Shown here one piece after another: positions 1 to 64,000 of a stretch of 64,000 nucleotides of DNA (within the stretch, counting starts at the first letter, position 1; each line of letters begins with the position of its first letter). The stretch comes from Elusimicrobiota bacterium (lineage in GTDB: Bacteria; Elusimicrobiota; Elusimicrobia; UBA1565; UBA9628): the NCBI GenBank assembly GCA_016218575.1, contig JACRDN010000010.1, forward strand, positions 1 to 64,000, given 5' to 3'. Both the position numbers and the translations under genes were made by a program. Under the pieces are notes generated by a model. The model had not been told where the DNA came from. It searched no databases and was given only the letters and a program-made list of their open reading frames with translations.

Positions 1-74
1 ACTAGGCCCTTTAGCCTGGGGAATTTGCCCTTTTGGCCCAGTTGCGCGCGGCATGGATTCGATAAAATAGTCAT

Positions 75-698
75 ATGAAGAACATATTTCTATCTTTCAT
101 GATTCTCTCCTGTTTTTATTCCATCGCGTTGGCGCAAGGGGCAAAGCCCGAGGCCGATTCGTTGCCCAAGGTCACGCGGAAGGTGGCTGAGATGGGGCAG
201 GCCTTGGGTTTTTGGAATTGGGAGCGAGCCGCCGGCGCTTACGATTTAGCTGGAAATAATAGTTCTTATTCTAGCGATATGGGCGGATTTATAAGAGGCG
301 GAAAAGAGATCGAGGTGTGGAAGCTTCAGGTGGAGGTTTACCGCGATTCAGTTCAAAGGCTGCGAGGCGGATCATTGGTCTTTGCGCGGTATGATGCTAA
401 TAATGAGTATTTGCACAGTTTCTCGCATCACAAACTCGATTGGATGAGTTTCAAAAACTCTTTTCCTCTGAAAGGTTCGTGGCTCGAGAGTAATTCAGTT
501 AATTTTTGGGTGGCGAACTCGGAATTTGATTCGGGTCAAGGGGAGAAGCTGTCCTTTAAATGCCGCCTTCACACTAAAGCAACCCTCATATGCAAGGTGG
601 TCCATGAGTGGCGCTGGAAAGATCAGAAAACAAAAGCAGGAACGTTCCGCCGCGACTGGGAAGAAGAATACTTGATTTTCGCCCGCCCCGCTCCTTAA
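75..698 (+). CDS. Secreted protein of unknown function
   Basis: A 207-residue protein. It begins with a clear Sec signal peptide: a Lys after the start Met, then a hydrophobic stretch to about residue 18, with a likely cut after ALA-Q near residue 20. The mature part is rich in Trp and aromatic residues and has two Cys near the C-terminus (residues about 158 and 169). I recognise no domain. Base composition is visibly less GC-rich than the neighbouring genes, which may mean recent acquisition. The ATG sits 6 nt after a TAAAAT box at 63-68, so the transcript may be nearly leaderless. A hairpin follows the stop at 720-745. It appears to be a single-gene unit facing the reverse-strand operon downstream. 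Confidence 0.7.
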   Translation: MKNIFLSFMILSCFYSIALAQGAKPEADSLPKVTRKVAEMGQALGFWNWERAAGAYDLAGNNSSYSSDMGGFIRGGKEIEVWKLQVEVYRDSVQRLRGGSLVFARYDANNEYLHSFSHHKLDWMSFKNSFPLKGSWLESNSVNFWVANSEFDSGQGEKLSFKCRLHTKATLICKVVHEWRWKDQKTKAGTFRRDWEEEYLIFARPAP

Positions 699-719
699 AC
701 TTTCCGCCTTTAATGCCCG

Positions 720-745
720 ATAGTCCTAGAAATTTATAGGACTAT
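720..745 (+). terminator. Hairpin downstream of the secreted-protein gene
   Basis: Nine-base perfect arms ATAGTCCTA (720-728) and TAGGACTAT (737-745) enclose an 8-nt loop, 22 nt after the stop of the preceding gene. No long T-run follows, so this is a possible weak intrinsic terminator or a transcript-end stabiliser. Confidence 0.4.
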
Positions 746-829
746 TGCCTTGCCTCCCCAGCCCAAGGGGCCCACGCTCGCGAGAACGCAGAGAGCTAGA
801 ATGAGCGCATCCTTTGGATGAGGTTTATC

Positions 830-985
830 ATGGAAAACGCCATTCTTGCTCCCGCGGCCGCGGTGGAGGCTCCGAAAGCCCAGGCCCATGACGCCTGGGT
901 TTGCGCCAAGTGCGGGCAGACCATAGAGTGCCAGCTTCTCTGCTGCTGGACCTGCGTCAAGACCGAGGCGACGAGTTCTATTTGA
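830..985 (+). CDS. Small Cys-rich protein (51 aa), possible zinc knuckle
   Basis: A 51-codon frame with a good Shine-Dalgarno GATGAGG at 817-823, 6 nt before ATG 830; an in-frame ATG at 818 is an alternative start. The N-terminal 20 residues are Ala-rich. The C-terminal half has six Cys in the pattern WVCAKCG...CQLLCCWTC, which looks like a zinc-ribbon or metal-binding knuckle. The stop overlaps the 3' end of the convergent membrane-protein gene by 8 nt. Length, ribosome site and Cys spacing favour a real gene, but I cannot assign a family. Confidence 0.45.
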   Translation: MENAILAPAAAVEAPKAQAHDAWVCAKCGQTIECQLLCCWTCVKTEATSSI

Positions 986-2525
986 GGCGCTTGGGGATGA
1001 GCAGCTCGAAGGAGAAGTCCTTCGAACCGATGTGAGCCGTGCGGAGGGGCTGCAAGTCGTAGGCTTGCCGTAGAATCGCCTCCACTGGCGCGGAGTCCCG
1101 CGCTCGCTCATGCCACCAGCAGTCCTTGAACAGTACCGCCTCCTTTCCCTCCAGATGTTTGAGCCAAGTCTCGGGCTGCTCCAGGATCAGATAGGGGCTG
1201 ATGCTCGCCATTCTCATGACGGAGAGAACGGCGGGCGGGGAGTAGGCGATGATCCAAGCGCCGGAGGGCAGGCTGGCTGACGACTCCAGCATGAACCGAT
1301 ACTCCTGGTCGAAGGCCGACTCCTTTTGCCAGCGATATTGGCTCGCGCTTAGAAAAGACGTGAACGCGATCCCCAGGGCGGGAAGGGCCGCCAGGCCCAT
1401 CCTTTTGGAAGCGGCGGAAAGCCCGAGCCCCGCAAAGATGTAGATGAAAATCATGGGGGCTAGCGCGTAGCGGCACTCGGCTCCGAGATTGAAGTTCCCG
1501 CGGAAGAAGCCGCTATAGAGAAGTCCGTAGCCCAGAGCCAGCGCCAAGAGCGGTGCCTGCCCGCCCTTGGCCTTTGGGGAGGCCGCGCCATAGATGGCGG
1601 CCGGGATGACCATTAGGGAAAATCCTGGCTGGCGCAGGAAATAAAGGAGGTTTCTCGGGATGTTTCGCGCCAGATGGCCGAAAGTGGAAGAGAATGACTC
1701 TCCGTAACCGGGGAGTCCTTGCGAATGGTTGACGAAGGCAATCAGTAGTATGGGGAGCGAACTCGCGATGAATATCGTTTCCGCGGCGCGCGCCGGCTTG
1801 CCTCCAGGCGCTTGGCCTCGAAGATGCAGCGAGCCGAGCAAGACCGGGAAGAGGAGGAGGTTTTCAGGCCGCGTGTGGGCCGCGATGGCAAGGCTTGTCA
1901 GAAGCAGGAGATAGCGTTTAAGGCTTTTCTCGCGGAGGGCGAGAAAAAAGGCGCCGAGCGCGCTCAAAATCCAAAAAAGCGAGGAAGCCGTGAGGTCCCC
2001 GCAGGTGGAGAACCTCAAGTGGAGAGGGGAGAATGCCAGCAGGCCCGCCGCCGTCGCGGCGGCGGGCCAGTCGTCCCAGGCGAGGAGCGCCGCCCAAAAA
2101 ATGAGGAGGATGGAGGCGCTTGCCAACAGGGCGTTGAGGCCGGCGGCCGCGGCCCAACTCGGGCCGAAGGCCCGGAAGATGAGGCTCAACAGGAAGTGGA
2201 AACCTCCGGGCCAGGTCGGGGTCTTGAGAACGGAGAGCTCCGGGCTTCCCCCGGCCCAAGACTCGGCGAAGGCCCCGCGGCGAGCCAGGTTGGCGGCGAT
2301 GTCGGCGTGCTCGAACTCGTCGAAATAGACTTGGGGGCGGTGCGGCCAGAGAAGTCTTAGGGAGAGTGCAGCGACGAAAATTCCGCCCAGGCAGGCGAGT
2401 TCAATTCGGTGACAGTTACCGAATTCCACACCAAATTGCAGAAAAGCCAATAGAAGCCAGGAAAGGAAAAGAGCCGCAAGAAGCAGGGGGTAGCCGTAGA
2501 CTAGGAATTGCCCAGCGGGAGGCAT
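978..2525 (-). CDS. GT39/ArnT-like polytopic glycosyltransferase
   Basis: A 515-residue integral membrane protein with about 10-12 hydrophobic segments. The first long loop after TM2 contains the acidic motif FDEFEHADIAANL near residues 70-85, placed like the Asp/Glu catalytic site of the GT39/ArnT/PMT superfamily, which moves sugars from polyprenyl-phosphate carriers to lipids or proteins. The C-terminal 100 residues form a soluble or extracytoplasmic tail. Start: ATG at 2525, overlapping the ettA stop by one base. It is the last gene of a reverse operon with the CoA-transferase subunits and ettA. A 23-bp palindrome lies inside its 5' end (2403-2425). The substrate is unknown; the family call rests on topology and the DE motif only. 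Confidence 0.65.
   Translation of the reverse strand: MPPAGQFLVYGYPLLLAALFLSWLLLAFLQFGVEFGNCHRIELACLGGIFVAALSLRLLWPHRPQVYFDEFEHADIAANLARRGAFAESWAGGSPELSVLKTPTWPGGFHFLLSLIFRAFGPSWAAAAGLNALLASASILLIFWAALLAWDDWPAAATAAGLLAFSPLHLRFSTCGDLTASSLFWILSALGAFFLALREKSLKRYLLLLTSLAIAAHTRPENLLLFPVLLGSLHLRGQAPGGKPARAAETIFIASSLPILLIAFVNHSQGLPGYGESFSSTFGHLARNIPRNLLYFLRQPGFSLMVIPAAIYGAASPKAKGGQAPLLALALGYGLLYSGFFRGNFNLGAECRYALAPMIFIYIFAGLGLSAASKRMGLAALPALGIAFTSFLSASQYRWQKESAFDQEYRFMLESSASLPSGAWIIAYSPPAVLSVMRMASISPYLILEQPETWLKHLEGKEAVLFKDCWWHERARDSAPVEAILRQAYDLQPLRTAHIGSKDFSFELLIPKRLK
2403..2425. repeat. 23-bp palindromic repeat, copy within coding DNA
   Basis: The 23-nt sequence has complementary ends AATTCGGT and ACCGAATT around GACAGTT. 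It matches 19 of 23 positions of the arm of the large palindrome at 18440-18462 (same core GTGACAGTTAC, same AATT ends), so the two look like members of one short repeat family. Here it falls inside the reading frame of the GT39-like gene without breaking it. Confidence 0.55.
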
Positions 2526-4213
2526 CAACTCCGGGTGAGCTTTTTGTAATGGATGCGCTTGGGCTGGATGGGGCCCAGGCGGCGCTTGCGGTCTTCCTCG
2601 TAGTCGGAGTAGTTGCCCTCGAAGAACTTGACCTGGCTGTCGCCCTCGAAGGCGAGGATATGGGTGGCGATGCGATCCAAGAACCAGCGGTCGTGGCTGA
2701 TGACGACACAGCAGCCAGCGAAGTTGGTCAGGGCCTCCTCGAGGGCGCGCAAGGTGTGGACGTCGAGGTCGTTGGTGGGCTCGTCGAGGAGGAGGACGTT
2801 GCCGCCGGCCTTGAGCATCCGGGCCATGTGAACGCGGTTGCGCTCCCCGCCGGAAAGCGAGCCCACCAGCTTCTGCTGGTCGGAGCCCGAGAAATTGAAG
2901 CGCGAGACGTAATGCCTGGAGTTGACCTCTTTTTTGCCCAAGGCGACGGTGTCGAGCCCATCGGTGATGGCTTCCCAGACGTTCTGGTCGGGCTTTAAGC
3001 TCTCGCGGCTTTGGTCCACGTAGGCGAGCTTTACGGTTTCCCCGATCTTGAAGGAGCCGTTGTCGGGCTTCTCCTGGCCGGTGACGAGCCTGAATAAGGT
3101 GGTTTTTCCCGCTCCGTTGGGCCCGATTACGCCCACGACGGCGTTAGGCGGAAGTTTGAACGAAAGGTTTTCAAAGAGGAGCTTCTCGCCGTAGGCCTTG
3201 GAGACTCCCTGAGCCTCGATGACTACTTCTCCCAGGCGCGGGCCCGGGGGGATGTAGATCTCGAGGTCCTCTGCGCGTTTCTCGGAGCCTTGTTCCAGCA
3301 TTTCCTCGTAGGCCTTGAGCCTGGCCTTGCTCTTGGCCTGCCGGCCCTTGGCTCCCATGCGCACCCAGGCGAGTTCCTGGGCCAAGGTTTTCTGGTATTT
3401 GGACTCGGCCTTGGTCTCCCGGGCCAGGCGCTCCTGCTTCTGCTCGAGCCAGGAAGCGTAGTTGCCCTTCCAGGGGATGCCCTCCCCGCGGTCAAGCTCA
3501 AGGATCCAGCCCGCCACGTTGTCGAGGAAGTAGCGGTCATGGGTCACGGCGATGATGGTGCCCTTGTACTGGCGCAGGTGTTCCTCGAGCCATTCTACGG
3601 ACTCGGCGTCCAGGTGGTTGGTGGGCTCGTCTAGGAGAAGAATGTCCGGCTCTCGCAGGAGGAGACGGCACAGGGCTACGCGGCGGCGTTCGCCTCCCGA
3701 GAGCTGGGCTGCGAGCTGGTCGGGCGGCGGGCAGCGCAGGGCATCCATGGCCAGCTCGAGGCGGTTGTCGAGCTCCCAGGCGCCCACGGCCTCGATCTTC
3801 TCCTGGAGGGCCCCTTGCTTGTTCATGAGCTTCTCCATTTCCTCGGGAGGGAGCTCTCCGCAAAGCTTTTCGCTGATGTCATCATAGTCCTTCAAGAGCT
3901 GCTTGATCTCGGAGACGCCCTCCTCGACCAGCTCCTTGACGGTTTTACTAGAATCCAGGCGAGGTTCCTGCTCCAAAAGGCCGACGGTGTAGCCCTTGGA
4001 GATGGTGATCTTTCCCACGTAGTCGGGGTCTTCGCCGGCCATGATGCGCAAAAGCGTGCTTTTCCCGCTGCCGTTGTCGCCGAGGACTCCAATCTTGGCG
4101 CCGTAGTAGAAGGAAAGCGAGATGTCCTTCAAGACTTGTTTCTTGGGAGGATGGATGCGGCTCACCTCAACCATGGAATATATGATTTGCTTGCTGTCGA
4201 TGGTGGTGGCCAT
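2525..4213 (-). CDS. ettA: Energy-dependent translational throttle protein EttA (ABC-F)
   Basis: A 562-residue soluble ABC-F ATPase that binds the ribosomal E-site and gates translation according to ATP/ADP. Two ABC cassettes are visible: Walker A GDNGSGKST with signature LSGGERRRVAL and LLDEPTNHLD in the first half, and GPNGAGKTT with LSGGERNRVHM and LLDEPTNDLD in the second. The inter-domain linker has the EttA-type WVRMGAKGRQAKSKARL segment, and the C-terminus ends in the family's KRIHYKKL-like basic tail. Length agrees with the roughly 555-residue E. coli protein. The gene lies 3 nt downstream of the CoA-transferase beta gene and overlaps the GT39-like gene, so they are probably co-transcribed. 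Confidence 0.95.
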   Translation of the reverse strand: MATTIDSKQIIYSMVEVSRIHPPKKQVLKDISLSFYYGAKIGVLGDNGSGKSTLLRIMAGEDPDYVGKITISKGYTVGLLEQEPRLDSSKTVKELVEEGVSEIKQLLKDYDDISEKLCGELPPEEMEKLMNKQGALQEKIEAVGAWELDNRLELAMDALRCPPPDQLAAQLSGGERRRVALCRLLLREPDILLLDEPTNHLDAESVEWLEEHLRQYKGTIIAVTHDRYFLDNVAGWILELDRGEGIPWKGNYASWLEQKQERLARETKAESKYQKTLAQELAWVRMGAKGRQAKSKARLKAYEEMLEQGSEKRAEDLEIYIPPGPRLGEVVIEAQGVSKAYGEKLLFENLSFKLPPNAVVGVIGPNGAGKTTLFRLVTGQEKPDNGSFKIGETVKLAYVDQSRESLKPDQNVWEAITDGLDTVALGKKEVNSRHYVSRFNFSGSDQQKLVGSLSGGERNRVHMARMLKAGGNVLLLDEPTNDLDVHTLRALEEALTNFAGCCVVISHDRWFLDRIATHILAFEGDSQVKFFEGNYSDYEEDRKRRLGPIQPKRIHYKKLTRS

Positions 4214-4216
4214 GGG

Positions 4217-4966
4217 TTATTTGATGTGCAGGCGTTGGGGGTCTAGTTTCTCCCGCAGTAGTGAGAGCTCTTGCGGGGTCGGAAGATCGATCTTGCCCAG
4301 GGAGGGCTGCGCGGAGAGTTTCCAGCCAACATTTTCCTGGACTTGCGCGAATGAAATTCCGGGATAAAGTGCTGTGAGGAGGAGTTCCCCGGTATTTTCG
4401 TCCGGCTCGAGAATGGCCATGTTGGTGATGACCTTCTTCACGCGCTTGCCGGAGCTCGTGATGAAGTCCACCTTCTCAGGGAAAGCGCGCTTGTCGAGCT
4501 TGGACACTATGAGCACGCGCCGGGCGTGGAGGGCGATCTCAGAGGCCCCTCCCGAGCCGGGCAGGCGCACTGTGGGAGCGCTGTAAGGTCCGATGGCCGT
4601 CGTGTTGATGTTTCCCCAGCGATCCACCTGGGCCCCGCCCAGAAATCCCACCTGGATCTTGCCGTTCTGCAGGAAGCATTGGAACACATCGGACATGCTG
4701 CAAACCATGAGCGAGCCAGTGACCAAGGCGGGGTCCCCGATGGAGGGGGGGACGCGCTCCGGAACCGCCCCCACGGCCCCCGACTCGTAGATGAGGGTCA
4801 TGTTGGGGGCGTGGGTGGCGCGGGCTAAATTGCAGGCGAGATTGGGAAGGCCGATGCCGACAAAGACCACGTCGCCGTCCTTGATTTCGCGAGCCGCCTG
4901 CACGGCCATAATTTCTCCGAGGGTATAATCCCTCGCCGCCAAGGCGGCGGGTTCTTCAGTAGCCAT
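4217..4966 (-). CDS. Class I CoA-transferase, beta subunit (glutaconate/IpdB-like)
   Basis: A 249-residue subunit of a heterodimeric class I CoA-transferase. The segment IYESGAVGA near residue 80 carries the Glu that forms the covalent glutamyl-CoA intermediate in this family, and GGAQVDRWGNINTTAIG is a typical beta-subunit core motif. It overlaps the alpha-subunit gene by 11 nt, so the two should be translated as a coupled pair. Substrate cannot be read from the sequence: glutaconate-, 3-oxoacid- and IpdAB-type enzymes all share these motifs. The amino-acid-degradation operon at 10-15 kb makes a catabolic role plausible. Confidence 0.85.
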   Translation of the reverse strand: MATEEPAALAARDYTLGEIMAVQAAREIKDGDVVFVGIGLPNLACNLARATHAPNMTLIYESGAVGAVPERVPPSIGDPALVTGSLMVCSMSDVFQCFLQNGKIQVGFLGGAQVDRWGNINTTAIGPYSAPTVRLPGSGGASEIALHARRVLIVSKLDKRAFPEKVDFITSSGKRVKKVITNMAILEPDENTGELLLTALYPGISFAQVQENVGWKLSAQPSLGKIDLPTPQELSLLREKLDPQRLHIK

Positions 4967-5870
4967 AATTCACGCCGCCGCAAACCATTTCCTTGGCCTT
5001 AAGTCTCTCAGCCAGGCCGGGGTGGTTTCTCATATATTCGGCGCGGTCCTTTACATCGTAGACGAACTCGTCCAAGTAGCGTTTAAGGGAGGATTCTTCC
5101 CGGGCGATCTTGTCCCATTGGGCGTAGAAGTCGTTGTCTCGGTCGTAATAGCCCTGGGCGTAGGAGGGATGCGCCCCCCAGGGCTCGCGCACCACCGCGT
5201 CCACCTGCAGGCCGGGGATCAGGGTCCGGTTGGGGTCGGAGCGGATCACGGACTCGGGGACGATCTCCTCGACCGCCACGATGACGCGCTTGGAGGCGAA
5301 GGCCGCCTCCTTCTGCACGCCCATGAGGCCCCAGATTTGGGTATTGCCGTTCTTGTCGGCGCGCTGGGCATGGACGACGCAGACGTCGGGGCGCAGGGCG
5401 GGGACCGCCGCCAGGCGCTCCCCCGTGTAGGGGCAGTCCACGCCCTTGATGAGGGGGTTGGCCTTCGGAATGTCGGTCCCTTCGTAATTGCGCAAGGGCC
5501 AAAAGGGGAGGTTCGCGGCTCCGGCCGAGAGCCGGGCCACCATGCCGAAATGGGAATACTCCTCGATCTCAAGCTTGGGGGGCCGGGCCTCGACTGCGCG
5601 CCGGAAGGCGTGGAGCGAACCGACCCCGGGGTTTCCGGCCCAGGAGAACACGAGTTTCCTGGCGCAGCCCGCCGCGATCATCTGGTCGTAGATGAGGTCG
5701 GGGGTCAAGCGGCAGAGGGTTAAATTCTTGCGGCCCTGGCGGATGATCTCGTGGCCAGCGGCAAAGCAGATAAGGTGGGTGAATCCCTCTATGAGAACCG
5801 TGTCCCCATCCTTGACCAAGGATTGGACAGCCTCCTTCATCGTGGCGAGTTTGGAATTAAGACCGTGCAT
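4956..5870 (-). CDS. Class I CoA-transferase, alpha subunit (glutaconate/IpdA-like)
   Basis: A 304-residue alpha subunit. The N-terminal SLVKDGDTVLIEGFTH segment and the later HAQRADKNGNTQIWG motif are characteristic of the GctA/IpdA-type subunit, which builds the acyl-CoA site with the beta subunit. I chose ATG 5870; a TTG at 5882 and an ATG at 5840 are in frame. A perfect TATAAT on the reverse strand (5895-5890) lies about 20 nt upstream of ATG 5870, marking this as the first gene of the alpha-beta-ettA-GT39 operon. The exact acid substrate is not predictable. Confidence 0.85.
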   Translation of the reverse strand: MHGLNSKLATMKEAVQSLVKDGDTVLIEGFTHLICFAAGHEIIRQGRKNLTLCRLTPDLIYDQMIAAGCARKLVFSWAGNPGVGSLHAFRRAVEARPPKLEIEEYSHFGMVARLSAGAANLPFWPLRNYEGTDIPKANPLIKGVDCPYTGERLAAVPALRPDVCVVHAQRADKNGNTQIWGLMGVQKEAAFASKRVIVAVEEIVPESVIRSDPNRTLIPGLQVDAVVREPWGAHPSYAQGYYDRDNDFYAQWDKIAREESSLKRYLDEFVYDVKDRAEYMRNHPGLAERLKAKEMVCGGVNYGY

Positions 5871-5889
5871 CTGGAATCTCAAGAACTAG

Positions 5890-5895
5890 ATTATA
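5890..5895 (-). promoter_or_regulatory. -10 box of the CoA-transferase/ettA operon
   Basis: Reverse-strand TATAAT. The -35 region 17 bp upstream is poor (GCAAGT). Placement about 20 nt before the alpha-subunit ATG would give a leader of only about a dozen nucleotides. Confidence 0.35.
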
Positions 5896-5919
5896 TTAAA
5901 AATGGCAGAGAGACTTGCC

Positions 5920-6801
5920 TTAGAAGGGCGGAGGGTCGCCAGGCGCCCACGGGGGAGGCCATTTTTCGAGATGAGAAGCGGGAAGGGTTTTGTCGCTGCC
6001 TTCTCCAAAAACTCTCGTGACAGCTCCGCTCATCTCTATGGAGGAAATAAAATCTTTACATTGCTTGACGGCTTCATCTTGAGTCACCGGCGTACCGCGC
6101 GCGATATCCCCCTGTTCTTTGAAAATCCGAGGGGATCCTGGGACTATGGGCTCTGGCGTGGCTTTTAGGTCTTCCCTGCGCCCTGCGGCCCATGATTCGA
6201 GCTGATTCAGTTTGCTTTTTATGTTGACCCAACGATCCTCATCCAAGGGATGCATAAACGGCATCTGGTCCCGCATCGTCTTTTTACAGCCCCAGACGCG
6301 CGCGTGCCCATAGAGCCACAGTTGCGGCGCATAGCCGGCCCGCGCCGCCAGTCGAACCCCCAGCCAGTCCGCCTGGGCCTCCAACTGCTCGCTCGTGTGC
6401 CGGCGGATTTTCTCTTCCCGAATTCCCTTTATCATTTGGATCCAATGTCCTATTTCATGGGACATAATCTCCATAATCATTGGAATGGGTTTTATTAGAA
6501 GGCCGCCATTGATCTCCAATCGTTCGTAATGGCCCATTCTGCCGTTTACTTCATCGGAATTGTTGAACACTATACGCACCTTGGCCGTGTCGAGCCCGGT
6601 CGCAGCCATCAGGCGGTAGAAAATCTCCGTGGCTTTGCGCGCGCGCAGACATTGTTCCTCCGGCCACCCGGCGGGCCGGCGGTCTTTGCAGGCGGCCATG
6701 CTTTGAGGAGCATCGTAGAATTCTCTTTTAGCGAAAGCGAGATTGGCGCTGGTCATAATGCTCGCGACTATGATGAGCTGTCTTGCTTTGAGCATGAGCA
6801 T
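5920..6801 (-). CDS. Secreted zinc metalloprotease with HEIGH...ExxAD motif
   Basis: A 293-residue protein with an N-terminal signal peptide (hydrophobic residues 8-24, likely cut after AFA). The active-site helix is HEIGH at residues 115-119, and the third zinc ligand is probably E141 in EAQAD, a gluzincin/M48-like arrangement. Four or five Cys in the mature region fit a disulfide-stabilised exported enzyme. The C-terminus is Pro-rich and ends PGDPPPF. It lies upstream of, and in the same direction as, the CoA-transferase operon, but a promoter separates them. The peptide substrate is unknown. The metalloprotease call is firm; the exact family is not. Confidence 0.75.
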   Translation of the reverse strand: MLMLKARQLIIVASIMTSANLAFAKREFYDAPQSMAACKDRRPAGWPEEQCLRARKATEIFYRLMAATGLDTAKVRIVFNNSDEVNGRMGHYERLEINGGLLIKPIPMIMEIMSHEIGHWIQMIKGIREEKIRRHTSEQLEAQADWLGVRLAARAGYAPQLWLYGHARVWGCKKTMRDQMPFMHPLDEDRWVNIKSKLNQLESWAAGRREDLKATPEPIVPGSPRIFKEQGDIARGTPVTQDEAVKQCKDFISSIEMSGAVTRVFGEGSDKTLPASHLEKWPPPWAPGDPPPF

Positions 6802-6878
6802 TCTTTCGAAGGATGGGGCGGAAACCGGGAAAAGTCAATAGCGGCATTCCGCCTCTTGATGAACGGCTATATTCCTGC

Positions 6879-6884
6879 TATATC
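6879..6884 (+). promoter_or_regulatory. -10 box of the GIDE/LemA operon
   Basis: TTGATG at 6856-6861, a 17-bp spacer, then TATATC at 6879-6884. The ATG of the next gene is at 6892, only 7 nt further, so the message may be leaderless. Confidence 0.35.
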
Positions 6885-6891
6885 CTGGTGA

Positions 6892-7842
6892 ATGTCCGAT
6901 GGGAACTTCAAGCTGATGCTCTACGCCTTGGTGGGGGGGCCGGCCGCCGTGGCGTGGGGGCTCGACTCCATCCGCAGGAAAAGACTCATCGAGAACACCC
7001 CGACCTCGAAGGTGCGCTCGGCCGCGATGGGCCTTGTCGAGCTTTCGGGGCGGGCGAGGAGGAAATTCGAGCTCTTGGACCCCATCTCGCGCCTGCCGTG
7101 CTGTTGGTGGAAGTCCGTCGTTCAGGAGTTCGTGGAGAGCGGAAAGAATTCGCATTGGCGGGATATTCGAGAGATATGCTCCCCGGGATTGTTTTATTTG
7201 GAGGATGAGACGGGGAGAGTGCTCATTGACGCGCATGGGGCCGAGCTCACGGCCGAGGAATACGTGCTCCATATCACCGACAGCAATTGGCCCAGGCTCG
7301 CCCCGGTCCTCATGACTTGGGGCGTGAGCTCGGGCCCGGGGAGCAAGATGCGCGTCAAGCAGCAGACGGTTTACGAGATGAACCCGCTCTACGTCCTGGG
7401 AGAGCTCACCCGCGCCGCCGACCACGTGGCCGAGCGCGGCGCGAGGTTCTCGCGCTTTCTCCAGGAGGCCAAGAAGGATCCGAAGCGAATGGCCGACGCC
7501 GACAAGAATGGTCAGATAGATCCCATGGAATGGGACGCCTTTTACGCCAAGCTTGAGGAGGAATTTCGAGCCAAAGACGCAGCCGCCTCTCACCCTGTGG
7601 AGGACGATTTGATCGTAAAAAAGCCCGCGGACCAGCCCATGATCGTGTCCACGGCGCTAGAGAAGGAGCTCCTGCAGAATGGCGGTTTCATGAGCCTGGC
7701 CGCGCTGATCGCAGGGCTGGGAGCCTTCGCGCTCGGGGTGTGGCTGGCCTTCCGGCAGGAGCTCTCCCCATCTTGGGTGGTGGTGCTGGCGGCAGGCGGG
7801 GCTGCGGCGGGATTTATGTTCAAATTCAAGTTCAAAAGGTAA
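6892..7842 (+). CDS. GIDE-domain-like membrane protein with an EF-hand-like loop
   Basis: A 316-residue protein with a membrane segment near residues 8-24 and a second hydrophobic hairpin near residues 255-305, with a soluble domain between. The N-terminal IENTPTSKVRSAAMGLVELSG segment is the signature of the bacterial GIDE (MULAN/E3-like) domain, which in bacteria is commonly next to lemA, as here (gene 7852). A calcium-loop-like DADKNGQID-ME sequence near residues 200-211 resembles one EF-hand, unusual for this family. It forms an operon with lemA and a spherulin-4-like gene. The biochemical function of the bacterial family is not established. Confidence 0.75.
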   Translation: MSDGNFKLMLYALVGGPAAVAWGLDSIRRKRLIENTPTSKVRSAAMGLVELSGRARRKFELLDPISRLPCCWWKSVVQEFVESGKNSHWRDIREICSPGLFYLEDETGRVLIDAHGAELTAEEYVLHITDSNWPRLAPVLMTWGVSSGPGSKMRVKQQTVYEMNPLYVLGELTRAADHVAERGARFSRFLQEAKKDPKRMADADKNGQIDPMEWDAFYAKLEEEFRAKDAAASHPVEDDLIVKKPADQPMIVSTALEKELLQNGGFMSLAALIAGLGAFALGVWLAFRQELSPSWVVVLAAGGAAAGFMFKFKFKR

Positions 7843-7851
7843 GGGGGAAAC

Positions 7852-8418
7852 ATGGCGCTGGTTCTGTTCTTGGTTTTCGTGATGCTCGCGGGAGTCGCGC
7901 TCAGTTACTTTATGACCATTTACAACGGCCTCGTCGCCCTCAAGAACAACATCTTGAAGGCCTGGGCCAATATAGATGTCCTCCTAAAGCAAAGGCACGA
8001 CGAGCTTCCCAAGCTCATCAAGACCTGCGAGGGCTACATGAACCACGAGCGCGCGGTCTTCGACAAGGTCCTTCAGGCCCGGGAGGCCCTCATGCGCGCC
8101 TCGGGGCCGGGACAGAAGGGCCAGGCCGAGGGCGAACTCCAGGGGGCGATTCGCCAGCTCTTCGCCTTGGCCGAGAATTACCCCGACCTCAAGGCCCAGG
8201 CCTCCTTCCAGCAGCTCCAGGCTCGGATCACGAGCCTGGAGTCCGAGATCGCCGACCGGCGGGAATTCTACAACGATTCAGTGAACGTCTACAACATCCG
8301 CATCCTAAGCTTTCCGGACATGTTCTTCGCTAGAAGCATGGGATTTTCCGCTCAGGAGATGTTCAAGGTCGCGGAGGCCGAGCGCCAGGATGTCAGCATC
8401 GAGTTTAAGGCCTCCTGA
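7852..8418 (+). CDS. lemA: LemA family membrane protein
   Basis: A 188-residue LemA family protein: one N-terminal transmembrane helix (residues 3-22), then a long helical domain with the family's YNGLVALKNNILKAWANIDVLLKQRHDELPKL-type opening (parts visible at residues 22-55) and the C-terminal YNDSVNVYNI and FPD motifs. LemA proteins are membrane-anchored helical bundles of uncertain function. The gene follows the GIDE-like gene by 9 nt, a recurrent pairing, and overlaps the next start by 1 nt, so the three genes should be one transcript. Confidence 0.92.
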   Translation: MALVLFLVFVMLAGVALSYFMTIYNGLVALKNNILKAWANIDVLLKQRHDELPKLIKTCEGYMNHERAVFDKVLQAREALMRASGPGQKGQAEGELQGAIRQLFALAENYPDLKAQASFQQLQARITSLESEIADRREFYNDSVNVYNIRILSFPDMFFARSMGFSAQEMFKVAEAERQDVSIEFKAS

Positions 8419-9263
8419 TGCGCTCCCTCTGGGTCTCGGCGTTTCTTGTAGGTTTGATGGCGGCCTCGTCTTTGGCGGGCGAGCGCGGGATGATTGTACC
8501 CGCCTATATTTACTACGCCGGCCCGGAGGCCAAGGACTACGGAAATCCCAGGCAGTTCGAATATTGGGAAAGGCTCAAGTCTCTGTCAAGGAGGTACAAG
8601 GACAGCGAGGCGAAGCTGGTCATAATCATCAATCCCAGCAGCGGCCCCGGCTCTGAGGCGGCGCAGCTCAAGCTTTATCGCGAACTCGTGGCCGAGCTCC
8701 ATAAATACAACACCAAGGTGCTCGGCTATGCGAGGACGGATTACGGCGCGGCCATCCTGGCCGCGGCCAAGGATGTCGCGCAGTGGCACAGGTACGTCCC
8801 GGCCTTGGACGGGTTCTTCTTCGATGAGGTAGGACTGAAGGAGGAATTCTCCAAGGGCAAGAGCCTGGCCCAACAGCAAAAAGAGTTTCGCAAGCGCTAC
8901 GCCCCCCTGAAGGCGACCGCGGATGCGTTGAGGAATAAAATGATCATATACAACGCCGGGGGCTATTGGGAGTATATGAGCTATCTTAAGGAGATGGTTC
9001 AAGGCTCGCAAGGTTCGAGAATCGCCTGTATCATGGAAAGAGCGGGGAAGGATTTCGGAGCTGAAAGAGGTCTCAGGGCGATGTTGGAGCCATGGGCGCA
9101 GAAGCCGGAGCATTCCTTGGTTTTGCTGCATCATGAGCCCAGCCCTCAGCAGCTCCTTGGCGCCTATCCCCGGAGCGCTGCCTGGATCTACGCGACCAAC
9201 GGAGATTGGGACAGCTTGCCGGGCTATCTGGAAGATATGGCTCAAGCCGTCCTTGGGCGCTAG
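8418..9263 (+). CDS. Secreted spherulin-4-like protein
   Basis: A 281-residue protein with a signal peptide ending near SSLAG (residue 20). The mature part has spherulation-specific family 4 hallmarks: VPAYIYYAG at the start, IIINPSSGPG, LGYARTDYG and DGFFFDEVG, consistent with a TIM-barrel glycoside-hydrolase-like fold in which the acidic FFDE pair is the likely active-site region. Start is coupled to lemA (TGATG overlap). An MITE-like element begins 8 nt after the stop. Enzyme activity in this family is little studied; glycosidase is a guess from fold. Confidence 0.8.
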   Translation: MRSLWVSAFLVGLMAASSLAGERGMIVPAYIYYAGPEAKDYGNPRQFEYWERLKSLSRRYKDSEAKLVIIINPSSGPGSEAAQLKLYRELVAELHKYNTKVLGYARTDYGAAILAAAKDVAQWHRYVPALDGFFFDEVGLKEEFSKGKSLAQQQKEFRKRYAPLKATADALRNKMIIYNAGGYWEYMSYLKEMVQGSQGSRIACIMERAGKDFGAERGLRAMLEPWAQKPEHSLVLLHHEPSPQQLLGAYPRSAAWIYATNGDWDSLPGYLEDMAQAVLGR

Positions 9264-9271
9264 CCAGAGCG

Positions 9272-9541
9272 CTAGTGTAGTGTCCCGGAAATAACTGAAC
9301 AATGGAAGGCCCAGATTTGAGAACAGTTCTAGGCGCGACGAGGGCGCAGGCCGAGGCCTGTAACCGAGGAGCAACGACGAAATGCTCCAAAGATGGGCCT
9401 TCCCTCCGGGCTGGGGCTATTTTGTCCGGCTTCCGCGTTGCTCGGCGCTCACATACCTACAGGTATGCTCGCTTCTCGCGCCTTGAATCCGGCCAAACTA
9501 GCCCCAGCCATTGTTCAGTTATTTCCGGGACACTACACTAG
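9272..9541. mobile_element. Palindromic MITE-like element, copy 1
   Basis: A 270-bp element with perfect 34-bp terminal inverted repeats (9272-9305 and 9508-9541), flanked by or ending in CTAG on both sides. There is no transposase. The interior shares clear blocks with the elements at 15148 and 24210 (for example GAGCAACGA, AAGATGGGCCT, TCACATACC, GGTATGCTCGCT), although the terminal repeats differ. The right end supplies the TAG stop (9538-9540) of the convergent cyclophilin gene. Confidence 0.8.
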
Positions 9542-10227
9542 CCTTTGATTTTGGCGGCCTTGATGTAGTCGAGCTTGGGAAACTCGCCCTTAAGATAGGA
9601 GTTGCCCTCGCTTTGGATTCGTCCCTGCTCCGGGCCCATGCCGTGCGGGGCGCCCTCTCCGTAGCCCTGGTAGAGCTTGTCCACGACGTCCATCCCCCCG
9701 GTGACCTTCCCGAAGGGGGTGAATCCCATTCCGTCGAGGTTGGAGTTATCCGCGTAGTTGATGAAAAGCTGGGTGGTCCGGGTGTTGGGCCCCGCCATGG
9801 CGAAGCTTAGAAAGCCCCGGGCGTTGGACTGAGCCCCGATGGGTTCGTCATCCGGGATGCGGGCCTTGCTCCACTGGGCGTTGACCGCGGGCGAGCCGTT
9901 GATCCCGAACTGGACCATGAAGCCCTTGATGGCCCTGAAGAAGGCGCAGTCATCGTAGTAGCCGGCCTTGACCAGATTGTAGAAGCGGTCTGCTCCGAGA
10001 GGAGACCACTCGCGGTGGACTTCAACGGTGAAGTCCCCTTTGCTGGTGGAGAACTGGGCATTGAATTTGGCGGGGGCCTTCTCGTTGGCTTTTTGCGGGT
10101 TCATCAGAGTCTCCTGGGCGTTGGTTTTAGGTTTTTTCCGTTGGGGTCCCGGAACAATTGTCGCGGCGGTCACTAAGGAAGGCGCGGCCAATAGGAAAGC
10201 GCTTAAAGCGGCAACTATGATATTCAT
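9538..10227 (-). CDS. Secreted cyclophilin-type peptidyl-prolyl isomerase
   Basis: A 229-residue protein: signal peptide (residues 1-22, likely cut near VTAA), a Lys/Asn-rich linker to residue 50, then a cyclophilin domain. Recognisable motifs are FYNLVKAGYYDD, FFRAIKGFMVQFG (catalytic Arg in FFRxI), GFLSFAMAGPNTRTTQLFINY and FTPFGKVTGGMDVVDKLY. It would catalyse proline isomerisation of exported proteins. I took ATG 10227, which opens directly into the signal peptide. The stop codon lies within the inverted repeat of the adjacent MITE-like element, so the original C-terminus may have been altered by the insertion. Confidence 0.9.
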   Translation of the reverse strand: MNIIVAALSAFLLAAPSLVTAATIVPGPQRKKPKTNAQETLMNPQKANEKAPAKFNAQFSTSKGDFTVEVHREWSPLGADRFYNLVKAGYYDDCAFFRAIKGFMVQFGINGSPAVNAQWSKARIPDDEPIGAQSNARGFLSFAMAGPNTRTTQLFINYADNSNLDGMGFTPFGKVTGGMDVVDKLYQGYGEGAPHGMGPEQGRIQSEGNSYLKGEFPKLDYIKAAKIKG

Positions 10228-10260
10228 TGGGAAATTGTAGCGGCTTGGGCGGGTCAATGC

Positions 10261-10304
10261 AAGTTATCCACCAAAACTTCCCGGGGAGTTTTGGTGGATA
10301 ACTT
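10261..10304. terminator. Long hairpin between the aminotransferase and cyclophilin genes
   Basis: Perfect 18-bp arms (10261-10278 and 10287-10304) enclose an 8-nt loop TCCCGGGG. It lies exactly at the 3' end of the aminotransferase gene and before the start of the downstream cyclophilin gene on the same strand, so it probably ends the amino-acid operon transcript. It could also be a short repetitive palindrome. Confidence 0.6.
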
Positions 10305-11617
10305 CAGGAAAGATTGGTCAAGCAGTCGTCTAAAATCGCAAGCCCCGTGTCCACGTCGTAGGAGTTGAGGACGAGAGGAGGGGCCACTCGGATCACGGAC
10401 TTGCCGCAAGAAAGCAACAGGAGGCCCTTCTTGAAGGCCAATCGCTCGAGCTTTCCCACGAGCCCGGGATCGGGCTCGCGGGTACTCCTGTTCTTGACGA
10501 ACTCCACTCCGATCATGAGGCCCACCCCGCGCACGTCGCCGATGGCGGCGTGTTTCTTTTGCAACCGGCGCAGTCCCGAGAGGAGCCGCTCCCCCATTTT
10601 GGCCGCGTTTTCCCGAAGCCCGCCCTCGACCAGGTCCAAGGTGGCCAAAGCCGCGGCGCAGCAGACGGGATTGCCGCCGAAGGTCGTGCCGTGAGAGCCC
10701 TGGGGCCAGGTCATGACTTTTTCCTTGGCCACGATGGCGCCGATGGGCATGCCCGAGCCCAGCCCCTTGGCCGTTAGGAGAACGTCGGGCTCCACCCCGA
10801 AATAGTCGGCCGCCCACATTTCCCCTGTCCGGCCCACCCCGGATTGGATCTCGTCGAAGACGAGAAGGATGCCGTTGTCGTCGCAAATCTTGCGCCATGC
10901 CCTCAGGAACTCCGGCCTGGGCATCACGTAGCCTCCTTCTCCTTGGATGGGCTCGATGAACACCGCGGCGACCTCCCGGGGGGAAACCTTGCTCTCGAAG
11001 AAGCGCTTGGCGGCCTCGAGGCCCTCGACCCCCCGGTAGGGGTTGTCGTAGGGCAGGTGAGTGACCTCGGGAAGAAGCGGCCCGAAGCCCGTCTTGTATT
11101 TGGACTTGCTCGCGGTCAAGGTTACGGCCGCGTAGGAGCGCCCGTGAAAGGCGCCGTCGAAGGCGATGAGGTGCGAGCGTCCGGTGTGGTAGCGCGCGAG
11201 CTTGACCGCCCCTTCCACGGCCTCGGTGCCGGAGTTGGTGAGAAAAACCCTCTTCTTGCCCTTCCCCGGGGCGAGCTTCGCCAGCTTCTCGCAGAGCCGG
11301 GCCATGCCCTCGTAATAGAAGTCCGTGCCGCAGATGTGGAAGAACTTTCCGGCGGCCTCCTGCACGGCTTGGACCACTTTGGGATGGTTGTAGCCGGTGG
11401 AGGAGACCGCGATGCCGGCCATGAAGTCTATGTAGCGGTTGCCGTCCATGTCCTCGGCCATGGCGCCTTGGCCCCCGGCCATGACCAGGGGGTATTCCTT
11501 AATATAGGAAGGGGAGGCCCATTCCTTGTCAAGGGCGATGATTCTCCTGGCCCGCGGGCCGGGAGGGGAGACGAGGATGCGGGGGTAATCCTGGGAAATT
11601 TTGACTGGCATGGTCAC
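10304..11617 (-). CDS. Class III aminotransferase (4-aminobutyrate/ornithine type)
   Basis: A 437-residue PLP enzyme. Visible family motifs: TNSGTEAVEGAVKLAR (phosphate-binding turn), FDGAFHGRSYAAVTLT, DEIQSGVGRTG (Asp that contacts the pyridine nitrogen) and LTAKGLGSGMPIGA with the Schiff-base Lys. It would move the omega-amino group of GABA, ornithine or a related diamine to a 2-oxoacid, giving a semialdehyde for the dehydrogenase next door. Start: GTG 11617, overlapping the dehydrogenase stop by 4 nt; ATG 11611 is an alternative. The precise substrate is not resolvable from sequence. Confidence 0.85.
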   Translation of the reverse strand: MTMPVKISQDYPRILVSPPGPRARRIIALDKEWASPSYIKEYPLVMAGGQGAMAEDMDGNRYIDFMAGIAVSSTGYNHPKVVQAVQEAAGKFFHICGTDFYYEGMARLCEKLAKLAPGKGKKRVFLTNSGTEAVEGAVKLARYHTGRSHLIAFDGAFHGRSYAAVTLTASKSKYKTGFGPLLPEVTHLPYDNPYRGVEGLEAAKRFFESKVSPREVAAVFIEPIQGEGGYVMPRPEFLRAWRKICDDNGILLVFDEIQSGVGRTGEMWAADYFGVEPDVLLTAKGLGSGMPIGAIVAKEKVMTWPQGSHGTTFGGNPVCCAAALATLDLVEGGLRENAAKMGERLLSGLRRLQKKHAAIGDVRGVGLMIGVEFVKNRSTREPDPGLVGKLERLAFKKGLLLLSCGKSVIRVAPPLVLNSYDVDTGLAILDDCLTNLS

Positions 11618-13185
11618 TCCATGACGGTGCGGCTTTGCTCGCGCATGAATTGCTGGACGTAGTAGGGGCCGCAGCCCCCCTTGCCGGTCGAGCCCGAGCC
11701 CTTCCAGCCGCAGAAGGCCTGCACCCCGGGCCAGGCCCCGGTGGTGGCGCCGGTCCGGCGATTGGCGTAGCAGACCCCGGACTCGATCTCATCGAAGAAC
11801 TTCTCGATCTCCTCCGGGTTCTTTGTGAAAATGCCGGCGGTGAGTCCGTATTCGGCCTTGTTGGACTCCGTGATGGCCTGATCGAGGCCGCTCACCACGC
11901 CGACGCTGAGAAACGGCACGAATAGCTCCCGGAAGAATAGTTCGTGGCCGAGAGGGAGCTCGGCGATGGTGGGCTCGACGAAATAACCCTTGTCAAAGGA
12001 ACCGCCGCTCAGGCGGCGGCCGCCCACAAGAATTCTTCCGCCCTGAAGGGCGGAAGCACATGCTCCCTCGAACGTCTTGACGGCCTTGGCGTTGATCACG
12101 GGCCCGAAGAAAACGTCCCTCTGGGTGGGATCGCCCTTCTTGATCGCCGAAGTCTTCTCCAGCAGCTTCTCCAGGAAAGCCTTCGCGACTTTCTCGTGGA
12201 CGTAGACCCGCGAGCAGGCGGAGCACTTCTGGCCCTGAAGGCTGAAGGCGGACTTCATGATCCCTTCGGCCGCCATGTCGAGGTCGGCAGAGTCCATGAC
12301 GATGGCCGGGTTCTTTCCGCCCAGCTCCATGAGAGTGGGTTTGACCCATTGGGTGTTGAATTCCTTGACCATGCGCAGGCCCACTTCCTTGGAGCCGGTG
12401 AATACGATGCCGTGGACGTTGGGATGATTCCAGAAGGCGTCGCCCACGATGGAGCCCTTGCCGGTGATGAAGTTGAAGGCCCCTCCGGGGACTCCGGCGT
12501 CGCGGTAGCATTCGTAGAGCATGAGCCCGGTCCAAGGCGTGTCCTGGGCCGGTTTGTAGACGACGGTGTTGCCGGCGATGAGGGCGGCCGAGGACATCCC
12601 CGTGGACAGGGCCATGGGGAAATTGAAGGGGGCGATGCAGGCGAATACGCCGTATGGGCGCAGGACGGAGGCCGTCCTTTCGTTCGGGAGGAGCTTGCCC
12701 AGGGGGCGGACAAAGCCCTTGTTTTCCTCCATCTGCGCGCAGTAATAATCTATGAGGTCGGCGGATTCCTCAGCGTCTCCCATGGCCTCCATCCGGCTTT
12801 TGCCGACCTCGAGGCTCATGACCGCGGCGATGTCGTATTTGCGCTCGCGGATGAGGCCGGCCGCGCGGCGCAGGATTTTCAGGCGCTCGGGCCAGGCGAC
12901 CTTTTGCCAGGCCTTTTGCGCGCACCAGGCGGTCTTGGCCGCGAGGTCCACTTGTTCGGGGGCGGCGGAGGCGAATTTTCCCAAGACAAGGGCGGTGTCA
13001 ATGGGTGAGAGGTCGGTGATGGGTTCCAAGGAGGAATTCACCGGCTTGCCGGCTATGTAGAGCGGGTGCTCTTTCCCGGCCTTGGCCCGGACGCGGGCCA
13101 AGGCTTCATCGAACAGCCGGTGGAACTCTCCCATGTCGGCGTTGGCCGAGGTGTAGGTGATCTTGAAGGGTGCCGCGGTGGTCAT
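11614..13185 (-). CDS. Aldehyde dehydrogenase, 1-pyrroline-5-carboxylate dehydrogenase type
   Basis: A 523-residue NAD(P)-dependent aldehyde dehydrogenase. The length and the extended N-terminus before the IAGKPV segment match the RocA/PruA branch that oxidises glutamate semialdehyde (P5C) to glutamate. The catalytic Glu lies in LMELGGKNPAIV and the catalytic Cys in GQKCSACSR, as in P5C dehydrogenases; the Asn of FNFPM is also present. It overlaps aminotransferase genes on both sides by 4 nt, so the three would act together: transaminate, oxidise the semialdehyde, and transaminate again. Proline, ornithine or lysine degradation are all possible contexts. Confidence 0.85.
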   Translation of the reverse strand: MTTAAPFKITYTSANADMGEFHRLFDEALARVRAKAGKEHPLYIAGKPVNSSLEPITDLSPIDTALVLGKFASAAPEQVDLAAKTAWCAQKAWQKVAWPERLKILRRAAGLIRERKYDIAAVMSLEVGKSRMEAMGDAEESADLIDYYCAQMEENKGFVRPLGKLLPNERTASVLRPYGVFACIAPFNFPMALSTGMSSAALIAGNTVVYKPAQDTPWTGLMLYECYRDAGVPGGAFNFITGKGSIVGDAFWNHPNVHGIVFTGSKEVGLRMVKEFNTQWVKPTLMELGGKNPAIVMDSADLDMAAEGIMKSAFSLQGQKCSACSRVYVHEKVAKAFLEKLLEKTSAIKKGDPTQRDVFFGPVINAKAVKTFEGACASALQGGRILVGGRRLSGGSFDKGYFVEPTIAELPLGHELFFRELFVPFLSVGVVSGLDQAITESNKAEYGLTAGIFTKNPEEIEKFFDEIESGVCYANRRTGATTGAWPGVQAFCGWKGSGSTGKGGCGPYYVQQFMREQSRTVME

Positions 13186-14528
13186 AGTAGCTCCATGGTC
13201 TCGGATAGGGTTTTCTTAAAGCGGGAGACAATCTCCTCGATCTCGTCCTCTCCGATGATGAAAGGGGGTGCCACCATGACGAGATCTCCATTCTCGCCGC
13301 CGGCCTGGCCCACGTTGGGCCATAAGACGAGCCCGTTTTCTTGAGCCCTGTCCACGAAAGTTTCCGCCATCCGGCGGCTCCGGTCGAAGGGCTTCTTCGT
13401 CTTTTTATCCGACACGAACTCGATTCCGGCCAGCATCCCGATACCGCGCACGTCCCCCACCGCGGGCAGGTCCAGGAGGCTTTTGAGCCGGGCCTGAAGA
13501 ATCTCTCCCGTTTTCGCGGCCCGCTCGATAAGGCCGTGGGATTTGATATATCTCGCCGCCGCCAGCCCGGCCGCGCAGATGAGCGGGGTGTGCGAGAAAG
13601 TCTGGGCGTGCTTGAGGCTTCCGGAACCCGAGGCCACGGCCTCAGCGAGCCGGTCCGAGGTCATCATGACCGAAAGGGGGGCGTAGCCTCCGCTCAGGCC
13701 CTTGCCCAGGATCATTATGTCCGGGGATACGCCGTAATGCTCGAGGGCCGTCCATTTCCCCGTGCGCCCGGCCCCGGTCAAAACCTCATCGGCGATGAAG
13801 AAAATATCATGTTTGTCGCAAATCTCGCGGATGCGGCGCCAATAATCGGGCCGCGGGACCGAGGCCCCGGTCGAGGAGCCGCCCACGGGCTCCGCGATGA
13901 AGGCGGCGACGGTCGAGGGGTCTTCCTTAATGAGAGCCTTTTCCAGGGAGTCTCCCGAGCAATCGGGGCAATCTTCCTTGCCAGACAACCCGGCGCAGGA
14001 ACACCGGTATGGGTAGGGAGCCGCAATCATGGGCACGGGCACAAGCCAAGAGGAAAACAATTTCTTGTAATGGCCGCGGGCCGAGGCGGAGAGAGCAAGC
14101 AAGGTGTTGCCGTGATAGCCCGGGCTTTGGGATATAATTTTCGTCTTCCCGGGCTGGCCGATCTCGGCCCAATATTGGCGCGCGAGCTTGAGCGCCGCCT
14201 CCACGGCCTCGGAGCCGCTGCAGAGAAAATAGCAATGGCCGAGGCCCTTCGGGCCGAGGCTGGAGAGCTCCCGCGCCAGCTCCTCGGCGGGCTCGTTGGT
14301 GAAGGCAGTGCCGTTGACATAGGCCACCTTGGCGGCCTGGGCGGCGAGAGCTTGGGAGATCTCGACCACGCCGTGGCCGAGGTTCGCGACGAAAGCGCCC
14401 CCGCAGGCGTCCAGGTAACGCTTGCCGTTCTCATCTACGAGCCAGCAACCTTCGCCCTTGACGATTTTGGGGAAAGCCCGGTTTAAGGCGCGGTAGAACA
14501 CCGGGCTTTCGGGATAGCGGTAGGCCAT
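13182..14528 (-). CDS. Class III omega-aminotransferase with Cys-containing insert
   Basis: A 448-residue PLP-dependent class III aminotransferase. Motifs: CSGSEAVEAALKLAR, SPGYHGNTLLALS, DEVLTGAGRTGK (Asp for PLP N1) and LGKGLSGGYAPLS (Schiff-base Lys). Between residues about 165 and 185 it has the YRCSC...CPDC insert common to the YhxA-like omega-amino-acid branch. It differs clearly from the other class III enzyme of the operon. The upstream secreted-protein gene overlaps its start by 1 nt. Likely substrates are omega-amino acids or aliphatic amines. Confidence 0.85.
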   Translation of the reverse strand: MAYRYPESPVFYRALNRAFPKIVKGEGCWLVDENGKRYLDACGGAFVANLGHGVVEISQALAAQAAKVAYVNGTAFTNEPAEELARELSSLGPKGLGHCYFLCSGSEAVEAALKLARQYWAEIGQPGKTKIISQSPGYHGNTLLALSASARGHYKKLFSSWLVPVPMIAAPYPYRCSCAGLSGKEDCPDCSGDSLEKALIKEDPSTVAAFIAEPVGGSSTGASVPRPDYWRRIREICDKHDIFFIADEVLTGAGRTGKWTALEHYGVSPDIMILGKGLSGGYAPLSVMMTSDRLAEAVASGSGSLKHAQTFSHTPLICAAGLAAARYIKSHGLIERAAKTGEILQARLKSLLDLPAVGDVRGIGMLAGIEFVSDKKTKKPFDRSRRMAETFVDRAQENGLVLWPNVGQAGGENGDLVMVAPPFIIGEDEIEEIVSRFKKTLSETMELL

Positions 14529-15106
14529 CAGGGTCGTCCCTTGCGCGATTTTTTCAGCTCGACCTTCGTCACGTCCCAGGAGGGGCCGGAAAGGTCGGCC
14601 GTGATCTCCGCTTCGCGGATTGTCTTGCTATTCTTGCTCTGAAAGCGGACCACGGCCCTGTAGCGGCCCGGGGCGGTTTCGGTGAAGGAGGACTTGTCCA
14701 GGCCGCGGAGTTTCAGTCCGTTGCGGGAAAGATAGATGCCGAGCACGGTTCTATAGTTGTGCCAGGCGTCGCCCAGGCTCATGGCTTCCTGGGGGGGTAG
14801 CGGCTCGGCGAAGGGCTCTCTTTTGGATTCTTCGGCCTTGTCCTGCGCTCCTTGCTGTCCGGATTTCTCGGCTTCATAGCGGGAGCTGCGAAAAGAGCCC
14901 CCCACGACCTCGGCCGGAGCTTCCTGCGCCGCGCCGGACGAGGAGGGGGATGAGCTTTGGGTGGAATAGGACGAGCCTTGACCGTACGACGAGCCTCCCG
15001 ACTGGCTCCCGCTTGAGGAGGAGCCCTGAGAGGATTTTGAATACTGCTGCGCGCCCACGGCGGGGAGCGCGGCGAGAAAGAAGGCGGCGGGCAAAGATGA
15101 AATCAT
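14528..15106 (-). CDS. Secreted protein with Ser/Gly-rich linker
   Basis: A 192-residue protein starting with a signal peptide (residues 1-18, cut near VGA-QQ). A low-complexity Ser/Gly/Gln/Tyr linker to about residue 65 follows, then a charged stretch and a C-terminal domain of about 90 residues with alternating hydrophobics (YRAVVRFQSKNSKTIREAEI), probably a small beta-sandwich. I see no known domain. ATG 15106 was chosen because it opens the signal peptide; upstream codons run into the MITE-like element. It is the first gene of the aminotransferase operon, but no functional link is evident. Confidence 0.6.
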   Translation of the reverse strand: MISSLPAAFFLAALPAVGAQQYSKSSQGSSSSGSQSGGSSYGQGSSYSTQSSSPSSSGAAQEAPAEVVGGSFRSSRYEAEKSGQQGAQDKAEESKREPFAEPLPPQEAMSLGDAWHNYRTVLGIYLSRNGLKLRGLDKSSFTETAPGRYRAVVRFQSKNSKTIREAEITADLSGPSWDVTKVELKKSRKGRP

Positions 15107-15147
15107 GTCTCCTGCTCCGGATTTTAGCAAAATCCGGCCGGGGCGTA

Positions 15148-15419
15148 AGGGCTCGCAATGGAATAATATGACCAACTGGCAGGCCCAGCTTCGAGTTGAT
15201 TTCGAGGCGCGAGGAGGGAGCAATGCCGCAGCGCATTGTGACCAACGAGCAACGAAGAAATCGGCCGAAGATGGGCCTGCCCGGAGGGCCGGGGTACTTT
15301 TGGGCTGCGACTTCGTCCCTCGTCATTCACATACCGCTGCGGGTATGCTCGCTCCTCGATCCTCGTCTCGCTCCAAAATTGCCCCGGCCAGTTGGTCATA
15401 TTATTTCATTGCGAGCCCT
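15148..15419. mobile_element. Palindromic MITE-like element, copy 2
   Basis: A 272-bp element with 32-bp terminal inverted repeats (AGGGCTCGCAAT... with one mismatch) and a TAA duplication on both flanks. It is nearly the reverse complement of the copy at 24210-24481. Inside are two smaller hairpins in tandem, one bounded by GGCAGGCCC/GGGCCTGCC and one by GGCCGGGG/CCCCGGCC. There is no transposase gene. It fills the space between the secreted-protein gene and the CysS-like gene; the 350-base gap 15107-15457 holds nothing else. Confidence 0.85.
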
Positions 15420-15457
15420 AAGTGCTGGCAGGGTAAATGTTAAAATGGCCTGGAGTC

Positions 15458-16129
15458 ATGATTCTCTCCTTTTACAACGCCTTGGCTGGCCGCAGCGAGC
15501 GCTTTGAGCCCGCCGCGCCGCCCTGCATAGATGTGCAGTTCGAGAAGGCGCTGCCTCGCAGGGGAAGCCTCGTGTTCCTGCGCGCGGAGGCCTTGGGCTC
15601 GCGGCTGGCCCCGATATTCTCCTATCTGGGCTATGCCCTCAACGACAAGAGCCTGGAGCAGGGCGGCCGCCCCCCCGAGATCTATTTTGGAGTTTCCGCT
15701 CCCCAGCCGGGCACTCGGATATGGCTGAGGATCAACCCTGATGCGATAGCGGGGAGCCTAAGTTGGGAGGAGGCCGAGGCCCGTGGTTTCGGTCCCGCGC
15801 CCATGGATTACCTTTGCCTGAAAAGCCATTACCGCAAGCCCCTTGATTTTTCTCCACAGGCGCTGGAAGCGGCGCGCCACGACCTGGAGTGCTTGGAGGA
15901 GATCGCCCAGCGTTTGTCTCGCCATTACGGAGGCTCGGCTCCGAGCCAGGCGGGGCTGGCCGGCTATAAAAAACGCTTCCGCGACGCCCTCTCCCATGAT
16001 CTGGATATTCCCGAGGCCCTCTCCTGCCTGTTCGACGGCCTGCGCCCAGGGGCCCTCTCTCCGGGTTCCCAGCTGCATCTGCTCAAGGAAGCTCAAGAAG
16101 CCTTGAATATGCTGACCGTCGTTATTTAG
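15458..16129 (+). CDS. Degenerate cysteinyl-tRNA-synthetase-like protein
   Basis: A 223-residue protein that looks like a shrunken CysS. The start LSFYNALAGRSERFEP matches the LxLYNTLTRKKExFxP opening of CysS, and FSYLGYALND matches the LEYLGY strand. From residue 124 HYRKPLDFSPQALEAAR and then LDIPEALSCLFD match the CysS HYRSPLNFSEEALEAAR and DFNTPEAL segments of the anticodon-binding/DALR part. The HIGH and KMSKS signatures and the zinc-binding Cys of the catalytic domain are absent, and the protein is less than half the usual 460-500 residues. So it cannot be a normal synthetase; an accessory or repurposed role is possible. Start: ATG 15458 (ATG 15437 in frame). Confidence 0.7.
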   Translation: MILSFYNALAGRSERFEPAAPPCIDVQFEKALPRRGSLVFLRAEALGSRLAPIFSYLGYALNDKSLEQGGRPPEIYFGVSAPQPGTRIWLRINPDAIAGSLSWEEAEARGFGPAPMDYLCLKSHYRKPLDFSPQALEAARHDLECLEEIAQRLSRHYGGSAPSQAGLAGYKKRFRDALSHDLDIPEALSCLFDGLRPGALSPGSQLHLLKEAQEALNMLTVVI

Positions 16130-17582
16130 CCATAATCGGCACATACCATTGGCCCTGGGGCGATATGAGCGGCGGCCCAAGCCGGAAACGCTTCAAGAGC
16201 TCCCTCTGCACGCGGGCTTGGTAGGCGTCTATCTCCGGGCTTGAAAAAACGTCGCTTGGGCGAAAGTAGCTATCGGCCGCGAGAAAACAGAGTCCTCCTC
16301 TCTTGAGAGTGCCTGAGATTTCCCCGAATGCCCGGGCGTGGATATCAAGCTTGGCGGCGGAAAATGCCGCGCTCTGCCCAGAGCCCGCGTCGAAGCGGAT
16401 CATGCGCAGGCGGTCCCGGTAGAGATAGCCGAATATCCAGTCCGGGGCTCCGGCCATGGCCAGCAGATCGCGTGAGCCCATCTTTTCCAGGAGGAAGTTT
16501 CCTTCGATCTGGATGGGGTCCCGCCAAGGCCGGGAGCGCGGGAATATGGCCGTGAAGAAGGAAAAGCCCGCGATGGCCAGCGTCCCCGCGGCCAAGAGCG
16601 GCTTGCCCGCGGGGACGCGGTCGGCCAAAGCGGCTAGAACCAGGGGGAGGCCGAGGGCGGCGCAGAAGGCATAGTCGTCCGCGGCATGGAATAGGATGAA
16701 AACGGCGGAATAGGCGGCGAAAATAGCCGCCGCCCATGAGAAGGCCCGGCGTGCGCAGGCGTCGGAGCAAAGGCGCCGGGCGGCGGGCGCGGCCGAGAGA
16801 AAAACAGGCAGGACGAAAAGAGACTCCGGCAGGCGGCCAGCCAGCCAGCGCGCGTAGACCAGCGGCATGGCCAATAAATCGGGATTTCGATAGAGAGAGG
16901 TTTTCTCGAAATGGGGAGGCGCGTACATGGCCTTTAGCGCGGCGAGAGGGCCAGCCGGCATCGTGAAGCCGTAGAGCCCGCAGAGCCCGACGGAGATCGC
17001 GGCGAAAGCCCAGGCTTGGCCGGGCCCGCGCCGCCTCAAGAGCCAGGCTCCCAAAGGGATGAGAGCTAGGTTGGCCATATCGAATCCAGCGGCCAGCGCA
17101 GTGAGTAGTATGGGGAGAGGTTTCGTTGTGTTATTCTCCGCCGTCAGCGCCAGCAAGGCCGCAGTCGCCAATAGGGCTCCCAGCATGTAAGGCTTTGTCT
17201 GCATGGAAAAAATCCACGGATGCCTTTGCGCCGCCAAAGCCAGAGCGGCCGCGCCGGCGACCCACGGGGTTTTCGTGAATCTCAGGCAGAGTCTGCACAG
17301 AAGCGCCAGCCAAGCCGCGGCGGCGAGCAGGCTTAGGAGTTGAAAGACGGGCAGGAGCTTGCCCTGGAAGCCCAGAGCGCGCAGCAGCAGGGCCACGCCG
17401 CGCAGCAGTGGGACGTAAAGGGGGTGAGCCGTTTGGTGGACTTTCCACAGTCCCTCCTCGGCGACCACGACATAAGTGAACGCGCTGGCGTCGTATTGCC
17501 TTGAAAGAAACAGGGCGCTCAGAAGCCCAAAAAAGGCGCCCAGGGTCCAGGGCGGCAGGGCGGTCTTGAGCCGCTCGATCAT
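16122..17582 (-). CDS. Polytopic membrane protein, GT39-like
   Basis: A 486-residue protein with about 10 hydrophobic segments and a soluble C-terminal tail of about 120 residues. The layout (short N-terminus, first loop containing a conserved-looking AEEG acidic pair near residue 42, tail with alternating hydrophobics) resembles polyprenyl-phosphate-dependent glycosyltransferases, but I see no convincing catalytic DE motif, so the call is weak. It is convergent with the CysS-like gene (8-nt overlap) and divergent from the surface-protein gene at 17683, sharing a promoter region of about 100 bp. Confidence 0.5.
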   Translation of the reverse strand: MIERLKTALPPWTLGAFFGLLSALFLSRQYDASAFTYVVVAEEGLWKVHQTAHPLYVPLLRGVALLLRALGFQGKLLPVFQLLSLLAAAAWLALLCRLCLRFTKTPWVAGAAALALAAQRHPWIFSMQTKPYMLGALLATAALLALTAENNTTKPLPILLTALAAGFDMANLALIPLGAWLLRRRGPGQAWAFAAISVGLCGLYGFTMPAGPLAALKAMYAPPHFEKTSLYRNPDLLAMPLVYARWLAGRLPESLFVLPVFLSAAPAARRLCSDACARRAFSWAAAIFAAYSAVFILFHAADDYAFCAALGLPLVLAALADRVPAGKPLLAAGTLAIAGFSFFTAIFPRSRPWRDPIQIEGNFLLEKMGSRDLLAMAGAPDWIFGYLYRDRLRMIRFDAGSGQSAAFSAAKLDIHARAFGEISGTLKRGGLCFLAADSYFRPSDVFSSPEIDAYQARVQRELLKRFRLGPPLISPQGQWYVPIMAK

Positions 17583-17643
17583 GGGGCTGATTATAACACC
17601 TATATGCCTGAAAATCTATGCAATAAAAGGATATTTTGCGATA

Positions 17644-17672
17644 TTGACAGAACCGATCGGGCCTGTTAAACT
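17644..17672 (+). promoter_or_regulatory. Sigma-70-like promoter of the surface-protein gene
   Basis: A perfect TTGACA at 17644-17649, a 17-bp spacer, and TAAACT at 17667-17672. The ATG is at 17683, so the leader would be only a few bases, although a purine-rich GGAAGG lies just before the ATG. Confidence 0.6.
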
Positions 17673-17682
17673 CACGGAAGGT

Positions 17683-18438
17683 ATGGCCGAGTTGAATCTC
17701 CGCCTCGATATTCGGGTTACCCCGGCTTTGGTGCGTTGGGGCTTGGCCGGCCTGCTTCTATCGGTCTTCGCGCCCGAGCTTGCCACGGAATCGGTGACCT
17801 TGACCACGTATTATCCCGCGCCCTCGGGAATATACACCCAGCTCATCGCGACCAACAATACCTATCTTTCCAGGGACGGCGGAAACCTCGGCATCGGCAC
17901 AACGAGCCTGCATTCAAGCGGAGGTTTTACCGCGAAAACCACCTTGGACGCGGGCGGGAGCATGCTGGGCTTGGCGGTGCGAGGATCGGCTTCTCCCGCG
18001 ATCAAGATCATCAACAGCTCCAACACCGAGCTCGGCACGGTGGCCGGGGTGACGGCGGCGGGGGCCTGGGCCACCGGAAGCACGGTCAACGATATAGTGA
18101 TGCGCTCTCCTGCGGGCCGCCTTATCCTCGCCACCGGAGCCTCGAACACCCCTAGGCTTGTCATGGACGGGAGCGGTTATGTTGGAATTGGGGGAGCTCC
18201 CACCGCCTCTGCCTCTAATCTTCCTTTGCAGACCTCAGGGCTTCGGGCCACGCAAACCGGCTGCACCATCACGGGATTTACGACAGGCACCACCAACTGC
18301 GGCGCCAATAATTACGCCACCTTGATCGCCGGCGTCTGGGCCGAGTACATGGTGACTGGAAACATCGCGACCACCGGCGGAGGCGGAGGCCAGGAAGGAA
18401 GCATGCTTTGCTGCCCGTGCGGCGGAGCCTGCCCGTGA
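17683..18438 (+). CDS. Secreted pilin/tail-fibre-like surface protein with Cys-rich tail
   Basis: A 251-residue protein. An N-terminal hydrophobic segment (about residues 23-38) acts as signal or anchor, followed by ESVTLTTYYPAPSGIYTQL and DGGNLGIGTT, motifs I know from repeated surface or tail-fibre-like proteins in Elusimicrobiota-type genomes. The middle is a Thr/Gly/Ala-rich beta-strand region. The last 12 residues are exceptional: after a poly-Gly stretch it ends MLCCPCGGACP, with four Cys at 243, 244, 246 and 250. This resembles the CRGGWCCPRCF tail of the HxsA-type precursor at 29878. It lies just upstream of the radical SAM operon, separated by a large palindrome. Start: ATG 17683 after GGAAGG. 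Confidence 0.65.
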   Translation: MAELNLRLDIRVTPALVRWGLAGLLLSVFAPELATESVTLTTYYPAPSGIYTQLIATNNTYLSRDGGNLGIGTTSLHSSGGFTAKTTLDAGGSMLGLAVRGSASPAIKIINSSNTELGTVAGVTAAGAWATGSTVNDIVMRSPAGRLILATGASNTPRLVMDGSGYVGIGGAPTASASNLPLQTSGLRATQTGCTITGFTTGTTNCGANNYATLIAGVWAEYMVTGNIATTGGGGGQEGSMLCCPCGGACP

Positions 18439-18439
18439 T

Positions 18440-18500
18440 AATTTAGTGACAGTTACTTAATTCTCCGGAGAATTCGCAATTAAGTAACTGTCACTAAATT
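18440..18500. repeat. 61-bp palindrome at the head of the RiPP operon
   Basis: Two perfect 23-bp arms (18440-18462 and 18478-18500) with core GTGACAGTTAC/GTAACTGTCAC, and a 15-nt centre that forms its own AATTCTCC/GGAGAATT palindrome. It begins two bases after the surface-protein stop and ends next to the -10 box of the radical SAM operon, so it could be a terminator, an operator or a mobile palindrome. The same 23-bp sequence type occurs at 2403-2425. Confidence 0.75.
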
Positions 18501-18504
18501 GCGG

Positions 18505-18510
18505 TATACT
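18505..18510 (+). promoter_or_regulatory. -10 box of the large radical SAM/Hxs operon
   Basis: TATACT at 18505-18510, 8 nt before ATG 18519. No good -35 is seen; that position falls in the right arm of the palindrome, where a regulator could bind. The predicted transcript would be leaderless or nearly so. Confidence 0.4.
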
Positions 18511-18518
18511 TTCCCCGA

Positions 18519-19349
18519 ATGGCTTTGCACCTGCCCATCAACGGGGTCTGCAACATCAAGTGCGTTTTTTGCTCGGCCGATGGGCGCAGCGGGGATTTTG
18601 AGCTGGCCTCGCTCCTGGACCAAATAGACCGCGACAAGACCGGACACGTCCAAATATCGGGCGGCGACCCCATGGTCAAGGATCCGGCCGAACTCCTGAA
18701 AATCCTCCTCCGTTGCCGCCAAAAAAATAAGATCATAGAGTTCCAGACTAACGGGGTGATGGTGACCCGCTATAACCCCAAGCGCCTCAAGATGCTCGTG
18801 GGTCTGGTGGATTTCTTCAACATCAATTTCTCCGCGCACACCCCGGAGCTCGACCTCGCGGTGACCGAGACCTCCGGGGCTTTCGAATGGAGGGTCGCCG
18901 GGGTGCGCCGTCTTTTGGAGCTCGGAGCCTCGGTGAGGCTCAACTACATCGTGCACGAGGCCAACTACCGGCACTGCGAGGACTTCGTGCGCTTCGCCGC
19001 GCGCGAGCTCCCCGGGTTCTCTTGGATCCAGTTCAGCTACTGCAAGGGCATGGGGCGGGCCAGGGGCGAGAAGGCGGTGATGCCGCGCTTCCGGGACGCC
19101 GCCCCCTATCTCAACGCGGCCATGGGGCGCTGCTCGGAGCTTGGGCTGGACTTCGACGTGGATCACATCCCGGTTTGCTTTGTCATGGATCATCGGGAGC
19201 ACCACGCCGACTACCGCAAGATGCGAGACTTCACCTCGGGAGTCCATTTGTCGGAGAAGCAGCAGGTGGCCGACTGCAAGCCTTGCGCCATGAAGGACGT
19301 TTGTCCGGGGCCCCGGCGCGACTACATCGAGATATACGGCGCTCTATGA
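18519..19349 (+). CDS. Radical SAM protein, first gene of the RiPP operon
   Basis: A 276-residue radical SAM enzyme. The 4Fe-4S/SAM motif is C11-x3-C15-x2-C18 at the very N-terminus, and ISGGDPM near residue 48 is the SAM-binding GGE-type motif in a GGD form. The barrel continues to about residue 230. A C-terminal group CKPCAMKDVC with a nearby Cys probably binds an auxiliary iron-sulfur cluster (SPASM/twitch-like). There is no signal peptide, so it is cytosolic. It heads 26 co-directional genes and overlaps the desulfurase gene by 4 nt. The reaction is unknown; a peptide-modifying role is inferred from context. Confidence 0.85.
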   Translation: MALHLPINGVCNIKCVFCSADGRSGDFELASLLDQIDRDKTGHVQISGGDPMVKDPAELLKILLRCRQKNKIIEFQTNGVMVTRYNPKRLKMLVGLVDFFNINFSAHTPELDLAVTETSGAFEWRVAGVRRLLELGASVRLNYIVHEANYRHCEDFVRFAARELPGFSWIQFSYCKGMGRARGEKAVMPRFRDAAPYLNAAMGRCSELGLDFDVDHIPVCFVMDHREHHADYRKMRDFTSGVHLSEKQQVADCKPCAMKDVCPGPRRDYIEIYGAL

Positions 19350-20623
19350 CCACCGCTGAGGCGAAGGAATTGGATCTGATAAACATCCGAGACGAGTTTC
19401 CGGCCTTGGAACAGAGAGTGCAAGGCCGGAAGCTCGTCTATCTTGACAGCGCCTGCACGGCCTTGAAGCCCCGTGCCGTGGCCGAGAGGCTGGGCGATTT
19501 CTACCTCCATTGGGGCGGCTGCGGCGGAAAGCGCTCGACCCATCTGGCCTCCCAGCAGGTTCAGGACTGGCTCGAGGAGGCCCGGCGGACCGCGGCCGAC
19601 TTCATCTCGGCGGAATCTCCCAACGAGATCGTCTTCACCTCAGGCACGACGGAGGCGGCCAATCTTCTTGCCCGCGCATTCCCCTTCGATGGGGAGCGCC
19701 GCGAGGTCGTTCTGACGGACCTCGAGCACAACGCGATTTTCCTTCCGTTTCACGAGGCTTGCCTGAGAGGGGAGGTTTCGCTGCGCTTCTGTCCGAGCCG
19801 TGATGGTCGCGTGGATTTGGATGCTCTCGAGGGCCTGATTTCTGAGAAAACCGCATTGGTGTGCATGACTCGGGCCTCGAACGTTTACGGGGGGATTCAG
19901 CCACTGGCTCAGGCGAGCCACCTTGCCCACAGGCGCGGCGCGCTTATCTTCAGCGACGAGGCTCAATACGTGGCCACCCATCGCGAGAAGGTCCAGGAGG
20001 TCAACGCGGACTTCATCGCCTTCTCGGCGCACAAGATCGGAGGCCCCTTTGGGGCCGGGGTCTTGTACGGCAAGGAGAATTTGCTCAACAGGCTTAAACC
20101 CGCCAAAGTCGGCGGGGGGACCGTGAAGTCCGTCGTTTGGGAGAGGGGTGCCTCTCCTCTCGTGGAATACCTGGACGCCCCCGCGCGCTTTGAGGCGGGG
20201 GTGCCTGACTTTGCGGCCATCCTCGGCATGAAGGAGGCCGTGGATTTTCTGCGCCGGATTCCCGAGGAGGAACTCCGCGCTCACGTCTCCGCTTTGGTGC
20301 GGCGCCTGGCGCGGGGGCTGGCCCGGTTTCCCGAACTCCGGGTCCTGGGGCGGGAGGAGGACTTGGCCAAGGGGGCGCTCGTTTCCTTCCATCCCGTCCA
20401 GGAGGGCTTCTCGGTCGCGGACTTCAATCTCTTTCTCAACCACGAGTTGGGAGAGCGCTTCATCGCCATCCGGGCCGGGGAGCACTGCGCGCATCTTCTG
20501 CACCAGAGGCTTGCGCTCCCCGCCACTTTGCGGGTCTCCTTCTTCGCCTACAACACCGCCGAGGAGGTGGATTTCTTCCTGGAGGCCGTGGGGTCGTACC
20601 TGCGCGCGCTCTATGAGCATTGA
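19346..20623 (+). CDS. SufS/CsdA-like cysteine desulfurase (class V aminotransferase fold)
   Basis: A 425-residue PLP enzyme. FSAHKIGGPFGAGVL contains the Schiff-base Lys (K230) and IRAGEHCAHLLHQ the SufS-type catalytic Cys (C381). The N-terminus YLDSACTALKPRAV and TSGTTEAANLLA are also typical of group II desulfurases. It would take sulfur from cysteine as an enzyme persulfide. Both flanking genes encode radical SAM proteins and overlap it (4 and 11 nt), so it may feed Fe-S assembly for the many cluster enzymes or deliver sulfur to the peptide product. No SufE- or SufU-like partner is seen nearby. It could alternatively be a selenocysteine-lyase-like or other lyase branch. Confidence 0.85.
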   Translation: MTTAEAKELDLINIRDEFPALEQRVQGRKLVYLDSACTALKPRAVAERLGDFYLHWGGCGGKRSTHLASQQVQDWLEEARRTAADFISAESPNEIVFTSGTTEAANLLARAFPFDGERREVVLTDLEHNAIFLPFHEACLRGEVSLRFCPSRDGRVDLDALEGLISEKTALVCMTRASNVYGGIQPLAQASHLAHRRGALIFSDEAQYVATHREKVQEVNADFIAFSAHKIGGPFGAGVLYGKENLLNRLKPAKVGGGTVKSVVWERGASPLVEYLDAPARFEAGVPDFAAILGMKEAVDFLRRIPEEELRAHVSALVRRLARGLARFPELRVLGREEDLAKGALVSFHPVQEGFSVADFNLFLNHELGERFIAIRAGEHCAHLLHQRLALPATLRVSFFAYNTAEEVDFFLEAVGSYLRALYEH

Positions 20624-21851
20624 GGCGGAGCTTCCCGGCGTGGAGGCCTCGGCCGACCGGGACGCCTTCGACGAGCCCAAGTGTTTCGATATTCTTCTCA
20701 ATTACGCCTGCAACGCCAAATGCCTTTTCTGCTCGCAGGATTTCGACTGGCGCAAGGCGCCCAACGAGCTTCCTTTCGAAAAGGCGGTGGAGCACCTTTA
20801 TCTTGCCTACAAGAACGGCTACCGCAGGCTGGGATTCACCGGGGGCGAGCCCACCATCCGGCGCGATCTGCCCAATCTCATCGCCTTGGCCCGCAAGATC
20901 GGCTACACCTACATCCGCATTCAGACCAACGGCGTGCGCATCGCGGACTACGACTACGTCAAGGCCTTGACCGATGCGGGGCTCACCTTCGTCAAGTTTT
21001 CCATCCACGGCCATGAGGCAGGGCTCCACGACAAACTCGTGGAGGTTCCCGGGGCCTTCGACAAATGCCTGCGCGCCATCGAGAACTTAAAGAAGCTCAA
21101 TGTCGGCATCGGAGTCAACATCGTTTTGAACGAGTGGAATTACAGGCATCTCGTCGAGTTCTACGAGCTGTTCCTGATCAAGCTCGAACTTTCCAATTTC
21201 GTCATCATAGCACCCTTGTATGAGGGGAACATGACGAGTCATGTTCCCCTCATGGGAGCCAGGCTGACGGACATGGCTCCGCACATCCGCCGGGCATACG
21301 AGGTCTTTACAAGGATCAACTTTCCGAAACCACCGCTCCTTCTCCATTTCACGCCGTGCGTTCTTCCGGGCTACGAGCAGCAGATGCTGGGATGGTCGGC
21401 CTTCAACACCATGGTGGTGAGCCCCAAGGGGGAAAAGCGGGACCTCGACATGACGGCCCAGTTCCACACCGTCAAAACCGAGGCCTGCGGGCGCTGCGTC
21501 TACAACGACCGCTGCATTGGTTTTGACAAATCCTACGCCCGCTTCTTCGGGATTGGGGAGATCGCGCCGCTTTCGGAGGTCCCCCAGCGCTACGATGCCC
21601 AGAGCCAAAGGCCCCGTCACGAGGGACGCAGCGTGCTTACCGACAACGAAAAATGCGTTCTCGAGGTCCTGAAGGTGAAAAGCCCCGTCGCGACCAAGGA
21701 GTTTCTTGGGGTCGCGGAGGGCATCCCGCTCTGCAAGGACTGCAAGGATGAGAACGCGGTGATAAACGCCGCCGAAACCTTGATCCGCATGGGCCTGGTC
21801 CATCGGGAGTTCAGGCGGGGCAAGTATTTTTGGAGTCTGAAGCCTGAATGA
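20613..21851 (+). CDS. Radical SAM protein with C-terminal winged-helix-like extension
   Basis: A 412-residue protein. Residues 33-40 hold C-x3-C-x2-C (YACNAKCLFC), followed by FTGGEPTIRRD and the IQTNGVR and KFSIHGHEAGLHD barrel motifs. Near residues 290-300 CGRCVYNDRC is a likely auxiliary cluster site. Residues about 335-412 form a separate domain (LTDNEKCVLEVLK... LIRMGLVHREFRRGKYFW) like a winged-helix module, containing another CKDC pair. It is most similar in this window to the radical SAM domains at 35347-36300 and 36297-37241. ATG 20613 overlaps the desulfurase by 11 nt. A 34-bp perfect palindrome sits inside the gene at 21220-21253. Confidence 0.85.
   Translation: MSIEAELPGVEASADRDAFDEPKCFDILLNYACNAKCLFCSQDFDWRKAPNELPFEKAVEHLYLAYKNGYRRLGFTGGEPTIRRDLPNLIALARKIGYTYIRIQTNGVRIADYDYVKALTDAGLTFVKFSIHGHEAGLHDKLVEVPGAFDKCLRAIENLKKLNVGIGVNIVLNEWNYRHLVEFYELFLIKLELSNFVIIAPLYEGNMTSHVPLMGARLTDMAPHIRRAYEVFTRINFPKPPLLLHFTPCVLPGYEQQMLGWSAFNTMVVSPKGEKRDLDMTAQFHTVKTEACGRCVYNDRCIGFDKSYARFFGIGEIAPLSEVPQRYDAQSQRPRHEGRSVLTDNEKCVLEVLKVKSPVATKEFLGVAEGIPLCKDCKDENAVINAAETLIRMGLVHREFRRGKYFWSLKPE
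21220..21253. repeat. 34-bp perfect palindrome inside a radical SAM gene
   Basis: Arms of 16 bp (21220-21235 and 21238-21253) surround a 2-nt centre GA. It is translated in frame (EGNMTSHVPLM) in a region where the paralogous radical SAM proteins differ. Confidence 0.8.
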
Positions 21852-22819
21852 AGGAGCCCGGGAAGATCGAGAAGCTGGTCCTTTTCACCGGTTTTTCCTG
21901 CAACAGCCATTGCCATTTCTGCATAGACCTCAACAAGAGGGATCTTCCGGATAAGTCCACCCAGCAAATCGTCTCCGAGATGGCCCAGGCCCGGGCCAAG
22001 GGGGTCGAGTACCTGGAGCTCATCGGGGGGGAGACCACGATCAGGGGGGACTTCCTGCCCTTGGTGCGCACGGCAAAGAAGCTGGGCTTTAAGGACGTCG
22101 TGGTGGTGACCAACGGCCGCATGCTCTCCTACCCCGAATTCGCGCGCCAAACCGTCGAGGCCGGGGTGACCGACCTCATCTTCTCCATCCACGGCCACGA
22201 CGCGCGGCTCCACGACGAGCTCACCTTCGCCCCGGGGGCTTTCGAGGAGCTCTTGAAGGGGATAGAGAACGTCCGCGCCCTGGGATTTGAGCGGATCTTC
22301 GCCAACTGCACGGTGGTTAGGCAAAACATGGAGCGCATGCCCGACATCGGCCGGCTCTTCATCGAGCTCGACATCCACCACGCCGAGTTCATTTTCGTGG
22401 ATCCCACCTACGGCGGCGCCTACACCAATTTCAAAGGCCTGGTTCCACGCATCGCCGAAGCCGCGCCTTACTTGCGTGAGACGCTGGACATCGGCCGGCG
22501 TTGGGGCACCAGGGACTGGTGCGTGCGCTACGTCCCTCTCTGCCATTTCGCGGAGTACCTCGATCAAGTGAGCGAGCTCAGGGAGGTCGAGCTTTTCCAC
22601 ACCCGGCATTGGGCGCCGGACTTCAAGAACGAGGACGTGGGGGGATCGCGCAAGCTCGCGGCCCGGGCCAAGACCGAGCGCTGCGAAGGCTGCGCGCTTT
22701 ACGAACGCTGCGAAGGGCTGTGGAAAGAATACCTGCGGCACTACGGGGATGAGGAGTTAAAGCCAGTAGAACAGCCAACGCCCCTCACGGCGACCCGCCT
22801 CCCGCGGGGAGGCGGGTGA
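21848..22819 (+). CDS. Radical SAM protein with C-terminal auxiliary-cluster Cys
   Basis: A 323-residue radical SAM protein: C18-x3-C22-x2-C25 (FSCNSHCHFC), the SAM motif ELIGGETTIRGD, VVVTNGRML, and IFSIHGHDARLHDEL. Near residue 280 the group CEGCALYERCEG suggests an auxiliary Fe-S cluster. The last 20 residues are a Thr/Pro/Arg-rich tail. It starts in the stop of the preceding gene (ATGA) and ends one base before the hxsC-like gene. The SIHGH strand motif links it to the 20613-type enzymes rather than to HxsB. Reaction unknown. Confidence 0.85.
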   Translation: MKEPGKIEKLVLFTGFSCNSHCHFCIDLNKRDLPDKSTQQIVSEMAQARAKGVEYLELIGGETTIRGDFLPLVRTAKKLGFKDVVVVTNGRMLSYPEFARQTVEAGVTDLIFSIHGHDARLHDELTFAPGAFEELLKGIENVRALGFERIFANCTVVRQNMERMPDIGRLFIELDIHHAEFIFVDPTYGGAYTNFKGLVPRIAEAAPYLRETLDIGRRWGTRDWCVRYVPLCHFAEYLDQVSELREVELFHTRHWAPDFKNEDVGGSRKLAARAKTERCEGCALYERCEGLWKEYLRHYGDEELKPVEQPTPLTATRLPRGGG

Positions 22820-22820
22820 C

Positions 22821-23783
22821 ATGCCCGATTTCCCCATCTGGCCTCAGTGCAACATAGGCTGTGTCTTCTGCTCCAACCCTGTGGAGGGCTTCCGCCACAC
22901 CACCGACAAATACTCCTTCGAGGAGATCAAGAAGAAGCTCGAGGACTACAAGCGGGGCCTGCGCACCTTCGTCAAATTCGACGAGGTCCGGGACTACTTC
23001 AACCTCACCGGCGGGGAGCCCACCATCCATCCGGATTTCCTTAAAATACTGGCGCTCATCCGCAGCGAGTTCCCGCAGAACCTCATCCGGCTTTTGAGCA
23101 ACGGCCGTATGTTTGCCTATGAGGATTTCGCGCGCCGGACCTGCGGGATAGCGGGGACTGCCTTCGAGGCCGCCATTCCCATGTTCGGCTACGATTCTAA
23201 AACCCACGAGAGCATTTCCCGAACGCCGCTCAGCTTCCGACAGACCACGCGCGGCCTTTGGCATCTCGAGCGCCACCGCAAGCCCGGCCAACTCGTCGAG
23301 ATCCGGGTGATCCTCACCCGCATCCAATGCCGCTATTTGGACGGGCTCCTTGATTTCCTCTTGGCCGAGTTTCCCTGGGTAGATCGTCTGACACTTCTCT
23401 ACGAGGAGATCGAGGGCTTTGCCGAGAAGTACCGCGAGGCGCTCAAGATTCCCATGTCCGAGGCAGCGGGTGCCGTGGACCGCAATTACGAGAAACTTCT
23501 GAGGTTCAAGGACGCCAGACTCTACCATTTCTCCCTCTGCACCGTGCCCACCCGGCTCTGGCCCATGGTTTGGAATACCTTGGCCGATTTTAAGGTCTCC
23601 TATCTGGAGGGCTGCCGCTCCCAATGTCTGTACCGGCCGCAGTGCGTGGGAGTGCACCGTTCCTACGTCAAGCACGCCGGAGCCCCGGACATCGCCCCGA
23701 TCTTGAAGGCCAGGCCCGTGGTTCTGAGCCAAAATCCTTATCACCCCATCGAGTCCCTTGAAGAAAAAAGCCTTCCGCTTTAA
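22821..23783 (+). CDS. hxsC: HxsC-like radical SAM maturase (His-Xaa-Ser system)
   Basis: A 320-residue radical SAM protein that matches my knowledge of HxsC best. The N-terminus IWPQCNIGCVFCSNP (C10, C14, C17) is followed by FNLTGGEPTIHPDFLKIL, LSNGRMFAYEDFA, IPMFGYDSKTHESI with SFRQTTRGL, RVILTRIQCRYL, and a C-terminal CTVPTRLWP... ISDW-like stretch ending in Cys pairs of an auxiliary cluster. This order of motifs is that of the His-Xaa-Ser maturase HxsC. It is followed by hxsD-like and hxsB-like genes, as in known Hxs loci. The exact modification is not known to me. Confidence in radical SAM is near certain, in HxsC somewhat less. Confidence 0.8.
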   Translation: MPDFPIWPQCNIGCVFCSNPVEGFRHTTDKYSFEEIKKKLEDYKRGLRTFVKFDEVRDYFNLTGGEPTIHPDFLKILALIRSEFPQNLIRLLSNGRMFAYEDFARRTCGIAGTAFEAAIPMFGYDSKTHESISRTPLSFRQTTRGLWHLERHRKPGQLVEIRVILTRIQCRYLDGLLDFLLAEFPWVDRLTLLYEEIEGFAEKYREALKIPMSEAAGAVDRNYEKLLRFKDARLYHFSLCTVPTRLWPMVWNTLADFKVSYLEGCRSQCLYRPQCVGVHRSYVKHAGAPDIAPILKARPVVLSQNPYHPIESLEEKSLPL

Positions 23784-23796
23784 GGCCGAGCCGCGG

Positions 23797-24228
23797 ATGG
23801 GCCGGCTCCGGGTCTTCCGGCTTGGGGCCGACTCCAAGGCCTGGCTCGGAGCCTGTTATCTCATGACCGAGAGGGCCTATGTCGGCCTCGAGCTCAAGGG
23901 TGCAACCCCAAGGGCGACGCTTTGGCCCAAGCCCGGAAAGAAGCTGGCCGGCTTGGCCGAAGCCTTCTCGACCGCCTACCAGGAACAGCTCCGGGGATGG
24001 ACTTTGGCGCGGAGAAATCGCAGAGAGAGATTTAAGCTCCGCGCTGCTGATGCGGCGCAGCGCATAAAGCCCAACGCAACTCCTGATGGCCTTGAACACC
24101 ACGCCGCTGACGCGGCGCAGCGCAGGGAAATCTCCAGGCTGCTGGCCGAGGAGCTCCAAATGGCGGACCCCTTGGGGATTAGAACCCCATGGGACGAGGC
24201 CAGGGCCTTAGGGCTCGCAATGAAATAA
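23797..24228 (+). CDS. HxsD-like protein 1
   Basis: A 143-residue protein with the HxsD signature LGACYLMTERAYVGLELKG near residues 17-35, equivalent to AAYLMTDRAYVRV in the 25920 gene. The family is a small partner of the Hxs radical SAM maturases. The middle contains a short duplicated stretch AADAAQR (two copies about 20 residues apart), unlike the other copies. The stop codon and last residues (LAMK) come from the inverted repeat of the MITE-like element at 24210, so the C-terminus was probably changed by the insertion. I took ATG 23797, 13 nt after hxsC; a TTG at 23758 is in frame. Confidence 0.6.
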   Translation: MGRLRVFRLGADSKAWLGACYLMTERAYVGLELKGATPRATLWPKPGKKLAGLAEAFSTAYQEQLRGWTLARRNRRERFKLRAADAAQRIKPNATPDGLEHHAADAAQRREISRLLAEELQMADPLGIRTPWDEARALGLAMK

Positions 24229-24481
24229 TATGACCAACTGGCCGGGGCAATTTTGGGGCGAGACGAGGATCGAGGAGCGAGCATACCCGCAACGGTATGT
24301 GAGTGACGAGAGACGAAGTCGCAGCCCAAAATTGCCCCGGCCCTCCGGGCAGGCCCATCTTCGGCCGATTTCTTCGTTGCTCGTCGGTCACAATGCGCTG
24401 CGGCATTGCTCCCTCCTCGCGCCTCGAAATCAACTCGAATCTGGGCCTGCCAGTTGGTCATATTATTTCATTGCGAGCCCT
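24210..24481. mobile_element. Palindromic MITE-like element, copy 3
   Basis: A 272-bp element, near reverse complement of the copy at 15148, with 32-bp terminal inverted repeats (24210-24241 and 24450-24481), a TTA on both flanks and two internal hairpins. It is inserted in the RiPP operon between two hxsD-like genes; the left end overlaps the last 19 bases of the first gene and provides its TAA stop. It encodes no transposase. It might terminate or attenuate transcription of the operon. Confidence 0.85.
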
Positions 24482-24491
24482 TAGGGCGGAA

Positions 24492-24911
24492 ATGATTTCA
24501 TTCAAGCGCGGCGGCGCCACCCTTCTCCTTCCCAAGTCATTCTACTCGCGGGAAAGCCTGGCGGCCGGGGCCTTGGCGGCCGGAGACCGGGCGCTGGTTT
24601 ATCTGGAAGAGGGAAGCAAGGCTTATAAAATCGAGTTCAAATGGACGAAAGGCCGCGCGGGGATAGGCGGGCTCTCCCAACGACGGCGGGTGCAGGCCGT
24701 CGGCGAATTTCTCAACGAGGCCTTGAGCCATGCTTACCGGCAGAAAGTCGTGGCCTTCAACTTCAAACAAACCCAAGAGGTCTTCTCGCGCCTCTTGGCG
24801 CGAGGATTCGTCGCCGTTGCCGCCGATCCCCTCGAGGAGCTAGAGCCCCAGGTGCGCCTGGACCGCGAGGCGGAGGTGGGATCTCTCATGGAAGAGGCGC
24901 ATAAATTATGA
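24492..24911 (+). CDS. HxsD-like protein 2
   Basis: A 139-residue protein starting 11 nt after the MITE-like element with a GGGCGGA ribosome site. It contains the HxsD-like core LPKSFYSRESLAAGALAAGDRALVYLEEGSKAYKIE, then FLNEALSHAYRQKVVAFNFKQTQEVF, which lines up with FLNEMLNQEYRFVVGAFNRKI of the 27943 copy and with the LLNDYxLRE-type helix of the family. It overlaps the inactive HxsB-like gene by 4 nt, so the pair repeats the D-then-B order seen twice more downstream. Confidence 0.6.
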   Translation: MISFKRGGATLLLPKSFYSRESLAAGALAAGDRALVYLEEGSKAYKIEFKWTKGRAGIGGLSQRRRVQAVGEFLNEALSHAYRQKVVAFNFKQTQEVFSRLLARGFVAVAADPLEELEPQVRLDREAEVGSLMEEAHKL

Positions 24912-25870
24912 CCGCAGGCATCGAGTCCTGGCAGGGGCCGCCGCGCCATGTCATGGCGCTGGAGCGCCACGGGAGAGCGATGAGCCTCGATGCCGCGCGG
25001 CGCGCGGCGGACTTCATCTTCGCCACCCCGAGCCCGGCTCTCAGCATCGAGCTCTGTGCGCGCAGCCTCGAGGCGGCCTGGCCCGCGGCCTGGTTCCTGG
25101 TTCAATACATTCAGCTCAGGGCCGAGTGGTCCAAAAGGGAAGTTCGCATGTTCCTGCGCGCGGCGGAGCCTATAGAACCCGCGCGCCTCGAGTTCTTGGG
25201 CGCCCGCAAGGTTATCCTGCGCGCAGATCTGGCCTTGCGCGGCGCTCCGGAGCCGGGAGTCCGGCCGCCATTTCCGGCAGCTCGAGCCCTGGCGGAGGTG
25301 AGGCGGGACTCCGCGGCCCCGGCGGCTTGGATGGATTGGCTCTTGGCCATGGGATTTTCCGCCGTGCTCCTGGCGCCGGAAGCGGGGCTTCTGGAGGCCG
25401 TCAAGGGCCGCAAGCTCTTCCTTGACTTCTATTCCCGGGCTCTCGACCAGCTTGAGCTGATCGGCCGAGACAAACTGGTGGAGGAGGGACAAGAAGCGTT
25501 CCTAAAGCGCCAGCCTTGGCACCTTCCCGGCCTGGACGTGCTGGGGGAGCTGGCCTACGGGCCGGAGGGGGATGTCTACACTAGCGAGTTCGCTTTGGGA
25601 TTGGGGGATTCTCCGTTCAAGCTGGGGCGGGCCGATGAGCTCAAATATCCCGATCTGTCCCACAACGAGACGGTGCGGGCGTGCCTTGCGGCTTCTCACG
25701 CGGAGAATCAGCCGCGCTGTTTCCAGTGCCGCTACAAGGCCTACTGCGCCGTTTCTCCTTCCCGTCATTGGGCTCTGCAGTCCGCGATTTGGGGCCAGAC
25801 TCCGTCAAGCCCCCTTTGCGCCTTGAACATGGCGCTTCTCGACTTGATTTCCCCACGCGACCGAGTTTGA
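24908..25870 (+). CDS. HxsB-like protein lacking the radical SAM cysteines (pseudoenzyme)
   Basis: A 320-residue protein aligned with the HxsB-like proteins at 26414 and 28403. The core helix RRAADFIFATPSPALSIEL matches RKTVDFIFRTPNPTLCVEF, and the C-terminal SPASM-like part (from about residue 205: LAYGPEGDVYTSE, FKLG, NQPRCFQCRYKAYCAVSPS, SAIWGQTPSSPLC) is intact. The whole segment with the CX3CX2C motif is missing and the GGEP motif is replaced, so it cannot bind the radical SAM cluster. It probably serves as a partner or a scaffold holding the auxiliary cluster. The reading frame is undamaged over its full length, arguing against recent decay. Confidence 0.75.
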   Translation: MTAGIESWQGPPRHVMALERHGRAMSLDAARRAADFIFATPSPALSIELCARSLEAAWPAAWFLVQYIQLRAEWSKREVRMFLRAAEPIEPARLEFLGARKVILRADLALRGAPEPGVRPPFPAARALAEVRRDSAAPAAWMDWLLAMGFSAVLLAPEAGLLEAVKGRKLFLDFYSRALDQLELIGRDKLVEEGQEAFLKRQPWHLPGLDVLGELAYGPEGDVYTSEFALGLGDSPFKLGRADELKYPDLSHNETVRACLAASHAENQPRCFQCRYKAYCAVSPSRHWALQSAIWGQTPSSPLCALNMALLDLISPRDRV

Positions 25871-25919
25871 CTACCGGCGACAAACCTGATACGATTGTTG
25901 GCTGTTCCGGCATGAATTT

Positions 25920-26417
25920 ATGACCTCTACGAACCCCAAGGACGCCTCCGAGCTGAGCCTGCGCCTAGACGTGAAGGCAGAGGGCATGGAGCCGATCCTC
26001 GCCGCCGCCTATCTCATGACCGACCGGGCCTACGTCCGCGTTTCTGGGGACCGGGAGAAGACCTTGGAGGTTTGCCTGGCCGCCAAGCGGCCGGAGTTTC
26101 TGTTCCCGGAGGCCCTGGCCGAGGCCTTCAAGCGCGAGCTCGCGACACAGAAGGTGCGCTGGGCCGTCGCCAAGAACAATCTGCCGGTGAGGGAATTCGT
26201 GGCCGAGCAGGCGGTGATGCTTGCCAACGGCCAGCTTCCGCCCGAGCCGCAGCCCGCAGAGCCGCCCCCGGACCAGCTCTCGGATGAGCAGCGCCGGGAG
26301 ATCGAGAAGCTTATCGCCGAGGTGGAGGAGGAGATCAAGACCCTCAACCAGAAGAAGGCGGTGCCCGACCCGAAGAACATCAAGGCTTCCTGGGAAGAAA
26401 AAAGAAGCCTCTCATGA
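25920..26417 (+). CDS. hxsD: HxsD-like protein 3
   Basis: A 165-residue protein and the clearest HxsD match of the set: ILAAAYLMTDRAYVRVSGD near residues 25-45, an FPEALAEAFKRELATQKVRWAVAKNN helix and NLPVREFVAEQAVML, corresponding to the family's LLNDYxLRE region. The last 60 residues are a Pro/Glu/Lys-rich charged tail predicted to be helical. It is separated by 49 nt from the preceding gene and overlaps hxsB by 4 nt, the standard hxsD-hxsB coupling. Its role is probably as partner of the maturase; no catalytic motif is visible. Confidence 0.7.
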   Translation: MTSTNPKDASELSLRLDVKAEGMEPILAAAYLMTDRAYVRVSGDREKTLEVCLAAKRPEFLFPEALAEAFKRELATQKVRWAVAKNNLPVREFVAEQAVMLANGQLPPEPQPAEPPPDQLSDEQRREIEKLIAEVEEEIKTLNQKKAVPDPKNIKASWEEKRSLS

Positions 26418-27943
26418 GCCGGCTGACCTCCCTTCCCGCCGGGACCTCCATCGAGACCCAGTCTCTGGGCCCATTTAATTTCCGCGACATGGGAGGCTGG
26501 CATCTTCTTACCAACGACTGGGGCCACCACTTCATGATGGAGGACTGCGATTTCAAGCGCTTCATGGCCGGCGAGCTTGCCCAAAACGAACCGCTTTGGC
26601 AATCCTTGAAGGACAAGGGATTTTTGCGGGATTTCCTGGACTTCAGGGCCTTGGCCGCCTCCTACGTCAGGAAGAACTCCTTCCAGTGGACTCCGGGCCC
26701 GAGCCTGCACATGATAGTGGTCACCTTGCGCTGCAACCAGAAGTGCCAATACTGTCATTCGAGCGTGGTCGATCCGTCGCGCACCGACACGGACATGGAT
26801 TTGGAGACGGCGAGGAAAACCGTGGATTTCATATTCCGGACCCCCAACCCCACGCTCTGCGTCGAATTCCAAGGCGGGGAACCATTGCTCAATTGGCCGG
26901 TGGTGAAATTCATCATTGACTACGCCCAAGCCAAGGCCAAGGCCGGCAAGCGCAAGCTCATCATGGCCTTGGTCTGCAATTTCACCTTGATGACCGAAGA
27001 CAAGCTCGACTTCCTCATGGACCGGCATGTTTCCATCTGCACATCTCTCGATGGCCCCGCCGAGCTGCACAACCGCAACCGCCCCTTTTTGGGCGGGGGC
27101 GAGGCCCAGCCCAAGGTGGTGCGCTGGATTTCGGAGATTCAAAAGCGCTGCCGCGAGGATGCCGACAAGAAGCATTATCTGCCGGGAGCCTTGATGACCA
27201 CGACGAGGTTCTCTTTCCCATACTACCGGGAGATAGTGGATTTGTACGCGGGCCTGGGCTTGGAGCAAATATTCCTGCGTCCCCTGTCTCCGATTGGCTA
27301 CGCCAAGAGGGTTTGGCACGAGATCGGCTATTCCGCCGAGGAATTCGCGGCTTTCTACGAGAAGTCCCTCGATTACATCCTAGAGCTCAACCGCTCGGGG
27401 AAATCCCAGATCATGGAGCGCACGGCCTTGATCCTGCTCACGAAGATTCTCAAGGGCGAGGACCCGGGCTTCATGGACCTGCGCTCCCCGGCGGGCGCGG
27501 TGCTGGGGTGCCTGGCCTACAATTACAACGGCGAGATTTTCGTGAGCGACGAGGGGCGGATGGTGGACCATCAGGGCGACCCGCTCTTTCGGGTGGGGGA
27601 CGCAATCAAGGACTCCTGGGCGGACGTCATAGACCATCCCACGACCAGGGCCTGCGCCGCCTCCTCGACCTTGGATAATCAGCCCATGTGCTTCCAGTGC
27701 GCCTACAAGCCCTATTGCGGCGTCGAGCCGGTATTTCATTACGAGACGCAGAAAAGCGTCTTCGGGCAGATTCCCTCGAGCCCCTGGTGCGTTTCGCACA
27801 TGGGGACTTTCGACGTTTTGTTCAAGAAGCTGCGGGACCCGGAGGCCCGGAAGGTGCTCGATGGATGGCTCGAACGCGACCAATGCCGCTGGCAAGAAAG
27901 TGGCCCGGCGCCCGCGGGCGTTGGGCAGGGAGAGCTGCTTTAA
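26414..27943 (+). CDS. hxsB: HxsB-like radical SAM/SPASM maturase 1
   Basis: A 509-residue protein. Residues 1-95 form an N-terminal domain with alternating aromatic segments (FNFRDMGGWHLLTNDW, FLDFRALAASYV) as in HxsB, likely a leader-binding unit. The radical SAM motif is C107-x3-C111-x2-C114 (LRCNQKCQYCHSS), with EFQGGEPLLNWPVVKFI as SAM-binding motif, and TSLDGPAELHNRNR. The C-terminal SPASM-like region has LAYNYNGEIFVSDEGRM and QPMCFQCAYKPYCGVEPV. The architecture and the CxxxCHSSV plus EFQGGEPLLNW combination fit HxsB. It is coupled to hxsD (4 nt) and to the next hxsD-like gene (1 nt). Confidence 0.85.
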   Translation: MSRLTSLPAGTSIETQSLGPFNFRDMGGWHLLTNDWGHHFMMEDCDFKRFMAGELAQNEPLWQSLKDKGFLRDFLDFRALAASYVRKNSFQWTPGPSLHMIVVTLRCNQKCQYCHSSVVDPSRTDTDMDLETARKTVDFIFRTPNPTLCVEFQGGEPLLNWPVVKFIIDYAQAKAKAGKRKLIMALVCNFTLMTEDKLDFLMDRHVSICTSLDGPAELHNRNRPFLGGGEAQPKVVRWISEIQKRCREDADKKHYLPGALMTTTRFSFPYYREIVDLYAGLGLEQIFLRPLSPIGYAKRVWHEIGYSAEEFAAFYEKSLDYILELNRSGKSQIMERTALILLTKILKGEDPGFMDLRSPAGAVLGCLAYNYNGEIFVSDEGRMVDHQGDPLFRVGDAIKDSWADVIDHPTTRACAASSTLDNQPMCFQCAYKPYCGVEPVFHYETQKSVFGQIPSSPWCVSHMGTFDVLFKKLRDPEARKVLDGWLERDQCRWQESGPAPAGVGQGELL

Positions 27944-28416
27944 TGGAATTTGAAATAGACGAAGAAGAGCGGACCGTGAGCTTCGAGGCCTGCGCCAAGG
28001 CGTATTCTTTGGATGCCGTGCAGATCTCGGCCCACATCTTCTCGGGGCGCGCGAACGTGTTCCTGGACCGCTCGGAGGATGCCTTCGAGCTCGCCTTGCA
28101 GTCCAAGAAAAAGAGCGCCGCCGCGGAGTTGGAGGTCCTGGCCAGGGAGTTCTTGAACGAGATGCTCAACCAGGAGTACCGCTTCGTGGTCGGGGCCTTC
28201 AACCGGAAGATCTCCAACCTCATCGTCACCCAGGCGCTTCTGGCGGCCCGTGGTGGGGAGGCGGCGCCCGCCTCGGGAGAAGAAACGGATGAGTTCAAGG
28301 TCTTCGCGGCCCGGCTCATGCGGGAGGCTCAGGAGGAGATCGCCAGGACCATGCCGAGGAAAATCGCGCCCCAGGGAGCCCCAATTCCGCCCCCGGCGGA
28401 GGATGCGAGTGTCTAG
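27943..28416 (+). CDS. HxsD-like protein 4
   Basis: A 157-residue protein starting inside the stop of hxsB (TAATG). The core CAKAYSLDAVQISAHIFSGRANVFLDR corresponds to the YSLEAV...AAY...RA.V of HxsD, followed by FLNEMLNQEYRFVVGAFNRKISNLIVTQALL. The C-terminal 50 residues are charged and Pro-rich. The conserved AAY is replaced by AHI, so it is a divergent copy. It overlaps the second hxsB-like gene by 14 nt, forming the third D-B pair of the locus. Confidence 0.65.
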   Translation: MEFEIDEEERTVSFEACAKAYSLDAVQISAHIFSGRANVFLDRSEDAFELALQSKKKSAAAELEVLAREFLNEMLNQEYRFVVGAFNRKISNLIVTQALLAARGGEAAPASGEETDEFKVFAARLMREAQEEIARTMPRKIAPQGAPIPPPAEDASV

Positions 28417-29863
28417 GCTGACCGAGCTCGAGACCCCGTCCGTCCCCAAGGCCGAGCGGGTCGCTCAGCACAATTTCCGGGTTCGAGGCTCGAAAGTCCT
28501 CGTCACCAACGAGGCCGGGGAGTTCGCAGCACTCTCTGCCGAGGACTACCGCCGCTACTTGACCGGAGAGATCGGGCCGGACGACACCCTGGCCAAGGGG
28601 CCGGGCGGCCTCATACAAAAGGAGTTCCTGAGGGACCAGCTGGATTTCCGGGTCCTGGCCGGGGCGAGCGTAGACAAGAACCTGCTCGATTGGAAAGGCC
28701 CCAACGTCCATACGGTCGTGGTGACTTTGCGCTGCAATTTCAAATGCGCGTACTGCCATGCGAGCGTCGTGGACCTTTCCAGAACCGACAAGGACATGAG
28801 CGTGGAGACGGCCCGCCAAGTGGTGGAGCTCATTTTCCAGAGCCCAAGCCCGTCGCTCATGATCGAGTTCCAGGGAGGAGAGCCGCTGCTCAACTGGCCC
28901 GTCGTGAAGTTCATCGTTGCCTATGCCAGGAAGAAGAACGAGGCGGCCAAGCGCTCCCTTCATTTCGGCCTTATCTCCAATTTCAGCCTGCTGACCGACG
29001 AGGTGGTCGCGTGGGCCGAGGAAAACGGAGTCTCCTTCTGCACATCCCTGGACGGGCCCGAGGATCTGCACAACCGCAACCGCATCCATTTGGGCGGCAA
29101 TACGTACCAAGAGGTGACGGCCGGCCTGAGAAAAATCCAAGAGCGCAGGCGACAAGGGGCCAAGCTCGACGCCCCCAACGCCATCTGCACCGTGACCCGC
29201 CAGTCTTTGCCCCGGGCCAGGGAAATCGTGGAGGAGCTGTCGGGGCTGGGCCTTGAGCGCATCCAGGTCGGGCCGCTCGACCCCATTGGGTTTGCGGCGC
29301 GGGCTTGGGACAAGATCGGATACGGCGCGGAGGAGTTCGCGGCTTTTTACGCCGAGGTCCTGGACTCCCTGATCGAGCTCAACCGCAAAGGGGTGAAGGC
29401 CTACGAGAAAATGGCCCTCATTTTCCTCATTCGGATATTGGAGAAGGGCCATTGGCGCTTCCCGAACGCCGACGCGCTTTGCCGCCTGGCCTACAACCAC
29501 GATGGCGACGTTTACACTTGCGAGGAGGGACGGCTCTTGGCCAACGAGGGGGACGAATTCTTCAAGATCGGCCGAGCGGGAGAGTCGAGCTACGCGGAGC
29601 TTTTGGACCATCCGACGGTAAGGGCCTCGCTCATGGCAGCCAGCCCAAATTGCCAGCCTCTGTGCTTCCAATGCGCCTACAACCCGTACTGCACGGTTTC
29701 TCCCGTTTTCAACCACCGGACCCAGGCCAGCCTCTGGGGGCAATTTACGTCCAACGCCTGGTGCGGGAAGATGATGGGAATTTTCGACGTTCTATTTGAA
29801 AGGCTCGAGGATCCGGAGGCCAGGAAGGTCCTCGAGTCGTGGCTCGAGTACAAGGACCGCTAA
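28403..29863 (+). CDS. HxsB-like radical SAM/SPASM maturase 2
   Basis: A 486-residue paralogue of the 26414 protein. The N-terminal 105 residues (HNFRVRGSKVLVTNEAGEFAALSAEDYRRY...) look like a PqqD/RRE-type leader-binding region. The radical SAM motif is C111-x3-C115-x2-C118 (LRCNFKCAYCHAS), then EFQGGEPLLNWPVVKFI and TSLDGPEDLHNRNR. The SPASM-like region has LAYNHDGDVYTCEEGRL and QPLCFQCAYNPYCTVSPV. I chose ATG 28403, which leaves a 14-nt overlap with the HxsD-like gene; GTG 28409 is possible. Its stop is 14 nt before the precursor gene, so it is the maturase nearest the substrate. Confidence 0.85.
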   Translation: MRVSRLTELETPSVPKAERVAQHNFRVRGSKVLVTNEAGEFAALSAEDYRRYLTGEIGPDDTLAKGPGGLIQKEFLRDQLDFRVLAGASVDKNLLDWKGPNVHTVVVTLRCNFKCAYCHASVVDLSRTDKDMSVETARQVVELIFQSPSPSLMIEFQGGEPLLNWPVVKFIVAYARKKNEAAKRSLHFGLISNFSLLTDEVVAWAEENGVSFCTSLDGPEDLHNRNRIHLGGNTYQEVTAGLRKIQERRRQGAKLDAPNAICTVTRQSLPRAREIVEELSGLGLERIQVGPLDPIGFAARAWDKIGYGAEEFAAFYAEVLDSLIELNRKGVKAYEKMALIFLIRILEKGHWRFPNADALCRLAYNHDGDVYTCEEGRLLANEGDEFFKIGRAGESSYAELLDHPTVRASLMAASPNCQPLCFQCAYNPYCTVSPVFNHRTQASLWGQFTSNAWCGKMMGIFDVLFERLEDPEARKVLESWLEYKDR

Positions 29864-29877
29864 TCGAGGAGGACGCC

Positions 29878-30327
29878 ATGGCTGAGAAAAAACCGAAGGA
29901 CAAGAGCAAGGGAAAGAAGAAGAAAAAGCCGGAGCTCTTGCCCCAGCTCAAGAAGGACGCCTCGGTGTTCCTAAGCAGCGAGGAGGGGAAAATCACCAAG
30001 GAGAACGTGGTCAAGACCGCGACGGCGCTTGGCATCATCGGCGCCGCCCTCTTGAAGGCCGCTCCGGCCCCCGCCCAGCACTCCAACTACCTCCACAACT
30101 CCGGCGGCACCGGCTCGCATGTGAGCCACGGCTCCCATGGCTCTCACGGCTCGCACGGTTCGCATGGCTCCCACGGCTCCCACGGCTCGCACGGTTCGCA
30201 TGGCTCCCATGGTTCGCATGGCTCCCACGGCTCCCACGGTTCACATGGCTCCCACGGTTCCCACGGTTCACATGGCTCCCACGGCAGTCATTGCCGCGGC
30301 GGCTGGTGCTGCCCACGCTGCTTTTAA
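29878..30327 (+). CDS. hxsA: HxsA-type RiPP precursor: (Ser-His-Gly)n repeat with Cys/Trp tail
   Basis: A 149-residue peptide with a strong GAGGAGG ribosome site 5 nt before ATG 29878. Residues 1-18 are Lys-rich; 27-62 are an amphipathic then hydrophobic leader (LSSEEGKITKENVV, TALGIIGAALL); APAPAQ at 63-68 could be a processing site. Residues 80-138 are 20 consecutive Ser-His units, 18 of them SHG, opening with SHV. The tail, residues 139-149, is CRGGWCCPRCF with four Cys and one Trp. This is the His-Xaa-Ser repeat layout of HxsA, with an additional Cys-rich end. It sits directly between radical SAM genes, which should modify it. Product and activity are unknown. Confidence 0.88.
   Translation: MAEKKPKDKSKGKKKKKPELLPQLKKDASVFLSSEEGKITKENVVKTATALGIIGAALLKAAPAPAQHSNYLHNSGGTGSHVSHGSHGSHGSHGSHGSHGSHGSHGSHGSHGSHGSHGSHGSHGSHGSHGSHGSHGSHCRGGWCCPRCF
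30115..30291 (+). repeat. 9-bp minisatellite coding Ser-His-Gly in hxsA
   Basis: Twenty tandem units of the type TCN-CAY-GGY. Third-codon positions vary in a higher-order pattern: a 36-bp block (30148-30183) begins again at 30184 for at least nine codons, and an 18-bp TCA-containing block recurs near 30240 and 30267. This points to growth by block duplication. Confidence 0.85.
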
Positions 30328-30330
30328 CGA

Positions 30331-31440
30331 ATGGCTGCGGCGCCGAATCATTTGGCGGTTTATCTTTCCAACCGCTGCAATTTGGCCTGCAGCTACTGCT
30401 ATGTCTCGGTCAACCAGGGGGCGCCGGCTCATCTAAGCTTCGAAGACGTCAAGGAATCGGTGGATTATTTCCTGGACGAGGTGCCTGGCGCGGATAAGAA
30501 GATCACCTTCTTGGGAGGAGAGCCCTTCCTCAATTTCCCGCTCTTGGAGCGCATGGTCCGGCACGCGCGCTGGAGGGGCGGGGAGAGCCTGGTCCTGCAG
30601 ACCTTCACCAACGGGACGCTCCTGACTCCGGAGAGGCTGGAGTTCCTCAACGACTACGAGGTCTACGCCACGATCAGCCTGGACGGAACCCAGCGCACCA
30701 ACGACGCCAAGAGGTTCTTCCACGGCGACAAGGACCGCTCTGTTTTCGCCGAGGTGATGGCCCGGCTCAAGGACATCCCCAAGGACAATTTGGGCGTGAG
30801 TCTGGTGTTTAACTCCGGGAGCGTGGGAGAACTCCTGCCCAACATCGATTTTTTCTACCGCATGGGCTTTGGCCGCATCACCTTCAATCCCGAGCTCTAC
30901 GAGGCGTGGTCCCTGGAAAGCTTGGAGGTTCTTAGGGGCGTGATGCAGGGCTTTGCTCGCTATTACCGCTTAATTTTGGAGAAGAACATGCGACCCTTCG
31001 TGATTCCCATCCTGTTCTCGGTTTTGGAGAATGCTCCTAAAAATGCCGCGGGTGAGCGTTGGTGGCACGACTGCCACAACGTGGTCCTCGGCCCGGACAA
31101 GCAATTCTACGCCTGCGACAAGGCCTTGAGCTTCCCGATCGGGGAGGCCGAGGGCCAGAAAGTGGGAAACGCCGCCGCGGGAATGGATTGGGACAAAAGG
31201 CAGGAGCATTTTCGCGAGGCGGCGCAGTACATCGAATCCCGCGGCTGGGGCAAGGACGAGTCCTTCTGCCCCATGGGCGTGTATTTCCACAGCCGCCAGG
31301 CGGGGGCGGATCCCCAGCCGGCGCTTGAGAATTTCCACAGGGTAGGCGAGCTCTTCGCCGAGAGCCTGGTGGGACTGGCGCGCGCGCTCGAGGGCCATCC
31401 GGTTTTTGAGGAGCTTTATGTCCGGCCTCGCCTCGTCTGA
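30331..31440 (+). CDS. Radical SAM enzyme with twitch/SPASM-like C-terminus, next to the precursor
   Basis: A 369-residue protein starting 3 nt after the precursor stop. C16-x3-C20-x2-C23 (SNRCNLACSYCYVS), FLGGEPFLNF, TNGTLL and ATISLDGTQRTND are textbook motifs of peptide-modifying (anSME/SPASM-type) radical SAM enzymes. The C-terminal third has Cys at HDCHNVVLGPDKQFYACDKAL and FCPMGVYFHSR, an irregular auxiliary-cluster set. The 31418 and 37238 proteins are paralogues. Position right after hxsA makes it a prime candidate to act on the repeat or the Cys/Trp tail. No RRE-like N-terminal domain, so it may depend on partner proteins for substrate binding. Confidence 0.85.
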   Translation: MAAAPNHLAVYLSNRCNLACSYCYVSVNQGAPAHLSFEDVKESVDYFLDEVPGADKKITFLGGEPFLNFPLLERMVRHARWRGGESLVLQTFTNGTLLTPERLEFLNDYEVYATISLDGTQRTNDAKRFFHGDKDRSVFAEVMARLKDIPKDNLGVSLVFNSGSVGELLPNIDFFYRMGFGRITFNPELYEAWSLESLEVLRGVMQGFARYYRLILEKNMRPFVIPILFSVLENAPKNAAGERWWHDCHNVVLGPDKQFYACDKALSFPIGEAEGQKVGNAAAGMDWDKRQEHFREAAQYIESRGWGKDESFCPMGVYFHSRQAGADPQPALENFHRVGELFAESLVGLARALEGHPVFEELYVRPRLV

Positions 31441-32542
31441 TGCCCCGAGCCTTGCGGGGGGGCTTGCCACCAACAAGGAGATCCGCCGCTTCAAGGTGGC
31501 AATCAACACGGCGTGTCCCCTGCGCTGCGAGTACTGCTTCATAGACAAGGAGTCTGGCGAGGTCGTGTCCTGGCCGGTGGTTCAAGCCCTCATCGGCTTC
31601 ATGCTCTCCTCCCCGGGCCAAGTAAAAAAGCTCCTGATTTACGGCGGCGAGCCATTCCTTAAATTCGACCTGGCCCGGGAGATTGCCCTCTACGCCAGGG
31701 CCCGGGCCGCCGAGGCGAAGAAGGACCTCGACCTATCCATATGCACGAGCGGGGTGTCGGTTTCGCGCGGACAGCTGGAGTTCCTGCGTGACCAGAGCTT
31801 CTTCCTGTCGGTCAGCCTCGATGGCGGCGCCGAGACCCATGACCGGCGGCGGAGGCTCAAAAACGGAGCTGGAAGCTGGGCCCGCATCCGGCCCAACCTC
31901 GACCGCATCTTCGATGTGATGGGGCGGCGCCGCACCATGGCCATTCAATGCGTGCACCCGGACAACGTCGAGCGCATGCTGGAGAATTTCCAGGCCTTGG
32001 TGGGCATGGGCTTCGAGAACGTGGAGATAGAGGTGATCCATGGCTTCGGCTGGGAGAAGGCCCGGACGCTTTTCAGGCCCATGCTCGGTAAGGTCCTGGA
32101 GTGGGTATGGTCCGAGGCCCGGGAGGGCCGGAGGCGCTTCCTGGTCTGTTCCTTGGCGCCCTTGATGCTCAAGGAGGGGGTGATCCTCGAGGACCACTGC
32201 CCCTTCCATTCCTCCATGGAATGCTACCCGGATGGGAGCTATTCCTTCTACCCCTTCGCTTTCGTGGACTGGGAGGGCCGGCGCCGCTCGGCGGTGGGAA
32301 GTGCCAAGGGGGGGGTGAGCGAGCGCTACCGGGCCTGCGCATTTTCCGCCGAAAGCCAGGCCTGCCGCAATTGCACCGCGGACTACTACAGCAGCCCCGG
32401 CATCAACCAGGGAAACGATCCCTACCGCTGGCGCACGGAGATGGCTCGCGCCTTCATGGACCGCGTGGCCCTGGCCGCCAAGAGCGATCCCATGATGAGA
32501 GAGTACTTGCGTGAGGCCTTGGTGCGATGCCGGATCAGTTGA
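31418..32542 (+). CDS. Radical SAM enzyme with C-terminal Cys cluster
   Basis: A 374-residue protein. C33-x3-C37-x2-C40 (NTACPLRCEYCFID), IYGGEPFLKF, CTSGVSVS and LSVSLDGGAETHDRRRR are present. Auxiliary-type Cys occur in DHCPFHSSMECYPDGSYSFYPF and near ACAFSAESQACRNCTADYY. It is similar in layout to the 30331 and 37238 proteins but with a distinct C-terminus. The start ATG 31418 has a GAGGAG ribosome site (31408-31413) inside the preceding gene, giving a 23-nt overlap. Its end overlaps the large TPR-radical SAM gene by 16 nt. Confidence 0.82.
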   Translation: MSGLASSDAPSLAGGLATNKEIRRFKVAINTACPLRCEYCFIDKESGEVVSWPVVQALIGFMLSSPGQVKKLLIYGGEPFLKFDLAREIALYARARAAEAKKDLDLSICTSGVSVSRGQLEFLRDQSFFLSVSLDGGAETHDRRRRLKNGAGSWARIRPNLDRIFDVMGRRRTMAIQCVHPDNVERMLENFQALVGMGFENVEIEVIHGFGWEKARTLFRPMLGKVLEWVWSEAREGRRRFLVCSLAPLMLKEGVILEDHCPFHSSMECYPDGSYSFYPFAFVDWEGRRRSAVGSAKGGVSERYRACAFSAESQACRNCTADYYSSPGINQGNDPYRWRTEMARAFMDRVALAAKSDPMMREYLREALVRCRIS

Positions 32543-35500
32543 GGCTGAGCGGGCCGGGTCTTCTGCCCACGGCCTTGCGGGGCCTTATTAAGGCCAACCT
32601 CATCCATCACCTGGCCCACACCGGAGGCCGCCGGACCCTCATCGAGATCGGCCGCTCCTGCCGGATCTCCCGCGACTTGGCGCCGGTTGGGGATGGCGCC
32701 GGGTCCCCTGCGCTGCGCCGCGCGCTTTTGCGCTTGTGCCTGACCCCCACGCCCGAACTCAAGGCAAGCTCCCGGGACTTCGCGGAGCTTGAGTTCCGCG
32801 CCAAGCGCCCCGGGGAAGCCCTCTGGGCCCGCGTCGGCCTCGGCCTCAACTACCTGAGACTATGGGATGGCGACCGCTATTTCGCGCGAGCCTTGGACTG
32901 CTTCGAGCGAGGCCTTCACCTTCATCCGGACTGGGCCTGGGGGCATCTTCTGCGCGGGGAGGCCAAGAGGTCGTTGTTGGATTATCGGGGGGCCCTGGCG
33001 GATTATGAGCGGGCCTTATCGCTGGACCCCTCGTGGTCTTGGGCCCACGCCTTCAAGGCCCGCGTTCTTTTTCAGGCCGGGACCCGGGAGGAGGACCTCT
33101 CCTGCTTGGACCAGGCATTGAAACTAGAACCCGCCTGCGGCTGGATGCTGGCTTGGCGGGGCGAGGCCCTCCGCCGTTTGGGGCGCCTGAGGGAGGCCGC
33201 CGTGGATTTCAAGAAGGCTTTGAGGCGCGATCCCCTCTATGACCAGGCTTATTGCTGGAACGCTAAGCTCCTGGAGGCCCGGGGCGAAATTCGCCAAGCG
33301 CTGGAATCCTTGGACCGAGGAATCGCGATTTGCCCCGACTTCGAGAAGGCCCACCGCCAAAAGGTCCGGGTGTTGAGAAAGCTGGGGGAGGTGCCGCGGG
33401 CCTTGCGGGCCTTGAACCGCGCCGCGAGCCTCAACCACAGGAATAATTGGCTCGGGGCCTGGACGGCCGAGGGCCAGGAGTCCAGTCCAGAGGCCTTGGC
33501 CGCCCTGGAGGAACTCGAGGCCTTCGGCGCCGAGAATTCCGGCCATGCCTGGACTCTGGCCTGGCTCGGGGAAACCTTGGTCCAGCTTGGGAAATTCGAT
33601 CAAGCCCTTTCGTCCTTGGACAAGGCCCTGTCTCTGCCTCTCCCGCCCTCGGGCCGGGCCTGGGCTTTCTGCTGGAAGGGGGAATGCCTGTTGAGATCGG
33701 GGCGGGCACGCGAGTCCATCCCTTGTTTCAATCGGGCCTTGAGGCTGGACCCCGGCTACGCGCGGGCTTGGGCCTGGCGCGGCAGGGCCAAGGCCTTGGA
33801 GGGGTCATGGCGCGGGGCCCTCGCGGATTACCGCAAGACCCTCGCCGCGCGGCGCGTCGAATATTCCTGGATTTACGCCTGGAAGGCCGAGGCCGAGCTG
33901 GAGCTGGGGCTGTCCGGGCAGGCCCTCAAGGACTGCGACGCGGCCCTGGCCCTCGATTCCCGGCCGGCGGTTTTTCATTATTGGCGGGCCAAGGCTCTTT
34001 TGGCCGAAGGCCTTGTCGAGGAAAGCCGGGAAGAGCTGTTCCTCTCTTGCTCCGCAATGCAGACCTTCCCATGGCTCGAGGTCTGGAGGGCGGAAAAGGA
34101 TAGGCGGGATGGGCTCTTCACCGAGGCCCTGAGCCGGCTGGCTCCGATCGTAAAAAGGCACGGCCGGCGCTTCCCCTGGCTTTATCTCCTGCGCTACCGC
34201 GCCAAACGAGAAGCCTCTCTGCCGGGAGCCCTGCGCGACGCGGACCAAGCCATGCGCCTGGACCCGGACTGCGCCTGGATTTTCGGCCTGGCTCCGGTTC
34301 CGGCGGCCTTGGAGCCGCAGGGGTCCCTTTTCCAGGATATGGAGGGCCCCGTGGGGCCTCACTGCGGCCCGGTCCTGGCCTACCGTGGGCAGGCGCGTCT
34401 CCTCAAAGGAGAGGTCGGCGCGGGCCTGGCCGATTTGCGCCATGCCGCGCGGCTCGATTGCGCTGCTTGGATTTGGGCTTGGCTCGGGGAGGGCCAGAGG
34501 CACGCGGGTCTTCCGCGGGAGGCGGTGCGGGATTTGAGCCGCGCCGTGGCGCTGGATTGTGGCTACGCGAATTCCTACTCCTGGCGCGGCACCGCCTATC
34601 TTCAGCTCGGGCAATGGGAAAACGCGGCCCGGGACTTGGACCTCGCGGTCCGGCGCCGGCCCACGGCCCGGGCGTGGCTCGATCGCTCGCGCCTGCGGCG
34701 CCGGCGGGGCGATTTTACGGGCGCCTTGGCAGATCTTCACGAGGCCGCGCGCTTGAACAGCGAACTTTCCTGGGACAAGACCACGCCGGAAGCCCTCCAG
34801 GGGGCTCTGGCGGAGCTGGACTTGGCCATGGCCCGGCATCCCGAAGAGGCTTGGTTTGCGGCCTGGAAGGCAGAGGCCTTGATCCGTCTTGGACGGCCGG
34901 CCGAAGCCCTGCCCATCTTGAGCGACGCGCTCGAGAAAAACCCCGGCATGGCCTGGGCCCGGGCCTGGCGGGCGGAGGCGAGGCTTTTAAGCGAGGGCTT
35001 CTCCTCGATGGTGGAGGAGGATATCCGGCGGGGCCTGGCCCTCGATCCCGAGTACGCCCGCCTCCACGAGCTTGAGGCCGAGGTCCGCCTGCGCCGAGGC
35101 GAACTTTCCGGGGCTCTGGCCGCGCTTCGGCTCGCCGGGAGCCTCAATCCCTATTCCTCGCGCATTTGCCTGGCCCGCGCCAAGGTTCGGCTCAAGATGG
35201 GCCGGCGGGGCCAGGCCAAGAAGGATATCGAGAAAGCCCTCCGCCTCTGCCCGAGCTTCGCAGAAGCCAGCCAGCTATTGGCTCGGGTCGAGTCCGGGGC
35301 GCGAGTCCGGATCTTTTCGCTGCTTCCCGGCGGCCCCGGAAAGTCCATGGAGTTTTTCCTCAATTATTCCTGCAACGCCAAGTGCGCGTTCTGCTTCAAC
35401 CCTCCCGATGCGCTCCCGGAGCTCGAGCGCGGCTTGGGCTTCCAGGAATTGGCCGCGCGCCTCTGCCTGGGCTACGCCCGGGGCTATCGCGCCCTCAAAT

Positions 35501-36300
35501 TCATCGGCGGCGAAGCCACCTTGCGCGAGGATTTGCCCAGGCTCGTGGCTCTCTCCCGGCGCATCGGGTTCCAATCCGTGCAGATCACGACCAACGGCCT
35601 GCGCCTGGCCGATCCCGCCTACGCCCGCAAGCTCGTGGAGCTGGGCGCAGACAGCTTCCGTCTCTCGGTGCACGGCGCGCGGGCCGAGGTCCACGACCCC
35701 CAGGTGGGCGTGCCCGGGGCCTTCGCCAAGGTCGAGCGCGCGGTGGCCAACCTCAAAGGGCTGGGGGTCCGGCTCGGAGTCAATACGGTCCTCAATAAGC
35801 GCAACATCGCTGACTTTCCCGAAACCTGCCGCCATTTCTTCGAGGAGTGGGGGCTTGACGACGTGATCGCCTACTTCATGCGCTATCAGGGCTTCGCGGC
35901 CTTGCCGGCAAACCGCGAGGCCCTGAAGCTCAGCTTTGGCGAAGCGGTCCCGCGGGTGCGCGAGGCCTTCCGCCTCCTGGCCGCTGATGGGGTCGCGGCT
36001 CGACCGGCCTTGATCCATTTCCCGCCCTGCGCCGCGCCGGAGCTAGAGCCCTTCATGCTGGATTGGACGCGGGTTCCGGGGGAGTCCGGCCAGGGTCAGC
36101 GCCCCGAGGACCTCGTGACCTTGCCCGACGGCTCGGGCGGGCTCATACACGAGGTGACCAATAGCGGCAAGGCGCCGGTCGCGGCCTGCGCCTCGTGTAG
36201 GCACGCCTCCCGCTGCCTAGGGGTCGAGCGCGGCTACGTCTCGCTTTTCGGCGAGGGGGAGTTCCGGCCATTATCCGCCTTGGAGGCCGTCAAGGCATGA
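32527..36300 (+). CDS. Giant TPR-radical SAM fusion protein
   Basis: A 1257-residue protein. Residues about 95-930 are more than 20 tetratricopeptide-like repeats of a Trp-rich kind (for example WAWRGRAKALEGSWRGALADYRKTL). At residue 941 a complete radical SAM domain begins: C949-x3-C953-x2-C956 (YSCNAKCAFCFNP), FIGGEATLRED, ITTNGLRLAD and RLSVHGARAEVHD, ending with CASCRHASRC near the C-terminus as auxiliary cluster. The radical SAM part closely resembles the separate protein encoded by the next gene. The TPR part shares the SLNHRNNWLGAWTAE segment with the 41395 protein. The TPR array probably recruits substrate or partner enzymes. I know no characterised protein with this arrangement. Confidence 0.85.
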   Translation: MPDQLRLSGPGLLPTALRGLIKANLIHHLAHTGGRRTLIEIGRSCRISRDLAPVGDGAGSPALRRALLRLCLTPTPELKASSRDFAELEFRAKRPGEALWARVGLGLNYLRLWDGDRYFARALDCFERGLHLHPDWAWGHLLRGEAKRSLLDYRGALADYERALSLDPSWSWAHAFKARVLFQAGTREEDLSCLDQALKLEPACGWMLAWRGEALRRLGRLREAAVDFKKALRRDPLYDQAYCWNAKLLEARGEIRQALESLDRGIAICPDFEKAHRQKVRVLRKLGEVPRALRALNRAASLNHRNNWLGAWTAEGQESSPEALAALEELEAFGAENSGHAWTLAWLGETLVQLGKFDQALSSLDKALSLPLPPSGRAWAFCWKGECLLRSGRARESIPCFNRALRLDPGYARAWAWRGRAKALEGSWRGALADYRKTLAARRVEYSWIYAWKAEAELELGLSGQALKDCDAALALDSRPAVFHYWRAKALLAEGLVEESREELFLSCSAMQTFPWLEVWRAEKDRRDGLFTEALSRLAPIVKRHGRRFPWLYLLRYRAKREASLPGALRDADQAMRLDPDCAWIFGLAPVPAALEPQGSLFQDMEGPVGPHCGPVLAYRGQARLLKGEVGAGLADLRHAARLDCAAWIWAWLGEGQRHAGLPREAVRDLSRAVALDCGYANSYSWRGTAYLQLGQWENAARDLDLAVRRRPTARAWLDRSRLRRRRGDFTGALADLHEAARLNSELSWDKTTPEALQGALAELDLAMARHPEEAWFAAWKAEALIRLGRPAEALPILSDALEKNPGMAWARAWRAEARLLSEGFSSMVEEDIRRGLALDPEYARLHELEAEVRLRRGELSGALAALRLAGSLNPYSSRICLARAKVRLKMGRRGQAKKDIEKALRLCPSFAEASQLLARVESGARVRIFSLLPGGPGKSMEFFLNYSCNAKCAFCFNPPDALPELERGLGFQELAARLCLGYARGYRALKFIGGEATLREDLPRLVALSRRIGFQSVQITTNGLRLADPAYARKLVELGADSFRLSVHGARAEVHDPQVGVPGAFAKVERAVANLKGLGVRLGVNTVLNKRNIADFPETCRHFFEEWGLDDVIAYFMRYQGFAALPANREALKLSFGEAVPRVREAFRLLAADGVAARPALIHFPPCAAPELEPFMLDWTRVPGESGQGQRPEDLVTLPDGSGGLIHEVTNSGKAPVAACASCRHASRCLGVERGYVSLFGEGEFRPLSALEAVKA

Positions 36301-37241
36301 AGACCGAGGAGGCGGTCCACGAGCTTTTCCTCAACTACGCCTGCGGGGCTAAATGCCCGTTCTGCTACAATCCCCCGCTCACCCCGGAGCTCTTGAGGCG
36401 CGATCTCTCCTTCGAGCAGGCGGCAGAAAGCCTGTACGCCGCGGCCGGGCAAGGGCGGCGGCGGCTCAATCTCCATGGGGGCGAGGTCACCCTGAGAGAG
36501 GATCTTCCGAAGATCCTTCGCTTGGCCCGGAAGCTCGGCTTTGAGCAGGCGACCGTGGTGACCAACGGCATCCGCCTCGGCCGCCGCAGCTACGCGGGGG
36601 AGCTGGTGGCCGCCGGCGCGACCCATTTTCGCCTTTCCATCCACTCCGCGGATGCCGGAGTTCATGACGAGATCATGGGAGTCCCCGGCGCCTTCGACAA
36701 GGCCCTGTCGGCGCTGGCGGTCCTGCGCGAGCTCGGGGCGGGGGTGGGCCTTAATTTCGTGCTCTGCCGCCGCAACGCGGCGGCTTTGCCGGATTTTCTG
36801 GAAAGATTCTGCGTCGGGCTGGCGGTCCCTGAGGCGATCGTCTATTTTCCGCATCTCAAGGGCATGATGGCCTTGAATGCGGACGCTATCGGTCTGACCT
36901 ACGAGGAGGCGCTGCCTTCCGTCATGGCCGGGGCGGAGCGCTTGGCCCGGGCCGGCAGGAGCGAGGCCCTTTATCTGGCTAATTTTCCGCCCTGCGTCCT
37001 TCCGGATCTTGCCGAGCGCCTGCTCGACTGGGAGAGGGAAAGCGGGACGTCCTCGATGACCCATCCCGAGGGCTTCACCCAGGATCTCGAGCTGATGAAG
37101 GACGCCGCCCGCGGCCCGGTCGCGGCCTGCGCCGACTGCGCCTTGGCCGGGCGCTGCCGAGGTGTCGAGCGCGAGTACCGGCTTCGTTACGGGGAGAGGG
37201 AGTTCCTTCCCGTCCGCTGCGAGGGGGATATGGCTCTATGA
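36297..37241 (+). CDS. Radical SAM protein, paralogue of the TPR-fused domain
   Basis: A 314-residue stand-alone version of the radical SAM domain at the end of the preceding protein. C16-x3-C20-x2-C23 (YACGAKCPFCYNP), HGGEVTLREDLPKIL (GGEV instead of GGEP), VTNGIRL and RLSIHSADAGVHDEIMGVPGAFDKAL. ACADCALAGRCRGVEREY near residue 285 is the auxiliary Cys group. It starts in the stop codon of the TPR-fused gene (ATGA) and ends the same way into the next. Possibly both act as a heteromeric pair on the same substrate. Confidence 0.85.
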   Translation: MKTEEAVHELFLNYACGAKCPFCYNPPLTPELLRRDLSFEQAAESLYAAAGQGRRRLNLHGGEVTLREDLPKILRLARKLGFEQATVVTNGIRLGRRSYAGELVAAGATHFRLSIHSADAGVHDEIMGVPGAFDKALSALAVLRELGAGVGLNFVLCRRNAAALPDFLERFCVGLAVPEAIVYFPHLKGMMALNADAIGLTYEEALPSVMAGAERLARAGRSEALYLANFPPCVLPDLAERLLDWERESGTSSMTHPEGFTQDLELMKDAARGPVAACADCALAGRCRGVEREYRLRYGEREFLPVRCEGDMAL

Positions 37242-38257
37242 ATCTCCTGATTTTTCTCTCCAATCGTTGCAATATGTCCTGCGACTACTGCTTCCTGGAC
37301 TTGAACCGAGGGCCGGCCGCGGTCCTTTCCCCCAAGGCCGGGCGGCGCGCCATTCTCGACCATTTGCGGCGGCCGGGGGCTCAATTTACCTTTCTCGGAG
37401 GCGAACCCCTCATCCATTACCCGACCCTCCTGGAGTTGGCGGGCTTCATCAGGAGCCGGGGCCCTGCCGGAATCCGGGTGGTGACCAACGGGACCTTGCT
37501 CGACTCTGAAAAGCTCGCCCGCCTGCGGGCCCTCGGCGCCGAGATCTCGGTGAGCTTGGACGGCTCCGCGGCCGCGCATGGCCGGCACCGCCGCATCCTC
37601 AAGGACCCGTGGGACTGCGCCCTCTCGGAGGTTTTGCGTCGGATCGGGCCCGAGGATCGCCAGGGCTTGAACGTCAGCATGGTGCTCCGCGAGGACACCG
37701 CAGGGCTGCTTTTGAACGGCGTCGAATTCTTAAGGCGCGAGGGCTTTCGGCGCCTGAGCTTCCACTTAGACGTTCTCGAGGAGTGGAGCGAGGCGGGGCT
37801 GGCGACCTTGCGCGCAAGTCTTGAGGGCCTCTCGCGCTACCTCCGGACCCTGGCCAAGGCGGAGCCCGCGGGACTTAAGCTCGACCGTCTGCTTGCCCTT
37901 GTCTCGGCCCCGCCGGACTGCCGGAACGCGGATCACCCGTACGAAGACCTGGTCCTGGGGGCGGACGGACGGTATTACCCCTGCGATGGGCTTTTCGCCA
38001 GGCCCTACGGGGAGCTCGGAGCCTGGACCGCGGGAGACTGCGAGAACGGCGTGGACTGGGGCTTGCGCGAGTCCTTCCACGAGCGGGCCCGGCGCTTCAT
38101 CCACGAGCGCCTCGGAGGCCCCCGCGGCCATTGCCCGCGCGAAACCTATTTCCACGCATTGGCTTCTGGGCGCGACCCCGACTGCGCGGTGAGGGGGTTT
38201 CACCGGGCGGACGCGGCCTTTAGGCGGGCTCTCTCGGAGGCCTTGTGCCCGGCGTGA
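37238..38257 (+). CDS. Radical SAM enzyme, anSME/SPASM-like
   Basis: A 339-residue protein with C11-x3-C15-x2-C18 (SNRCNMSCDYCFLD), FLGGEPLIHYPTLL, VVTNGTLLDS and ISVSLDGSAAAHGRHRR. C-terminal Cys occur in DCRNADHPYEDLVLGADGRYYPCDGLF and GHCPRETYFHALASG, matching the 30331 protein (HDCHNVVLGPDKQFYACDKAL; FCPMGVYFHSR), so the two are paralogues with an atypical auxiliary cluster. It overlaps the flanking genes by 4 nt and precedes the first halogenase-like gene. It is likely another peptide-modifying enzyme of the locus. Confidence 0.83.
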   Translation: MNLLIFLSNRCNMSCDYCFLDLNRGPAAVLSPKAGRRAILDHLRRPGAQFTFLGGEPLIHYPTLLELAGFIRSRGPAGIRVVTNGTLLDSEKLARLRALGAEISVSLDGSAAAHGRHRRILKDPWDCALSEVLRRIGPEDRQGLNVSMVLREDTAGLLLNGVEFLRREGFRRLSFHLDVLEEWSEAGLATLRASLEGLSRYLRTLAKAEPAGLKLDRLLALVSAPPDCRNADHPYEDLVLGADGRYYPCDGLFARPYGELGAWTAGDCENGVDWGLRESFHERARRFIHERLGGPRGHCPRETYFHALASGRDPDCAVRGFHRADAAFRRALSEALCPA

Positions 38258-39972
38258 AACCTTGGGACCTGGTCGTGGTGGGCGCCGGGCCCGCGGGCTG
38301 CACCGTGGCCACCCTCGCCAAGAAATACGCCCCCGAGAGGCGTATCCTCCTGTTGGAAAAGAGCCCCGGGCCCCGGCACCACATAGGAGAATCCCTCCTG
38401 CCCGGTTTGGTGCCGGTGCTCAAGGAGATGGGGGTGTTCGAGAAGGTGGACGCGGCGGGATTTCCCCGCAAGATCGGAGCCAATTACCTTTGGGGCCGGG
38501 GTCGGGAGGTCTGGGAGAACGATTTCAACGACGTCAATGTCGGCGAGATGCTGAGGCGCCACGGGAGCCTCCCCGAGAAAATCGAGTACGCCTGGCAGGT
38601 GCGGCGCTCGCTCTACGACGATATCCTCCTGCGCCACGCCGAGGAAAACGGGGTCGAGGTCCGGCGGGGGGCGGCGGCGCTGAAAATTATAGAAAACGAG
38701 GGGAGAATCACAGGGCTGACGATTTCCACCGGCTCGGGCTTGCCCGAGCCGGTTTACGCAGGCCTCTTGGCCGATTGCAGCGGCCAAAGCGGCTTCTTGT
38801 CGCGCTTCCGCAAAATCCGCAGCTACAACCCGGCCTTGAAGAATGTGGCGGGCTACGCCTATTTCCGGGGCGCCGACTGGAAATACCGCTTCACCGGCCA
38901 TCCGGACAAGACCAAGATATTCATTTGCGCGACCGAGGCCGGCTGGTTTTGGTACATCCCCATCTCGACGGACATCGTGTCGGTGGGGCTGGTGGCCGGC
39001 GCGGGCGCGCCGCGCCGCCGGGGGATATCCCTGCGTGAGCTGTATTTCTCGGAGCTCAAGAAGTGCCGGGAGATATGGCCTCTCCTCAAGAACGCCCAGC
39101 TCGAGAGGGATTTCGACGGGGCGGGCAGGGATTTCTTCGTCCAGAGCGATTGGTCCTACCTCAACGAGGCCGCCTCGGGGCCGGGGTGGCTGGCGGCCGG
39201 CGACGCAGCCGTGTTCGTGGATCCGATCCTGTCATCGGGCGTGACCTTGGCCCATCTGGGGGCGCACCGGGCCGCCTACACAGCACTTGCCCATTGGCGG
39301 GAGGAGAGTTCCGAGATGAGGTCCCTCCTCTGGAGGGACTACGACACTTTCTGCCGGGAATCGGCCGCTCAGTTCCTCTCCCTGGCCCTGTTTTGGTACG
39401 GGAACGACCGCCGGGCCGAGAGCTGGTGGGCGCGCGCGCGGCGGATCCAGAGGGCCTGGCTCCCGGTCGAGCTCGGGGACCAGAACGCATTCATCGCGGT
39501 CTCGGCGGGGCTCACGCGCCATTACGAAAGGGCTCTGTCGGCGGCCTCGGCCTTGGAGCCGGAGCCGGTGGCTCCCGGGGACTATCCTTTTTACGCCGCC
39601 GTCCTTGGGCGCGACTCGGCCCTGGAGGCCCTGGCGCGGGAAGGCCTTTCGGAGAACTGCCGGCCGCGCCTGTCCTGCCCCTACGAGGTTGAGTATTCCT
39701 TCATCCCGGATTGGGGCCGGGGCCGTCTCTTGGCGGCCAAGCGCGCGCGCTTCTTGAAGCACGACCCGGCCGAGGGCCTGGGGGACTGCTTCAACCCGCG
39801 TCGGGCCGTGGCCCGCCACCATCTCGAGCTCTTGAAGGACTTGGACGGCCGAAAGTCCTGGCGCCAGATCAAGGAAGGGCTCCCGGCCCGCGGCGTTCCC
39901 TCCTGGTGGGCCGAGGGCCCGGCCGCGAACTTCGTGAGGGAACTGCGTCTCCAGGGGGTCCTGGAGGCATGA
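38254..39972 (+). CDS. Flavin-dependent halogenase-like enzyme with PqqD/RRE-like C-terminus (1)
   Basis: A 572-residue FAD enzyme. G10-A-G-P-A-G15 is the dinucleotide motif, followed by HHIGESLLPG; W231-F-W-Y-I-P236 is the WxWxIP signature of FADH2-dependent halogenases; K73 in FPRKIGA is placed like their catalytic Lys. GDAAVFVDPILSSGV is the second FAD motif. Residues about 505-572 (FNPRRAVARHHLELLKDLDGRKSW... FVRELRLQGVLE) resemble PqqD/RRE peptide-binding domains. It needs a flavin reductase, not seen here. Expected reaction is chlorination or bromination of an aromatic or imidazole ring, perhaps in HxsA; hydroxylation is an alternative. GTG 38254 gives a 4-nt overlap; GTG 38245 is also in frame. 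Confidence 0.8.
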   Translation: MKPWDLVVVGAGPAGCTVATLAKKYAPERRILLLEKSPGPRHHIGESLLPGLVPVLKEMGVFEKVDAAGFPRKIGANYLWGRGREVWENDFNDVNVGEMLRRHGSLPEKIEYAWQVRRSLYDDILLRHAEENGVEVRRGAAALKIIENEGRITGLTISTGSGLPEPVYAGLLADCSGQSGFLSRFRKIRSYNPALKNVAGYAYFRGADWKYRFTGHPDKTKIFICATEAGWFWYIPISTDIVSVGLVAGAGAPRRRGISLRELYFSELKKCREIWPLLKNAQLERDFDGAGRDFFVQSDWSYLNEAASGPGWLAAGDAAVFVDPILSSGVTLAHLGAHRAAYTALAHWREESSEMRSLLWRDYDTFCRESAAQFLSLALFWYGNDRRAESWWARARRIQRAWLPVELGDQNAFIAVSAGLTRHYERALSAASALEPEPVAPGDYPFYAAVLGRDSALEALAREGLSENCRPRLSCPYEVEYSFIPDWGRGRLLAAKRARFLKHDPAEGLGDCFNPRRAVARHHLELLKDLDGRKSWRQIKEGLPARGVPSWWAEGPAANFVRELRLQGVLEA

Positions 39973-41393
39973 GGGCCTACCGTCCCCGGGTTTCGGTCAT
40001 GGCGGCCATGGCCCGCGGCCGGGCCTGCGTGGACGAGGGGCACATGGGCAAGGCCATAGCGGCCTTCGACGAGGCCGCGCGGCTTGACCCCCTCTGCGCC
40101 CAGGCCTACATTTACCGGGCGGGCCTCAAGCTCTTGGCCGGGGACGAGACCGGGGCTCTGGGAGATTTCCGGGCGATGTCCGGCATGGACCACTCCTATC
40201 TTCCCGCCTACCGGGATCTAACCACCCTCTCGGCCGAGGAATTCCCGCGGCTCATCCCGGCCGCTCAAGGGCTTTTGCGCCGCGCTCCCGATTGCGCCTG
40301 GGCGCGGGTTTTCCACGCATTCTCCTTGAGAAGCCTCATGCGCTACGAGGAGGCCGTAAGCGACCTCGACGCCGCGGTTGCCTTGGAGCCGGGCTCCGCC
40401 GCCTTGTGGGCCATGCGCTCGCGCGTCAAGCTCACCAACGCTGGGCGTTTTTACGATGGGGTGAGCGACATGGAAAGGGCCGTGGCCCTGGAGCCCGCCT
40501 GGGGCTGGCTGCGCTGCTGGCTCGGAGAGGCCCTGCGCCATCAGGGACGATTCTCCGAGGCGCTTAAGTCCCTGAGCCTGGGCCTCAAGCTCGAGCCGCG
40601 CTACCTGCGCGGCTGGGCCTGGCGCGGGGGCGTGCGCGTGGCCTTGGGCCAGCACCGGGAGGCTGTCGAGGACTTGTCCCGCTCACTCGCGTGGGATCCC
40701 ATCTACAACTACGATTTCGAGTACACCGCGGACCAGAAGTCCTGGGCCTGCAACCAGATCATGGCGGCTTACAAGGGGCTGGGAGAATTCTCGCAGGCCC
40801 TGCGCGCCCTTAACCGCGCCCACGCCTTGGGCCCGCGCTACTCTTGGGTGTTCAATCCCAAGAATGACCCCGCCCTGTTCGAGGAGGGGATAGGCCAACT
40901 TTCCCGGACCTTGAAGACCCATCCCCGCATGGCCTGGGCCCTGGCTTGGAGGGGCTGGACTCATTGGCAGTGGGGCAAAAGTGCCGAGGCCTTGGCGGAC
41001 ATCGAGAGAGCCCTCCGTCTTTCCCCGCGCCTGGCCTGGCCCAGGGCCTGGAGGGGCAAGATTCTCCTGAGCCGCGGAGAGCCCGGCTTGGCGCGCGAGG
41101 CGCTCGACCGCGCCGTAGCTCTTAGCCCCGGATACGCCCAGGCCTGGGGCTGGAGGGCGGAGGCCCTGGCGGCCCTGGATCTTCCGAGGCAAGCGCTCCG
41201 CGATTTTACGAAGGCGGTCGAGCTCGATCATCGCGCGGCCTGGGCTTTCGCGGGGCGGGGAGAATGCCGCCGCCGGCTCGGCGATTTGTCGGGTGCCGTC
41301 GAGGATTTGGACCGGGCGGTAGGGATTTATCCGGAATACGCGCAGGCCCAAGCCTGGCGCGAGGAGGCGCGGCGGCTCCTGGCCGCGGCCTGA
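39969..41393 (+). CDS. TPR protein, Trp-rich repeats
   Basis: A 474-residue protein made almost entirely of tetratricopeptide-like repeats of the form xWAWRGxxxxxLGxxxEALxDLxRALxLDPxY. Trp pairs at helix-A positions are much more frequent than in ordinary TPRs. There is no signal peptide or membrane segment, so it should be a cytosolic superhelical scaffold. ATG 39969 lies in the stop of the halogenase-like gene (ATGA). One stretch near residues 235-255 with a YDFEYTADQKSW motif interrupts the repeat series. Probable role: assembling maturases or holding the precursor. Confidence 0.75.
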   Translation: MRAYRPRVSVMAAMARGRACVDEGHMGKAIAAFDEAARLDPLCAQAYIYRAGLKLLAGDETGALGDFRAMSGMDHSYLPAYRDLTTLSAEEFPRLIPAAQGLLRRAPDCAWARVFHAFSLRSLMRYEEAVSDLDAAVALEPGSAALWAMRSRVKLTNAGRFYDGVSDMERAVALEPAWGWLRCWLGEALRHQGRFSEALKSLSLGLKLEPRYLRGWAWRGGVRVALGQHREAVEDLSRSLAWDPIYNYDFEYTADQKSWACNQIMAAYKGLGEFSQALRALNRAHALGPRYSWVFNPKNDPALFEEGIGQLSRTLKTHPRMAWALAWRGWTHWQWGKSAEALADIERALRLSPRLAWPRAWRGKILLSRGEPGLAREALDRAVALSPGYAQAWGWRAEALAALDLPRQALRDFTKAVELDHRAAWAFAGRGECRRRLGDLSGAVEDLDRAVGIYPEYAQAQAWREEARRLLAAA

Positions 41394-41394
41394 C

Positions 41395-42999
41395 ATGGAG
41401 CCCGTCGCCGAGCTTCTTCTGGGCTTCCTTAAAAGCGTTCTCTTGCACCGGCACGCCTGCATCGCCTCGCTGTCGGCGACCCGCCGGTTGGGCGCGCTCT
41501 CTGCGGTTCCATCCTCGTTTTTTCCGGCGGTCGAGGAGATTGTTTCGGCCCTGCCCGCCATGCCGGACTATCGTGCCTTGAGCGGGGAGGTCTCTAGGGG
41601 CCGCTGGTCCGCGGCACAGAGACGCCTCTTGGCCTGGAGCCGGGCCCGGCCCGATTTGCCCCAGGCAGCGGTGCTCTTGGGGATACTGCGGCTGTACGCG
41701 CCCAGCGCTCGCTCCCGAGGGAAAAGTCTTCTAGAGTCTCTTCTTGAGCGCACCGCGCGCGGCGAAGGCTTGACGGTCCTAGCCGAGGCCTCCCGGCGCT
41801 TTCCCAGATTCTGGCCGGCCCGGGTGTGGGAGGGGCTGGCACGGCTGCGGCGCGGCGAGCTCGGGCGGGTCCGGGAAAGCTTCTCGGCCTTGGAAAGGCT
41901 CAGGCCCGACTGGCCCTGGGCCTTCATCCTTTTGAGCGAAACGGGGCGCGTGGACATCGAGCTCTCCGAGGCCATGGCTTTCATAGACCGGGCCCTGGCC
42001 TTGGAGCCGAGAAATCCCTGGGCCTGGGCCCTGCGCTCGCGGGTGCGCTTCCAGATGAGGCCGGAGGCGGCGGCCCTCGCGGATTTGGATCAGGCGCTGG
42101 CGCTCAGCCCCGGCGCGGGCTGGGCCTTGGCCTGGCGCGGCGACGCGCGGAGAAAGCTCGGCGACGCGCGCGGGGCGTTGCGCGATCTTCTCAAGGCCCG
42201 GGCCCTGGAGCCCGCCTACGACCGGACTTATCTGTGGCTCGCCAAGGTCTATCGTGGCCTGGGCCTAAACGATAAGGCCCTCGAGGCCTTGGGCGCGGCC
42301 TTCCGGGCCTGCCCGCATTTCGAAAAGGCCCGCGCCGAGCGCGCCCGGGTCTTGAGCCGCCTTGGGCGCGTGGACGCGGCCCTTAAGGATCTGCGCCTTG
42401 CCGCGCGCCTCAACCACAGGCACAATTGGCTCGGCAATTGGACGGCGGAGCCCGTCGCCCTCGATAAAGAGAGAGAATCCGCCCTCGGCGCCTTGACGGC
42501 CCACGCCGCGTCTCGCCCCCGCCAGGCCTGGGCCAGGGCTTGGCGGGGGGAATCCTTGGTGCAGATCGGAGAGGCGAGACAGGGGCTCGCGGATCTCAAC
42601 CGCGCCTTGAGTCTCAACGGAAATTTGGCTTGGGCCCATGCCTGGCGCGCAGAGGCCTTCATTCGCCTGGGCGAGCTCGGCGCGGCGGCTCGGGAGTTGG
42701 ACAGGGCCGTGGAGGCCGATCCCTTCTACGGCCGCGCCTACGCTTGGCGCGGGCGCCTGCGCCTGCTCGAGGGCGATTTCGCGGGAGCGGTCCGCGACCT
42801 CGGCCAGGCCGTGGGGGATTCCATGGTGGAGTATTCCTGGCTGTATTTCTGGCGGGCTCAAGCCCAGCTGGGCCTCGGGCGGCGGGATGCGGCCGGCGAG
42901 GACGCCCGCTCGGCCGCGGCTCTGGAACCTCGCCAGCCGGCCTTCCGTGAATTCTTGGACTCCTTGGAGGAAGATGAAGCCCGCGTTGTCTCGGCTTGA
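41395..42999 (+). CDS. TPR protein related to the TPR part of the radical SAM fusion
   Basis: A 534-residue TPR protein beginning one base after the previous stop. Residues 1-100 are a helical N-terminal region without clear repeats (LLLGFLKSVLLHRHACIASLS); then about ten repeats follow. The segment LRLAARLNHRHNWLGNWTAE near residue 340 is shared with the 32527 fusion (SLNHRNNWLGAWTAE), and the repeats after it also align (LAWLGETLVQLGKFDQAL / RAWRGESLVQIGEARQGL), so these TPR blocks are homologous beyond general TPR likeness. Its end overlaps the next gene by 26 nt. Confidence 0.72.
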   Translation: MEPVAELLLGFLKSVLLHRHACIASLSATRRLGALSAVPSSFFPAVEEIVSALPAMPDYRALSGEVSRGRWSAAQRRLLAWSRARPDLPQAAVLLGILRLYAPSARSRGKSLLESLLERTARGEGLTVLAEASRRFPRFWPARVWEGLARLRRGELGRVRESFSALERLRPDWPWAFILLSETGRVDIELSEAMAFIDRALALEPRNPWAWALRSRVRFQMRPEAAALADLDQALALSPGAGWALAWRGDARRKLGDARGALRDLLKARALEPAYDRTYLWLAKVYRGLGLNDKALEALGAAFRACPHFEKARAERARVLSRLGRVDAALKDLRLAARLNHRHNWLGNWTAEPVALDKERESALGALTAHAASRPRQAWARAWRGESLVQIGEARQGLADLNRALSLNGNLAWAHAWRAEAFIRLGELGAAARELDRAVEADPFYGRAYAWRGRLRLLEGDFAGAVRDLGQAVGDSMVEYSWLYFWRAQAQLGLGRRDAAGEDARSAAALEPRQPAFREFLDSLEEDEARVVSA

Positions 43000-45001
43000 G
43001 GATCGGGGCTTTTGGGAGAAGCTGGAGGATTTATCCTCAAGATTCAAGCTCCCGTTCATCCCCGAGTATGAGCTGGGAGAGTTCTCGCGGCTCCGGCGCC
43101 CGGAATTAGCCTCCTCTTTAGAGGAGGCCTCCCGGGAGCTGGGTCGTCGCGAAAATGCGGACGCTTATCTGGAACACGGACGACTAAGGCGCCTCTTGGG
43201 GGACGCCGTCGGGGCGGCTCGCGATTTCAAAAAGGCCTTGGACCTAAATCCCCGCCTCGCCTTGGCCAGGGCGTGGCTCGGGGAGCTTGCCTTGGGCGAT
43301 GCGTCGGCCGAGGAAAGCCTGAGCCAGGCGATCGCCCTCGAGCCGGGGCTTTCCTGCGCCTATTTCTACCGCGGCGCCGGCCGCCTGCTGGGCGGAAGGC
43401 TTGATGAGGCCTTGGAGGATTTTGCCTCCCACCTTCGCCTGCGCCCCGAGGCGGTCCTGGGCCGGGTCCTTCTCGGGGCGGCCCTGGAGCGGCTGGGCCG
43501 CGGCCGGGAGGCGGCCCGGGCCTTCGCCGAGGCGGCGGCTCTCAATTCCGCCTGCGCCGCGCTTCATTGGCTGGCAAGCGGCCCCGGCTTGGAATCGGCC
43601 GAGAGAGCCCTGGACGCCGATCCCACCTACGCCTTGATCACCTTGTCCTGGCACGGGCCCGGCCGCGCCTGGGCAGGGCATCTCCGGAGGCTCAGGACCT
43701 TCGCCTTCCGGGAACCGGAGCGCGCGGGTTGGTACTACCGGCAGGAGGACATCCATTATTCGCCTTACCAATTCGAGGAGTACGAGGACTCGCTCCGCCT
43801 CTCAAAGCTTCGGCCGGGGAAGGCCTGGGCCCTGGCCCTTTGCGGCCGGGCGATCCTGCGCTGCCCGCCCTCCTTGGATCGCTCCCGCCGGGGCCTGGAG
43901 CTTCTCGAGCGCGCCGCGGCCCTTTCGCCATCGAGCGGCTGGATCCTGGCCTGGCGCGCCCTGGCCCGGATCAAGCTCGAGGACCCCGCCGGGGCCTCGA
44001 GGGATTTCGAGGCCTGCCTCCGGCTCCAGCCGTTTTACCACCGCGCCTACGCCTGGAGGGGGGCCCTTCGGCGCAAAACCGGGGATTTGAAGGGAGCCCT
44101 CGGGGACCTCGACCGGGCGCTGTTCATGGACGAGCAATACGCCTTCGCTTGGCACGAGCGCTCCTTGGTCCGCCGCGCTCTGGGAGACTGGGCGCCGGCC
44201 GCGCGGGATCTGGACCGGGCCTTCGCTTTGGATTTCCGCTACAGCTGGCTGTTCACGGTCGGCCGCGAGCCCTCCCCCGAGGAGAGGGCTCTGGCTTTGG
44301 AGGAGATCTCTCAAGCCGTCGCGGCCGAGCCGCGCCATCCCTCCCTTCTGGCTTGGCGGGGGCAGCTGCGCCTTGAGGCCGGGGATGAAAGCGGAGCCGT
44401 GCTCGATCTCGAGAAGGCCTGCCGGCTCGATCCCCAGCACGCCTTGGCCCAGGCTTGGCTCGGCCGGGCGCGGCTTGGCGGCGGAAGCCCCGGCCCGGCC
44501 GAGAACGCCCTAAGGAAGGCCGCGGAGCTGGCCCCGGAACTCTCGATTTTTAGAGGCTGGCTTGCCCGCGCCCTGGCCGCGCAGGGGCGGCTTGCCCAGG
44601 CGCAGAGGCTGTTGGATTCGCTGCTCAAGGACAAGCCCGAGACCTGGTGGGCTTTCCAGGAGAAGGCCGAGCTCTATCTCGAGGCGGGGCGCGCCCGCCG
44701 GGCCTTGCCTTGGATCATGAAATCCCTGGCTTGCGAGGGGCGGCACGCCGAGAGCCATTATCTGGAGGCGCGCATTCGCCTCGAGCTGGGCAGACTCCCG
44801 AAGGCTTTGGCCGCCGTGGAAAAGGCCCTCACCATATCCCCGAATCTGGGCCGGGGCTACCTGCTTAGGGCTAGGATCCGGGAGCGCTTGGGCCGGTCCC
44901 GGGAAACGGTCGAGGACTTCCGCAAGGTTTACGCGGAATTTCCCTACCTCTTCAACAGCGAGGAGAAGCGCGCGGTCGCGGTTCTCTTAGCCATCCCATG
45001 A
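42974..45001 (+). CDS. TPR protein of the tandem triplicated family, copy 1
   Basis: A 675-residue TPR protein. The N-terminal signature KLEDLSSRFKLPFIPEYELGEFSRL (residues about 15-40) recurs as KLEDLSLRYGVPHIPEHELSYFRGL and KIEDLAGRFGLPHVPEHELEYFKNL in the next two genes. After it come some 15 repeats, with a distinct central block (ARGW/YYRQEDIHYSPYQFEEYEDSL near residues 250-270) that also recurs. Cys content is low and there is no export signal. ATG 42974 opens directly before the signature; upstream codons in the same frame belong to the overlapping gene's region. Confidence 0.75.
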   Translation: MKPALSRLEDRGFWEKLEDLSSRFKLPFIPEYELGEFSRLRRPELASSLEEASRELGRRENADAYLEHGRLRRLLGDAVGAARDFKKALDLNPRLALARAWLGELALGDASAEESLSQAIALEPGLSCAYFYRGAGRLLGGRLDEALEDFASHLRLRPEAVLGRVLLGAALERLGRGREAARAFAEAAALNSACAALHWLASGPGLESAERALDADPTYALITLSWHGPGRAWAGHLRRLRTFAFREPERAGWYYRQEDIHYSPYQFEEYEDSLRLSKLRPGKAWALALCGRAILRCPPSLDRSRRGLELLERAAALSPSSGWILAWRALARIKLEDPAGASRDFEACLRLQPFYHRAYAWRGALRRKTGDLKGALGDLDRALFMDEQYAFAWHERSLVRRALGDWAPAARDLDRAFALDFRYSWLFTVGREPSPEERALALEEISQAVAAEPRHPSLLAWRGQLRLEAGDESGAVLDLEKACRLDPQHALAQAWLGRARLGGGSPGPAENALRKAAELAPELSIFRGWLARALAAQGRLAQAQRLLDSLLKDKPETWWAFQEKAELYLEAGRARRALPWIMKSLACEGRHAESHYLEARIRLELGRLPKALAAVEKALTISPNLGRGYLLRARIRERLGRSRETVEDFRKVYAEFPYLFNSEEKRAVAVLLAIP

Positions 45002-47031
45002 CCATTCCGCGCCTCCTCGAGGCCTTGGGGCAGGCCGAGAAGCTGGAGGATTTGAGCCTGCGCTACGGGGTTCCCCATATCCCGGAGCATGAGCTCTCTT
45101 ACTTTCGCGGGCTGTATTTCGGTGAGCTCTCGGGCGCCCTCAAGAGCCTCGAGGCCGAAAAAAGCCCCCGGCTTCTGGCCTGGCGGGGCAGGGTCCGGCG
45201 GCTCATGGGAGACGCTTTGGGTGCCGCGCGGGACCTTAAGGAGGCTTTGGACTTGAATCCTCGGATGTCCTTGTCCATGGCCTGGCTTGGCGAGCTGGCC
45301 CTGGGGGAGCCCTCGTCCGAGGAGAGCTTGAGCCAGGCGATAGGGCTTGAGCCCGGGCTTGCCTGCGCCTACCTCTATCGCGGCGCCGGGCGCTGGCTTG
45401 CGGGAAAATTCCATGAGGCCGGCGGGGACTTCGAGGCGTTCGCGAGGCTCCGGCCTAACTCGTCTCTCGGCCATTTGATGCTGGGTTTGGCGCAAAACAA
45501 GGAAGGCCGCCGGCGCCCGGCCGTGCGCAGCTTCGCGCGGGCGGCCGAGCTTTCGCAAGGTTTAGCGGCCGCGCATATTTTGCGCGCCAGGAGCCAGGAC
45601 TCTCCCGGGGCATTCGCGGCCTCCTGCGAGGATGCCTTCGACGCGGAACCGGATTACGCCCATCTGGCCCTGTTCGAGCGCGGCCCGAGAGAAGGCTGGG
45701 AGGCGTACTTGCGAAAGCTCGTCCGATTCTCCCTGGAGGAGGGGCGCGCCAAGGCGCCGTGCGCGCGCTGCGTTGCCGCGGACATCCGCTATTCCCCGTT
45801 CCACTACGAGGCCGTGGCCATCGCGGCCCGCGCCAAGCGCCGCCGCCCGGATCGGGCCTGGGCCTGGGCCCTCTGGGGAAGGGCGCTGGCTCGTAGCCCC
45901 CGGGGTTCGGGGCTGGGATTGGCGAGCCTGGAGGCTTTGGACGCCGCGGTGGAGCTCGCCCCCGGCCGGGGCTGGCCCCTGGCCTGGCGCGCCCTTTCCC
46001 GTCTGGCCCTCGGCCGGCCGCGGGAAGCCCTCAAGGACCTCGATGAGGCCCTGCGCCTACAGCCGTATTATTACCGCGCCTACGCCTGGCGCGGGGCCGT
46101 GCTGCGCAAGCTGGGTCGCCCCCGTCGGGCCCTGGAGGATTTGGACCGCGCCGTGTCCGTGGACGAGGACTATCCCTTCACCCGTCATGAGAGGTCTCTT
46201 GCCCGGCGGGACTTGGGGGATTACGCGGGGGCGGCCGCGGACCTCGATCAAGCCTTCCGCCAAGACCACCGCTACTCCTGGGTCCATGCCGTGGGGCGAG
46301 AGCCCTCCCGGGAGGAGCTCGAGGCGGGGATAGCCGAGCTGGATACCGCGTTGAAGCGCTGCCCGCGCTCGGCCTCCTTGCGGACCTGGCGGGGCCAGGC
46401 CCTTATGCAGGCGAGGGATTTTCCCCGCGCCATTCTGGATTTTAGCCAAGCTTTGGCCCTGGATCCCCTCCACGGTCTGGCCCATGCCTGGCAGGGAAGG
46501 GCTCTCTGCGAGGCGGGCGATCCCGGCCGGGCCGAACTCTACTTAAGGAAGGCCGCGGAGCTCGAACCAGGCCTGACCGTCGTCCGGGGCTGGATGGCGC
46601 GTTGCCTGTTCGCGCAAGGCCGGGGCGGGGAGGCCTTGCGCCTCTTGGAGGGGCTCTTGCGCCAAAGACCCCGGCTCTGGTGGGCCCACCAGGAGCGCGG
46701 GCGCTTCCTCTTTGAGCTCGGCCGCGGGCGTGCGGCCTTGGCCGCTTTCGAGAAAGCGGCGGGTCTCGAGGGGCGTGACGCGGAAAGCTATTATTTGTCG
46801 GCGCGGGTCCGGCTCGAGCTCGGCCGCGCGAGGGAGGCCCTTTCCAGCGTGGAGAAGGCCCTTGCCATCTCCCCGAACCACGGCCGGGCCGTGATCCTGC
46901 GGGCCCGCATCAACGAGAGCTTGGGCCGGCCAGAGCTCGTGATTCAGGACTGGCGCTTGGCCTTGGATAAATTCGATTATCTCTTCAATGAGGAGGAGAA
47001 GGGCCGCCTCAAGGCCCTGCTGAACCGATGA
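44998..47031 (+). CDS. TPR protein of the tandem triplicated family, copy 2
   Basis: A 677-residue paralogue of the neighbouring genes, starting in the stop codon of copy 1 (ATGA). It has the IPEHELSYFRGL N-terminal signature, the DIRYSPFHYEAVAIAAR central block (copy 1: DIHYSPYQFEEYEDSLR), the LQPYYYRAYAWRGAVLRKLGRPRRALEDLDRA repeat that is best conserved among copies, and the same C-terminal ending EEEKGRLKALL. A CARC pair in the central block is unique to this copy. Domain order over the full length is the same as in copies 1 and 3, which shows whole-gene duplication. Confidence 0.75.
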   Translation: MTIPRLLEALGQAEKLEDLSLRYGVPHIPEHELSYFRGLYFGELSGALKSLEAEKSPRLLAWRGRVRRLMGDALGAARDLKEALDLNPRMSLSMAWLGELALGEPSSEESLSQAIGLEPGLACAYLYRGAGRWLAGKFHEAGGDFEAFARLRPNSSLGHLMLGLAQNKEGRRRPAVRSFARAAELSQGLAAAHILRARSQDSPGAFAASCEDAFDAEPDYAHLALFERGPREGWEAYLRKLVRFSLEEGRAKAPCARCVAADIRYSPFHYEAVAIAARAKRRRPDRAWAWALWGRALARSPRGSGLGLASLEALDAAVELAPGRGWPLAWRALSRLALGRPREALKDLDEALRLQPYYYRAYAWRGAVLRKLGRPRRALEDLDRAVSVDEDYPFTRHERSLARRDLGDYAGAAADLDQAFRQDHRYSWVHAVGREPSREELEAGIAELDTALKRCPRSASLRTWRGQALMQARDFPRAILDFSQALALDPLHGLAHAWQGRALCEAGDPGRAELYLRKAAELEPGLTVVRGWMARCLFAQGRGGEALRLLEGLLRQRPRLWWAHQERGRFLFELGRGRAALAAFEKAAGLEGRDAESYYLSARVRLELGRAREALSSVEKALAISPNHGRAVILRARINESLGRPELVIQDWRLALDKFDYLFNEEEKGRLKALLNR

Positions 47032-49052
47032 AATTCGCGCAGGCCGCCGAGCTCTTGGACGGGCTGGGTCAGGCGGAAAAGATAGAGGACTTGGCCGGGC
47101 GCTTCGGCCTGCCCCACGTCCCGGAGCATGAGCTCGAGTATTTCAAGAATCTTCATCATCCCGAGCTTTCGCTCTGCCGGGAGGCCCTGGACAAGGATCC
47201 GCTTTATCGGGGCAGGCTCAAGAGGATCATGGGAGATCATCGGGGAGCCTGCCGGGATTTTCAGGCGGCCCTGGACAAGGATCCTCGGGATGCCCGGGCC
47301 CGCGCTTGGCTGGGAGAGCTCGACCTCGGCGGGGAGCAGGGTGAAACCTGCTTCTCCAAGGCCGTGGAAACGGGGCCCGATCAGCCGTGGGCCTACCTCT
47401 ACCGCGGCGCGGGAAGGCTTTTGCGGGAAAGGCCCGACGAGGCGCGCGCGGACCTGGAGGCCTTTCTCGGCCTGCGCCCGGAGTCGGCTTTAGGCCTGCT
47501 CCTTCTCGGACGGGCCGAGGAAAAGGCGGGGCGGCGCGTGCGCGCAGCCAAGGCCTACGAGGAGTCCTTGAGGAGAAATCCCGCCTGCTCTGCGGCAGCA
47601 CTTTTACGCTGCCGACTGGCCGAGGACCCCGGCGAGGCGGCATTCTATCTGCGCCAGGCGTACAACGCGAGCCCGGTCCTCGGATTTATCACCCTCCAGA
47701 TTCACCGGACCTCGGACGTGGAGTCGCCGCGCTACACCCGCAAGATGCTGGCATTCTCCTTCTCCCATCCGGAGAAGGTCGGCGCCTACTACCGCCGGGA
47801 GGCGACCCAGACCCATTTCTCCCATTTCCCGGCCGAGGACTACTCCTTCGTGGAAAGGCTGGTCAAGACTCATCCGGACCTGGCCTGGGCCCAGGCCTTC
47901 TTCGGGCGGGCCGCCTGCTACACCCCGGGAGGGGCGCGCCAGGGAGTCGAGCGCCTGACCCGGGCGATTGAGCTTGCCCCGTCCATCGGCTGGTTTTACG
48001 CCTGGCGGGCCAACGCCAGGCGCCTTCTTGGAGAGACGCAAGAGGCCTTGGAGGATTTCGCCTTGAGCGTCCGCCTCCAGCCTTTTTACCACCGGGCCTA
48101 CGTTTGGCGCGGCTCGCTTTGGCGCAAGCTCGGGCGGCCTAAGCAAGCCCTGGCTGATCTTGACCGTGCCCTTGTCATGGATCCCTATTACAGCCTCACC
48201 TATTACGAACGCTCCAGGAGCTTGCGGGGGCTGGGCGAGCCGGCGGCGGCCGCGCGGGATCTGGACCGGGCCTTCTTGCTTGACCACCGCTACCACTGGG
48301 CGTTCAAGACCGGGGACGCCCCGAGCCCCGCCGAGCTGGATAGGGCCGCGGCGGAGTTGGGGCGCGCCTTGGCCGCCGATCCCCGGGAGCCCTCCCTCCT
48401 TGTTTGGCGCGGCCAGTTGAGGATACAACAGCAGCGCTTCTCGGAGGCCTTCGAGGATTTCGAAAGGGCGTCCTGGCTCGATCCCCAGAACGTCCTGGCC
48501 CTGGCTTGGCATGGCTGGGGTTGGCTCAGGGCCGGGAGACCGGAGCTTGCCCGCCGCAAGCTCATGCGCGCCCTCGAGCTTTCGCCGCGCCTCTGGATCG
48601 CCCATGGATGGCTGGCCGAGGCGTGCTTCGAGGCGGGGGCCCCCGCCGAGGCCCGCGCCGTCATAAGAAAAGTGCTCGCGGCGAAGTCCAAGATTCCCTG
48701 GGCCTACCATCTTGAGGCTCGGATGGACTTCTCGCAGGGCCGCTATCGGCGTGCCGTGGAGAAGCTTAAAACGGCTCTTCTCCTGGACGGCAAGTATCCG
48801 GAGGCCTACCTTCTGCTGGCCCAGGTTCACCTGGCCCGCGAGGACCTCAAGAAGGCGCGCGCGGCGGCCGAGCGCTGCCTTGAGATCGCCCCCAATATGG
48901 GCCGGGCCTACGCCGTGAGGGCAGAGATTTGCCGGGCGGCCGGCCGCCCGGAGAAAGCCATCGAGGACTACCGCAGGCTTTTGGCCGATTTTCCTTATCT
49001 TCTCAACGACGAACAATGCCGCGAGATGGAGGCCCGGCTTGCCTCCGTCTGA
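47028..49052 (+). CDS. TPR protein of the tandem triplicated family, copy 3
   Basis: A 674-residue paralogue with VPEHELEYFKNL near the N-terminus, central block YYRREATQTHFSHFPAEDYSFVERL, the conserved LQPFYHRAYVWRGSLWRKLGRPKQALADLDRA repeat and a DYRRLLADFPYLLNDEQ C-terminus (copy 1: FRKVYAEFPYLFNSEEK; copy 2: WRLALDKFDYLFNEEEK). It overlaps copy 2 by 4 nt and the next gene by 14 nt. Keeping three near-equal-length copies in one operon suggests that each binds a different partner or that dosage matters. Confidence 0.75.
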   Translation: MKFAQAAELLDGLGQAEKIEDLAGRFGLPHVPEHELEYFKNLHHPELSLCREALDKDPLYRGRLKRIMGDHRGACRDFQAALDKDPRDARARAWLGELDLGGEQGETCFSKAVETGPDQPWAYLYRGAGRLLRERPDEARADLEAFLGLRPESALGLLLLGRAEEKAGRRVRAAKAYEESLRRNPACSAAALLRCRLAEDPGEAAFYLRQAYNASPVLGFITLQIHRTSDVESPRYTRKMLAFSFSHPEKVGAYYRREATQTHFSHFPAEDYSFVERLVKTHPDLAWAQAFFGRAACYTPGGARQGVERLTRAIELAPSIGWFYAWRANARRLLGETQEALEDFALSVRLQPFYHRAYVWRGSLWRKLGRPKQALADLDRALVMDPYYSLTYYERSRSLRGLGEPAAAARDLDRAFLLDHRYHWAFKTGDAPSPAELDRAAAELGRALAADPREPSLLVWRGQLRIQQQRFSEAFEDFERASWLDPQNVLALAWHGWGWLRAGRPELARRKLMRALELSPRLWIAHGWLAEACFEAGAPAEARAVIRKVLAAKSKIPWAYHLEARMDFSQGRYRRAVEKLKTALLLDGKYPEAYLLLAQVHLAREDLKKARAAAERCLEIAPNMGRAYAVRAEICRAAGRPEKAIEDYRRLLADFPYLLNDEQCREMEARLASV

Positions 49053-50766
49053 AAAGACATCTCTGCTCGCCTGGCGCGGGTATGTCGCCCACGCCCTCCT
49101 GTTCTACCGGCAGAATGACCTGCGCGGCTTTGGCGAGCTTCTGGCGATAGGAAGGAAGTTTCCTTGGAGCGCCGGGCGGGCCCCATCCTGGCCGGGAGGC
49201 GAGGCCGGGCTCCTGCTCCGACGCGGGCTTTTGCGCCGCGAGCGCTATTGGGGCTCTTTTCGCTTGGGGCCGGAAGCCCTGGCGGACTTCGAGCGCGCCG
49301 CCGCCTTGGAGCCGAAGAACGCCTGGTGCCGGCTCCTTTCCGGCATGGCCCATGAGATGGCGCGGCGCTACGCGCGCGCGATCGTCTGCTTTGAAGAAGC
49401 CATGGCGCTCGAGCCGTCCTGGAACTGGCCTTGGATCCTGCGCGGGATATGCCGTTGGTACATGGCAGATTTCGAGGGCTGTGTCGCGGACTGCCGGTGC
49501 GCCTCGCGGCTCGAGCCCAAGGACGAGTTGGCCCTTCTTTTCATGGCCCGGGCCAAGGCCGACCTCAAGGACCGTTCCTTGGTCGGGGATTTGGATCGGG
49601 CGCTGAAGCTGGCTCCCAAGTCGGGGTTCGCTCTGTCCTGGCGGGGCCGGGCCTTGTTCGTGATGAAGAAAACCCCCGAGTCCTTGCGGGAGCTCGAGCG
49701 CTCGATAAAGCTTCTGCCCCGCTACGACCGCGGCTACTCCTGGCTCGGGGTCTCGTGCGCGGAGCTCGGCCGCCACGCCCGCGCCGCGCGCCTCCTAAAA
49801 AAGGCCCGTAAGCTCAACCCTTACTACCCCACCACTCTCTACCCCTTGGCCGAGGCCTGCTTCAAGCTCGGGTGGGTGGATGAGGCGGGCCGGGCGCTGA
49901 GAGCCGCGGCCTTCATTGACCGGCAAGGGGTTTGGGTCGAGCATCGCATCAGCATGAGTCACCCGAACCCCGCCTGCCGGCGCTCTTTGAAGGGCTTAAG
50001 CGACTATATAGAGGAAAGGCCGCGCGCGGCCTGGGCCTGGGCCTGGCGGGGGCAGACGAGGCTCCTCCTCCAGGAATATTTCGCGGCCTTGGAAGATTTG
50101 GACCGTTCGCTCAAGCTCGCTCCCAGGGCGCCTTGGCCTTATGTCTGGAAGGGGGAAGCCCTGCGCCGCCTCGGCTATCCCAATGAGGCCTTGTCCTCGT
50201 TCGACAAGGCCTTGGCGCTCGACGCCGGCCTTGGCTGGGCTTTCGCGGCGAAAGGGCATTGCCTTCTCTCTCTGGGGCGGACGCAGGAGGCCCTGGAGGC
50301 TCTCAATGCGTCCCTTGTCCTTCAAGGCCAGTCTCCCCAAGCCCTGGCTTGGCGGGGAGAGGCCCTCTGCCGCTTGGAGCGTTGGCAGGAGGCGATCCCA
50401 GACCTCAAACAGGCCCTCGAGCTCTACCCTCATGCCCGCTGGATTTACCGCTGGCTGTGCCAGGCCCACATCAAGAACGGGGATCTCGCCTCGGCGGCCG
50501 ATGCCCTCAACAGCTATGCCGCGGGGCTTTGCGTGCTCGAAGGGGAGAATCGGGATCCCCTCGAGCAGCTTCGGCGCATGCCCCAGGAGGGAGGGGACAG
50601 CATGGCGCATTGGCTGGGGATGGGCTTCAAGAGCCTGCGCGAGGGGGACTTTCGCCGCGCCCTGGAGCTCGCCGGCCGCGCGCTTGACTTCAGCTTCGAT
50701 CCCGCCTCCAAGCCCGCGCTCTGGCTGCGGGATCGGGCGCATGAGAATTTGGGGGCGTTCGCATGA
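49039..50766 (+). CDS. TPR protein, TTG start
   Basis: A 575-residue TPR protein. The best start is TTG 49039, overlapping the preceding gene by 14 nt; there is no in-frame ATG before the first repeat. About 13 repeats of the Trp-rich type follow (for example AWAWRGQTRLLLQEYFAALEDLDRSLKL). The centre contains a non-repeat stretch around HRISMSHPNPACRRSLKGLSDYIEERPR. It ends at ATGA, overlapping the second halogenase-like gene by 4 nt, the same TPR-halogenase coupling in reverse order as at 39969. Probably a cytosolic scaffold. Confidence 0.72.
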   Translation: MPPSEKTSLLAWRGYVAHALLFYRQNDLRGFGELLAIGRKFPWSAGRAPSWPGGEAGLLLRRGLLRRERYWGSFRLGPEALADFERAAALEPKNAWCRLLSGMAHEMARRYARAIVCFEEAMALEPSWNWPWILRGICRWYMADFEGCVADCRCASRLEPKDELALLFMARAKADLKDRSLVGDLDRALKLAPKSGFALSWRGRALFVMKKTPESLRELERSIKLLPRYDRGYSWLGVSCAELGRHARAARLLKKARKLNPYYPTTLYPLAEACFKLGWVDEAGRALRAAAFIDRQGVWVEHRISMSHPNPACRRSLKGLSDYIEERPRAAWAWAWRGQTRLLLQEYFAALEDLDRSLKLAPRAPWPYVWKGEALRRLGYPNEALSSFDKALALDAGLGWAFAAKGHCLLSLGRTQEALEALNASLVLQGQSPQALAWRGEALCRLERWQEAIPDLKQALELYPHARWIYRWLCQAHIKNGDLASAADALNSYAAGLCVLEGENRDPLEQLRRMPQEGGDSMAHWLGMGFKSLREGDFRRALELAGRALDFSFDPASKPALWLRDRAHENLGAFA

Positions 50767-53120
50767 GCATGAAGGAGGCTTACGATCTCGTGGTGATCGG
50801 AGCGGGCCCAGCCGGGACCACCATGGCCACTGTGGTCAAGAAATACAACCCCGAGGCCAAGGTTCTCATCATCGAGAAAAGTCCGTTTCCAAGGCATCAT
50901 ATTGGAGAGTCCCTCCTGCCGGGCATGATCCCGGTCCTCAAGGAGATGGGGGTTTTCGACAAGATCAACGCCGTGGGATTTCCAAAAAAATTCGGGGTGG
51001 TGTTCGTTTGGGGGAAGAACCGGGAGCCTTGGGACGCCGACTTCAATAACCTCAACCTCGAGATGCTCGAAAAATACGGCAGCCTTCTCGACACCGAGTT
51101 CTCTTGGCAAGTCCTTCGATCTCGATATGATGAGATACTTCTGGATCACGCCCGGGAATGCGGGGCGGAGGCGTGGATGGGCTTCAAGGCGGTGGAGCCG
51201 GTCGAGAAAGGCGGCGAGATTCGCGGCCTCATCGTGGAGTCGCCCGAAGGGCGCCGCATCGAGCTCGCCTCCCGGATGCTGGCCGACTGCAGCGGGCAGA
51301 ATGGTTTTCTCTCCCGCGCAAGGCGGACCCGCCAATACCGAGAGGATTTGAAGAATATCGCCGGCTACGCTTATTTCAAGGGCGCCCGCTGGAAATTCGA
51401 GTATGCCGGGCATCCGGACAAGACCAAGATATTCGTGTGCTCCACGCCCCAAGGCTGGTTTTGGTACATTCCGCTGTCTCGCGACATGATATCGGTGGGC
51501 TTGGTTTCCAAGGCCGATTACGTGCGGGAGCGCAAGGTGTCGGATTTTAGAGAATTCTTCTTCGAGTCTCTGCGCTCCTGCTCGGAGATATGGCCGCTTC
51601 TGGAAGAGGCGAGCCTCATGAGGGGAGTGGACCCGACCGAGCCGGAAAAGGATTTTTTCACGGCCGGAGATTGGTCCTACGCCAATGAGAACGCCTGCGG
51701 GCCGGGGTGGCTGGCGGCGGGCGATGCGGCTTTCTTCCTTGATCCTCTTCTTTCCTCGGGAGTGATGATGGCGCACATCTCCGGTCACCGGGCGGCCTAC
51801 GCGCTCAGTACCGCCTGGCGCTTGAAAGATAAGGGGCTGGGGAAGCTTCTATGGAACGATTACGATCGCTTCTGCAAGGAAATCGCCGGCTCCTTCATGG
51901 CCTTGATCGAGTTCTGGTACCATAATGATCCGAATGCGCGCTCGTGGTGGAGAAAGGCCAGGCAGGCCATGGGCCGGGCGTCTCCTCTGGATTTATCCGA
52001 CAAGATGTCCTTCGTGGCCGTGGCCTCGGGCCTTACCTATTATTTCGAGAGAGCCTACACCTCTCAGACCCTTCTTTTCGGCGCCTCCGGCCAACATCAT
52101 CCTTGGCAATGGGAAGGGACCAAGCTCGAGCTCAAGCGCTGGACCCGCCAGATACTGGCCATCGTGGAAACGGGCTTCATGGGACACCCCACGACCCTGG
52201 AGGAAAACGCCCTCCGGGCGAGCGAGAAGTCCGCCATGAAAGAACTGCCCGACTCCTGGATTCCTTTTTGGAAGCTGCCCAGGAAACTCTCCTGGACCTT
52301 TCTGCCTAGAGCCCAATCCGGCCGCCTGTACCCCATCAAGCGCCTTGAGATAGTTAAAACCGAGTCGCGCGAGCCTTCGGCGCGGGCCGTCAATCCCAAG
52401 AGAATCCTGCCCGGCTCCTATGCCGCGGTGCTGGGATTGCTGAACGGCCGGCGAAGCATCTCGGCGATCAAGAGCGTCCTTGGGCTCAGGCGAGGCCTTC
52501 CCCGTGATATCATCGAGGGACAGGTCTTCCGCCTGCTCAAGGACTTGTCGGTCCTGGGAGCCGTGGACTTTAAGAAGGGGGCGGAGGGGCGCTCCTCTCA
52601 AGCCAAGGGTTCGCCTGTCTGGAGGCTTTTCCGGGAGGGGGAGCGGGCCTTGGCGCAAGGGGAGGTGGACAGGGCCGAGGGGCTGCTCTGCCGCACTATC
52701 GAGCTCGGGCTTAAGAAGCCCTGGGCGTACGCCTTGAGGGGCGAGGCTCGCCGCCACCAAGGGCGCCTCGATGAGGGATTAAAGGACCTCAACGAGGCCG
52801 TGCACTTCCTTGACCTGCCCGCCGCGTCTTCCGACCGCGGCGCGCTCGCGAGACAAGCCCGCGAATTCGAGTGCCTCATCGAGAAAAGCTGGCTGGAGGA
52901 CCGCGTCCTGGTGTTTCGAGCCAAGCTGAATCTCGCGCTGGGCCGGGCCGCGGCGGCCAAGGCGGATGCCGAGAGGGCGCTGGAGGCCAACCCCAGGCAG
53001 TCGGAGGCCTTGGTGCTCAGAGCCAAGGCCTGCGCGGCTTTGGGAGATTTGGCCTCGGCCCGGACGGATCTAAAAAAAGCCTTGGTGATCGAGGGCTCAG
53101 GGCGATGCGGGGAGGGATGA
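50763..53120 (+). CDS. Flavin-dependent halogenase-PqqD/RRE-like-TPR fusion (2)
   Basis: A 785-residue protein in three parts. Residues 1-525: halogenase-like FAD domain with GAGPAG near residue 13-18, HHIGESLLPG, K76 in FPKKFGV, W232-F-W-Y-I-P237 (WxWxIP) and GDAAFFLDPLLSSGV. Residues about 540-620: winged-helix PqqD/RRE-like segment (NPKRILPGSYAAVLGLLNGRRSISAIK... VFRLLKDLSVLGAVDF). Residues about 625-785: three or four TPRs (LFREGERALAQGEVDRAEGLL... ALRGEARRHQGRLDEGLKDLNEAV). It is closely related to the 38254 protein across the first two parts. It is the last gene of the 26-gene run. Flavin reductase partner not visible. Confidence 0.8.
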   Translation: MSMKEAYDLVVIGAGPAGTTMATVVKKYNPEAKVLIIEKSPFPRHHIGESLLPGMIPVLKEMGVFDKINAVGFPKKFGVVFVWGKNREPWDADFNNLNLEMLEKYGSLLDTEFSWQVLRSRYDEILLDHARECGAEAWMGFKAVEPVEKGGEIRGLIVESPEGRRIELASRMLADCSGQNGFLSRARRTRQYREDLKNIAGYAYFKGARWKFEYAGHPDKTKIFVCSTPQGWFWYIPLSRDMISVGLVSKADYVRERKVSDFREFFFESLRSCSEIWPLLEEASLMRGVDPTEPEKDFFTAGDWSYANENACGPGWLAAGDAAFFLDPLLSSGVMMAHISGHRAAYALSTAWRLKDKGLGKLLWNDYDRFCKEIAGSFMALIEFWYHNDPNARSWWRKARQAMGRASPLDLSDKMSFVAVASGLTYYFERAYTSQTLLFGASGQHHPWQWEGTKLELKRWTRQILAIVETGFMGHPTTLEENALRASEKSAMKELPDSWIPFWKLPRKLSWTFLPRAQSGRLYPIKRLEIVKTESREPSARAVNPKRILPGSYAAVLGLLNGRRSISAIKSVLGLRRGLPRDIIEGQVFRLLKDLSVLGAVDFKKGAEGRSSQAKGSPVWRLFREGERALAQGEVDRAEGLLCRTIELGLKKPWAYALRGEARRHQGRLDEGLKDLNEAVHFLDLPAASSDRGALARQAREFECLIEKSWLEDRVLVFRAKLNLALGRAAAAKADAERALEANPRQSEALVLRAKACAALGDLASARTDLKKALVIEGSGRCGEG

Positions 53121-53202
53121 GGAGGCCTCGGAGGAGGGGGGCAGAATCGGGACCTCCACGGGTTTCGGCGGATTTCATTCAGTCTTGAGGTGAAGCATGC
53201 AA

Positions 53203-53208
53203 TATAAT
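53203..53208 (+). promoter_or_regulatory. Perfect -10 box before the WD40 remnant
   Basis: TATAAT at 53203-53208, 17 nt upstream of ATG 53226. There is no good -35 at the right distance (TTGAGG lies only 12 nt upstream). It suggests that transcription starts anew after the large operon. Confidence 0.4.
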
Positions 53209-53225
53209 AGAATCTCGCCGCCCCA

Positions 53226-53372
53226 ATGAAATGGATTGTCTGTTTGAGTCTTTTGTTTGGGCCCCGCGCGGCGCGTTCTTCCCTGCTCCCTCGCTCCCCG
53301 GACGGCCGCCGAGCCGTTTCTGGCGGCTGGGACGGCATCATTCGGGTTTGGGACCTTGGCGGCCTGCCTTGA
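53226..53372 (+). pseudogene. Signal peptide plus single WD40-like blade; probable frameshifted 5' end of the next gene
   Basis: From ATG 53226 a 48-codon frame reads a signal-peptide-like start (MKWIVCLSLLFG) and then SPDGRRAVSGGWDGIIRVWDLGG, a near-ideal WD40 repeat blade, before a TGA at 53370. A TATAAT box lies just upstream. The TPR gene continues in another frame from 53459. The simplest reading is that a secreted WD40/TPR gene suffered indels (or the assembly has errors) in the 53.3-53.45 kb stretch. The 338 bases 53121-53458 hold only this and the -10 box. Confidence 0.4.
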
Positions 53373-53458
53373 GCCCAAGGCCTTCCCGCGCGAGCTGCCG
53401 GTCTCACCTTTCCCGCAGCACCCAACGCCTTAAGCGCGGGGAAAGTTCCGCGGCTTGG

Positions 53459-54865
53459 ATGGAGCTCATGAAAGCTTACGCGCTCAATCCAAGCTTCATG
53501 TTTTCCTACGCGGAGGCTAGGAAGGAACAGCCCGCCAAGCTCCATCGCGACAATCCCGAAGAAGTTTCCTCCGCGGAGCTCCTGCCCCACGTCGAGCGTT
53601 GGCTCGGGGCGAGCCCCAGTAGGGCCGAGGCCTGGGCCTGGCGCGGTCTTTTAAGAAGGCGCGGGGGCGATTACCGCGGCGCGGTGCGCGATTTGCGCCG
53701 CGCCTGGAGCCTTGGGGCGCGCGACCCGATGATTCTCGCTTGGCGGGGGGAAGCGAGGCTGCAGGCGGGCGACGCCGCGGGCATGGCGGAGCTCGAAAGG
53801 GCCGCGACCCTGGGGGGGCGGGCCTGGATTCACGCCTGGTTGGGCAGAGCCAAGGTATCCTTCGCCAGGAGCCCTCAAGCGCTCGTTTCATTCGACCGGG
53901 CCCTGGAGCTGGAGCCAGACAACGGCTGGTATCTGGCTTGGCGGGCGGAGGCCAAGAGGATCCTCGGAATTCATGACGGGATGCTTGAAGACTTCGATCG
54001 GGCCCTGGCCCAAGATCCCGGCTACGATTACGCGGCCTGGGTGCGGACCTGGCGGGGCTTGGCCTGTCTCAAGGTCGGCAGTATGAAGGAAGCCTTGAGG
54101 GATTTTAGCGCAGCCTTGGAGGGAAAGCCCTCCTACGCATTGGCTTGGAATGGGCTGGCAAGGGCCCATTGGAATTTGGGCCGCCTGAAGTCCTGGGCCG
54201 TGGATATGGATCGGGCGGCGGTATTGGATCCGAAATACGTGGAGCTATGGTTTTCCCGCCCGCCGGCGGAGCTCGAGACCTTCGCGTGCCGCCTGGAAGT
54301 CGTTAAGCCCTCGACCGCCATGCGGCGCTGGAGGGGTTTTTTCCTGCTTCTCTTGGGCCGCTTGAATGAGTCTTGCAAAGAGTTGGAGTCGGCGGCGTCC
54401 CGTGAAAGCGGCAATGTTTGGGGCTGGGCCTGGCTGGGCTTGGCCGCCGCCCAGGCCGGCAGGCACGAGGAGGCTTCGTCGCGCTACGAGAGATTCCTGG
54501 AGATACATCCGGGCAATCCCCTGGTCCTGGCCTGGAGGGCCAAGGCCTTCCTGGCCCAGGGCCGGATTGAGGAGGCTTTGGCGGATTTCCAGGAGTCCGT
54601 CCGGAGCGATCCTCGCTTCGCCTGGATTTTGACCGACCTTGGTCGCGTCGAGCTCCTCTTCGGCCGCCCCGCGCCGGCCGCCAGCCATTTGGAGAAGGCC
54701 TTACTCATGGACGGCCGTGACGCGCTGGCCTGGGCGGATCTGTCCGAGGCTTTTCGCCGGCTGGGAAAAAGAAGGGCAGGCCGGCGGGCTCTTAAGCGCG
54801 CCCTTGAAGAGGGTTCGGAGGCGGCCCGTTGCCGTCTCAAGGAGTGGGAGCGCTCGGTTTGTTGA
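53459..54865 (+). CDS. TPR protein, 5' end uncertain
   Basis: A 468-residue TPR protein counted from ATG 53459; the frame is open further upstream to ATG 53231, but that part is Arg/Ser/Pro-rich and looks non-coding in this frame. About ten Trp-rich repeats follow (AWAWRGLLRRRGGDYRGAVRDLRRAW, WYLAWRAEAKRILGIHDGMLEDFDRAL). The C-terminus ends RCRLKEWERSVC. The upstream WD40-like remnant in another frame suggests that the original N-terminus was different and exported. It is separated from the main operon by about 340 bp, so it is probably a separate transcript. Confidence 0.65.
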   Translation: MELMKAYALNPSFMFSYAEARKEQPAKLHRDNPEEVSSAELLPHVERWLGASPSRAEAWAWRGLLRRRGGDYRGAVRDLRRAWSLGARDPMILAWRGEARLQAGDAAGMAELERAATLGGRAWIHAWLGRAKVSFARSPQALVSFDRALELEPDNGWYLAWRAEAKRILGIHDGMLEDFDRALAQDPGYDYAAWVRTWRGLACLKVGSMKEALRDFSAALEGKPSYALAWNGLARAHWNLGRLKSWAVDMDRAAVLDPKYVELWFSRPPAELETFACRLEVVKPSTAMRRWRGFFLLLLGRLNESCKELESAASRESGNVWGWAWLGLAAAQAGRHEEASSRYERFLEIHPGNPLVLAWRAKAFLAQGRIEEALADFQESVRSDPRFAWILTDLGRVELLFGRPAPAASHLEKALLMDGRDALAWADLSEAFRRLGKRRAGRRALKRALEEGSEAARCRLKEWERSVC

Positions 54866-54889
54866 CTGGCTTTGAGCATTTGATATAAG
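54862..54889 (+). promoter_or_regulatory. Promoter of the secreted beta-propeller-like gene
   Basis: TTGACT at 54862-54867, a 16-bp spacer, then TATAAG at 54884-54889, followed 40 nt later by ATG 54930. It overlaps the stop of the TPR gene. Confidence 0.55.
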
Positions 54890-54929
54890 CTACACGGCCG
54901 CGAAATCGAAACCTGGGGGTGTTGCGCGC

Positions 54930-56483
54930 ATGCCAAAGTGTTTCCGCAAGGCGGTATTCTTCTTTGTCGTTTCCGGGCTCGGAGCTTCCGCGGCCTTGGC
55001 CGGCTTGGCATGGGGCCCTTTCCCTCTTTACGTCGCCAATAACCTGCCCAGCGGCAAGAAGGATAACGAGCGCTACTCCCGCGCTGTTTCCGACGGAGCG
55101 GGGGGCACGTTCATGGTTTGGGTGGCTTCCGACATGCTCGAGGACACGCCGCTCCAGGTTTACGGCCAGCATTTGGGCCCGAAGGGCGAGAAGCTGTGGA
55201 ATCGGGGCGATCCTCTCCTGCTGGCCTCAAATCCAGACAAGGATTTGTGGAACCTTTGGCTTGTCAACGACGGAAAGGGCGGAGTTTTGGTGGCTTACAG
55301 CACCTTGGAAAATGACCCCTCGACGGGTTCGCGCAGCGGCCCCCTTTTCATTCAGCGTTTCGACCGCGAAGGGCGTTCGATCTGGGCCTCTCCGACCCGC
55401 GCGGCCGGCGGAGCGGACAATTACCTGCTGCTGGCTGACGGGGAGGGAGGGGCGACCTCCCTGGCCTCGGCGAAGGGCCGAGAATCCGATTCTGTGTTCG
55501 TCTTCCGGGTGGACGCATCCGGGAGGCTGGTTTACAATAAAAAGCTTTACGATACGCCCACGGCTCCTCCGGTCTTTTGGGCGGATTTGGGCATCTCGGG
55601 AGTCGCCAAAAGCGGCGAGGCCCTGTTCGTGATCGCGGACAGCCACTTGTCCAAGCGCTTCGCGGAGATTTTTTCCATCCATGTCTCCCGAGTCGGCGCC
55701 TACCGGGTCAACCGTTTGAGTTCCGGCTACCCGGCGGGAATGAACGAGTCGTGGCCCTGCGCCCGCTATTTGACGGCGGCGGCCGACGGGGCGGGCGGGG
55801 CCTACGTGGTTTGGGCGGGCTGGCACGATGGCGGACAGAGCCTGCATCTGGCGCGAGTGGACGGACGCGGCCGCCTCAAGCCGTCCTGGGGGGCAAGGGC
55901 CGTTTCAATAGACGGAGACCCGGCCTCCTATAAGTTCAACCTGTTCTCCAAAGTAGACGGAGAAGGCGGCCTTCTTCTTCAGTACGCCGCCAGGCCCGCT
56001 GGCCCTTTCAAGAACGGATGCTCCGGTCCGGAATGCTCCGCGCCCGCGGGGCGCCGCCACCCGGTCTGCAACGAGGCCGCGCGATTCGTGAGCGCCGGCT
56101 CGGAGACGGAGTCTTCCGCGAGCCTCTGGCTTGCGAGGTTTTCTCCGGGGAAGGTCGCTGCCGCGGAGTTCGCCCTGGCGGTCGCAGCAAGCATCACGCA
56201 GGATCAGCATGACATGCTGGCCAACGGCGGCGCGTTTTATTCGTCCTGGGTCGATTACGCGACTCGGGACGTCTTGGCGCGCAGGATCGATCGAAACGGC
56301 GCGGCCTCCGGCCCGGGCGTGGTCCTGGGAAGCTATAAAGGCGAGGGGTCCTTGGGCATCACGGCCATGCCCGAGTCGGGCGGGGGCGTCGTGGTGGCTT
56401 GGAAGCAGGAGGGGAACCTGTACGTCCAGGCCATCACTCCAGGCTCCGTCTCGCCGCCGACCGGGAGCAGAACAGTCCCGTGA
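54930..56483 (+). CDS. Secreted beta-propeller-like protein of unknown function
   Basis: A 517-residue protein with a signal peptide (residues 1-25, hydrophobic AVFFFVVSGLGASAALA). The mature part consists of recurring strands of the form DGAGGTFMVWVAS, DGKGGVLVAYST, DGEGGATSLAS, DGAGGAYVVWAGW, ESGGGVVVAWKQ, each about 60-100 residues apart: an Asp-Gly-x-Gly-Gly beta-blade pattern like that of propeller-type exported proteins. Two Cys pairs near residues 365-385 may form disulfides. No catalytic motif is recognised. It overlaps the convergent gene at its 3' end by 50 nt and has its own promoter. Confidence 0.65.
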   Translation: MPKCFRKAVFFFVVSGLGASAALAGLAWGPFPLYVANNLPSGKKDNERYSRAVSDGAGGTFMVWVASDMLEDTPLQVYGQHLGPKGEKLWNRGDPLLLASNPDKDLWNLWLVNDGKGGVLVAYSTLENDPSTGSRSGPLFIQRFDREGRSIWASPTRAAGGADNYLLLADGEGGATSLASAKGRESDSVFVFRVDASGRLVYNKKLYDTPTAPPVFWADLGISGVAKSGEALFVIADSHLSKRFAEIFSIHVSRVGAYRVNRLSSGYPAGMNESWPCARYLTAAADGAGGAYVVWAGWHDGGQSLHLARVDGRGRLKPSWGARAVSIDGDPASYKFNLFSKVDGEGGLLLQYAARPAGPFKNGCSGPECSAPAGRRHPVCNEAARFVSAGSETESSASLWLARFSPGKVAAAEFALAVAASITQDQHDMLANGGAFYSSWVDYATRDVLARRIDRNGAASGPGVVLGSYKGEGSLGITAMPESGGGVVVAWKQEGNLYVQAITPGSVSPPTGSRTVP

Positions 56484-57252
56484 TTTCATCGTTCAAGGAT
56501 TGACAGGCGCCAGGGCCGTCTCCCATGAGCAGACGGCAGTAAAGGGATGCGCCGCAAGCGCCGACGTCGCGGCTCTGATAAGCTTTTCGATAGCGGACGA
56601 GTTCAAGGCAACGCTCCACGCGGTAAGGCGAGCGCAGGCCCATGCAAGCGGCTTCGTCCTCCCCGTAGCCGTAGCGGAACAGAGCCCGGCATTCTCCCAG
56701 GCTCGTGCGCGACCTAAAATGCGGCAGGAGCGCGGCGCAGGCGCCTTCCAGGTCCGCTCGTTTTTGGGAATACCTAGCGATGATTCGACATGCCTTGTCG
56801 AAAGATTCTTTCTTGAACGGACCTTCATCTCCCGGCCTGCGGTACGAGTTTTCCTTCAGGCAGGCCTCGATGATGCCCGGGCTTGCCTGAAGTCGGGCGC
56901 GGTCAAAGACCCATAAATAGAAATCCCTGCGGCAGCTGTATGCGGCAGGGAAGACGCCTGGCCCGCCCTTCCGGGCGTTCTTCTCCTCATCGAGGAAAGC
57001 CAGGCGGTCGCAGATTGCAGGCAGTCCGGAGGAGAAGGCTCGGCAGGCGTAATATCGGATGAGGGGCCTCCTGAGAGAAGGTTCCTCGTCCAAGGCGGAG
57101 GACGATAGCCTCCCGCCTTTTATTTCATCGAGCACTTTTTGCGCGCTGTAGGCCTCGGAACAGAAAGGGGAGGGCCGCCTCCCATCGCCTGGCGCGGGGG
57201 CTGCCCAAAGCGATGCGGCCAAGAAAGGGCTTAAAATAATGCCGGTTTGCAT
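56434..57252 (-). CDS. Secreted Cys-rich protein of unknown function (A)
   Basis: A 272-residue protein beginning with a signal peptide (MQTGIILSPFLAASLWAAPAPG). The mature part is helical with about 14 Cys spaced 10-25 residues apart. The C-terminal segment CLELVRYRKAYQSRDVGACGASLYCRLLMGDGPGACQ... aligns with CQAVAAFRQAREARDPALCGAHEECRWMLAPSLESCE of the divergent neighbour at 57283, so the two are paralogues. ATG 57252 was preferred because it opens the signal peptide; codons upstream run antisense into the neighbour. Only 30 bp separate the two start codons. Confidence 0.65.
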   Translation of the reverse strand: MQTGIILSPFLAASLWAAPAPGDGRRPSPFCSEAYSAQKVLDEIKGGRLSSSALDEEPSLRRPLIRYYACRAFSSGLPAICDRLAFLDEEKNARKGGPGVFPAAYSCRRDFYLWVFDRARLQASPGIIEACLKENSYRRPGDEGPFKKESFDKACRIIARYSQKRADLEGACAALLPHFRSRTSLGECRALFRYGYGEDEAACMGLRSPYRVERCLELVRYRKAYQSRDVGACGASLYCRLLMGDGPGACQSLNDEITGLFCSRSAARRSLE

Positions 57253-57282
57253 TGAGGAGATAGAAAATATAGCATAACGCGC

Positions 57283-58527
57283 ATGTTGGAAATATTTATG
57301 GCCGCAAGCCTTCTCGCCGCCTCGCCCGCGGTTTCTCGGGCCCAACCCGCGGCCCAAGAGCCGGCCAATGATCATCGCCTCAAACAGCTGGATATCCTGA
57401 CCTTGCAGGCCGCCCAGATGGTTTCTTCCTTGGGACAGTTCCTTGGCCAAGCGGCGGCTTCATGGGAAGAAACCAATAGGAAAAACCGACTCCAAAAAAG
57501 TCAGCCTCCGGTCGGCGCGGTTCCCGCGCCCGACCTTTGGTCCGAGGCGCGCAAAAATTTGGCCCTGGACTGCCGGGCTCGATACTCCATCTCCTTCATC
57601 CAGGAAAGCGGAGAAACCCGGCTACTGCGCAATATAGGACTCGAAAGCTATTACCTTTGCCAAGCTTTCATCAAAAAAGATCAGGGGGGCTGCAGGACCG
57701 CGTTCAAACAGGTGAAGGCAGGAGTTCCTGATTTGGAGCGGTCGTGCTCCAGCAATTGGGGTGCCCTCTCCCTGGGCCATGCAATCATTTCCAAGAATCC
57801 GGATGCCATGAGGGTTTGCCGGACCTTCATTGAAAACGATCCGATCAAGGAGACCCTGCGGGGAGCGCCTACCGCGAAGGTCTGCTCTCTCATGCTGGGA
57901 CCGGACGGGCCGGAATCTTTTTGCCAGAAGCTTTCCTCCATGCTGCTCCGTCCCTTGGGGCCTCAAGATGTCAAAGCCTGCTTGACCCACCGCCGGATGA
58001 CTCTAGGCTATGACAAATACTGCCGCCAGCTCGACTCCTCGCCTAAGGGCGCCGCGGATTTAAGGCTCTGCCAGGCCGTCGCGGCGTTTCGCCAAGCCCG
58101 AGAGGCGCGCGACCCTGCCTTGTGCGGGGCTCACGAGGAATGCCGGTGGATGCTGGCCCCCTCCCTGGAAAGCTGCGAGGCGGCCGCCAAAAGGGCCGAA
58201 GCGGCCTATTGCTCCGCTTGGGCGGACGAGAGCGCCATGAAGCAGCGCGCCCAATTGGAGAGCCAGCAGAGGCAGCAGGGCGTCGCGCTCCTTCAAAAGG
58301 CCCCGTCTGAGGCCGCGCAGAGGGTGGACCCTAATTCGCTGCTCATGGAGCAAGTCAAGGCCAGGCGCGCCGAGGTCGAGAATTTCCTCAGCCAAGCGCA
58401 GATGGCCTTCGAGGGCTTCGAGCCCAAGAGCTCAACTTCCTATCAGGCGCGCCGCCAGAAATTCTACCAGCAGCGCCGCCGCTGCGAGCGCTTCCTGAGG
58501 GACTTCGCGGCAAAAACCACCCGCTAA
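57283..58527 (+). CDS. Secreted Cys-rich protein of unknown function (B)
   Basis: A 414-residue protein with a short signal peptide (MAASLLAASPAVSRA; ATG 57283 or 57298). About 16 Cys lie in helical repeats, and the last 90 residues are a Gln/Arg-rich coiled-coil-like tail (QLESQQRQQGVALLQ, RRQKFYQQRRRCERFLRDF). It shares the Cys-spaced C-terminal block with the divergent gene at 56434. Neither resembles a family I know. A TATAGC-like -10 lies within 20 nt upstream. The next gene (TPR) starts 9 nt after the stop, suggesting co-transcription. Confidence 0.65.
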   Translation: MLEIFMAASLLAASPAVSRAQPAAQEPANDHRLKQLDILTLQAAQMVSSLGQFLGQAAASWEETNRKNRLQKSQPPVGAVPAPDLWSEARKNLALDCRARYSISFIQESGETRLLRNIGLESYYLCQAFIKKDQGGCRTAFKQVKAGVPDLERSCSSNWGALSLGHAIISKNPDAMRVCRTFIENDPIKETLRGAPTAKVCSLMLGPDGPESFCQKLSSMLLRPLGPQDVKACLTHRRMTLGYDKYCRQLDSSPKGAADLRLCQAVAAFRQAREARDPALCGAHEECRWMLAPSLESCEAAAKRAEAAYCSAWADESAMKQRAQLESQQRQQGVALLQKAPSEAAQRVDPNSLLMEQVKARRAEVENFLSQAQMAFEGFEPKSSTSYQARRQKFYQQRRRCERFLRDFAAKTTR

Positions 58528-58536
58528 GGGGCCTAA

Positions 58537-59733
58537 ATGACAAGGGCCGAACTGGACGGCCTTTTCAAAGAAGGCCGCCACGCCGAGGCCGTCGAGCTCC
58601 TCTCCCGCCGCTTGCGGCGGGCTCCCCAAGACGCCGCCGCCCTGGAGCGGCGAGCCGAGGCCTACCGCTGCCTGGGAGAGCACGAGAAGGCTCTCTCCGA
58701 CCTGGCGGCGAGGCTGTCTTCGGAGCCGGGAAATATTCAGGCCCTCGTGGCCCGCGGGGAGGGGAAAAGACATTGCGGGGACTATCAAGGCGCCATTGAC
58801 GACGCCGAGTCGGCGCTTTCCAAGGATCCCTCCGCGGCTTCCGCTTGGGTGCTTAAAAGCGAGGGAGAGCGGGGCCTGGGGCTTTGGGCGCGGGCGATCG
58901 CGAGCGCGGGCTCGGCCGCCCTCGCCGATCCGGCGTACTCCTGGGCCCTTATCGTCCGGGCTAAGGCCAAGCGCCATTCCGGCGACTGCGCCGGTGCCTT
59001 GGAGGATGTGAACGAGGCCCGGCGGATATCCCCGAATGATCCCTACGCGCGCGGCTGGAAGGCGGAGATCCTGCGCAAGCTGGGGCGCTTGGAGGAGTCC
59101 ATCTCGGAGATCGACGAGGCCCTCGCCCTTCAGCCGTCGTGCGCGTGGTTCTTGGCCCTCCGGGGGGAGGCCAGGAGGGAGCTCGGCTTCAAGGCCGAGG
59201 GTCTGGCGGATTTTCTTGAGGCCGTGCGCGTGGATGGGCATCTTTCATGCGCCTATGATTTCCTCGGCGCCGAGCCCGATGCGGTGCGCCGTGACAAGTC
59301 CCTGGCCTGGGTTTACGGTTGGCGGGGGGGCTTGCGGCGCGGTCGGGAGGAATTGGACGGGGCCGCGGCGGACCTCGACCATTGTCTCGCCCTGGATCCC
59401 GCCTGCTTCTGGGCCCTGGCCTGGAAAGGGGAGCTCTTTTTGAAGCAGGGCCGGTTTCCGGAGGCCCTGGCAAGCCTCTCTTCGGCGCTCGAGCTGTTCG
59501 CGGATTTTCCGCGGGCGCGGGTCTGGAAGGGGCAGGCCCATCTCATGGCCGAGGAGCCCGAGAAGGCCTTGCCGGAATTCGACGCGGCCTTGGCCTCCAG
59601 TCCGCGGGACGCCTGGGCTCATATCGGCCGGGCCATGGTCCTCGACAAGCTGGGGCGTTCGGGGGAGGCCCAGGAGGCTCTCGGCCGGGCCAGGGAGTGC
59701 GACCCGGGGCTCTTCGCCTCCGCCGGGGTTTGA
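58537..59733 (+). CDS. TPR protein
   Basis: A 398-residue protein built from about ten TPRs from the first residues to the end (LFKEGRHAEAVELLSRRL, AWVLKSEGERGLGLWARAIASAGSAAL, AWKGELFLKQGRFPEALASLSSAL). It is slightly less Trp-rich than the operon TPR proteins. A non-repeat insert at about 225-255 contains AYDFLGAEPDAVRRDKS. It has no export signal. It precedes the TPR-metallopeptidase gene by 4 nt and probably works with it. Confidence 0.72.
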   Translation: MTRAELDGLFKEGRHAEAVELLSRRLRRAPQDAAALERRAEAYRCLGEHEKALSDLAARLSSEPGNIQALVARGEGKRHCGDYQGAIDDAESALSKDPSAASAWVLKSEGERGLGLWARAIASAGSAALADPAYSWALIVRAKAKRHSGDCAGALEDVNEARRISPNDPYARGWKAEILRKLGRLEESISEIDEALALQPSCAWFLALRGEARRELGFKAEGLADFLEAVRVDGHLSCAYDFLGAEPDAVRRDKSLAWVYGWRGGLRRGREELDGAAADLDHCLALDPACFWALAWKGELFLKQGRFPEALASLSSALELFADFPRARVWKGQAHLMAEEPEKALPEFDAALASSPRDAWAHIGRAMVLDKLGRSGEAQEALGRARECDPGLFASAGV

Positions 59734-59737
59734 AGGC

Positions 59738-62230
59738 ATGCCCGCCAAGACCGCGGCGCCCGTCTGCGCGGACGCCTTGCCGCTTCGGGCCGAGGCGGCC
59801 TGGAGCCTGGCCGGAGAGGGTCCCCGCGCTCTTTTTTTTGAGGCCCGCCACGAGGAGGCCCTGGCCGCTTTAAACGATGCGATCGCCCTCGACCGCCGCT
59901 CGGGGCGCCTTTACGCCTTGAGGGCGGAGGCCGAGAGGACTCCCGTGGTGGCGCAATATTCCCGCTCCCTCGAGGATCTCGAAAAAGCCGCGGAGCTCGA
60001 GCCGGGGACCGCCTGGATGCTGGGATATCATGCCAAGGCCTTGGCCCAGTCCGGCCGGTTCGCCGAGGCCCAGGAGCGCCTGGGCCAAGCCTTGAAGCTG
60101 GCGCCGGAGTATGCCTGGATTCTGGCCGAGAAGGCGCTGGTGAGCTTGGCGCAGAATCGCGTCGAGCAGGGGCTTTGCGACGCGCGGCGGGCCCAGGAGC
60201 TCAATGCCTCCTCGGCCTTGTGCCGGTTGGCCCTGGCCGCGTGCTTGCGGCGGAGCGGAGAGAATTCCCGCGCCCTCGAGGCTTTGGAGGGCGTCGTGGG
60301 TCTGACCGAGGCCGGGGAAGGACGGGCGGTGGAAGGCTGCCGCCCGCCCGACCCCGATGAGCTGCGCTTCGAGCTCTGCCGGGCCCTGGGAGACTATCGC
60401 GGCGCCGCGGCGAGCCTCGAGCGCGCCGCGCGCGCGGGCCGCCGCATTCCATGGACGCAGGACTGGGAGGGTCCGCACGCTCTTGAGCGCGGCCTCGGGG
60501 AAGTGGACCGGGCTCTGGCGGCCTGCGGGCCCGGGCCTTGGCTGCATTTTTGGAGGGGCGGGATTCTGGCCGGCCTCGGCCGCCATAAGGAGGCTTTCCG
60601 TGATTTGGAGGCGGCCCTGGGCGCGGATCCCTCTTTTTCGCGGGCCTGGGCGCTTAAGGCTTGGCTTGGCATTCTCGCGGCGCAACCCAAGAATGCCCTG
60701 CGCGACGCGGAGAAGGCCTTGGAGCTTTCTCCGGACCGGGTGTCCCGGGCCCAGCTCCTCGGCCTCAAGGCCAGGGCTTTGGCGGCCTTGGAAAACTGCA
60801 AAGAGGCCGGGGCGCAGCTCGCCAAGGCCCTGGAGCTGGCCCCCGATAACTTCGCCTACCGCCTGAACAAGGCCGAGCTGGGGCTGGCCATGGGCCGGAT
60901 TACCGAGGCGGAGGAGGATTCCCGCCTGGCCTTGGACTTGAGGCCCGCCGACGCCCGGGGGCTCTTGCTGCGCTCCCAGCTGCGGCTTTTGCGCGGCAAC
61001 GCAGAGGGAGCCTTGAGCGACCTCGGGCAGGCCCTGAGGGCGGATGGGGGCTTCGCCTATGAAAGGATACGCGGGCTGCGCCGGCGGATGTCGAATTCCT
61101 CGGCCGAGCGCTTGGACGCGGCGGGGTGCTGGAGGGTGGAGTTCTCGGGCCCTTTCTGCCAGCCGCCGAGACTGGAGTGGCAAAAGCCGCAGGATATTCC
61201 CTCCGGACCCTTCCGTCAAGGCCGTCCACCCCGACCCCGCCGGGGCGGGGACCTCGGACGCGCGGGCGTGGACCCGTGCGTCGAGCTGGCCGGCCTCTTG
61301 AAGCTTCTTCTCACCCGTGATCCGGCTCCCGCCGCGGTGTTCAACCGCGCCTCCTGCGACCCGTCCTTCCTGGATCGGGTGCTGGAGCGCTTTTCTCCGT
61401 TCGTGGACGAGGCCCTCCTTGAGAGCTTCAGGGGCGTGGCGGAGGCCTCCGGGAACAGGAATTTTCCCTGGCTGGGAATCACGCAGATGATGCTAGGCCT
61501 TTCCGAGCCTCCCCGGCTTGCGGTCAGGACCACCGCCTGGCACAGGGGGGAGGATTTGGAGCTCTTGCGCCGCATACGGGAATTCGTGGTCAGGTCCGAT
61601 TACATGGAGTTTTTCCGGTCCTCATCGGATTTCTTCGAGTCTTGGGCGGCGCCGGCAAGGTCCGTGGTGGAGGGGGAGGCTTATTGCGACACCGTTTCGG
61701 CCTACATCGGGGTGGAGCTGGGCGCCTTCTACGACCTAGTGATTTCGACCTTGCTCAGGGACGTGGATTTGGACGCGCTGCTGGAGTTCAACGACGGCTC
61801 CCGCGGGGCCAGGAGCGTGGTCTGCCCCTTGAGCTCGGAGCCGGCCTACGAAAGAGCCTACCGCCGAGACCGCCTTCTTTGGAAGGGCTGGCACGAGCTC
61901 CTGCACCTGGCGGTGGATCATTGGAGGGGCTTCTACGAGGACGAGGTCGAGGCCCTCCACCCCCTGCACGCCCGCGTGGGGCCCGGGGCCAAGCGCAAGA
62001 GTTGGAGTGACTGCGTCTCGGAGCACATGGTCCGCGCCGCGACCCAGCGCATTCTCCTGCGGCGCCGCGGCGCCAAGGCCCAAGAGGCCCTGGCCGAGGA
62101 GGATCGCCTCAACGGCTACGTGTTCCAGGACGCGCTCGCGGCCGCCCTCGAGGAATACGAGAACAACCGGGCCCGCTATCCCACTCTCCTCGATTTTTTC
62201 CCCAAATGGCTGAAATGCTTGAGCTCGTGA
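59738..62230 (+). CDS. TPR protein fused to a HELLH metallopeptidase-like domain
   Basis: An 830-residue protein. Residues 1-450 are TPRs. Residues about 500-830 form a separate domain with H719-E-L-L-H723 (WHELLHLAVDHW), an acidic EDEVEALH that follows, and the downstream helix SEHMVRAATQRIL with E762 as a possible third zinc ligand; the ending ALEEYENNRARYPTLLDFFPKWL matches the C-terminal signature I associate with the DUF4932 family of HExxH proteins. Likely a zinc-dependent peptidase of the cytosol. In this context the natural proposal is removal of a RiPP leader; that is inference. The 5' end follows the previous gene by 4 nt. Confidence 0.72.
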   Translation: MPAKTAAPVCADALPLRAEAAWSLAGEGPRALFFEARHEEALAALNDAIALDRRSGRLYALRAEAERTPVVAQYSRSLEDLEKAAELEPGTAWMLGYHAKALAQSGRFAEAQERLGQALKLAPEYAWILAEKALVSLAQNRVEQGLCDARRAQELNASSALCRLALAACLRRSGENSRALEALEGVVGLTEAGEGRAVEGCRPPDPDELRFELCRALGDYRGAAASLERAARAGRRIPWTQDWEGPHALERGLGEVDRALAACGPGPWLHFWRGGILAGLGRHKEAFRDLEAALGADPSFSRAWALKAWLGILAAQPKNALRDAEKALELSPDRVSRAQLLGLKARALAALENCKEAGAQLAKALELAPDNFAYRLNKAELGLAMGRITEAEEDSRLALDLRPADARGLLLRSQLRLLRGNAEGALSDLGQALRADGGFAYERIRGLRRRMSNSSAERLDAAGCWRVEFSGPFCQPPRLEWQKPQDIPSGPFRQGRPPRPRRGGDLGRAGVDPCVELAGLLKLLLTRDPAPAAVFNRASCDPSFLDRVLERFSPFVDEALLESFRGVAEASGNRNFPWLGITQMMLGLSEPPRLAVRTTAWHRGEDLELLRRIREFVVRSDYMEFFRSSSDFFESWAAPARSVVEGEAYCDTVSAYIGVELGAFYDLVISTLLRDVDLDALLEFNDGSRGARSVVCPLSSEPAYERAYRRDRLLWKGWHELLHLAVDHWRGFYEDEVEALHPLHARVGPGAKRKSWSDCVSEHMVRAATQRILLRRRGAKAQEALAEEDRLNGYVFQDALAAALEEYENNRARYPTLLDFFPKWLKCLSS

Positions 62231-64000
62231 GCCTGGAGGCCGAGCTCGAGGCCTTGGGCTTCGACGGCGAGGCCGAGAACGTGCGCTGCCTGGCCGAAAT
62301 CCCGCGGGAGGCGGGAGGCTATGAAGAGGCCCTCTCCAAGATCGCCCGGTTCGAGGCGGATATTGGGGGATGCTCCGGAGATCTAGCGGCCCTGAAGGGC
62401 AAGGTCCTGATGTGTCTTGGACGCTTCGCCGAGGCGCGCACGGCGCTCTCCCGGGCCTCGCCCACGAAGTGGCCGGTTCATGCTTGGCTCGGGCAGTGCC
62501 TCATTCTTTCCGGAAAAATCCAAGAAGCCGCCGCCATCCTGGACCAGGCCCGCCGGCGGCGTCCGGACTACCCGTGGGTTTATTTTTTCAGAGCCTGCGT
62601 TTTCCTGGCCTCGGGAGAGCATGCCTCGGCCGAGCGCGAATCCGCGGCATTTTTAAAGACCGGGGAAAGGGCCTCGGCCCACGCCGTGAGGGCCTTGGCC
62701 CAGGCGCAGGCCGGGCGCCTGGAGGATGCGTTGGCGAGCATGGCCCGGTGCCGGCGTCTGGGCCCGGGAGAGGAATGGGCCCTGGCCTTGAGCCTCGGCC
62801 TTTGCCAGAGGACGCGGGATTTCTCGGGCGCTAGGAGGATGCTCGAGGAGGCCGCGGCCGCCAAGCCCTCGGCGTGGACTCGCGCGGAGCTCGCCAAGGT
62901 CTTTGAGACCCTCGGGATGCTGCCCCAGGCCATCGAAAACGCGGACGAGGCCGCTCGGCTTAAGCCGAGCCCGGCGCACCATGCCCTCAAGGCCCGCCTC
63001 CACGTCTGCTGGCGCGAGTACGCCCTGGCCGCCGAGGAGTACGGCCGGGCCCTGGCTCTCGATCCAGGCAACACGGCTATCCTCTTCGACCGCTCCAAGG
63101 CCTACTCCGCCGGGGGCGATTTGGCCAAGGCGCTCCAGGACGGCGAGATCTCCGCCGCCGCGAACGAAGACCCCCATTTGAAGGCTTGGCGCATCCAGCT
63201 CTTGATCCTGCTCGGCCGCGCCAGGCAAGCTCGGGCCGAGACGGCGTCTCTTCTCCGAGGAGGCAGGGCTCCGGCTCTTGACCGCGCCTTGGCCCGCTTT
63301 TGTCTCGGATACCTTGAGCTTTGCGCCGGGCGTTTCAAGAGCGCAGGGCGGGAGTTTCTCTCGGCCGAGAGGCTCGCGGAGGGCTCGGTGCTCTCCAAAA
63401 AGGCATCCTTCTATCGCGCGGCCGCCGGGGTCTTCTCGGCTCAGGGCCGGGCGCGGCCGGGCGGGGGGCTGAGCCTGATCGGCCTGGGTGTTGATCCGCC
63501 CTACACGGCGAGCTCCGAGTGCCTGCGCGAGATCCGCGCCTGCGACGTGGTCTTCAACAACGTGATGGGCGACGAGATGTTCGAGTTCCTGCGCCCCTTT
63601 TGCCGAGACTCCAGGCCCCTGGCCTACCACCAGAACGCGGACGAGGGCCGGCTCTCCGATGAGATCATGGCCGAGGTCCGCCTGGGCAAAGCGGTGGGTT
63701 TCGTGACCCGAGGCAACGCCTTGATCTACGGCCCGCTCGGCTCGGAGCTAATGGCCCGCTGCCGCCGGGCGGGCGTTTCCTGCCGCTGCCTGCCGGCGGT
63801 AAGCTCAGGAGAGCTGTTTGCCGCCAAGTTCGCGGCCGCCCGGCCCTGGAGGGCCGCTGCCGTGATGGACAGCTCGGCGGCGGGGGAGGTTCCGGACTCG
63901 GAGGGCCCGCTCACGGTGTTTCTCGACATGCGCATGTCGGGCCGCGATTACGAGGCCCTGTGCCGCAGACTCGCGGCCTCGCGCGGCCCCGAGCGCCGGT
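62206..64000 (+). CDS. TPR protein fused to a tetrapyrrole-methylase-fold domain (partial)
   Basis: An open frame of 598 codons that runs off the window. Residues 1-410 are about nine TPRs. From residue 420 a domain begins GGGLSLIGLGVDPPYTASSECLREIRACDVVFNN, then AYHQNADEGRLSDEIMAEVRLGKAVGFVTRGNALIYGPLGSELM and CRCLPAVSSGE: the order and spacing of the SAM-dependent tetrapyrrole methylase family (GLGxDP, AD-VF, GK-VGFVTxGNP-like, LPxVS). The same fold is used by borosin peptide N-methyltransferases, so peptide backbone methylation is a possibility. Start ATG 62206 overlaps the previous gene by 25 nt; ATG 62215 and GTG 62227 are alternatives. Confidence 0.72.
   Translation, partial: MAEMLELVSLEAELEALGFDGEAENVRCLAEIPREAGGYEEALSKIARFEADIGGCSGDLAALKGKVLMCLGRFAEARTALSRASPTKWPVHAWLGQCLILSGKIQEAAAILDQARRRRPDYPWVYFFRACVFLASGEHASAERESAAFLKTGERASAHAVRALAQAQAGRLEDALASMARCRRLGPGEEWALALSLGLCQRTRDFSGARRMLEEAAAAKPSAWTRAELAKVFETLGMLPQAIENADEAARLKPSPAHHALKARLHVCWREYALAAEEYGRALALDPGNTAILFDRSKAYSAGGDLAKALQDGEISAAANEDPHLKAWRIQLLILLGRARQARAETASLLRGGRAPALDRALARFCLGYLELCAGRFKSAGREFLSAERLAEGSVLSKKASFYRAAAGVFSAQGRARPGGGLSLIGLGVDPPYTASSECLREIRACDVVFNNVMGDEMFEFLRPFCRDSRPLAYHQNADEGRLSDEIMAEVRLGKAVGFVTRGNALIYGPLGSELMARCRRAGVSCRCLPAVSSGELFAAKFAAARPWRAAAVMDSSAAGEVPDSEGPLTVFLDMRMSGRDYEALCRRLAASRGPERR

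Follow-up and report, generated by a model that had tools for sequence, protein, structure and literature searches.

The window analysed here is a stretch of 64,000 nt from an Elusimicrobiota bacterium (contig JACRDN010000010.1, assembly GCA_016218575.1). All of the genes described below lie on its plus strand. Positions 22821-30327 encode an HxsC-like protein, two HxsD-like proteins, a degenerate HxsB, a third HxsD-like protein, an HxsB, a fourth HxsD-like protein, another HxsB and an HxsA4 precursor, in that order. A preliminary description had claimed this C/D/B/A gene order with four HxsD-like and three HxsB-like proteins, and both order and counts are confirmed. However, only two of the three HxsB-like proteins pass the TIGR03978 cut-off; the third (24908-25870) is a conserved pseudo-HxsB, which had been overlooked. 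The proposed nesting in a 35-kb operon also fits, with positions 18519-53120 forming a single co-directional run of approximately 35 kb. In addition to 11 intact radical-SAM enzymes, this run codes for TPR proteins, two enzymes resembling flavin halogenases and a SufS-like desulfurase.

The HMM search suggested at the outset gave significant matches to the HxsB, HxsC and HxsD models, although HxsC and HxsD remain below their equivalog cut-offs. HxsB1 (26414-27943) and HxsB2 (28403-29863) score 478.5 and 412.2 bits with TIGR03978 (cut-off 370). The HxsC-like radical-SAM maturase (22821-23783) shares 63-78% identity with its orthologues. It is labelled HxsC-like because it scores 161.5 bits with TIGR03977, under the cut-off of 267.9, though it is homologous along model positions 34-291 of 292.

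The four HxsD-like proteins fall into two alternating subtypes, with D1 (23797-24228, alternative start 23758) closest to D3 (25920-26417; subtype alpha) and D2 (24492-24911) closest to D4 (27943-28416; subtype beta). These subtypes keep their places across loci. D3 and D4 score 37.6 and 43.9 bits with TIGR03976 (cut-off 50), the latter value coming from a scan that used a longer upstream start. D1 and D2 alone have no NCBIfam match, and TIGR03976 matches three of eight D1 family members and two of seven D2 family members. Profile comparison (hhalign to the D3/D4 profile, probabilities of 99.7 for D1 and 99.2 for D2) nevertheless indicates that both are HxsD homologues, and all four are referred to here as HxsD-like. 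D2, D3 and D4 each immediately precede an HxsB, and D1 comes next after HxsC. The predicted HxsD model (pLDDT 84) has a beta-alpha-beta-beta-alpha-alpha arrangement, and a fold search against the PDB returned nothing better than E 0.028, which is not significant. Neither model nor search supports a classical winged-helix RRE. Because the model has no significant PDB match, a recognition role for HxsD is argued from gene position only.

The protein encoded at 24908-25870 is named pseudo-HxsB (psB) because only its SPASM end matches TIGR03978 (64.4 bits, well short of the cut-off) and a motif search found neither CX3CX2C nor GGEP. The loss of CX3CX2C is shared by all seven orthologues aligned (six- and seven-row alignments), whereas the SPASM-type cysteines C271, C274, C280 and C304 are invariant. 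The copy in the window has also lost its N-terminal domain. Even so, its reading frame is open in those genomes in which it was read, and psB is syntenic in two families. Its AlphaFold model matches radical-SAM/SPASM maturase folds in the PDB, including CteB (5why, E 8.9e-11), TigE, ChlB and anSME (Foldseek matches 5why, 8vpo, 9gm3 and 4k37). In other words, alignment and predicted structure indicate a conserved pseudo-radical-SAM protein that has retained its fold. Proteins of the TIGR04347 type (pseudo_SAM_Halo), likened here by family name alone, likewise combine a SPASM radical-SAM fold with the absence of a usable SAM cluster; psB differs in its descent from HxsB inside an Hxs locus and in having active-looking paralogues as neighbours. 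As judged from the HxsB tree, the duplication is older than the split of the two families, because the B1 clade (100/100) includes sequences from both and psB groups with B2 (100/98). Further degenerate copies occur elsewhere, a second in genome G023 and a third in genome G022.

The HxsA4 precursor (29878-30327) scores 107 bits with NF038313 (cut-off 55). It consists of a conserved leader, a His-Gly-Ser repeat tract with about 20 His-Xaa-Ser units, and a tail bearing cysteine and tryptophan, HCRGGWCCPRCF. Just upstream of the operon lies the gene for Pre1 (17683-18438), a secreted-type protein with a TTYYPAPSG motif and a Cys-rich C-terminus (...MLCCPCGGACP), whose homologues are found beside many Hxs loci. 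A CC near the C-terminus is present in 42 of the 43 homologues listed. The remaining one, in G011, has CxxC, and the notion that all Pre1 tails carry CC was dropped. Nor is Pre1 a purely Hxs-specific family. Among the paralogues on contigs from which no Hxs locus was retrieved, seven were readable, five without CC and two with it. In the enlarged loci of family f1, cysteines have been gained in both tails (C[CE]xC...C in Pre1 and CRGGWC[CN]PRC in HxsA), and the HxsA tails of enlarged f2 loci have no Trp.

The genes on either side of the core encode further enzymes. Upstream are the radical-SAM protein rS1 (18519-19349), which has CX3CX2C and scores 78 bits with TIGR03977, below the cut-off; a SufS/CsdB-like cysteine desulfurase (19346-20623; PF00266, 314 bits); the radical-SAM protein rS2 (20613-21851), which scores 702-746 bits to most orthologues in the two families; and the HxsC4-like radical-SAM protein rS3 (21848-22819; NF038332, 135 bits, cut-off 500). 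The best PDB relatives of the desulfurase are cysteine desulfurases, and its catalytic Cys and PLP Lys are conserved, with the RxGxHC and SxHK regions kept in the alignment. Downstream, NF047865, the PapB-type ranthipeptide maturase model, is the best family for rS5 (30331-31440; 123 bits), rS6 (31421-32542; 110 bits) and rS9 (37238-38257; 63 bits) and the best or near-best for their relatives. However, scores of 63-139 bits are far from the cut-off of 340, and these proteins are therefore called PapB-like. Between them are rS7 (32527-36300), a TPR protein fused to a radical-SAM domain (CX3CX2C at residue 949; NF038332, 99 bits), and rS8 (36297-37241), a radical-SAM protein by profile and motif search.

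The run ends with halogenase-like flavoenzymes and TPR proteins. FDH1 (38245-39972) and FDH2 (50763-53120; PF04820, 98.8 bits) both contain WxWxIP and FxxPxxSxG, the motifs used to recognise flavin-dependent halogenases; the closest known systems are these, the RiPP brominase SrpI and the QhpG/LodB maturases. The best model for both is the halogenase CmlS, at 174 bits against an equivalog cut-off of 900, and FDH2 differs further from known flavoenzymes in that its C-terminus is fused to TPRs (TPR families matched). A PqqD-like tail, suggested by eye for both, is not supported by Pfam. Between the two are six mutually homologous, repeat-rich TPR proteins (starting at 39969, 41395, 42974, 44998, 47028 and 49039, and ending at 50766), most of which have orthologues in the corresponding clusters of G019 and G011. 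Translation and neighbourhood comparison place another TPR protein (53231-54865) just past the run. Among the run proteins read or scanned, none was recognised as a dedicated peptidase, an exporter/ABC transporter or an immunity protein.

Is this gene order a chance arrangement? It is not, because the neighbourhood comparison found the same order beyond this genus and also in a second family. Synteny of the architecture covers approximately 12 Elusimicrobiota genomes from two families and takes in the flanks as well as the block, including in L044, a record titled as a complete chromosome. The precursor and compact paralogues of the locus are widespread in the class. However, enlargement as such is not confined to these genomes. 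Only the D-D-psB-D-B-D-B architecture is restricted, because f8 loci of the same class carry two or three HxsB without the psB block. One locus (L047, FW305_bin.15) had been taken for a truly compact ancestor, and this was withdrawn because G031, which is the same genome, carries a D2-psB-D3-B1-D4 block on a different contig.

Predictions of Hxs systems date back to 2011 (Haft and Basu, as cited in PMC9062424). The locus shares with them (TIGR03976-TIGR03979, HxsA4 NF038313, HxsC4 NF038332) its precursor type, two HxsB over the cut-off and adjacent HxsC-like and HxsD-like proteins. A canonical cassette, such as that on plasmid p057_G of Nostoc sp. C057, has four genes in single copy (A2-D-B-C). 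In contrast, the order here is C-D-D-psB-D-B-D-B-A, with a pseudo-HxsB, two HxsD subtypes, eight further radical-SAM enzymes, the desulfurase, flavoenzymes and TPR proteins. Gene content and the curated cut-offs passed by HxsA and two HxsB thus support the claim of an enlarged Hxs-type RiPP core. As for the claim that the system is undescribed, the literature search found no description of the enlarged locus, but NCBIfam already has a name for the precursor family, HxsA4.

One link between precursor and enzymes emerges when loci are compared. Counting PapB-like genes within 7 kb of HxsA on the same strand, at least one is present at 30/32 loci with a tail Cys versus 7/52 without when the threshold is 60 bits, and at 23/32 versus 0/52 when it is 100 bits. 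Taken together, the remaining radical-SAM genes show a much weaker correlation. On the HxsB tree there are five independent tail changes, and PapB-likeness moves in the same direction in a median of four and never in the opposite one, which with only five independent events gives a median sign-test p of 0.125. The Cys-rich end of HxsA therefore appears, on these comparisons, to be matched by a particular enzyme set. The halogenase-like flavoenzymes show no such tie. There is no correlation with the tail and none lies within 7 kb of Cys-tail precursors.

What might the enlarged system do? The literature search found no product or activity for any HxsB, HxsC or HxsD protein. From gene content, synteny, the motif loss of psB with its predicted fold kept, the duplication history and the co-occurrence of tail Cys and PapB-like genes, we infer an expanded Hxs RiPP-type maturation, and consider this probable though far from secure. 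HxsD proteins would most likely be small partner subunits that, to go by their positions, bring HxsA to HxsB and HxsC. HxsB1, HxsB2 and HxsC may then modify the His-Gly-Ser repeats by radical-SAM chemistry, with oxidation or cross-linking of His/Ser side chains the most plausible outcome. Devoid of SAM-cluster ligands, psB could play a non-catalytic part, either in binding or as an auxiliary Fe-S subunit. rS5, rS6 and perhaps rS9 might introduce thioethers at the tail cysteines, with the TPR proteins as a possible scaffold. PapB makes Cys-Asp/Glu thioethers (PMC9413430), but the HxsA tail has no Asp/Glu to join to Cys and no Cys-X3-Asp/Glu. A target for the halogenase-like flavoenzymes may be the tail Trp, much as the RiPP flavin brominase SrpI acts on the C-terminal Trp of the core LCCCW (PMC10858898). 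Against such a role stands the missing correlation of these genes with the tail. Halogenase-like enzymes would also need O2.

Alternatively, the tail Trp adjoining Cys could become a tryptophylquinone-like redox cofactor, the flavoenzymes being Trp hydroxylases as in QhpG, LodB and GoxB. FDH1 and FDH2 do match those models (100-107, 75-92 and 63-71 bits), but their better match to CmlS, the halogenases nearest FDH1 among solved structures, the WxWxIP and FxxPxxSxG motifs of both, the many GGWC-tail loci with no such enzyme nearby and the Trp-free tails of enlarged f2 loci make this very unlikely. There is similarly little chance of a classical bacteriocin-type cluster that releases a small antimicrobial. 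Sactipeptide and ranthipeptide clusters also put several radical-SAM maturases on one precursor. However, the transporter, peptidase and immunity genes of such a cluster were not recognised among the run proteins read or scanned, the locus persists with conserved order over genera and families, and the precursor is widespread with its compact paralogues. That the extra HxsB and HxsD copies are decaying, functionless duplicates is highly improbable. The lost SAM-cluster motif and N-terminal domain of psB and the degenerate copies in G023 and G022 would agree with decay, but the intact frame, the invariant cysteines, the synteny, the separate B1 and psB clades and the fixed places of the HxsD subtypes largely refute it.

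Perhaps the product is instead a secreted structural or metal-binding material, with His-rich HxsA anchored through its Cys tail to that of Pre1 and the enzymes curing or cross-linking both. The nearly universal Cys-Cys ending of the Pre1 homologues listed, the parallel gain of cysteines in the two f1 tails and the conservation of a locus with no recognised exporter or immunity gene point this way. However, some Cys-tail Hxs loci have no Pre1 detected within 7 kb and Pre1 also adjoins HxsA without tail cysteines, so that we regard this reading, with its putative HxsA export and HxsA-Pre1 contact, as rather unlikely. A two-substrate version is unlikely. In it, the dead HxsB and paired HxsD subtypes would assemble several enzymes into a complex on the His-Gly-Ser tract, while the HxsA and Pre1 tails would be cross-linked, possibly to each other, into a new secreted radical-SAM-cured material.

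The variant offers unusually clear handles in its repeat tract, its variable tail and the enzymes whose presence varies with that tail, which makes the assignment of enzymes to the tail directly testable. In psB it also provides a natural, conserved pseudo-radical-SAM partner alongside active-looking paralogues. Elusimicrobiota, of which few members have been cultured, are thereby indicated as a phylum in which peptide maturation by multiple radical-SAM enzymes is abundant. New are the co-occurrence of tail Cys and PapB-like genes, the Cys-Cys-tail secreted protein at many Hxs loci and the two alternating HxsD subtypes. The largest gap of the co-directional run, between D1 and D2, contains a 280-bp MITE-like element (24206-24485) with 40-bp terminal inverted repeats, and further near-full-length copies with 96-98% identity are present elsewhere in the genome.

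The genome is 2.82 Mb in size and the window is its contig C10. Between 18519 and 53120 the main genes all lie on the + strand, in a series with almost no gaps. The order at 22821-30327 is HxsC-like, D1, D2, psB, D3, HxsB1, D4, HxsB2 and HxsA, in which D1 to D4 are small HxsD-like proteins and psB is a pseudo-HxsB. The preliminary description had counted four HxsD-like and three HxsB-like proteins here. In an NCBIfam scan, HxsB1 (478.5 bits) and HxsB2 (412.2 bits; cut-off 370 for both) and HxsA (107 bits with the HxsA4 model; cut-off 55) are above their cut-offs, whereas the HxsC-like protein (161.5 bits; cut-off 267.9), D3 (37.6 bits) and D4 (43.9 bits; cut-off 50 for both) fall below, and D1 and D2 alone are unrecognised. 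However, the D1 and D2 families align with the D3/D4 profile (profile-profile probabilities 99.7 and 99.2, respectively) and some of their orthologues match the HxsD model, so the count is correct. The names HxsA4 and HxsC4 already exist in NCBIfam.

Inserted between D1 and D2 (24206-24485) is a MITE-like element whose terminal inverted repeats are 40 bp long, and others are at 15146-15422 and 9288-9525. The genome has several copies at 96-98% identity and further ones at about 80%, and the element is the site of many contig ends. In most orthologous loci read, the genes at the D1-D2 junction adjoin or overlap.

The enlarged arrangement is not confined to one genome. Two genomes from other genera of the same family (G019 and G011) repeat the order Pre1-rS1-desulfurase-rS2-rS3-C-D-D-psB-D-B-D-B-A-rS5-rS6-TPRrS7-rS8-rS9, where Pre1 is a secreted-type protein and the rS proteins are other radical-SAM proteins. 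The core is found again in three genomes of a second family, f2 (G023, G025 and G031, the last split over contigs). A genome-contig scan gave eleven loci, several on the same contigs as these genomes, including one in CP096137.1, a record titled complete chromosome. In that record (L044/L059, G298:C1, ~1,577,000-1,597,000) rS2, HxsB1 and rS6 appear split over frames, possibly by sequencing frameshifts. Across 295 genomes sampled from the phylum, HxsA4 exceeds its cut-off in 67, but psB has strong matches in about ten. In a further family of the class, f8, several loci hold two or three HxsB (in some cases alongside HxsC and a desulfurase) but lack psB. Therefore, growth in HxsB copy number is wider than the enlarged architecture. 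Among open-licence papers on Hxs or on Elusimicrobia(ota) radical-SAM/RiPP systems, no description of the enlarged locus was found. The window's genome also carries a second Hxs locus (G000:C17:227600-243000; L021, L022) with Pre1, a single HxsD, a single HxsB and an HxsA whose end is HSRGGWC, accompanied by a series of further radical-SAM genes.

The third HxsB-like protein, psB (24908-25870), is a pseudo-radical-SAM protein. Its match to the HxsB model is confined to the C-terminal SPASM end, and a motif search of its sequence finds neither CX3CX2C nor GGEP. Orthologue alignments (six rows; seven rows) show that this loss is common to all and that four cysteines are invariant. The N-terminal domain is missing from the window's psB and is kept by most orthologues. 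An AlphaFold2 model (mean pLDDT 82.6) nevertheless has PDB matches to CteB, TigE, ChlB and anSME (E 9e-11 to 8e-7). In a maximum-likelihood HxsB tree psB forms a single clade (100/100) and groups with the HxsB2 sequences (100/98), its exact placement being uncertain because of long branches; the HxsB1 clade (100/100) includes a member from the other family. The occurrence of two more degenerate HxsB, in G023 (L050 psB2) and G022 (C67), points to more than one origin of dead HxsB partners. The G022 copy (C67:6295-7803; L130) retains GGDP and has lost CX3CX2C, and an intact HxsB lies nearby on the opposite strand.

When the HxsD families are compared singly, family against family, D1 is nearest D3 (E 1.7e-25, versus 5e-10 for D4) and D2 is nearest D4 (E 2e-18, versus 1.6e-7 for D3). 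Judged by this similarity, the enlarged block has two HxsD of each subtype. The f2 HxsD adjoining HxsB3 is intermediate between the two. D2, D3 and D4 are immediately upstream of psB, HxsB1 and HxsB2, respectively, and D1 comes after HxsC; a partner-specific role for HxsD is inferred. The D3 model has the order beta-alpha-beta-beta-alpha-alpha and no significant match in the PDB.

CX3CX2C is present in eleven proteins of the run (rS1, rS2, rS3, HxsC, HxsB1, HxsB2, rS5, rS6, TPR-rS7, rS8 and rS9). PapB is the best family for rS5, rS6 and rS9, with scores under its cut-off. The run also encodes a SufS-like desulfurase with its catalytic residues retained, two halogenase-like flavoproteins and a series of TPR proteins. 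Pre1 (17683-18438, +), with a TTYYPAPSG-like motif, has counterparts upstream of many Hxs loci. Near its C-terminus 42 of the 43 listed have CC and one has CxxC; of seven readable paralogues on contigs without a fetched Hxs locus, five lack CC. In enlarged loci of the window's family, f1, there are three or four cysteines in this tail, e.g., CCPCGGACP (window) or CCDCPTGGCPSL (L042). Pre1 may act either as an anchor or as a second substrate. A REP-like palindrome, GTGACAGTTACTTAATT, lies between Pre1 and rS1 (18440-18500), with related copies at several other genome sites.

The tail of HxsA4 varies among loci. After the repeats it reads HCRGGWC[CN]PRC in all nine readable enlarged f1 loci and H[SAQ]RGGWC in many f8 loci and in one compact locus from the window's genome; elsewhere the ends are HGQW, HGAW, HGSW, HGSY, HFSF or HGSGT. 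Of 84 precursor genes, 32 have a tail cysteine, and a PapB-like neighbour (at least 60 bits, within 7 kb, same strand) accompanies 30 of these; among the 52 lacking the cysteine, 7 have such a neighbour. At 100 bits the counts are 23/32 and 0/52, respectively. The bit thresholds were tried with the data already seen. Other radical-SAM genes as a group differ little or not at all overall by tail type, with some difference within f8. However, the 84 loci are related to each other and some neighbours are hidden by contig ends. A tree of the adjacent HxsB gives only five independent tail changes, of which the PapB-like state follows a median of four and opposes none (sign test, median p 0.125). 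The link between tail cysteines and PapB-like genes is therefore suggestive, not proven.

In the proposed scheme, the Hxs system would be a leader-directed RiPP-type pathway in which HxsB and HxsC, assisted by HxsD, modify the His-Gly-Ser repeats, perhaps by cross-linking His to Ser, a suggestion drawn from the analogy of three-residue cyclophane enzymes. psB would be a subunit without catalysis, and the cysteine tail a substrate of the PapB-like enzymes. Since PapB makes Cys-Asp/Glu thioethers (PMC9413430) and the flavin enzyme SrpI brominates the C-terminal Trp of a RiPP core (PMC10858898), tail steps by PapB-like enzymes and flavoenzymes are plausible. Nevertheless, Asp/Glu, the partner residues of Cys for PapB, are absent from the HxsA tail, and the occurrence of the halogenase-like flavoenzymes does not track tail type among the precursor loci compared. 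The flavoenzymes and TPR proteins would be accessory. Tandem TPR-repeat proteins, some mutually homologous, are unusually many at 39969-50766 and 53231-68460 (the last part in L023).

Follow-up and report, generated by a model that had tools for sequence, protein, structure and literature searches.

The window, i.e. the whole stretch of 64,000 nucleotides analyzed here (positions 1–64000 of the 68,586-base contig C10 from genome G000), ends inside a gene encoding a TPR protein with a C-terminal tetrapyrrole methylase (TP-methylase) fold domain. The initial annotation had found the domain reminiscent of borosin enzymes, which are methylases of peptide backbones. Our analysis assigns the domain, here named TPM_A, and two further ones encoded downstream (TPM_B and TPM_C) to an Elusimicrobiota family that is distinct from RsmI and is borosin-related, but not borosin, and the TPR protein carrying TPM_A is probably an uncharacterized peptide-tailoring enzyme. 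A literature search found no description of the product of a His-Xaa-Ser (Hxs) system, and nothing was found on Hxs clusters in Elusimicrobia.

Gene content of the Hxs cluster and the contig end

Genes were called in this high-GC DNA using our own codon-usage caller, which is not a published tool, and formed a plus-strand run from 17683 to 68463 (Table 1). The RiPP locus that had been claimed to lie nearby proved to be an expanded Hxs system, encoding two HxsB maturases above the curated cut-off and a precursor with HGS repeats. The precursor gene starts 14 bases past the second HxsB gene and its product has a Cys-rich end; close relatives are encoded in G291, G150, G189 and G257, and shorter variants found elsewhere end in HGSY, HGQW or SRGGWC. 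The radical SAM genes at 18519 and 20613 are HxsC-like, with 78 and 93 bits, respectively, both below the cut-off of 268. The cluster shares with known Hxs systems two HxsB proteins above the cut-off, HxsD-like and HxsC-like proteins and a precursor with HxS repeats, but differs in that the HxsC and HxsD matches fall under the curated cut-offs and in being much larger, with about ten radical SAM genes, SufS, two flavoproteins, many TPR proteins, a DUF4932 protein and the TPM family. A similar block (HxsC-like radical SAM, SufS, radical SAM genes, HxsD, HxsB, HxsD, HxsB, HxsA) is found in G257 and G150 and partly in G189, and in rearranged form in G110 and G221.

Table 1 Genes and domains of the Hxs cluster and the contig end (contig coordinates; the window ends at 64000).
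Feature	Position	Strand	Basis
Radical SAM genes 18519, 20613, 21848 and 22821	within 18519..23783	+	gene calls; family matches
SufS-type cysteine desulfurase	19346-20623	+	gene calls; family matches
HxsD-like protein	25920..26417	+	TIGR03976, 37.6 bits, below cut-off 50
HxsB radical SAM maturase, first copy	26414..27943	+	TIGR03978, 478 bits, cut-off 370
HxsD-like protein	27943..28416	+	TIGR03976, 45.2 bits, below cut-off 50
HxsB radical SAM maturase, second copy	28409..29863	+	TIGR03978, 412 bits, cut-off 370
HxsA-like RiPP precursor of 149 aa with a leader, 18 HGS repeats and the C-terminus SHCRGGWCCPRCF	29878..30327	+	sequence and homologues
Radical SAM genes 30331, 31418, 32527-36300 (TPR-fused), 36297 and 37238	30331..38257	+	CX3CX2C motifs, gene calls; family matches for 31418
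TPR protein, same gene run, upstream	58537..59733	+	gene call
TPR + DUF4932 protein, HExxH motif, metallopeptidase-like	59738..62230	+	PF16286, E 9.8e-15
TPR + TPM_A gene, 634 aa	62206-64110 (alternative start 62215); window part 62206..64000	+	TPR_19, PF00590, ORF and junctions
TPM_A, TP-methylase-fold domain	63469..64000 in window; domain end 64011, gene end 64110	+	PF00590, E 5.4e-12
TPR protein between TPM_A and TPM_B genes	64107-66173	+	gene call
TPM_B, stand-alone TP-methylase	66170-66943	+	PF00590, E 7.3e-8
TPM_C, TPR + TP-methylase domain	66940-68463	+	PF00590, E 1.5e-9

Further genes of the run merit description. The first one (17683-18438) encodes a secreted-looking protein without a Pfam match, with TLTTYYPAPSG near its N-terminus and MLCCPCGGACP at its C-terminus; proteins in the corresponding position ahead of other Hxs blocks (G150 11571, C17 227599, G221 49584, G110 85443) also end in a Cys-Cys motif, and the protein is possibly a second substrate. 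Of the two flavoproteins (38245-39972 and 50763-53120), the first matches the tryptophan halogenase family PF04820 (E 4e-30) and a TPR part forms the C-terminus of the second; the resemblance of both to CmlS, QhpG and LodB is below the cut-off. Between them (39969-50766) lies a continuous series of at least six genes for large TPR proteins. Several of these are mutual paralogues, and the order is conserved among relatives in G150 and G166 and partly in G257.

TPM_A lies 32 kb from the precursor, and given the gaps in the gene run at 53120-53459 and 56483-57283 the methylase block may be transcribed separately from it. The initial annotation had ended with the window; the remaining contig up to 68586 contains the rest of the TPM_A gene, amounting to only about 36 residues of the protein, and two more TP-methylase domains. 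The proteins carrying TPM_A and TPM_C end at the domain, and that of TPM_B extends only some 35 residues past it. As the genes across 62215-68463 have mutual 4-base overlaps and no internal stops, there is no space for a small gene between the TPM genes. The downstream search for a core peptide that had been proposed was thus unsuccessful, with neither a fused core nor a small borosin-type precursor gene found beside the TPM domains on the contig up to 68586.

The DUF4932 gene is located directly upstream of the TPM_A gene and overlaps it, and a sequence search of DUF4932 against solved structures gave no match. A DUF4932 protein is encoded at most two genes from a TPM-family member in five genomes (G000, G291, G189, G257 and G181), with HExxH in several copies. 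Four TPM-family members occur in a row both in G189 and in G217, and in G291 four are encoded in a stretch of five to six genes; one of these is either fused to a sugar-epimerase-like protein or its neighbor. These recurring neighbor arrangements argue for a common process.

Other proteins were also observed in these surroundings. The product of the gene at 57283-58527 is rich in Cys, probably starts with a signal peptide and matches no Pfam family. In G257 its relatives are encoded next to TPM genes and in G291 close to flavoprotein genes, and a similar protein adjoins a TPM gene in G217. A tandem of three proteins, each about 255 aa long and phytanoyl-CoA dioxygenase-like by eye only, is encoded near TPM genes in three genomes (G291:C1:1652241-1654540, locus L040; G189:C10:164476-166766, L043; G181:C53:9505-11832, L050).

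A TP-methylase family separate from RsmI and the corrin enzymes

The description of the window's last gene as a TPR protein with a TP-methylase-fold domain at 63460-64000 was borne out, as TPM_A matches the Pfam TP_methylase family PF00590 with 46.5 bits against a cut-off of 27.8 over residues 422-602 (63469-64011), C-terminal to TPR repeats matching TPR_19 (PF14559, E 3.5e-18). The predicted GLGxDP motif is present as GLGVDP in the first SAM loop (GLSLIGLGVDPPY). The second loop, FVTRGNALIYG, has GNA instead of the G[HN]P usual in the family, making TPM_A the least likely of the three domains to be active, and judging from this substitution it may be inactive.

None of the three domains reached an NCBIfam equivalog, the best score being 17.6 bits for CobM/CbiF (cut-off 259.65). 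The whole genome encodes five TP-methylases: RsmI, an RsmI-like protein on C17 and the three TPM domains. RsmI is a 16S rRNA 2'-O-methyltransferase, and the true RsmI of this genome is encoded on C11 and matches TIGR00096 with 207 bits, a model that the TPM domains do not reach. Since none of the five is a corrin enzyme, the genome has no corrin-type TP-methylase, and the remaining 4.6 kb of the contig contain no corrin genes either, which agrees with their claimed absence nearby. In a phylogenetic tree, the RsmI proteins formed a group of their own (support 99/94), as did the corrin enzymes (97/86), with the TPM family outside the RsmI group despite the shared Pfam family. Both assignments were therefore rejected: a corrin enzyme for want of an equivalog match and of any corrin TP-methylase in the genome, and RsmI for being a separate gene in a separate tree group. 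A grouping with RsmI or a corrin-pathway enzyme and corrin genes downstream were what the initial annotation had named as speaking against its reading, and neither was found.

A profile built from the three TPM domains retrieved relatives within the Elusimicrobiota, of which 40 were included in the family alignment (A2) and 52 were used for residue counts. A profile search using a narrower alignment (A3) found only Elusimicrobiota, a result that does not exclude other phyla; the six named relatives among them all belong to this phylum, to which the G000 genome was assigned on that basis. The TPM family joined the borosins in the tree at a support of only 47/48, and the alternative joins with the corrin enzymes (p 0.17) or RsmI (p 0.52) were not rejected.

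Comparison with borosin structures and catalytic residues

When the A2 family profile was compared to all PDB sequences, the best full-length matches were the borosins dbOphMA (1.6e-19), OphMA, MroMA and the split type IV enzyme SonM (3.6e-16), followed by CobA (1.5e-15). Diphthine synthase (Dph5), a protein-modifying TP-methylase of the same fold, came next, but was matched over the first half only (7e-14) and more weakly than the borosins. With narrower profiles borosins still came first, by small margins (SonM 4.5e-7 vs. CobA 3e-6; MroMA 0.0013 vs. precorrin-3 methylase 0.0017), whereas a profile restricted to TPM_A, TPM_B and TPM_C gave about equal matches to diphthine synthase (1.4e-5, its best single match), CbiF (7e-5) and OphMA (9e-5). 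TPM_A on its own matched PDB entries weakly throughout (best CobA, E 0.013), and it is therefore through the family that it is linked to borosins.

An AlphaFold model of a full-length orthologue (locus L076, pLDDT 85) pointed in the same direction as the family profile: the best 50 Foldseek rows were all borosin enzymes, and the VIA Z scores of SonM (19.5) and OphMA (19.2) exceeded that of the first non-borosin (16.2). The model of the TPM_A domain as truncated by the window (pLDDT 78) gave a Z of 19.0 over 114 residues vs. 15.9, and in its Foldseek list borosins were interspersed with CysG and CbiL. Judged by both the family profile and the predicted fold, the nearest solved structures of the TPM family are thus the borosin alpha-N-methyltransferases (OphMA, SonM), ahead of the corrin and siroheme enzymes (CobA/CysG, CbiF, CbiL), which have the same fold and rank second by both measures (Z 16.2 and below). 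In the comparison with OphMA and CobA/CbiF that had been suggested, borosins ranked first with the family profile, but the three TPM domains of this contig taken alone did not discriminate. In a reverse search, the G166 member matched OphMA with 29% identity (E 4.3e-12), and it had no relative among plasmid records. A common fold with borosins is no demonstration of function.

Miller and co-workers reported a roughly 100-fold lower catalytic efficiency for the SonM variants R67K and Y71F (PMC8429565), and this Arg/Tyr pair corresponds to R72/Y76 in OphMA. As comparators we used OphMA and ten plasmid-borne relatives, which were taken as borosin-like on the basis of similarity only. Numbered as in OphMA, Y66 and Y76 are present in 11/11 and R72 in 10/11 comparators, in contrast to 2/52 (Y66) and 0/52 (R72 and Y76) in the TPM family. 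The segment harboring the pair, which connects the third strand to the next helix, is shortened to 27-43 residues compared to 43-45 in the comparators. TPM_C has an R-x3-Y motif with its register off by one residue which, as it is not kept in relatives, may be due to chance, and TPM_A and its orthologues retain a tyrosine just before the missing segment. The SAM-loop positions are conserved as in borosins, with G18 in 52/52, G99 in 47/52, P101 in 49/52 (Ala in 2/52) and S129 in 50/52 members, and by analogy to the fold SAM would be bound at these positions.

The TPM family therefore resembles the borosins in Pfam family, fold, SAM-loop positions and the presence of a RiPP precursor system nearby, but differs in lacking the Arg/Tyr pair and a fused core or borosin-type precursor, in its fusions to TPR arrays and in that the nearby precursor consists of hydrophilic HGS repeats. 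With the catalytic pair and the precursor, the two defining features that can be tested in sequence are missing, and the family is for this reason not called borosin; canonical membership was ruled out. What stood of the proposed borosin likeness is the proximity to the solved borosin structures.

Association with HxsB and possible functions

The co-occurrence of the family with HxsB was surveyed in 294 genomes of the phylum, counting members with E <= 1e-9 as confident; weak matches (E above 1e-6) were left out because two that were checked (G144:C11 and G207:C46) grouped with RsmI. HxsB was found in 76/294 genomes and a confident TPM-family member in 33/294, and all 33 of the latter also encode HxsB (Fisher 7e-23, uncorrected for shared descent and hence overstating the strength of the co-occurrence). 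Within family f1, two or more HxsB copies were found in 8/9 genomes with TPM members vs. 1/15 (p 1e-4). In G150 a TPM member is encoded between two Hxs radical SAM genes, and in G221 one lies between HxsB and HxsA, starting 85 bases past the former and ending about 1.4 kb ahead of the latter; in other genomes the members are farther from HxsB or, in many cases, on different contigs. A TPM member and HxsB share a contig in 8/32 fragmented genomes (p about 0.003 to 0.1 at assumed chance rates of 0.08 to 0.15), so that co-location is weak evidence. Within the phylum the family thus occurs only in HxsB genomes, in up to several copies per genome and often with a metallopeptidase-like partner, which offers a handle on the fate of the peptide.

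Starting from the domain, its fold and family, its link to Hxs genomes and the loss of the Arg/Tyr pair, we consider the TPM domains to be TPR-docked, SAM-dependent tailoring enzymes for the Hxs peptide whose pocket differs from the borosin one, at a probability of roughly 0.45. We infer SAM binding, catalysis, substrate and docking as the most likely steps. The three TP-methylase-fold domains at the end of the expanded cluster, two of them on TPR proteins, would bind SAM, and the TPR part would dock them onto the HxsA precursor with its 18 HGS repeats or onto partner maturases. Methylation of the peptide would then be embedded in a succession of radical SAM, flavin and metallopeptidase-like reactions. 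The substrate pocket would be remodeled, with the segment of the Arg/Tyr pair shortened or replaced, and the methylated atom need accordingly not be a backbone amide.

The proximity to borosin structures by profile and fold, including the match of the G166 member to OphMA, would also be expected of a true backbone alpha-N-methyltransferase acting on the Hxs or another peptide, with other residues replacing the Arg/Tyr pair, for which the off-register motif of TPM_C and the tyrosine of TPM_A and its orthologues might be candidates. This is unlikely, however, as R72 and Y76 are absent from every member, the TPM_C motif is absent from relatives, no core or small precursor gene lies beside the overlapping genes, and the His-Gly-Ser repeats of HxsA differ from the mainly hydrophobic borosin cores studied (PMC11285071). 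The universal loss of the pair, the many divergent TPR-fused paralogues, such as the rows of four in G189 and G217, and the missing proline in the second loop of TPM_A would instead suit a non-catalytic scaffold, in which the fold is retained for binding a partner, a peptide or SAM, with the TPR-TPM proteins building the maturation complex. Conservation of the SAM-loop positions in 47 to 52 of 52 members would be unexpected if SAM binding had been lost, and we regard such a scaffold as improbable.

A methylase of some other substrate (RNA, a cofactor or another protein) that is found in the same genomes by coincidence would fit the joins with RsmI or the corrin enzymes that the tree does not reject, as well as the near-chance frequency of shared contigs, with member and HxsB on different ones in most fragmented genomes. 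It is nonetheless quite improbable in view of the co-occurrence in all 33 genomes, the copy-number link in family f1 and the two in-operon cases, and RsmI and the RsmI-like protein are separate genes in a group of their own in a genome devoid of corrin TP-methylases. A more specific version of tailoring by TPR-docked enzymes, in which the family would be a novel RiPP methyltransferase class that arose from the borosin fold, is devoted to HxS repeat peptides and methylates the repeats (at the backbone amide or the histidine side chain) without the Arg/Tyr pair, is rather doubtful. If the family does methylate peptides, the use of the borosin fold would be widened to another kind of RiPP, with a different catalysis, and this would be useful for making N-methylated peptides.

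A second, separate Hxs system is present in the same genome (G000:C17:227599-243469; loci L160 and L161). It comprises HxsB and HxsA genes of its own, the latter at 231172-231615, along with about seven for radical SAM enzymes, and ends in the gene of the RsmI-like TP-methylase (242756-243469), which is immediately preceded by a radical SAM gene.
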